Virus record (IMG/VR): IMGVR_UViG_3300030109_004461
Location: 1-24,438 of that record
DNA length: 24,438 bases
Strand: one strand, 5' to 3'
Source: a virus
The notes below the pieces were generated by a model, which saw only the letters and a program-made list of their open reading frames with translations, searched no databases and had not been told where the DNA came from. A program made the translations under genes and the position numbers. Shown one piece after another: positions 1-24,438 of the stretch (position 1 is the stretch's first letter; each line of letters opens with the position of its first letter).

Positions 1-239
1 TCACCTAAAGACCCCGCACTTAAAACAACCTGGTTTGCAACTTTATCCCAGTTTTGATTTATTCTTTCTCTTTTTTCCGCTTCTTGTAAACCAATTTCTG
101 TTTGTTTTTTCATAACATCTATACCGCCTTGTATAGCTTTCTGTATACCAGCATACATACCAGGAACGTTATCCCAGTTTTTATATGCTGCTGCAGCTCC
201 TCTTATTAATGCCTCATTTGGGCTATAACTTTTCGCCAT
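1..239 (-). CDS. Probable internal virion protein, N-terminal part (runs off window)
   Basis: The first 79 codons of a gene whose 3' end lies beyond position 1. The start is the ATG at 239-237, after an A/T-only leader and 30 bases below the stop of the preceding gene. The protein begins MAKSYSPNEALIRGAAAAY and continues as a mostly helical, Ala/Gln/Lys-rich sequence with a charged KKQTEIGLQEAEKRE stretch. There is no signal peptide or membrane segment in the visible part. I recall similar openings in marine phage contigs directly after the tail genes, where ejected internal proteins are often coded, but that is memory and position only. The missing C-terminus prevents assignment; a tail-associated or lysis role remains possible. 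Confidence 0.75.
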   Translation of the reverse strand, partial: MAKSYSPNEALIRGAAAAYKNWDNVPGMYAGIQKAIQGGIDVMKKQTEIGLQEAEKRERINQNWDKVANQVVLSAGSLG

Positions 240-269
240 ATTTATATTTGTTTAAATAAGTTTTTAAAT

Positions 270-971
270 TTAAGCTCCCTTGAACCCTCCAGTAGCGCTT
301 ATACTACTTGTCATAGCTTGAGTACCAACATCCGCTATACTACCAATAGCAGCCATTTGTTGAGCTTTAGCTTCTGCTCTAGCTTGATTTGCAGCTGCAA
401 GTCTCTGTTGTGACATACCTAATAACGTACCTGTTTTTTGATACTCTAAACTTCTAGCTTGTTCAGCACCACCTAATCTCATTTGCTCCGCTTGTTGTTC
501 GCCAACTCTTTCTTGCATTTGTAACCTACTAGCTTCCTGTGCTTGTAAAGCTTGGTTTCTTTGTTCTTGTTGACCTATAGAAGCAGATGCTCTTTGTGCT
601 GCCAACTGTCCCTGACTAGCCATAGCTTGTGCAAGCCCAGCGATACCACTACCACCAGCAGCGCCTTGCATACCTTGCATGATATTTGCTTGTTGTTGTT
701 GGAACATTTGTTTTTCCATTTGAGCTTGTTGTTGATTAACCGTAAGATCTTCGTATACGTTTTCCATGTCCGTATATTGGTTTTTAACATCAGCATATAT
801 GTTACTTGTATCTAAAGCTTCATACTCTCTCTTCTGCTCCTTCATTTCTTCCCTAGCTTGTCTTTGCTCTCTTATTCTTCCTTTACGGCCTAATGTAGCC
901 ATACCTAACTGGGCTGCTCCACCAGCTACAGCAACACTTGCTCCTACTATTGCTACTATTGCGAATGACAT
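270..971 (-). CDS. Ala/Gln-rich probable internal virion (ejection) protein, 233 aa
   Basis: The protein opens with a hydrophobic, small-residue stretch at about residues 3-26 (FAIVAIVGASVAVAGGAAQL), which could insert in a membrane or pack as a hydrophobic helix. A charged linker follows (about 29-50), then a long helical region extremely rich in Gln, Ala, Met and Glu (about 75-205). The C-terminus is short and Gly/Ser-rich. This composition, a hydrophobic N-end plus Gln/Ala coiled coil, resembles the small internal core or ejection proteins of podoviruses (T7 gp14-type), but I see no diagnostic motif. It starts at the ATG at 971-969, only three bases after the TAG stop of the cupin gene, so the two are probably co-translated. 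Placed after the tail and fibre genes, an ejected DNA-delivery protein is the best inference. Confidence 0.8.
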   Translation of the reverse strand: MSFAIVAIVGASVAVAGGAAQLGMATLGRKGRIREQRQAREEMKEQKREYEALDTSNIYADVKNQYTDMENVYEDLTVNQQQAQMEKQMFQQQQANIMQGMQGAAGGSGIAGLAQAMASQGQLAAQRASASIGQQEQRNQALQAQEASRLQMQERVGEQQAEQMRLGGAEQARSLEYQKTGTLLGMSQQRLAAANQARAEAKAQQMAAIGSIADVGTQAMTSSISATGGFKGA

Positions 972-974
972 AAT

Positions 975-1463
975 CTATTTGTTTTTGTTAATATATTCTT
1001 CATATTCTTTGTAATTTAAAGCTACTATTTCTTTTTCTAACTCCTTTATATCTTCTGTGTTTGAAGGGTTTTTGTGTATGTTTACAAATATTGAGTCTTC
1101 ATTTGCGTATATAACTCTTTTAGCACCTGGCTCTGAAACAACATAACAAGGTGCAATATAATTTTCAGTTACATCTTCTGTAGCAACAGTTATATTCCCA
1201 GTTAATAAAAACCATATATGTAAATGCTTGTGTATTGCACCAACTACAACCGTACCTTGTTTCAAATCCATTTGCCGTGCATATATACCATCTGCAAACG
1301 TGTGTGTTAAAGAAGCTACGTCACTATGTATTATCTCCTTACCATCACCAACAATGTTTACACCATCAGCTATATCTATAAGATCTCTTTCTAGTTTTAG
1401 TATTTTTTCCCTACTATTTATTGATAATTTTTTATTATCAACGTTTTTTATTTCTTTAGACAT
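975..1463 (-). CDS. Cupin-like protein in the virion gene cluster, 162 aa
   Basis: After a charged helical N-terminus (about 1-35), residues 60-132 form a run of short beta strands with cupin features: a His cluster in GAIHKHLHIW (H78, H80, H82) followed by G89, then a second block with P112-G113 and H130. The canonical Glu of cupin motif 1 is not obvious, so metal binding is uncertain. The C-terminus (133-162) is an acidic helix. I recall similar GAIHK-type cupins among phage tail genes, without assigned chemistry; a structural role or sugar/small-molecule binding at the tail are both possible. It stops with TAG, unlike the TAA that I checked at the other tail genes. It begins 52 bases after the preceding gene, and that gap holds a candidate promoter. 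Confidence 0.8.
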   Translation of the reverse strand: MSKEIKNVDNKKLSINSREKILKLERDLIDIADGVNIVGDGKEIIHSDVASLTHTFADGIYARQMDLKQGTVVVGAIHKHLHIWFLLTGNITVATEDVTENYIAPCYVVSEPGAKRVIYANEDSIFVNIHKNPSNTEDIKELEKEIVALNYKEYEEYINKNK

Positions 1464-1481
1464 ATTTAATTTAATTTATAT

Positions 1482-1489
1482 CAAATATA
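1482..1489 (-). promoter_or_regulatory. Candidate Bacteroidota-type -7 box upstream of the cupin gene
   Basis: On the minus strand this reads TATATTTG, matching the Bacteroidota -7 consensus TAnnTTTG, and lies 18 bases before the cupin ATG in a 52-base gap. I found no TTTG at the -33 position. The gap is A/T-rich, so a chance match is quite possible. None of the other inter-gene leaders I inspected here contains this motif. Confidence 0.3.
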
Positions 1490-1515
1490 GTCACAGTTTT
1501 TGCGCTTTTTTTACT

Positions 1516-2928
1516 TTATGACGCTGTTAGGAATCTTTCAACGTCAAAATATAGCGTAGTATTACTAGATGGTGCGTTTGTTATTTCTATATTACCAGTT
1601 ATTGTAGCTGTTCTACTAGCGTTGTTAAATGTTAACGTAATACCACTTTCTAAGGTTTGTGCTGCTGAAAAAGTTAAGTTACCAGCGCCACTAGTAGCGG
1701 CTTTAGCTGTAACCAACGGATCAGCTACACTTTCGTTTATACCTATTCCAGAAGCCGTGCTTGTATTAGTCATTATACCACTTTGCTGTGCTACAGGTAT
1801 AGTTGTACTATTACTTACAGCGGCCGACGTTGTAGTTGTAGTGGCTGTTAAAGCTACATCAACATCAGTTAAAACAACTTGCATACCGGTCATTGTTTGT
1901 ATTTGTTTAGCACCATAAGCATATATTTTAACACTATCACTTTTTAAAGCGTCAGCCTGTTGTTTGTTAAATATAACTCTACCTTGCCAAGATGTTACAA
2001 CACCATCTGTAAGTACTTGTGTAAAACCAGAATTATCTATAGCTGGTAAATTAACATCGTAATTAACCCGTGAAACTGATGATCTAACATCTCCCTCAAT
2101 AGGTGCTGGGCCCTTACCAACACTCTCTACTTCTACCTCTGACTCTGTTGATATGTTAAAACTATCTTGATAGCCTGATAAAAAAGAACCAGCGGTTACG
2201 TTTGTACCACCTGGATCTAGTATCATACCTTCACTTAAACCAACAGTATTGTTTATTGGCCATCTATAGTATGTTGAGCCACTAACGTCTTCCCTTTCTA
2301 TAGGGTCTCCAGCAGAACCTATTGTTCTAGTAACATATGCCGCAAAATCATTTATGTCTGGTTTTTTATCTATTTTTATAGATTTAGCTATAGCTGTTTG
2401 CACAACTATAGTAAAAGGAGTTTTACCAATGTTTTTTCCTCTAGACGTTGTTATAGTATCTGTTGTTAAAGAAAAAGAACCAAAACCAGATAAGGATTTT
2501 GGTGTTACCGCTGTAAGTGTTATTGTTACGTCTGTATATTGATAAATCTTTTTTTGCAGCATTATAGAGTCAGAACCAGTTGATAAGTTTATATCTAAAG
2601 TTCCATCTGGAAATCTAAACTCTTGATATGGAGCGTGCTTAGTATCAAACTGTTGTTCCGCAAATAAATAAATATTATAATGGTCATTATCTGTAATAGC
2701 TGGAAACGTAATGTCTCCAAAGTATACTCCACCAGCTATCCTTTGATTTCTTAATTTTGAATCTGCAGCGGCAAAAGATTTTGTACTAAAATTATAAAAA
2801 TGACCATCTTCATTTGTAATTTGTAAGCTAAACACAGCACCATTAGTTCCAGTTATACTAAAAGTTCTAACTTCTCCCGCGGCAGCTATATCACTTAAAT
2901 CTAAATTAAAATTTCTTATTACTTTCAT
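1516..2928 (-). CDS. Beta-rich probable tail or fibre protein, 470 aa
   Basis: A Thr/Ser/Gly/Asn-rich, almost wholly beta-strand sequence with no cysteine, as expected of a virion surface or fibre protein. Residues 1-120 form a well-ordered opening (MKVIRNFNLDLSDIAAAGE, later NEDGHFYNF and GGVYFGDITF). A middle part (about 125-320) carries further beta-rich segments, and a low-complexity Thr/Ser/Ala stretch (about 355-380) leads to a C-terminal beta domain. There is no enzymatic motif, signal peptide or coiled coil. It starts at ATG 2928-2926, eight bases after the preceding stop, so it belongs to the tail operon. Its place after the nozzle gene and the 125-aa protein suggests a distal tail or fibre component; a head decoration role cannot be excluded. 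I recall related openings in marine phage contigs but no tested function. Confidence 0.8.
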   Translation of the reverse strand: MKVIRNFNLDLSDIAAAGEVRTFSITGTNGAVFSLQITNEDGHFYNFSTKSFAAADSKLRNQRIAGGVYFGDITFPAITDNDHYNIYLFAEQQFDTKHAPYQEFRFPDGTLDINLSTGSDSIMLQKKIYQYTDVTITLTAVTPKSLSGFGSFSLTTDTITTSRGKNIGKTPFTIVVQTAIAKSIKIDKKPDINDFAAYVTRTIGSAGDPIEREDVSGSTYYRWPINNTVGLSEGMILDPGGTNVTAGSFLSGYQDSFNISTESEVEVESVGKGPAPIEGDVRSSVSRVNYDVNLPAIDNSGFTQVLTDGVVTSWQGRVIFNKQQADALKSDSVKIYAYGAKQIQTMTGMQVVLTDVDVALTATTTTTSAAVSNSTTIPVAQQSGIMTNTSTASGIGINESVADPLVTAKAATSGAGNLTFSAAQTLESGITLTFNNASRTATITGNIEITNAPSSNTTLYFDVERFLTAS

Positions 2929-2936
2929 ATTTTTTA

Positions 2937-3314
2937 TTATTTACTACTTTCAAATAAATCGGAGCTAATAGCAAACAACTCTGCGTCCTTTGAGTTATCA
3001 TTATTTACAAACTTTGCCTCAGCATAATATCCTAACATACTAGATGTGTTTACTACTTTGTTTTTAGCAAACATTATAAAGTCACCAGCATTAGGCGTGG
3101 TGATATTGGCCTCGTCATATATTACGTTTACTGTGGAAATACTTCCACTAGACATATCTATAACTGTACCTATTTTTTTAACATTACCTAACCCACTAGT
3201 ATCAAAACTATGATAAACACTAGTGTTTACAGAAGTGTAGTAAACATCATCTCCAATTTGTAAAGATTCGTTTAATTCATTATTAAATGTTAGTTGTATT
3301 ATCTGTATTGCCAT
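2937..3314 (-). CDS. Small beta-rich virion protein, 125 aa
   Basis: Begins MAIQIIQLTFNNELNESLQ and ends SDLFESSK. It consists of short strands and turns with Asn, Ser, Thr and Val prominent, without cysteines or membrane segments. Blocks such as GDDVYYTS, DFIMFAKNKVVNTSS and LGYYAEAKFVNN look like a family I have met in marine phage genomes next to the tail nozzle gene, where it is left as a hypothetical structural protein. I chose the ATG at 3314-3312, two bases after the nozzle TAA. A longer reading from 3350 adds 12 low-complexity Asn-rich residues and would overlap the nozzle gene. The tight spacing points to translational coupling. Possible roles are a tail tip accessory or a small adaptor between nozzle and fibre; the sequence does not decide. 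Confidence 0.8.
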   Translation of the reverse strand: MAIQIIQLTFNNELNESLQIGDDVYYTSVNTSVYHSFDTSGLGNVKKIGTVIDMSSGSISTVNVIYDEANITTPNAGDFIMFAKNKVVNTSSMLGYYAEAKFVNNDNSKDAELFAISSDLFESSK

Positions 3315-3316
3315 AT

Positions 3317-6300
3317 TTATGTTATTGTTATTGTGTGTGCTGTTGGCCAACCTGACTGTGATACTTGTGGGGTAGCTGTATCAAAATAGTGTGTACAAAT
3401 ATTCTTTATCCTAACTTGAATTTGCATACCAGTTTCTAGTCTTCCAATAGCTCCATTAGGATCTATAGTTAATATCATACCAGTAGCTCCGTCAACATAA
3501 CCATAATTTAAAGTTGCATCGGTACTGTTTTCAAAGATAGCTATAGGCGCTACTGGAGTAATTGCTTGGCCAGCAAGAGGGTAAGTTTGAGGAGTAAACC
3601 CAAGTGATGAATCTTGAATAGGATAATTTCCATATCTCTCTACACCGTGAAGCGTACTAAATTCAAAACCACTAGGCGTTACACCACTACTGCTAGCGGT
3701 AGGATAATGTATTGCCTCCCAACCGTTCCAACTATCGTTAGAAGTTTGTCTCCATCTAACCTGTACAAATAATAATACCTGATGGTTTACCCCAGCGCCA
3801 GGATTACCGAAAATATCGTCAGGGTAATCTGTAATTGGAAGTTGTAGACCAGGACCTGTAGGGTTTATATAATAATTATCACCAACACCACCAGGTCCAC
3901 CAGGCCAGAACACATCATTTGAAGTTCCTAACGTCATTTGTTGATATTGACGTCCATTATATATGTTTTCTTGTGGGTTTGTAAAATGATTTATAAGTAA
4001 GTGTATTTCATCATGCTGAGTTGCACCAGTACCCCAGCTGTGGGTGTAATTGGATATCTGACTACTGTCAAAAGGTTGGCAATCAAAACAGCTTCCATCA
4101 TCAATAGTCACGTTTGGATCGTAGTTAACTTTACCAGGTGTCGCACAACCTACACACGAGTAGTCGCAAGAATAAGAAGAATACTGATGATAAGAGTAGT
4201 TAGCGTTAGAATTATAATTACAAGCGCCTGTATCCGTACAACCAGATGTTACATTTAACTGATAACTTGTTGCATATGCAGCAAACCCACCACCAAGGGA
4301 TAGCTGGGTGAATGGGTGTTTAATATCCATACCAAGGGATGTAAACGTTAAGAAAGGAGCAGCTGTCCCAGCTAAGTGCCAGTAATATCTTACTTGTTCA
4401 GCACTCATCATTGGTATTTCAAGAACACCTGGGCTAGTTACATATGAGCCTAACTGCCACAACTGACCACCCCCAGGAGACGTAGCATTATTGATTCCAC
4501 CTCCTATCAACGAAGCAGTTATCACAGTCCCATTGTGATCGGTTACTGGATCCACCGAAATTCCAGTGGTAACGTTATTAATTGGACATTGCGAAGCATC
4601 TACATTAAACACGATATCTCCATCTACGCCTGATGTTGAATTAAAAGATATTATTGGGTCGTTATAAGTACAACATTCATTATTACCAGCTCCAGCTCCA
4701 CCATCAAAAAGAGCAGTTCCAATACTAGTACTATTACAAGGGGTGTTTACAGTAACTGTAGAACCACCAAAAACAATATCGTTACCATTAGCATCTTGGT
4801 TGTAGTTATTTGCACCACCAGCTGTACCATCACCCCAAAGAGTGTAATCATCAGTACATCCATAAACATATGGTGTACATGATCCGTCGTCTACAGTTGC
4901 GTTTGAGTCATAGTTATATGCTCCCGCGTCCGTACAACCGTTTACTATAAGCGTTAAACATTGAGACTGATCACTTATAGTATAAGAGGAATCATACTCC
5001 ACATAGTCATCATCCATACAACCTACACATGAAGAGTATTCACATGAACCATTATCAACGGTGGCTGTAGGATCATAGTTACAAGCATTAAAGTCAGTAC
5101 AACCAGGGTTTGGAGTTACTAATGTTGTAAAGTCAACTTCTAAAAAGTCGTTAGACGAGCTATTAGCACAAACAGCTACAACCTCAACGGTTATATCCGT
5201 GCTGCCTGGAAGACCAGTTAGCTCGTATTCTACATTTGCGCCCCAAGTAAGAACGCCTGCAGAGGTGTCGTTTATATTAATATTTGCACTATAACCATTG
5301 TCACCAGTAACATATAAATTATAACCAATAGTGTTAGCTGATTGTGGAGACCAATCTTGATGTTGCCATTGTAATATCGCTTGGTTGTGTAATACGCTTG
5401 CACTTACAACTATAAGAGAATTATTAGCGTCTGTAGGGTTATTACCACCACAATATAAACACAGGTTAGTATTAGCACATGTTCCACCATCGTAGTTATC
5501 TGCAGAAGCATCACCACAATAAGTACAACAACTATTCCAACCAGGACTAGGATTATAACTAATATCATTAATAATATCACCGTTACAATCAGTAGTATTT
5601 AAAGCGTCGTAATCACAAGCTAGTGGATCTGTACAACCACTAATACCACAACAACCACCAGGTGTAAAGTAAGGGTCAATATAATTTGTATTTGCTAAAA
5701 CATCATAACAATCGTCACCCAAGTAAGTACATCCTAAAACTGTAGGCTGACACTCTACACATGAATTTTGCGTGCTTGGATCTGTGCAGTTTGTGTTATA
5801 AGATGCGCTATAATTTAAATTTACGTTATATGTTTCACCATCACTACCAACAAACGTTGTACCATCCGTACATCCATACGATAATGCTATACATGTTCCG
5901 TTGTTTTGGTTTGCATCTGGTTCGTAATTAAATGCCAATGGATCAGTACAGCCTAAGTAAATACAAGAACCATCATCAGTGTTGGCGCCAGTTGTAATGT
6001 TATTAGCCTGTATAAGTATACTAGCATCTTGAACACAACCAAGAACTACAGCGACACAAGAACCATCATCAATATTAGCATTTATATCATAATTAAACGC
6101 TGTAGGATCTGTACATCCACCTACAGATATAACAGCTGAACTAACTAAAGTACCAACTCCTTGAATAGCAAAACTAGCAATATCAAAACCACCTGTCGGT
6201 ACACCACTATCGGTTGTTGATATATTTTTACCTCTTATATAATTAAACCACTTACCTTCTTTTTCTATAAATTCATTTAATGTACCCTCTTGTTTATCTG

Positions 6301-9300
6301 TTTTTATGTACTCTACATACCAACCGTTTTTACTACTTAAATTATAATACTCACCATCTGTAAATTGTAAAGTACTAGTACCGTAGCTTTGGTAACCGCT
6401 AAGTTCTGATGATGTAGTTGTTGTTGATTGTTTTATTCTAGCTTGACTACCTTCGTAGTTTAATGTATTAAAAGATTTAACCGCGCTTGGACTGTCATTT
6501 AACAACACGGTAATAGAAGAATCATTTGAGTGAGTGTAAAATCTATTTCTATCTACACCCTCAACATGATGTAACCATAGGTTACCATTTTTTATAGTAT
6601 AATATTCGTTAGCACAACTAACACCTTCATCAGGTATAAAACTTTTAAAACTAACCCATCCTCTTACGTTTTCTTTAAAGGTAACTGTTTTAGGATTATC
6701 TTTATGCAGGGTTACATTGTACGAGTCTTTTTTATCATCATAACTACCTGTTATTTTATCACATAGCTTTAAGTTATCTCTAAACCAATCTTTCATGCCA
6801 TGTTCAGATATAGCTGTCAAACCATCTTTAGATAATCTCATAACAGATCCTCTTACTTTATCTGTAAAGTATGCTCTATAAGCTTCAGAAGCAAATGACT
6901 CTGGGTTTTTTGATATACCATATTCTCCAGCAAAAGGAATTGTTTGTCCTAACACATTTGTTGTTGCTGTTAACTGTGGATTACCATCAGCATTAAATAC
7001 AGCATCTTTGTTAGCTAGTATTCTTAAAATTCTATCTTCACATAATGCTATTAAATCTCCATCAGCTGTTGATCTAGAGTGTAGTTTTTGTATAGATCCG
7101 TATGTAGGATTTATATCTTTTGTTATTTTTTCTGCTTGTATAAACTGATTTAAATTATTTACAACAGATGATTTATTATAAATACCTGAATATATTAAAC
7201 CATATTTTCTATGCTCTTCGCCATATTGTTCTGCTAGTGTTGTTGATGCTTTAACACCGTTAGCTATAAATGGTTGATTAAAATTATCTCTAACTCTATT
7301 TGACTCTACACCATTACCAAAAGAATAACAGTTGTGCCAATTTAACCAATGCCAACTGTTATATAGTTTTGGTCGTATTTTAATTTCATTTGTTTCACTA
7401 GGGTTGTTTGGATTTACTATACTCTCTAAAACAGCGCAACCTAATATAGTACCATCTGGTCTAGTTATATTTAATATTGTATTGAACGGTATATCTATTG
7501 GGTTAAAAGAAGTACTTAATATAACATTGTTATTATATACTGATGTTACAAAAGTGTTTTGATCTAAAACACCTAACTTATCTACAACTAGAGAGTTAAT
7601 AGGTATAACAGTTCGTATCGTACTATCATCTAAATGAAGAGCATTATAACCACTTGCTTCGTAGTAAATATCTAAATCTGTAGATTCTTTTGGCTCTGTT
7701 TCCCAAACAGCTGGATTTTTAGGTAAAACCTCATCATCAAATATAGGTTCAACTATTTCTAAAGTATATCCAACAGCCGCTACACCAGCAAAAGTATCAG
7801 CTATACCCTTACCTTGATTAAAAAAGTTTATATTTTTAGCTGAATTAGGACTAATCCCATTCATTCTAAATTGTTTGAAAACTATATTTTCACTTGTACC
7901 TATGTTAGCTATATCTACAGTAGAGCTAGCATCTAAATCTACACTACTAGTATCGTATCTTTTAAAATATAAAGTATGGTTATTAAGATTATTTTGAATA
8001 TGAACAAGTACAGCTGGATTATCTAAAGTACCAGCGCTAGCGCCAGATACTAACACCATACCAACCTCAACGCTACTACCATCACTCGCAAATAAACTAT
8101 CAACAGTTAATCTGTTAATAGCAGCTACAGCACCAGCAGATGTTGTTAGTGTTACCTCTTTACCGTTACCAATTACACCCTGTCCAAATTGTCCAAATGG
8201 ATTCCACGCTAAAGGCTTGTCTAATGATATTTTCCAGTTTCTTGTAAAATTACTAGGTCTAAACCAAGTTGAAGTGGCTATAAACGGATGTTGAATAGCA
8301 CTGTTACCATATATATTACCACCTAGAACATCATCAATTCTTTCATTACCACCACCTGCACCAGGTGCCATCTTACCCGAGTCTAAATCTAATGCTCTAG
8401 TTTGGTAGTTCCAAGATTGTTCTCCCCACTCACTGTTTCCATCCGCTCTGTGTTGACCACCATGACAATCTTCAAATCTAACTCTATAAAAATTATTAAT
8501 ATTACCGCTTATCGCATAAACTGTTTCAGTAGGATCTTCTTTCCACCTAACTAGAGAGCCGGGTATTAAATTTTTTATAAAAATAGCTTCAGCACTAACA
8601 TATCTATCGTTAGCTTCTTCTAAACTAAAGAAATCGTGATCTTTATTTTTATCACGATCACTACGCTGTATAGACCAATCTCCACCTTTTTTATTTATAT
8701 TATTATTCTTATCTTTAGGTTGTATACCTCCAAAACCTAAGCTCATGCTCCAACCGGAGTCAAATATTTGAACACCACTAAATTGACCTTCGGTACTACT
8801 AAACTGCATAGCAACAGAGTCTTTCCAACCTTGATTACCCTCGTCTGGATTACCAAATTCAAAGCTACCTTTACTTATACAGTTATCAATAAACCAAACG
8901 TCTTCAAACGCTTGGTCTTCAGCATTGTCTACAGGGTGCAAGCTTGCAACCCTATCGTCTATACCATGCGGATGGTATTCTTCATTACCATTTAAACCAC
9001 CTGCATATGCTGGTTTCATGTTTATTCCTCTAAAAAACGCGTCAAATGGCATCCACCTTGAACCATCTCCATATGTGAGAAAGTTTTTAGTATTACCACG
9101 TTTTTCAGGGTGTGGTGTTTGACCTATTCTAATAGTAGCCTCAACGTAGTCTTTCCAATATAATTCACCTTTGTAAAAATTACCAACATTAGCAACATAT
9201 TCAAGACCCCATGGCCCACAGCTTTCACAGTAACCACTATGTGCTACTCTTCTTGATAAACCTGGGTGACCACTCTGATTGTTGTTTTCCCAGCCTTTAA

Positions 9301-12300
9301 AAATTAAATCATGATTTTCTATGTTCTGTCCAGAACTTTTCATCATGTATATTTTTTTAGAGGCAATAACCCTGTATTTAGTATTGTCTTCTGCTTCTTC
9401 TGTTTTTATGTTTGCTTTAAAAGGAGCGTCGTTATATATTTTTACAAAAAACCTTCCATCAAACTGTGGTGAGTTTTCTACTTTATATTTCCAAATACGA
9501 ACATTAACATTGTCTTTAATTTCATTTGAACCAATTCCCGTAGGGTCATTTGTAAACCTATTCACATCTGAACCAAACCTACCATCTATTGTGATATTAA
9601 AACAAGTTGGATCGTCAGCATCAGTATCTCCTGCTTCTATATCTATACTGTTAATTCTATACCGTTCAGAAGTATCGTTATCTTTTTCAAGCTCGAAATA
9701 TAATACTCCATCTTTTATCTCGTGTAATCGACGAGCACTTGTAGTTTTAAAAGAGTCATAGTTTAACTTAATCGTGCTTGTGCTTTGAAGTGGTAAACCA
9801 CTATAAGCAGTTCCATCTATAGAAAATACATCGTTACCACTAGTATCACCATTAATGTGTTTTGCATTTATAATTAAAAGCTTTTTTGTTTTTATATAAT
9901 CTGGAGCTTCATTTTTTATTGATAAAACCTTGTATTTAGCTTCATCTTTTACAACACTGTTACCACCAGCACCTTTCTTTAATATTATAAAAGTGTCTTC
10001 GTCTATTTTATTTCTATCAGTAGAAGGAAAAGCTAACCAAATATTACCATCTTCAGCATCGTAATATCTATCCATAGCCATGTTGTAATATTCTCCAGAG
10101 GTTTCTTTTATAAAAAACTTAAAATACTTCATGTCTTGAGGAGCGTTTTGCCCTATAAAACCAACTCTTAATCTATTACTACTACTACCATCTTCTTTTG
10201 CTAGCTTTATAGTTCCAGTTGGATTAGACAATACTGGTGTTTCTCTACCGTATTCATCCATAAAAACAACACCTAATTGATATTCTCTTAAAGACTTTAT
10301 AGATTGAACACTAGTTAATGTTGCTGGATTAAAAGATGTTAAAGATGTTTTGAAATTTGGATAATAATGATCTGATCCTCCAGCAACTAGCATATCAAAG
10401 TTTTGCCAATAGTTACCGTAAACCAGCCTATTACCAGACACCTCTTGTGCTAGAGCTTTTTTAGGAACGTTGTCCCAAGGTCTTAATAATTGATTTGATG
10501 GTAAAACAGCATAAATAGTATCTGATGTTATTTCGTACTCATTTAACATCCAATTATTGTAAACTCCACCTTCATTTGTAATATTTTTTTCATCATCAGG
10601 CTTTATAGTGTCTACTATATAAACATTAGGAGAGGTATCTTCTTTATATAATATATCTATAGCCACAACGTCTGATGGTATATCGTCTGTAATAAACTCT
10701 TTAACTAAAACAGAGCTTACTGTATTACTCATACCTATGTTGTAACCTTTTACAGGGTGATAATCAAAACCACCAGGTCTAAATGCTACTTGTGAAAACG
10801 GAGCAAAAGTAGAATACTCTCCATCTTCATACTTGTATCTATAGGAAAATCTAGGAAATTTAAATTCGAATAATTTTTCCTCTTCGTCAAAGAGGTCAAC
10901 AACGTATTGCTGTGGGTTTATAGGATCGTTTCCATCATCACCATTTAAAGGGCTTCCTTCTATTGATGTAATTTCTATCTCAACGCGAGCTGTAGCCCAA
11001 GCCGTTGAATTAGTCTGTGAGTTTACATCAAAAGGTAAACCGCTATTATTTATTATATCATCAGGTGCTCCTGATGTATAATAATTAGGATCTGAAGTGT
11101 CTTCTTTAAAGCTATTATATTCCCAATCTGTAATCTCACCTTTTATAGTAAAATTTTGTAGAGGTATAGCTGGCATTTCACTATTACCAACTATAGGTTC
11201 TAATACTAAAGCACTACCTTTTTTACCACCACCCTTAGCTCTCCAAGCTAATTCAAAGTCATGGTTATTTTGAATATCTGTTTCTATAAAAAATTGAACA
11301 GTATCACCAACATTTAATGTTGAAAAGTTTGTTATTTGACCTTTAGAAGAGCTTATAAAAGAATGTTCATTTGAAGTCTCTAAAGAGTTTACATACATTT
11401 TACCTGTATAAGACAGGTTACTTTCTCTACCAGTTAAAAGATCTATTACTGGAGGTGACTTTGGAGATTTTTTTATAACAGTAAGATGTTCTTCTCTTAC
11501 AGGTATTTGCCACTGGCTAGGGCTAATTTCTAAACTATTATTTACTAAAAAAGTATGTATGTTTCCACTTGGATCTGTACCCTCTACACTTCTTGGTATG
11601 TTTATTTTTTTAGGTTCAGAGAAGTTGTCTGTCCAAAACAACATATCATCAATTATATTGATACCTGTTATTAACCTGTTTGAATCAAAATTTAAAGCTT
11701 TATTTGGCGCTTCAAAATATAAATATTGTTTATATCCATCAGGACAACCAGGACAGCTTCTATTAAGAGTGTTTTTTAAAACAACCTGTTGTGGTAAACC
11801 AGCAGCAGGTGGCACTTGTAATATCATGCTGTGTTTGTTACCAACCGGCACAACTTCTGCCGTCATTGTAGCACAATCAACAACATCAAATATATAATTA
11901 GTATTGTCATTTTGATAACTAGTGTAGCTATTAGGATCTAAACACCCTCCGTCTGGCCAGGTTGGGCTTTGTTGTATTTCTAACTGTTGGCCATTTGTTA
12001 CTAGTATATCATATATTTCATCTAACCACTTAAATGATGATGGGCCTATATTTACCGTATTTGTGTTTGATGGTAATGACACTTCCATAAACACATCAGC
12101 TCTAAAATCACCGGCTCCCGCAACTGTTACAGAAGGATCGTATCCAAAATAACTATCGGATCCACCTGGTGGCCACCCGTCTTCATTACCCCAATCAGGA
12201 TATGCAGCATTAACAGAGACCATGTTAAAGGAACCTGCGAATACTATTTCTTTATATAACTTAGGAGGATCTTGGGTGTTTTGAGTATCAATATGTGGTA

Positions 12301-13192
12301 TTGAAACATCGTTAATTTCTAAAATCTCAGCACCTTCATCTGGATCGTCTATTCCCGTTGTAAAAGAAGCAAGAAGTGGATCATTCACAACTCCATTTTC
12401 ATCCCAAACTCTTATATGGTCACCCACAGCAAAAGATGCATTCCAATTAGCAGTAGGTACTAATATTTTCCCATTAGGAATACAGTCATTGGAACCACTG
12501 TTTACACTGGAACAACCCCCGTTACCAGCAATCATTAATTCAACATCACCAATAGGACCACCGGTGTATGTAGTGTGGAAATCAAGTACTGGAGAGTATT
12601 GAATAGGAATATGCGCTAAATCACCGACACTTGAAACTTCAGCTGGATTAGTAGACACTATGTTACCACCTGTTTCAACGCCAAAAGCAACAACACTCAT
12701 ACCTACAGTTAAGTTTTCTAACAAATCTTCATCATCAAGAATTATAGTGTTATCAACAGCAGCCTCTGTATTATCAACAATTACAGTGTGCTTATCTACA
12801 AAAACAGGCTCACAATTACCAGTGTGTGTTTTACGCATTATTAAATCCTTACCAAATATAGGTGTTGCCATACCACCATCTACAGCATCTACAATATCTT
12901 GAAAACTACCGGTGTCAGGCCCAGCTACTAACCAGTATAACGTATCATTTTTTTCATCAGAAATAGAGCCAACACAAGAAGAACCAGGAGCTATTGGATT
13001 CCAAGTAGAAAAACCTGTATTAGTACATCCAACCGCGTTACCTAATATATTTTGAACAGAACCAACGTTAGAGCCTTCCGAAGTAGACACTTGTACGTTT
13101 ACCGCATCTCGATATTCTCCATTAGGAACAAGTCTCTCATCGAGATCCTTATTCATTTTACCACCGGTAAAACTATGCTTAATTTCTGGCAT
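3317..13192 (-). CDS. Giant tail nozzle protein with C-terminal Cys-repeat adhesin region, 3291 aa
   Basis: One uninterrupted gene. The N-terminus (GGKMNKDLDERLVPNGEYRD, about residues 11-29, then an NVQVSTSEG block) is the opening I associate with podoviral tail nozzle or stabilisation proteins of marine phages. Further core-like blocks are LITGINIIDDMLFWTDN (about 504-520), FPRFSYRYKYEDGEYSTF (about 777-800), YQLGVVFMDEYGRETPVLSN (about 967-990), RSTADGDLIALCEDRILRIL (about 2035-2055), and FIPDEGVSC and GKWFNYIRGK (about 2180-2322); these suggest a beta-propeller-like fold with very long insertions. From residue 2359 the protein changes character: about 13 two-Cys repeats to residue 3035, an FN3-like domain (about 2591-2693), an unassigned domain (about 2844-2983) and a Trp/Gly-rich C-terminus (3036-3291). 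By inference the first part closes the head and conducts DNA, while the tail-distal part binds the host. It is much longer than any nozzle I know, and starts one base after the stop of the preceding connector gene. Confidence 0.85.
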   Translation of the reverse strand: MPEIKHSFTGGKMNKDLDERLVPNGEYRDAVNVQVSTSEGSNVGSVQNILGNAVGCTNTGFSTWNPIAPGSSCVGSISDEKNDTLYWLVAGPDTGSFQDIVDAVDGGMATPIFGKDLIMRKTHTGNCEPVFVDKHTVIVDNTEAAVDNTIILDDEDLLENLTVGMSVVAFGVETGGNIVSTNPAEVSSVGDLAHIPIQYSPVLDFHTTYTGGPIGDVELMIAGNGGCSSVNSGSNDCIPNGKILVPTANWNASFAVGDHIRVWDENGVVNDPLLASFTTGIDDPDEGAEILEINDVSIPHIDTQNTQDPPKLYKEIVFAGSFNMVSVNAAYPDWGNEDGWPPGGSDSYFGYDPSVTVAGAGDFRADVFMEVSLPSNTNTVNIGPSSFKWLDEIYDILVTNGQQLEIQQSPTWPDGGCLDPNSYTSYQNDNTNYIFDVVDCATMTAEVVPVGNKHSMILQVPPAAGLPQQVVLKNTLNRSCPGCPDGYKQYLYFEAPNKALNFDSNRLITGINIIDDMLFWTDNFSEPKKINIPRSVEGTDPSGNIHTFLVNNSLEISPSQWQIPVREEHLTVIKKSPKSPPVIDLLTGRESNLSYTGKMYVNSLETSNEHSFISSSKGQITNFSTLNVGDTVQFFIETDIQNNHDFELAWRAKGGGKKGSALVLEPIVGNSEMPAIPLQNFTIKGEITDWEYNSFKEDTSDPNYYTSGAPDDIINNSGLPFDVNSQTNSTAWATARVEIEITSIEGSPLNGDDGNDPINPQQYVVDLFDEEEKLFEFKFPRFSYRYKYEDGEYSTFAPFSQVAFRPGGFDYHPVKGYNIGMSNTVSSVLVKEFITDDIPSDVVAIDILYKEDTSPNVYIVDTIKPDDEKNITNEGGVYNNWMLNEYEITSDTIYAVLPSNQLLRPWDNVPKKALAQEVSGNRLVYGNYWQNFDMLVAGGSDHYYPNFKTSLTSFNPATLTSVQSIKSLREYQLGVVFMDEYGRETPVLSNPTGTIKLAKEDGSSSNRLRVGFIGQNAPQDMKYFKFFIKETSGEYYNMAMDRYYDAEDGNIWLAFPSTDRNKIDEDTFIILKKGAGGNSVVKDEAKYKVLSIKNEAPDYIKTKKLLIINAKHINGDTSGNDVFSIDGTAYSGLPLQSTSTIKLNYDSFKTTSARRLHEIKDGVLYFELEKDNDTSERYRINSIDIEAGDTDADDPTCFNITIDGRFGSDVNRFTNDPTGIGSNEIKDNVNVRIWKYKVENSPQFDGRFFVKIYNDAPFKANIKTEEAEDNTKYRVIASKKIYMMKSSGQNIENHDLIFKGWENNNQSGHPGLSRRVAHSGYCESCGPWGLEYVANVGNFYKGELYWKDYVEATIRIGQTPHPEKRGNTKNFLTYGDGSRWMPFDAFFRGINMKPAYAGGLNGNEEYHPHGIDDRVASLHPVDNAEDQAFEDVWFIDNCISKGSFEFGNPDEGNQGWKDSVAMQFSSTEGQFSGVQIFDSGWSMSLGFGGIQPKDKNNNINKKGGDWSIQRSDRDKNKDHDFFSLEEANDRYVSAEAIFIKNLIPGSLVRWKEDPTETVYAISGNINNFYRVRFEDCHGGQHRADGNSEWGEQSWNYQTRALDLDSGKMAPGAGGGNERIDDVLGGNIYGNSAIQHPFIATSTWFRPSNFTRNWKISLDKPLAWNPFGQFGQGVIGNGKEVTLTTSAGAVAAINRLTVDSLFASDGSSVEVGMVLVSGASAGTLDNPAVLVHIQNNLNNHTLYFKRYDTSSVDLDASSTVDIANIGTSENIVFKQFRMNGISPNSAKNINFFNQGKGIADTFAGVAAVGYTLEIVEPIFDDEVLPKNPAVWETEPKESTDLDIYYEASGYNALHLDDSTIRTVIPINSLVVDKLGVLDQNTFVTSVYNNNVILSTSFNPIDIPFNTILNITRPDGTILGCAVLESIVNPNNPSETNEIKIRPKLYNSWHWLNWHNCYSFGNGVESNRVRDNFNQPFIANGVKASTTLAEQYGEEHRKYGLIYSGIYNKSSVVNNLNQFIQAEKITKDINPTYGSIQKLHSRSTADGDLIALCEDRILRILANKDAVFNADGNPQLTATTNVLGQTIPFAGEYGISKNPESFASEAYRAYFTDKVRGSVMRLSKDGLTAISEHGMKDWFRDNLKLCDKITGSYDDKKDSYNVTLHKDNPKTVTFKENVRGWVSFKSFIPDEGVSCANEYYTIKNGNLWLHHVEGVDRNRFYTHSNDSSITVLLNDSPSAVKSFNTLNYEGSQARIKQSTTTTSSELSGYQSYGTSTLQFTDGEYYNLSSKNGWYVEYIKTDKQEGTLNEFIEKEGKWFNYIRGKNISTTDSGVPTGGFDIASFAIQGVGTLVSSAVISVGGCTDPTAFNYDINANIDDGSCVAVVLGCVQDASILIQANNITTGANTDDGSCIYLGCTDPLAFNYEPDANQNNGTCIALSYGCTDGTTFVGSDGETYNVNLNYSASYNTNCTDPSTQNSCVECQPTVLGCTYLGDDCYDVLANTNYIDPYFTPGGCCGISGCTDPLACDYDALNTTDCNGDIINDISYNPSPGWNSCCTYCGDASADNYDGGTCANTNLCLYCGGNNPTDANNSLIVVSASVLHNQAILQWQHQDWSPQSANTIGYNLYVTGDNGYSANININDTSAGVLTWGANVEYELTGLPGSTDITVEVVAVCANSSSNDFLEVDFTTLVTPNPGCTDFNACNYDPTATVDNGSCEYSSCVGCMDDDYVEYDSSYTISDQSQCLTLIVNGCTDAGAYNYDSNATVDDGSCTPYVYGCTDDYTLWGDGTAGGANNYNQDANGNDIVFGGSTVTVNTPCNSTSIGTALFDGGAGAGNNECCTYNDPIISFNSTSGVDGDIVFNVDASQCPINNVTTGISVDPVTDHNGTVITASLIGGGINNATSPGGGQLWQLGSYVTSPGVLEIPMMSAEQVRYYWHLAGTAAPFLTFTSLGMDIKHPFTQLSLGGGFAAYATSYQLNVTSGCTDTGACNYNSNANYSYHQYSSYSCDYSCVGCATPGKVNYDPNVTIDDGSCFDCQPFDSSQISNYTHSWGTGATQHDEIHLLINHFTNPQENIYNGRQYQQMTLGTSNDVFWPGGPGGVGDNYYINPTGPGLQLPITDYPDDIFGNPGAGVNHQVLLFVQVRWRQTSNDSWNGWEAIHYPTASSSGVTPSGFEFSTLHGVERYGNYPIQDSSLGFTPQTYPLAGQAITPVAPIAIFENSTDATLNYGYVDGATGMILTIDPNGAIGRLETGMQIQVRIKNICTHYFDTATPQVSQSGWPTAHTITIT
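4088..6118 (-). repeat. Array of about 13 GCTD...DGSC cysteine repeats (residues 2359-3035)
   Basis: In protein terms the unit is GCTD-x2-A-x-NY-x3-A-x2-DDGSC, about 21 residues with one Cys at each end, which probably pair. Near-canonical copies are at residues 2359-2379 (first, 6118-6056), near 2409, at 2697-2717, near 2745 and at 3015-3035 (last, 4150-4088). Other copies are stretched by insertions (for example GCTDGTTFVGSDGE and GCTDDYTLWGDGTAG) or degraded (GCVQDASI, GCTYLGDDC, GCMDDDYVEY, YCGDASADNY), so the array has diverged and expanded. Nucleotide identity between copies is low, indicating old duplications. This repeat is familiar from secreted and surface proteins of marine Flavobacteriia; its fold and ligand are unknown to me. 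Confidence 0.85.
5114..5420 (-). other. Fibronectin type III-like domain inside the repeat array (about residues 2591-2693)
   Basis: Between repeat 7 and repeat 8 lies a Cys-poor segment of about 100 residues with the FN3 strand pattern: a Leu/Val-rich A-B region ending in AILQWQ, a GYNLYVTG strand, YELTGLPGSTDITVEVVAVC matching the usual L-x-P-x-T-x-Y/V-x-V-x-A-x-C block, and a closing VDFTTL strand. FN3 modules are common in phage tail proteins and bacterial adhesins. Assignment is by pattern only. Confidence 0.65.
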
Positions 13193-13196
13193 TTAA

Positions 13197-14513
13197 TTAA
13201 TGTTTAATTTGTTTCGATTTACCTCTTAAAACCTGAGTAATTTCTTCTATTTTAATATTTGACAATCTAAGTTTAGCTTTTCTAGTTTCAGCAAACCTTT
13301 CTTTTTTAAATCTTGCAACTAAATATTCTGGTGTGTTAATTCTTGTAGACAAAACTGCATACGCAATCCACTTGTACATAGCTTCTTCTGCAAATTTATG
13401 AACTTGCATTTCTCCATCCGTACCTAAACTATCGCTTATATAATCTACAATTACAGTGTTTCCACTAACGTTAGAACTAAAATGTATTTTTCCTGCGGTT
13501 TGATCTATATAAAAAGAACCATTAACCTGTGCGTGCTGAGGATCTAAACCATATCGCTCGCCATCTAAAGGCCAATATATATCATCTTCATAGTCATCAC
13601 TATTGTTTTCAGAAGGCTTAATTGATTTATAACTTTCCCATGTTTTAGAAAGTCCTTCTGGCGATATAAAAGTTACATCATCTCCACTTGTTTCTTCTTC
13701 AGCAGGTAGTAAGTTTACCGTTATTATATTATCATTTACACTAACAACTTTAGTTTCAATTGGAAAATCTTCGTTAGAAACTGTCATACCTACCTTTATA
13801 TCACTAGCATCTGAAGTTGTTATTTTATAATCTGTAATATTCCAAGTTGCACCAGTGATTAAAACTTTAGAATCTGAATCTTGTACGAGAGTACCATTAG
13901 ATTTTATTATGGTAACCGTTTCTGTCCCTGTATACGTAGGAAGCACCTCGTTGCCAGCTAAGTCTACTAAGTAAACACTAGCGTTTTCAGATGAATAATC
14001 AATTCTTGAAATTTTAGTATTACTTGGAATATTTTGACCAACTACTATCATGCCTTTTATAACGTCTAAATACTCTCCATCTAAAACTATATAACCTAAT
14101 GTGGCATCAAGTGTTGCTGTAGCTGTTATTTTAAAATCCCCATCGCTATTTTGATAATAGTCAATAGGGTTAGATGTTTTGTTAGTAGGATACATTAGGT
14201 GTTTAACACCAGAACTATCTACCGAGCTTATTTTAGTATAATTAACATAGTCTTGTGGTAAAGGTATTGTTAGCGTTGCTGGTACGGTATATTCTTTTCC
14301 TTTGTGAGATTTAAATGTATCAAAAGACAACTCCTGCATTGCTCTTTGTGCGTGAAAAGCCACCTCTTGTCTTTTTACTTTAGATATTATTTTACTTTCA
14401 CCAACATAAGCAATCATAAACTGATTTATAACGTTATCTAAAGATGTGAATTGATAACTACCGTAATCGTTACCTTCATAGTAATTATGTGCAGAAGTGT
14501 TTAGTAATCCCAT
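13197..14513 (-). CDS. Head-tail connector/ring protein, 438 aa
   Basis: Starts MGLLNTSAHNYYEGNDYGSY. It has a mostly helical N-terminal part (about 20-85: LDNVINQFMIAYVGESKI, then AFHAQRAMQELSFDTFKS), a strand-rich LTIPLPQDYVNYTKISSVDS block (about 100-120), a long beta-rich centre (about 135-290) and a helical C-terminal part (about 360-438: KFAEEAMYKWIAYAVLS, ARFKKERFAETRKAKLRLSN). This plan of helical bundle plus beta domain ending in a basic helix fits podoviral adaptor or gatekeeper proteins (P22 gp4/T7 gp11-like) as I know them. I recall the PQDYVNY block from marine phage structural proteins. Four bases after the preceding gene and directly before the nozzle, it most likely forms a ring between portal and nozzle. 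The long beta centre may be an inserted domain exposed on the tail surface. Confidence 0.82.
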   Translation of the reverse strand: MGLLNTSAHNYYEGNDYGSYQFTSLDNVINQFMIAYVGESKIISKVKRQEVAFHAQRAMQELSFDTFKSHKGKEYTVPATLTIPLPQDYVNYTKISSVDSSGVKHLMYPTNKTSNPIDYYQNSDGDFKITATATLDATLGYIVLDGEYLDVIKGMIVVGQNIPSNTKISRIDYSSENASVYLVDLAGNEVLPTYTGTETVTIIKSNGTLVQDSDSKVLITGATWNITDYKITTSDASDIKVGMTVSNEDFPIETKVVSVNDNIITVNLLPAEEETSGDDVTFISPEGLSKTWESYKSIKPSENNSDDYEDDIYWPLDGERYGLDPQHAQVNGSFYIDQTAGKIHFSSNVSGNTVIVDYISDSLGTDGEMQVHKFAEEAMYKWIAYAVLSTRINTPEYLVARFKKERFAETRKAKLRLSNIKIEEITQVLRGKSKQIKH

Positions 14514-14517
14514 TTAT

Positions 14518-15207
14518 TTATTGTTTTTCTTGTTGAACCTTAGCGTTTTCTATACCTACTACTGTTTGTGATAAACCTATTTTGTTCATCGTTATACCTG
14601 CTAACATTAATATTTTATAAACCAACTCTGACTCTTCTGATTTATGTAAACTAAAATGTGTTGATTTTGAAGGATCATATAGTGCTTTCTCACCAACAAC
14701 AACATAACCCCAATTAACATTATTAGGTTTTTTTACATAACTAATTTTTACCGCACTTAACGGTGGGTGTATTGTTATACCGTTTGAACCTTCAGTATAT
14801 AAAGGTCTTTTGCTAGTTGGAGCTGTTAGAGGTGATGATGATAGTTGTACTAACTCGTTATGCTCAACTCTCTCTACTTCACTACCAGCAAAAGTAATAG
14901 TACCCATTTTATACACATCATCAGGCATGTCGGAATTAGTGACAACGCCATTTGTAGTTGTAACACTTTGGTTATTTCTTTTAAGAGCTCCTAACTTTTC
15001 ATTAAGTAAATCTAACATGTCAGAATATTCTGTATCATTTCCTGGCAGTCTACCAAATTGATTAATATCATAAAAATATTGATCAACTATTTCTAATTGA
15101 GCATGATTAGCAAATAAATTAAATTCTTGAGGAGTTATATATCCTCTTTGCTCTTTATTTGCTAGAGCTAAAACTCTTTGATATACAGTATCTACGCTTA
15201 CAGCCAT
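14518..15207 (-). CDS. Connector/ring protein (tail tubular A/P22 gp4-like), 229 aa
   Basis: The N-terminus is helical with VDTVYQRVLALANKEQRGYI and TPQEFNLFANHAQLEIVDQY (about 5-44), a block I associate with ring or tail tubular proteins of crAss-like and marine podoviral genomes. A second helix (about 62-75) precedes a beta part with GTITFAGSEVERVEHNELVQ (about 102-121) and ISYVKKPNNVNWGYVV (about 155-170). A C-terminal helical stretch ends ENAKVQQEKQ. There are no cysteines or membrane segments. It likely oligomerises below the portal and hands on to the 438-aa protein. The start is the ATG at 15207-15205, five bases after the stop of the 54-aa gene. Confidence in a connector role is fairly high; which ring it forms is not decided by the sequence. 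Confidence 0.82.
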   Translation of the reverse strand: MAVSVDTVYQRVLALANKEQRGYITPQEFNLFANHAQLEIVDQYFYDINQFGRLPGNDTEYSDMLDLLNEKLGALKRNNQSVTTTNGVVTNSDMPDDVYKMGTITFAGSEVERVEHNELVQLSSSPLTAPTSKRPLYTEGSNGITIHPPLSAVKISYVKKPNNVNWGYVVVGEKALYDPSKSTHFSLHKSEESELVYKILMLAGITMNKIGLSQTVVGIENAKVQQEKQ

Positions 15208-15212
15208 ATTTT

Positions 15213-15377
15213 TTATTTATTATAAGGGAACAATCTATTTAAAGTGTCTTGTCTTTTAGCGCAACCACAATCTTTACCTGTAACCTCACTAACTTTATCT
15301 ACAACTTTTTTTATTCCCGTTGCTTTTGTAATTTTTTCTATTGTGTCCCCTAATCCTTTAGATTTATTCTTTTTCAT
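15213..15377 (-). CDS. Small Cys-containing phage protein, 54 aa
   Basis: A short gene between the UNCG hairpin and the connector gene. The product starts MKKNKSKGLGDTIEKITKAT and ends NRLFPYNK: a basic N-terminus, an amphipathic helix (about 10-33) and a tight Cys pair in KDCGCAKRQ (C37, C39). The start ATG is at 15377-15375, and the stop is five bases before the next ATG. I recall similar small proteins with GLGDTIEKIT and DCGC blocks near phage structural genes, which argues that it is real and conserved. The CxC pair might bind metal or pair with another protein, but nothing proves it. Function unknown; a small virion or assembly factor is the contextual guess. Confidence 0.75.
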   Translation of the reverse strand: MKKNKSKGLGDTIEKITKATGIKKVVDKVSEVTGKDCGCAKRQDTLNRLFPYNK

Positions 15378-15389
15378 ATAATTTAATTT

Positions 15390-15426
15390 TGTAGTTACGA
15401 TCGCCCCGTAGGGCGACCGTTCTACA
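15390..15426 (-). other. GC-rich hairpin with UNCG tetraloop between structural genes
   Basis: On the minus strand ACGGTCGCCC (15420-15411), loop TACG and GGGCGATCGT (15406-15397) form a 10-pair stem with one G-U pair, closed as C(UACG)G, the classic extra-stable tetraloop. TGTAG (15426-15422) and CTACA (15394-15390) add five more pairs beyond a small internal bulge. Seventeen of the central 24 bases are G or C in very A/T-rich surroundings. No U-run follows on either strand, so it is not a standard terminator; it may be an RNA processing or stability element, or an imported palindrome. Confidence 0.7.
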
Positions 15427-15432
15427 GTTTGA

Positions 15433-16278
15433 TTAGTTGTTTAATCTTTTTTCAATATTGGAGTAAATCTCCATACCTTCGTCAGTTTTAAACCAAGAGG
15501 CTAAAGCTGAGTAAGGGTGCTCATCAAATGGAACATTCATTAGTTTTCTATCATTAGAACCCCATAAAAAAGTTCTTTGATCAGAAGATAATTTTAATAT
15601 ACCCATTTCAGTTGCTTTTATACCAAAGTTTCTAAGTGCAACGTTATCATCATTAACTAATTCTAGGAACAACTCAGGATTTCTTTTAGCGTATAACAGT
15701 AAATCTCTTTTAAGTTCTTTAGAACTCATGTTAGATACACCAGAACCGATTTCTACTCTCATAACTGCTTCAGCCATGTTAATATCTAGGTTTTGAGCAG
15801 CATTAAGTGCTGCTATTTCCGTCTCTAAAATATCTATTTCGCTAATAGCATAATCTACTGGTTTCCACTCGTAATATGTAACGTTAGCCTCTGGATGATA
15901 TAAAGAAAGAAGTTTTTGCAATATAGTTTTTTCTTTTGGAACATGTAAAGCTCCATTTCTAAAGATAACATGAGATAATCTTTGATCACCTTTCATTTCA
16001 TCAACAAAACAAGTTTGTTGATTTTCACAATACTTTAGTTCTCTTTCAAATCCTTTATTTTCGTCAAACCAATATATATTAGCTGATCTAATCATTTGAG
16101 ACAAAGGTTTTTTTCTTCCTTTGATATAATAAACTCTATCTTTTATTTCCCAACCATCTTCTGCTTTCTTATAGGTTGGTTCTTTTCTTTGTTTTTTTGG
16201 TTGTTGTACAACCGGTGGAGTTTCTACTACTGGAGTCTCTACTACCACCTCTTTTTTTGTTTCTTGTTTTTTTGCCAT
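15433..16278 (-). CDS. Phage structural protein of unknown role, 281 aa
   Basis: The N-terminal 40 residues are a disordered Lys/Val/Pro/Gln tail. A compact domain follows with WEIKDRVYYIKGRKKPLSQM (about 43-62), NIYWFDENKGFERELKY, FVDEMKGDQRLSHVIFRNG and QKLLSLYHPEA (about 120-131). The rest is helical, including AEAVMRVEIGSG, SSKELKRDLLLYAKRNPELF and, near the end, PYSALASWFKTDEGMEIYSN. I recognise these blocks as a conserved family lying just after the capsid gene in marine phage contigs. Its role is not known to me; a head-completion, minor capsid or regulatory protein are all possible. It sits between the terminator behind the capsid gene and the UNCG hairpin, so its mRNA level may be set separately. 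The start ATG follows a long A/T-only leader. Confidence 0.8.
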   Translation of the reverse strand: MAKKQETKKEVVVETPVVETPPVVQQPKKQRKEPTYKKAEDGWEIKDRVYYIKGRKKPLSQMIRSANIYWFDENKGFERELKYCENQQTCFVDEMKGDQRLSHVIFRNGALHVPKEKTILQKLLSLYHPEANVTYYEWKPVDYAISEIDILETEIAALNAAQNLDINMAEAVMRVEIGSGVSNMSSKELKRDLLLYAKRNPELFLELVNDDNVALRNFGIKATEMGILKLSSDQRTFLWGSNDRKLMNVPFDEHPYSALASWFKTDEGMEIYSNIEKRLNN

Positions 16279-16308
16279 AATATAATATATAATAAAATTA
16301 ATAAAAAT

Positions 16309-16338
16309 AAAAGGCCGAGGCCTAAGCCCCGGTCTTTT
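16309..16338 (-). terminator. Intrinsic terminator after the major capsid gene
   Basis: Reading on the minus strand: AAAAG, one mismatch, CCGGGGC, loop TTAG, GCCTCGG (one G-U pair), one mismatch, CTTTT, then ATTTTTATT. This is a GC-rich stem flanked by A and T runs, beginning 14 bases after the capsid stop codon. It would end or attenuate transcription after the capsid gene. Confidence 0.8.
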
Positions 16339-16351
16339 AAATAATAAGTGC

Positions 16352-17857
16352 TTACTTCATTAACATAAAGTTGTTAGCACCTTGAGTAATTAAACATCTT
16401 TCAGATAAGAAGTGCATTTGCATCGCATCTAAAGCAGATGTAGCCGCTCCAACAGAACCAGTAACCCAAGTTTTTAATCTTCTGTTATCAGTTTGAGAAG
16501 CTCTATATCTTACGTGTAAGAAAGGACGTTTCATGTTTCTACCTAACATTTCATCATAAACTGAAGAAACACCAGCTGGAACAACAACACCTCTAATAGC
16601 TGCACTACCTGCAGTAGCATTAATACCACCTCTTGTAGCTTTGTCATTTAAATATCTCATATCAGATTTGTAGAAGTCATAAGAACCTCTTCGGAATCCA
16701 GAGAAACCTAAGTTAAGTGCCATGTCTTCAGAGTTGTCAAATACCCCATAAGAAGTACCACCAGCTCCATAAGAATTCATTGAAGCTAACATGTCATCAA
16801 TTGCTAACGAAGTAGATCTGTTAACAAACATCATGTTTTCTTCAATAGCACCTTGATTATCAAACTCAGCTAAGATAGCGTCAAATTCAGCTAAATCAGT
16901 AGCTGGATTAACACCAGTAACACCTGAAGTAACATTACCTCTATCAGTAATAGCGTCAAATAAACCTTGAGTACCTACACCACTATCACCTAAAGTTATA
17001 CCACCAGCAGCTAAAGACAAATCAACAACTGTACTGTTAGAACCAACAACACTTTCTAGCATTGCCATTTCTAAATAATCAGTAAAACGAGCTCTAGTAT
17101 CAGCTTCAGCTTTTAAGTACCATAAGTAACCACCTCCACCTTCTTCGGTAGACACTTCAACCCATCCAATTCTAGACGCATCAGAACCTGATACTTCGTA
17201 GTAATCTTTCATAATAATTGGTTTATTAGAAAAAGATTTAAAACTTGGTTGGTTAGCTTCGTGTTTATCAGCAGCTGTTAATGGATTAGCTGTATCAACA
17301 GCACTGTAAGAAACACCTTTTGCGTATTCAGAACCAACAACTAATAAAGTTGAAGCTCCAACACCTGTAGCGTGACCAGTTAAATCAGCCTTGTCATAAG
17401 GTTCAACCTGTATAGTAGCCGTATCAACGTCAGTCGCTAAACACATTGTAGTTATACCAGCACTTGATATAAGTACTAAATCATTAGCTCTAACACCGTG
17501 ATCAGCTAAAGTAAACCCAGTAGTGTTACCGTCTATATCAGCTGTAACTTCAAAAGTACCCGCACTTTCTGTACCACCCGTAGTTGCTACTGTACCTTTT
17601 ACTGAAATATGTAATCTTGACTGTTCAGACCAAACAACCTGATCGGATGTCATAGCCTCTTCAGCTCCTACTTGTGAAAGAAATCCTGAAATAGTTCTTT
17701 TACCGAACACTTCAGCTTCTTTTTCCATAAGATCTGGTAAATATTGTTGAGCCCAAGTTGTATCTGATGAACCCGTAAAATCTAAGTAATTTGTAGATAG
17801 TGTTTGTTTTTGAGTAGTTGGAACACTATTTAAATTACTTCCTCCTGTAATTGCCAT
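16352..17857 (-). CDS. Major capsid protein, HK97-type, 501 aa
   Basis: It follows portal and scaffold genes and is followed by a strong terminator, as usual for the most expressed head gene. The N-arm (1-60) includes WAQQYLPDLMEKEAEVFGKR. Residues 66-83 (EEAMTSDQVVWSEQSRLH) lead into a beta-rich, Gly/Thr-rich insertion (about 88-180). The core resumes with PSFKSFSNKPIIMKDYYEVS (about 205-224), GYLWYLKAEADTRARFTDYL (about 243-262), NQGAIEENMMFVNRS, LNLGFSGFRRGSYDFYKSD and a C-terminal RPFLHVRYRASQTDNRRLKT. These blocks match marine phage capsid proteins I know. No N-terminal cleavage site or separate protease gene is seen, so maturation by proteolysis is not indicated. The insertion may form a surface domain between capsomers. 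The start ATG follows an A-rich leader, 20 bases after the scaffold stop. Confidence 0.9.
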   Translation of the reverse strand: MAITGGSNLNSVPTTQKQTLSTNYLDFTGSSDTTWAQQYLPDLMEKEAEVFGKRTISGFLSQVGAEEAMTSDQVVWSEQSRLHISVKGTVATTGGTESAGTFEVTADIDGNTTGFTLADHGVRANDLVLISSAGITTMCLATDVDTATIQVEPYDKADLTGHATGVGASTLLVVGSEYAKGVSYSAVDTANPLTAADKHEANQPSFKSFSNKPIIMKDYYEVSGSDASRIGWVEVSTEEGGGGYLWYLKAEADTRARFTDYLEMAMLESVVGSNSTVVDLSLAAGGITLGDSGVGTQGLFDAITDRGNVTSGVTGVNPATDLAEFDAILAEFDNQGAIEENMMFVNRSTSLAIDDMLASMNSYGAGGTSYGVFDNSEDMALNLGFSGFRRGSYDFYKSDMRYLNDKATRGGINATAGSAAIRGVVVPAGVSSVYDEMLGRNMKRPFLHVRYRASQTDNRRLKTWVTGSVGAATSALDAMQMHFLSERCLITQGANNFMLMK

Positions 17858-17877
17858 TTTGTAATTGTTTTAAATTG

Positions 17878-19065
17878 TTATTTATTTTTGTTTTTAATTT
17901 TAAACTTAAAATCAGAAGAAGGTTCGCCTAACACTCTTACTTTTATACCACCCGCCTCAATTTCACCATGAGATTGTCTTGGTTTCATATCAACGTTTTT
18001 AGCCTTAGCAACACTATTTTTTATAGCATCGGCTTTTCCTTGTTCGTAAAAGTGCTTTGCAACAGCATCAGGATTCATAGCTGTATATAATGACTTGTGA
18101 TAACCGCTAGCGTCTACTAATTCATTTTTGTCATTCAAAAACTTTTTGATGAAATTATTAATATCGCTTTGATTTTTCTTTACATTGTCAATATCTTTAA
18201 CATTGAATCTAAACTTCTTGTTTCCAACATCGTAATTAAAACCCTTAAACTTATCATTAAAAACATTATCAGTTCTCTTTAAAAAAGTTTTAGTTAATTG
18301 CTCTGTTTTTTTACTGTTTTCTTCTTGATCTTTGTTATACCTATTAAAGAAATCTATAGCTTTTTTTTGTTCTTGAGTCAGCTTTGACCCAGCTTTAATT
18401 TCTTCATAGTATTTGGACTTTTGCCCGTCCAAGTGGGCTTTAGCGCTGGCAACTTGCTCTTTAAGCGCTAATTTTTTTCTTCGTATATCTCTATCTTCAT
18501 CTTCTTCTTCATCATAAGAGAACGAATCTTCCATAAGGAAGTTAATTTCTTCATTGTTTAAATGAGGCTTTGTTTGTTTATAGTACTCGTATAGTAGTTG
18601 TTTGTCATCTAACTCACTATAATCTTGATTTAGCCTAGCATAGTCATTTAAATCACCACCAGTTTCCTCCATAAAGTCTATTAACTTTTGAATATTTTCT
18701 GGTAATGCTTTTCCAGTAGCCTCAGCTTCAGCAATAGCTTCTTCAACTTTTTCTTCTACCTCAGCAACTTCTTCTTCAGTAGATTCTTCAGTTATTTCTT
18801 CTAAGGCTGGAGTTTCTTGTGCTTCTGCTTCCGGTTGTACTTCTTCTTGTTTTTCTGTGGGCTCGGTATTTTCAGACTCTGCAACCACTCCGCTGTCGTC
18901 AGCGTTATCTTCTTTAGTTTCATTTTCTTCTACTGGTTTTGGTGGTTTACTTAAATCTATCTTAATAACGCTATCATCACCAGCGCTTTCAAATTTTGTT
19001 TCATCAACTTGTTCAGTTGTTTGTTGTGTAGTTTCTTCAACTACATTTTCATCTTTTTCTTCCAT
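17878..19065 (-). CDS. Scaffold-like head assembly protein, 395 aa
   Basis: Highly charged and without hydrophobic core features in its first third: residues 1-115 are very acidic with Glu, Thr, Val, Gln and Pro dominating (for example EEVAEVEEKVEEAIAEAEA). A helical centre follows (about 120-260) with FMEETGGDLNDYARLNQDYS, YEYYKQTKPHLNNEEINFLM, EEDEDRDIRRKKLALKEQVA and KYYEEIKAGSKLTQEQKKAI, then a Lys/Asn-rich C-terminal part ending FKFKIKNKNK. Acidic start, coiled-coil middle and basic C-terminus between portal and capsid genes are typical of scaffolding proteins, whose basic end contacts the capsid shell. No protease motif is visible. The A/T-only leader has the same 15 bases at its start codon as the 281-aa gene. 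Confidence 0.82.
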   Translation of the reverse strand: MEEKDENVVEETTQQTTEQVDETKFESAGDDSVIKIDLSKPPKPVEENETKEDNADDSGVVAESENTEPTEKQEEVQPEAEAQETPALEEITEESTEEEVAEVEEKVEEAIAEAEATGKALPENIQKLIDFMEETGGDLNDYARLNQDYSELDDKQLLYEYYKQTKPHLNNEEINFLMEDSFSYDEEEDEDRDIRRKKLALKEQVASAKAHLDGQKSKYYEEIKAGSKLTQEQKKAIDFFNRYNKDQEENSKKTEQLTKTFLKRTDNVFNDKFKGFNYDVGNKKFRFNVKDIDNVKKNQSDINNFIKKFLNDKNELVDASGYHKSLYTAMNPDAVAKHFYEQGKADAIKNSVAKAKNVDMKPRQSHGEIEAGGIKVRVLGEPSSDFKFKIKNKNK

Positions 19066-19092
19066 AATATAATATAATAATAATTAATAAAT

Positions 19093-21513
19093 TTATCTAG
19101 GGTCAAATACACCTAAATCAAAACCACCACCTAATATATCATTACCTGCTGACTCGAAATTTTTAGGTGGTTTACCTGTTTGTCTTTGATCAATCAACTC
19201 GCTTTGCTGTGTTGCTTGAATCTTTGTTCTTTCATCTTTTCTATCTTCTTTCTCTTTTTCTTTACTTTTTTGCCCGCTTACCTCTAATCCTTTTAATTGC
19301 ATGTTCATTTCAAACTCTAACTGCATTAATTCTTTTTTATGCTGAACTTCTTGCATCATTTTTTGAGACTCTAATTGAGCTTTAGCTTGTTCTAATTCTA
19401 ATTGATTACCAACCATAGCTTGATTTTTCTGCATCTCCGCTTGAGCTGCAACCTGTTGGGCTTGAGCATTTGCATCGGCTTGAGCTTTAATATTTTCTTG
19501 TTGGATTTTTTGATCTCTTTCTATCTTTTTCTTTCTACGTAATTTTAACATTTGGTTTGCTAGTTTTACGTTTTTAATTTCTCTAAGATCTATAGCATCT
19601 TCTAACTCTATATTTTGCTGTTGAAGTGCCATTTGAATATTATTTTCTAGCATTTGCTTTTCTTCTTCATCAGGTGCTAGTTCTAAAAATATACCAAAAT
19701 CATAAAGATGTAACTCTGACATCTCATGTAAAGTAGCAACATTATGTACTCCTATAGCTTGTATAAATGCATCAGCAGTTGGTGAATACTCTATAATATC
19801 AGATATTCTAAGAGATAAACATTCAGCAACTTCAGACGTTAAAAATAATCCAGCTTGTAATATATGTCTTGTAGCTGTGTTACTGTTTGCAGCTGCTAGT
19901 TTTTGTATTCCAACTAAAGTGTTTTTATCTGGTAACGTTCCATCTCTAGCCTCGTTTAACCCGGTTACATCTCTTATCATTTGAAGATAATAATTGTAAT
20001 TAGCTATAAGGGCTTGCATTTTATTTCCGCCACTACCACTTGTTATTTCTTGAATAGGTACTTTACCTGGATTCATGTCTCCATCTTGAGTAAATGATCT
20101 ACCTATAACAGAACCTGTTTGAAAGAACATGTTCAAAGCTTCTTGTGGGTTGTAATTAGTTCCGTTACCTAAATCTATTTCAGCTAAACCGTCGGCATCA
20201 AGATAAACACCATCTGGTACCATTCTAGACATTACCTGTTGTAGCTTTAAGTGTGTTAACTGTATCATATCAGCAAAACCTGTAATACGCTTTACTAATG
20301 AATCTATTTTACCATTATACATTCTAGGTGCTACAATAGCGTAATTCATTTTAACCTTAGTAAAATCACTTTTAGGTCTCATCATATTACTTGCCATTTC
20401 CCACTTAAGTAGTTTGTCTGTACCTAAAATCATAGCGCCTTCATACAAACACTCTATAGATCTTAAAAGCCTAGAATAACCACCCTCCATGTTTTGTGGT
20501 GGATCAAAAGTATCTTCTTTAGGTATTATTTTTTCTGCTCCAGTTCCAGTTTCTTTAACCTTATAAACTTCATTCATATAAGTTTTATAATTAAAATATA
20601 AAACTTGAATTTTATTATTATCCTCTTTGTCTACAGAGTATCTACTACTATTGTTATTTCTATTATATGATTTGTTTTTCATTATATCTTCCAAGTCACC
20701 CTCTGTAAGATGTGGAAATTGTTTAGCTAATTCATTTACAGGTATAGATTTTACTTCACCAACATAGTATATGTCATCAAAATAAGGAGAGTCTGTATAA
20801 GAATAAACTAAATTAGCTGGGTCTACATATTCTATAGTAGCACCTTCAGACGTGTTAAAATTAGTTTTAACAGCTCCAATACCTACTACTGTTAAATCGT
20901 AATAAAATTGTTTTTTTATTAATTCGTATTTACTACCTTCCATCAATACGTTTATAGCTTGTTCTTCAGCTAGCTCTACAGCTTGCTTGTAATTAAGCTG
21001 CATATGTAGTTGTAGTTCTTCTTCTGAATCAGGTAATGTTTCTTTATTGTTTTCATAAAGATTCATATTAAACTCGTTCATTGCCATATCATTAAAAACC
21101 TTGGATTCCATATCACGCATCATAGACTCCATATACTCTGTTCTTTTACTTACACCATAAGAATCTTGAGAGTACGCTTTTACGTCATACGTTCTTTCAG
21201 CAATACCGTTAACAACTATATCTACAAATTTTGAAATAATTGGAACTGGTTTCCAATCTAAATTTAAATAGGACAAATCACCATTAATCGATAATTCATC
21301 CTTGTATTTTTGAATAGACTGCTCACCTCTAGCGTACAATCTTAAATTATGAAAATTATTTGAGTTGTTTCTATATCTATTGCGGTTTCTATCGTTATTA
21401 AACCACTCCGTTTCTATAGCTTTTGCTATCTTTAAACCATAGTCATAGCTAAGCTTTTCAGCGTCACTAACTGTTTGACTCGGGAAATAACTTTTCATGC
21501 CAGACTCTGCCAT
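19093..21513 (-). CDS. Portal protein, 806 aa
   Basis: It lies directly after the large terminase gene (five bases apart). The N-terminal part has RLYARGEQSIQKYKDELS and WKPVPIISKFVDIVVNGIAE (residues about 58-106), the stem and crown approach of crAss-like and marine podoviral portals as I know them. A helical EAEEQAINVL-type region and FYYDLTVVGIGAVKTNFN with YVDPANLVYSYTDSPYF (about 180-245) follow, then MNYAIVAPRMYNGKIDSLVK, THLKLQQVMSRMVPDGVYLD and RDVTGLNEARDGTLPDKNTL (about 395-550). The last 180 residues are an unusually long Gln/Glu/Lys/Ala-rich coiled coil (about 640-770), probably the barrel or internal extension. It forms the dodecameric DNA channel at one vertex and docks TerL and the ring proteins. 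Total length suits the large portals of this group. Confidence 0.9.
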   Translation of the reverse strand: MAESGMKSYFPSQTVSDAEKLSYDYGLKIAKAIETEWFNNDRNRNRYRNNSNNFHNLRLYARGEQSIQKYKDELSINGDLSYLNLDWKPVPIISKFVDIVVNGIAERTYDVKAYSQDSYGVSKRTEYMESMMRDMESKVFNDMAMNEFNMNLYENNKETLPDSEEELQLHMQLNYKQAVELAEEQAINVLMEGSKYELIKKQFYYDLTVVGIGAVKTNFNTSEGATIEYVDPANLVYSYTDSPYFDDIYYVGEVKSIPVNELAKQFPHLTEGDLEDIMKNKSYNRNNNSSRYSVDKEDNNKIQVLYFNYKTYMNEVYKVKETGTGAEKIIPKEDTFDPPQNMEGGYSRLLRSIECLYEGAMILGTDKLLKWEMASNMMRPKSDFTKVKMNYAIVAPRMYNGKIDSLVKRITGFADMIQLTHLKLQQVMSRMVPDGVYLDADGLAEIDLGNGTNYNPQEALNMFFQTGSVIGRSFTQDGDMNPGKVPIQEITSGSGGNKMQALIANYNYYLQMIRDVTGLNEARDGTLPDKNTLVGIQKLAAANSNTATRHILQAGLFLTSEVAECLSLRISDIIEYSPTADAFIQAIGVHNVATLHEMSELHLYDFGIFLELAPDEEEKQMLENNIQMALQQQNIELEDAIDLREIKNVKLANQMLKLRRKKKIERDQKIQQENIKAQADANAQAQQVAAQAEMQKNQAMVGNQLELEQAKAQLESQKMMQEVQHKKELMQLEFEMNMQLKGLEVSGQKSKEKEKEDRKDERTKIQATQQSELIDQRQTGKPPKNFESAGNDILGGGFDLGVFDPR

Positions 21514-21518
21514 ACTTA

Positions 21519-23732
21519 TTATTTAATTATTTTAGACATGTTTCCTCTGTTTTGATATTTAGAAACATGTATGTTTAATTTAGGTTTTTCTATTTTCGCG
21601 TTTGGTGCATACAAATGTCTGTTATTTGCCATTATTGCTAAACCAGAACTTATTGATGCATCAAACTTTGTTCTTTTGTTTATATCAAATCTACTCCAAT
21701 CATTAAGTAGAGAGTTAAAATATAAATCTCCAAATGTTCCGTCTCGCTTCATACCTACATGATCTTGAATATACATCTCAATTGCAGCAGCATGAGCTTG
21801 TTTTATATCTTCGCTAGAGTTTGGTATACCTCCAACTTCTTTTTCTGCAACAGACAATTTATTCCATGTTTTGTCTGGCCTATTCATACTAAACCCTCTA
21901 TATCCTCTTCTTCTTAAATAATACAACAACCTAGGTTTATTATTTTCTGCTAATATTGGCATACCATAAAATACTAATGCCATTAAAACATCTTCAAAAA
22001 AGATTTCAGCCGTAGGTGGTCTTGATAAGTATTCTAAAAAGAAGCTATTTGCAGGAGCGTCCTCCATACTAAACCTGGTTAAGCCGTGTAATGCTCCTTT
22101 AGATCCTTCTCCATCTACGGTCCCTGATATATCATAAGAGTCACAACCAAATGCTCCCATGTGTTCGTTACCAGGGTATTTAATACCATTTTTAATTACC
22201 ACCTTGTTTTGTATTCCAGAAGGTGGAACCCAACTAACTTTAAACCTACCTTTTGGGTCTGGATAAAATATTACTTGAGAATCTTTAATACCACTTACCC
22301 ATTGAAAATTACCTTGAGTAACTCCTAAGGTTCTAGACATCTCTTCGTTATAATCTATCTGCTCATATATTTTAACTAAGTTAAATATACTGTTTTTTGT
22401 TTCATCACGAAAAGCGTGCTCTGTTGTTCTTGGAAACTGACGGTAAAACTCATTTAAAGCGTCTTGATCATCTTTTAAACCATCAGCTTCGTTTTGCCAA
22501 CTATCTATTACGCCTATATCTATTAATTCACCATCTGGGGCGAATACGTCTGAGTCAGGAGTATCAAATACTGGAAGTCCGTACTCGTCAATAAATCCTT
22601 CGTAGTTCCATTCCATTGGGATAAACAAAGAGTATAAACCAGATTTTGTCTGACCGTTTCTATTTCTTTTAGTGACATCGGATGCGTTATATAGTTTTTT
22701 AAAATTGTCTCCACCTTTATCTAATGCGTTTGAAGTAGAGCCCATCATACATTTACCAACCACTCTACTACCTAATCGTAAACATGTTTTTGTAACTCTC
22801 CAGTTGTTTAATATATTATCAGGTCTTTCCCACTTACCACTTTCATCATGAACTAATAAATTTAGTTTTTCACCGTCATAACTATTGTCTCCTGTATTTT
22901 TCCAATCAATAGTTGTATCTAGACCTTGTATATCTTCTAACTTCTCATTAGATGTTATTTTTTTACGAGTAAACTTACTTGCTGGTACTCTATATGCTAA
23001 CTCTGACTTTGGTCGATCCATACCATCTTGAATCGGTTTAAAGAAAAATGGATAATTTATACTTATTGGTACCACTTTATCCGTAAACATTTTTTTAGCA
23101 TCAGCACCTGTCTTAGAAAGTATCCCATATCTACTATCACTTGCAAGTGTGGCTAAATTAACTGTTTCTGCAGATGACATGAACGAAAAGCCTGATCTTC
23201 TGTTCTTTAAGTAACACATACCATAACATCTTTTATCCGCTTTGCAAGCTTCCCAAAATATGTAAAACAATCTATTAGCCTCTCTAAAATCAGGAGCACC
23301 AACATCAATCTTACTCCATTGTAGATACATATAATGCGTACCTGTTATGTATGTTGATTTTTCATTATTGTTAAACCAAAAACCCTCATCTCTACGTTTA
23401 AACTCTTCGTCTATATAATCAAACCATTGCTCTTTTGATTCTTCTGGATAACCTCTCCAATCAAAAATACTTTTAAGACGAGTTAACTCTTTAGGTTGTT
23501 CGAGTTTTACCCATTTTTTCTTTTCGTGCATGTACACTCGCACTGGTTCCAACGGCAAGCCAATTCGCAAACCTTGGATTTCATATATTTCACCGATTTT
23601 TCCAGTTTTTGAGATAACAACGATATCATGTTCTTTATTGTATCCATATTTCCATTTTTTACCACGATTCATTCTCGTGATTGTTGTTTTTTTAATAGGT
23701 TCTATAACCCTAAATAAATTCTGCTCGTACAT
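21519..23732 (-). CDS. terL: Terminase large subunit (packaging ATPase-nuclease), 737 aa
   Basis: The two-domain packaging motor is visible. In the ATPase part (about 120-400), a deviant Walker A-like loop reads LKNRRSGFS (175-183). Walker B is LNLLVHDE with D296-E297, and the coupling motif is MGSTS (330-334). In the nuclease part, GCDSYDIS gives the first Asp (D531, with D534), FFEDV gives an acidic residue (E580 or D581), and TKFDASISSGLA supplies the last Asp (D691), as in RNase H-type TerL nucleases. The extra N-terminal 110 residues form a charged beta-rich domain before the ATPase. The start codon overlaps the previous stop as TAATG, so it is coupled to the 91-aa candidate small subunit. 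The gene order TerL, portal, scaffold, capsid is standard. Confidence 0.93.
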   Translation of the reverse strand: MYEQNLFRVIEPIKKTTITRMNRGKKWKYGYNKEHDIVVISKTGKIGEIYEIQGLRIGLPLEPVRVYMHEKKKWVKLEQPKELTRLKSIFDWRGYPEESKEQWFDYIDEEFKRRDEGFWFNNNEKSTYITGTHYMYLQWSKIDVGAPDFREANRLFYIFWEACKADKRCYGMCYLKNRRSGFSFMSSAETVNLATLASDSRYGILSKTGADAKKMFTDKVVPISINYPFFFKPIQDGMDRPKSELAYRVPASKFTRKKITSNEKLEDIQGLDTTIDWKNTGDNSYDGEKLNLLVHDESGKWERPDNILNNWRVTKTCLRLGSRVVGKCMMGSTSNALDKGGDNFKKLYNASDVTKRNRNGQTKSGLYSLFIPMEWNYEGFIDEYGLPVFDTPDSDVFAPDGELIDIGVIDSWQNEADGLKDDQDALNEFYRQFPRTTEHAFRDETKNSIFNLVKIYEQIDYNEEMSRTLGVTQGNFQWVSGIKDSQVIFYPDPKGRFKVSWVPPSGIQNKVVIKNGIKYPGNEHMGAFGCDSYDISGTVDGEGSKGALHGLTRFSMEDAPANSFFLEYLSRPPTAEIFFEDVLMALVFYGMPILAENNKPRLLYYLRRRGYRGFSMNRPDKTWNKLSVAEKEVGGIPNSSEDIKQAHAAAIEMYIQDHVGMKRDGTFGDLYFNSLLNDWSRFDINKRTKFDASISSGLAIMANNRHLYAPNAKIEKPKLNIHVSKYQNRGNMSKIIK

Positions 23733-24007
23733 TATTTTGATCTTCCTTCTGCAAATCCTTTGAATACTCGATCTTCTTTCTTTTCAACCTCTTTTCCTTC
23801 TAGTAAGTTTTCTTCTTCTTGAATTCTGTTAAGTATTTCAAATGCGTCAAATATAGCTAGCTTTTTAGTAGCTGCTGCATTTTTTAATCTATCTGCTGAT
23901 ATATCGTCATCTGAATCTACTATTGGTTCTTTTGCAACCTTAACAAGTTCTTCAACCGCTTTTTGTCCAGCTTGGATTATATTCTTCTTCGTTTCCTTGA
24001 TATTCAT
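23732..24007 (-). CDS. Small helical protein, candidate terminase small subunit, 91 aa
   Basis: Charged and fully helical: MNIKETKKNIIQAGQKAVEE, an acidic turn PIVDSDDDISADRLKNAAAT (about 29-48), KKLAIFDAFEILNRIQEEE, and a basic Lys/Arg-rich end (EGRSK). No helix-turn-helix is clear by eye, and the protein is shorter than many small terminase subunits. The assignment rests on its position directly before terL, with which it shares a base at TAATG, and on the helical oligomerisation-like pattern. Its ATG (24007-24005) lies 56 bases inside the end of the upstream gene, in a different frame. The only other in-frame initiation options are non-ATG. It could also be a small head or regulatory protein. 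Confidence 0.75.
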   Translation of the reverse strand: MNIKETKKNIIQAGQKAVEELVKVAKEPIVDSDDDISADRLKNAAATKKLAIFDAFEILNRIQEEENLLEGKEVEKKEDRVFKGFAEGRSK

Positions 24008-24438
24008 ATTTGATTGTAATTAAATTTGATAAAACTCTATATAATCTTTCTCCATCCACTATAAACTCGGATTGAGTTTTAGGTCTGTATCCTATAATAT
24101 CACCTTCTTTAACAGTACCGTCTGAATACTTAACAACACCTTGCGATGGTTTTTCATTTTCAATGTTAAATTTATCAATAGCTTTTAAAGGTTTTATAAA
24201 ACAATAGCCCTTTTGTGCTTTCCAACGCTTGTTTCTTTTATATAAAAAAACTTGATCTTGACTTATAAGATACGTGGATTCATCAAAATAGCTTCTACTA
24301 TTTTTCTCTATACCTTTAACGTTATGCCATCTACGGAACACATTGTGATGCACAATAACGGTATCTCCTGGTTTTATATCTGTATCACCTATGATTGGAG
24401 TTGATATAACAATAGCTTCTTTATTAACATATTGGTGA
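23952..24438 (-). CDS. Co-chaperonin (GroES)-like protein, 5' end beyond window
   Basis: The reading frame is open to the window edge, so the N-terminus is missing; the visible 161 residues end NPSWTKSG with a TGA stop. A GTG at 24353 could be called as a start, but the frame continues upstream with good sequence (VISTPIIGDTDIKPGDTVIV), so it is internal. Two GroES-like halves can be seen. The first has IKPGDTVIVHHNVFRRW and later LISQDQVFLYKRN. The second starts with GYCFIKPLKA, then VKEGDIIGYRPKTQSEFIVD and GERLYRVLSNLITIKYEYQG, comparable to the GroES pattern of a K-x-GD strand and a final D-I-L-A-I-type strand. GroES-like proteins aid folding of phage capsid proteins (T4 Gp31 is the known case). 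The assignment is by pattern only and should be read as tentative; location before terL supports an assembly role. Confidence 0.5.
   Translation of the reverse strand, partial: HQYVNKEAIVISTPIIGDTDIKPGDTVIVHHNVFRRWHNVKGIEKNSRSYFDESTYLISQDQVFLYKRNKRWKAQKGYCFIKPLKAIDKFNIENEKPSQGVVKYSDGTVKEGDIIGYRPKTQSEFIVDGERLYRVLSNLITIKYEYQGNEEEYNPSWTKSG

Follow-up and report, generated by a model that had tools for sequence, protein, structure and literature searches.

A tail muzzle protein with a long, variable adhesin-like C-terminal extension in an uncultured crAss-like phage

A single gene of an uncultured crAss-like phage encodes a protein of 3291 amino acids in which a crass-type tail muzzle (nozzle) is followed by a large, cysteine-rich C-terminal extension. 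On balance we favour the view that this is the hexameric tail muzzle of a short-tailed crAss-like phage and that its C-terminus bears a fused, modular arm for receptor binding. The sequence analysed (the window) is the whole of IMG/VR record IMGVR_UViG_3300030109_004461, a genome fragment of about 24 kb (24,438 bases).

All the long genes of the window are carried on the minus strand (Table 1). In order they encode a GroES-like protein, the terminase, the portal, a 395-aa protein, the probable capsid protein, a 281-aa protein, two probable tail-barrel ring proteins, the 3291-aa protein, a small gene that we term SLQ, the 470-aa gene, the 162-aa tail-fibre-type protein and others. These genes form the virion block of a crAss-like phage. 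The closest cultured relatives found were the Cellulophaga phages phi38:1, phi40:1 and Calle (Pervagoviridae), the Flavobacterium phages elemoA and kin, Maribacter phage Panino, Tenacibaculum phage Gundel, and Cellulophaga phage phi13:2 and kin. The host probably belongs to the Flavobacteriales, and the habitat is probably marine. The 438-aa probable ring protein is about 150 aa longer than its positional counterpart in phi40:1 (283 aa), a difference that points to a large insertion, and the 162-aa protein has a cupin-like look as judged by eye.

Table 1. Features of the window, with residue numbers referring to the 3291-aa protein
Feature	Position	Strand	Basis
Terminase large subunit	21519..23732	-	phrog_6681, E 1.2e-171
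Portal protein	19093..21513	-	phrog_6547, E 4.8e-148
Virion protein, major capsid protein by size and position	16352..17857	-	phrog_13704, E 5.5e-93
Virion protein, probably tail-barrel ring protein, 229 aa	14518..15207	-	phrog_14543, E 1.5e-35; ring role from gene order
Virion protein, probably tail-barrel ring protein, 438 aa	13197..14513	-	phrog_13977, E 2e-42, best stretch residues 7-127; ring role from gene order
Muzzle (nozzle) protein with adhesin-like C-terminal extension, 3291 aa	3317..13192	-	Single frame; phrog_14478, E 3.3e-130
Muzzle core, residues 1-2347, ending in KWFNYI...QGVG	6152..13192	-	Viral-contig and phage homologues; C-terminal 480 residues fold like crAss001 muzzle
crAss_MUZ_C domain (PF25729), residues 2214-2321	6230..6553	-	Pfam E 7.4e-6, 26.7 bits against a cut-off of 27
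C-terminal extension, residues 2348-3291, 944 aa	3320..6151	-	45 Cys; lacking in 12 relatives
Cys-repeat block 1 (GCTDPxAxNYxxxAxxDDGSC type), residues 2359-2581	5450..6118	-	Motif scan; related repeats of marine Flavobacteriales
FN3-like domain, residues 2594-2690	5123..5413	-	Pfam fn3 E 6.1e-4; seven-stranded model; Foldseek FN3 chains
Cys-repeat block 2, residues 2697-2841	4670..5104	-	Motif scan
Domain without detected relatives, residues 2845-2982	4247..4660	-	Searches of extensions, viral contigs, Pfam/PHROGs/PDB
Cys-repeat block 3, residues 2984-3038	4079..4243	-	Motif scan
Terminal domain (tip) without detected relatives, residues 3040-3291	3320..4075	-	Database and contig searches
SLQ gene, 125 aa from ATG 3314	2937..3314	-	Profile search; phrog_18548
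470-aa gene after SLQ	1516..2928	-	Gene-order table
162-aa protein, 'short tail fiber' families	975-1463	-	phrog_12032, E 4e-27

The identity of residues 1-2347 as a crass-type tail muzzle is established. Homologues of this core are present at 78 viral-contig loci and in Cellulophaga and Flavobacterium phages. A profile of its last 480 residues aligns with residues 1055-1279 of phi-crAss001 gp44 (hhalign E = 1.6e-7), the hexameric gated tail tip of that phage (PDB 7QOL, 7QOK; PMC10172136), the homology extending over the C-terminal propeller and MUZ_C part. A model of residues 1868-2440, built from 62 sequences with a mean pLDDT of 59.5, places 7qol and 7qok first among PDB entries in Foldseek (E = 4.6e-8). 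Structural comparison with 7qol (VIA) gives Z = 11.3 over 178 residues, in which residues 161-457 of the model correspond to gp44 1059-1371. The last residue of gp44, 1371, thus falls at about residue 2324 of the window protein, so that the extension is additional to the muzzle. Searches of the PDB by sequence, using the whole protein and the core profile, returned nothing significant, and the link to 7QOL is made by fold and profile comparison only. Other nozzles share the propeller fold of the core, i.e. those of GP4 (Z = 11.2), P22 (gp10, 9.2), SU10 (9.2), T7 (gp12, 8.6-8.9) and Sf6 (8.3), but are intermixed with unrelated propellers at similar Z, so that for these the fold match alone is weak; those of T7 and P22, moreover, were not found by sequence search with the window protein. 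The gene order is also that expected of a crass-type muzzle, which follows one or more ring proteins, with the major capsid protein upstream. The earlier note had read the first part of the frame as a nozzle and proposed comparison with those of T7, P22 and crAss001; its assignment is borne out by the phrog_14478 and near-cut-off crAss_MUZ_C matches together with the relationship to gp44. At 2347 aa the core is larger than the usual nozzle, compared with the 1371 aa of gp44, which ends where the core ends.

The muzzle and the extension are encoded by one uninterrupted frame. The frame runs from ATG to stop with no internal stop codon, as the earlier note had it. A separate contig (L002), 88-90% identical over the junction part, reads through the junction, and dN/dS (NG86) comes to about 0.13 for the core and about 0.18 for the first 129 residues of the extension. 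The length of the open frame (3291 codons), the second contig and the purifying selection rule out a chance frame or a lone assembly artefact. The last conserved muzzle motif, KWFNYI...QG[ILV]G, ends at residue 2347, and the composition changes directly after it, with 19 cysteines in residues 1-2347 (0.8%) and 45 in residues 2348-3291 (4.8%), the first being Cys2360. A sharp boundary near residue 2350 had been noted before and stands. The cysteines beyond it are unevenly distributed, being nearly absent from 2870-2984 and 3039-3265, corresponding to the two domains that have no matches.

The extension is a succession of three Cys-repeat blocks with other domains placed between and after them. 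In a structure prediction the Cys repeats and the FN3 domain emerged, the latter fairly well, while residues 2806-3291 are mostly below a pLDDT of 50. Within the first repeat block the pLDDT is mostly 65-95 up to about residue 2510 and lower beyond, with many residues of the first repeats at 80-95. The FN3-like domain that had been read from the sequence is upheld by its modelled strands, by a Pfam fn3 match spanning approximately 2599-2679 that falls below the curated cut-off, and by FN3 chains among the top Foldseek matches for residues 2594-2690. The Cys repeats of the extension have their relatives mainly in large proteins of marine Flavobacteriales. Many of these proteins have ends that by eye resemble T9SS sorting domains, and three (L099, L109 and L142) end in an Lcl_C-like motif, also by eye. 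Tips of Lcl_C type are found in three phage extensions (L051, L060 and L076) at E = 7e-6 to 6e-5, below the curated Pfam cut-off. GCTD-type Cys repeats are present too in virion structural proteins of the Synechococcus phages S-CAM3, S-CAM4 and ACG-2014j, which infect a different host group. A marine virus with matching repeats, AG-345-P14, is recorded as Kyanoviridae. The two terminal domains of the window protein gave nothing above chance by sequence in the fetched extensions, viral contigs, phages, Pfam, PHROGs and PDB, so that the adhesin reading rests on the relatives. By eye, the end of the window tip (QIQVRIKNICTH) resembles that of the L020 tip. A search for a TR/VR-like repeat pair of a diversity-generating retroelement in the window, L051, L060 and L076 found none; all are fragments, and such an element could lie outside them.

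How general is the extension among related phages? We fetched the 78 viral-contig loci, and 63 muzzles, including the window and two cultured phages, have a closed 3′ end. A Cys-type extension is carried by 32 of these (189-1297 aa, median 779), while 12 have none (10-47) and 11 have short extensions of another kind (214-331); in seven the SLQ domain is fused to the muzzle, and in one the chain is split near the junction. The existence of 12 relatives lacking it shows that the extension is not essential to the muzzle. The Cys-type extensions join at a shared point in about 32 closed muzzles, where L040 is identical to L039. On a tree of the core the presence of the Cys-type extension changes some 9-10 times, at least three of the changes being forced by well-supported branches. 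Sequence change is far faster in the tips than in the cores. In pairs of extended phages with 60-80% core identity, a tip match of at least 120 aa is found in only 11 of 171, whereas at a core identity of at least 80% it is found in three of three. The core of L060 groups with those of L043 and L053 (SH-aLRT 98). Its Lcl_C-type tip, however, is similar to the tips of L051 and L076 (45-48%) and does not match L043 or L053, showing that tips have been exchanged between lineages. The C-terminus thus differs between relatives in presence, length and sequence, a check that the earlier note had proposed, and the protein shows one feature expected of a phage receptor-binding protein, a variable distal domain on a conserved anchor. 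One extension-less phage has an additional 648-aa gene with 21 Cys directly after the muzzle (L079:16046-17989), possibly a detached counterpart.

The position of the extension is related to that of the SLQ domain. The SLQ gene of the window could alternatively begin at a TTG at 3350, which would overlap the muzzle. In profile searches it is homologous to a domain at the muzzle C-terminus of phi40:1, elemoA, Gundel and five contigs, and to the detached C-terminal muzzle piece of Panino and phi13:2. The family phrog_18548 joins MUZ_C and the SLQ domain and appears to be such a detached piece. SLQ directly follows the muzzle in 29 of 31 extended phages, and all 12 extension-less phages have a gene of 400-800 aa between the two, mostly a relative of the 470-aa gene. 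Viewed from that gene, it and its homologues (about 400-1166 aa) swap places with SLQ according to the muzzle extension. Longer forms of SLQ with two matched stretches are seen in L029 and L075. The extension may have been inserted between the muzzle and the SLQ domain, or SLQ may have been released as the extension grew; the arrangement fits either direction.

A second form of extended muzzle is found in the cultured Cellulophaga phages phi13:2 and phi18:3 (Pachyviridae). Like that of the window, their muzzles bear a long adhesin-like C-terminal extension with a variable tip, but it joins inside the propeller, at the equivalent of about residue 2174, and lacks GCTD-type repeats. The phi13:2 muzzle (L149:4298-9868) breaks at this point into gp120, which ends with about 490 extra residues containing Big_9/cadherin-like domains (E = 4e-21), and gp121, containing the remaining muzzle and SLQ. 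The corresponding genes of phi18:3, gp114 and gp115, are annotated as structural from MS/MS proteomics of the virion, and gp114 aligns with gp120 along its whole length. Compared in 50-residue windows, the two muzzles are 96-100% identical to about residue 1450; beyond this, identity is 82% in one window, 47% and 50% in two more, and 93% in the final one. The same phages (L153-L156) have separate spike or fibre-type genes, gp84-gp87, which diverge after a conserved start and do so far more than the muzzle tip. There are further local differences in gp124, gp125 and gp127, and the last gene (gp127/gp123, about 1950 aa) has a local hypervariable stretch. The muzzle tip is one of several variable parts in this pair and, given the greater divergence of the spike-type genes and the differences elsewhere, need not set host range.

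Retention of these spike-type genes is one of the points in favour of a different role for the extension, as a general module of surface adhesion or decoration that raises the rate of encounter, binding host polysaccharide, mucus or particles weakly through host-type Cys repeats and FN3 while specific recognition stays on separate fibres or spikes. Decorating Ig-like domains are common in phages, and among the recognisable parts of the extensions FN3/Ig-type domains and repeats are the most frequent. Yet the divergence is concentrated in the tip, and some tips are of Lcl_C type, for which specific recognition is the better fit. We consider the decorating role unlikely, though the strongest of the competing explanations, and receptor binding by the extension the probable one. 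A mainly structural role, in which the extension would protect or stiffen the muzzle as a collar or spacer stabilised by disulfides or calcium, is distinctly improbable. The Cys repeats are indeed the shared part of the extension, and disulfides stabilise the tail barrel and hubs of crAss001 (PMC10172136), but such a collar should be conserved throughout the clade, whereas the extension is absent from 12 of 63 muzzles and its ends are hypervariable.

The continuity of muzzle and extension has exceptions. The muzzle frame of L050 ends at ...KGKEWL, and the Cys-type module lies on an overlapping second open reading frame that starts ATGGCTATAA and includes both the last muzzle strand (SFQGLG) and 40 Cys; the cause could be a genuine split, a frameshift signal or an error in sequencing. 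The earlier note had named a split near residue 2350 in relatives as a point against fusion; this is the one case found, and the other Cys-type relatives (about 32) keep the fusion intact in their closed frames. The muzzle chains of Panino (L147), L015, L027 and L063 are interrupted elsewhere and gain little or no extra sequence there. Division of the muzzle into two genes at several points, in cultured phages included, suggests that a break in the chain is tolerated. Such breaks, in phi13:2 as well, and the overlapping frame of L050 would be in keeping with a functionally neutral fusion, in which a receptor-binding protein separate by nature became joined by loss of a stop codon and gains nothing from attachment, but with about 32 closed frames fused against one split, and the second frame of L050 retaining the last muzzle strand that would anchor the module to the muzzle, this is the least probable explanation of all.

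If the extension is a receptor-binding arm, the following arrangement can be envisaged. Residues 1-2347 would be the muzzle proper, plugging and gating the tail channel. Past the last muzzle strand the chain would continue as a rod of Cys repeats of flavobacterial type, stabilised by disulfides and with the FN3 domain in between, and end in variable domains that contact the host surface. A hexamer is expected for the window muzzle only by homology with 7QOL, and by analogy there would presumably be six arms per virion, standing stiffly around the gate that holds back DNA and cargo. Because the arm would belong to every muzzle subunit, contact with the cell could pass directly to the gate. We infer the surface exposure, the disulfides and the mechanical coupling of arm to gate. 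At a fixed slot the arm would be swapped or lost from one phage to another, SLQ being a separate downstream gene when the slot holds a long arm and fused to the muzzle in some phages. The full proposal is of a fixed slot at the muzzle C-terminus that gains, exchanges and loses adhesin arms of host origin, so that six receptor-binding arms are covalently part of the gate and contact directly opens it. This proposal is tentative, and we hold it at somewhat less than even likelihood.

The known systems offer partial parallels. The muzzles phi40:1/phi38:1 gp97 (Pervagoviridae) and elemoA gp25 share the core, with approximately 30-35% identity over the aligned parts, and the gene order up to the muzzle, but at 1324 and 1470 aa they have SLQ fused and no adhesin-like extension. 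In phi-crAss001 the muzzle gene similarly follows that of a ring protein. In T7 and P22 receptor binding is on separate fibres or tailspikes. The earlier generalisation that nozzle and host recognition are usually on separate proteins does not hold strictly, as the tail tubular proteins of Vibrio phage OWB bind receptor, without such a fusion (PMC7241545), and the crass domain of the muzzle is thought to touch the cell (PMC10172136). The length of crass muzzles is known to vary by insertions in the crass and IG2 domains, with no C-terminal arm (PMC10172136), and variable BACON repeats occur on neighbouring tail genes (PMC6949934). In the open-licence papers searched we found no description of a C-terminal muzzle extension, nor of an adhesin arm that recurs at the muzzle C-terminus and is exchanged between phages.

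How the muzzle opens on contact with the cell is unsettled in crass-like phages, and the cell-sensing part inferred so far is the crass domain. A receptor-binding arm within the muzzle chain, if correct, would make the question of gate opening testable, and a cultured pair is at hand in phi13:2 and phi18:3 on Cellulophaga baltica, which have near-identical muzzles and different tips. The findings suggest that a tail protein of flavobacterial phages acquires surface modules from the host, and for metagenomic crAss-like phages the muzzle genes may be worth examining for host range.
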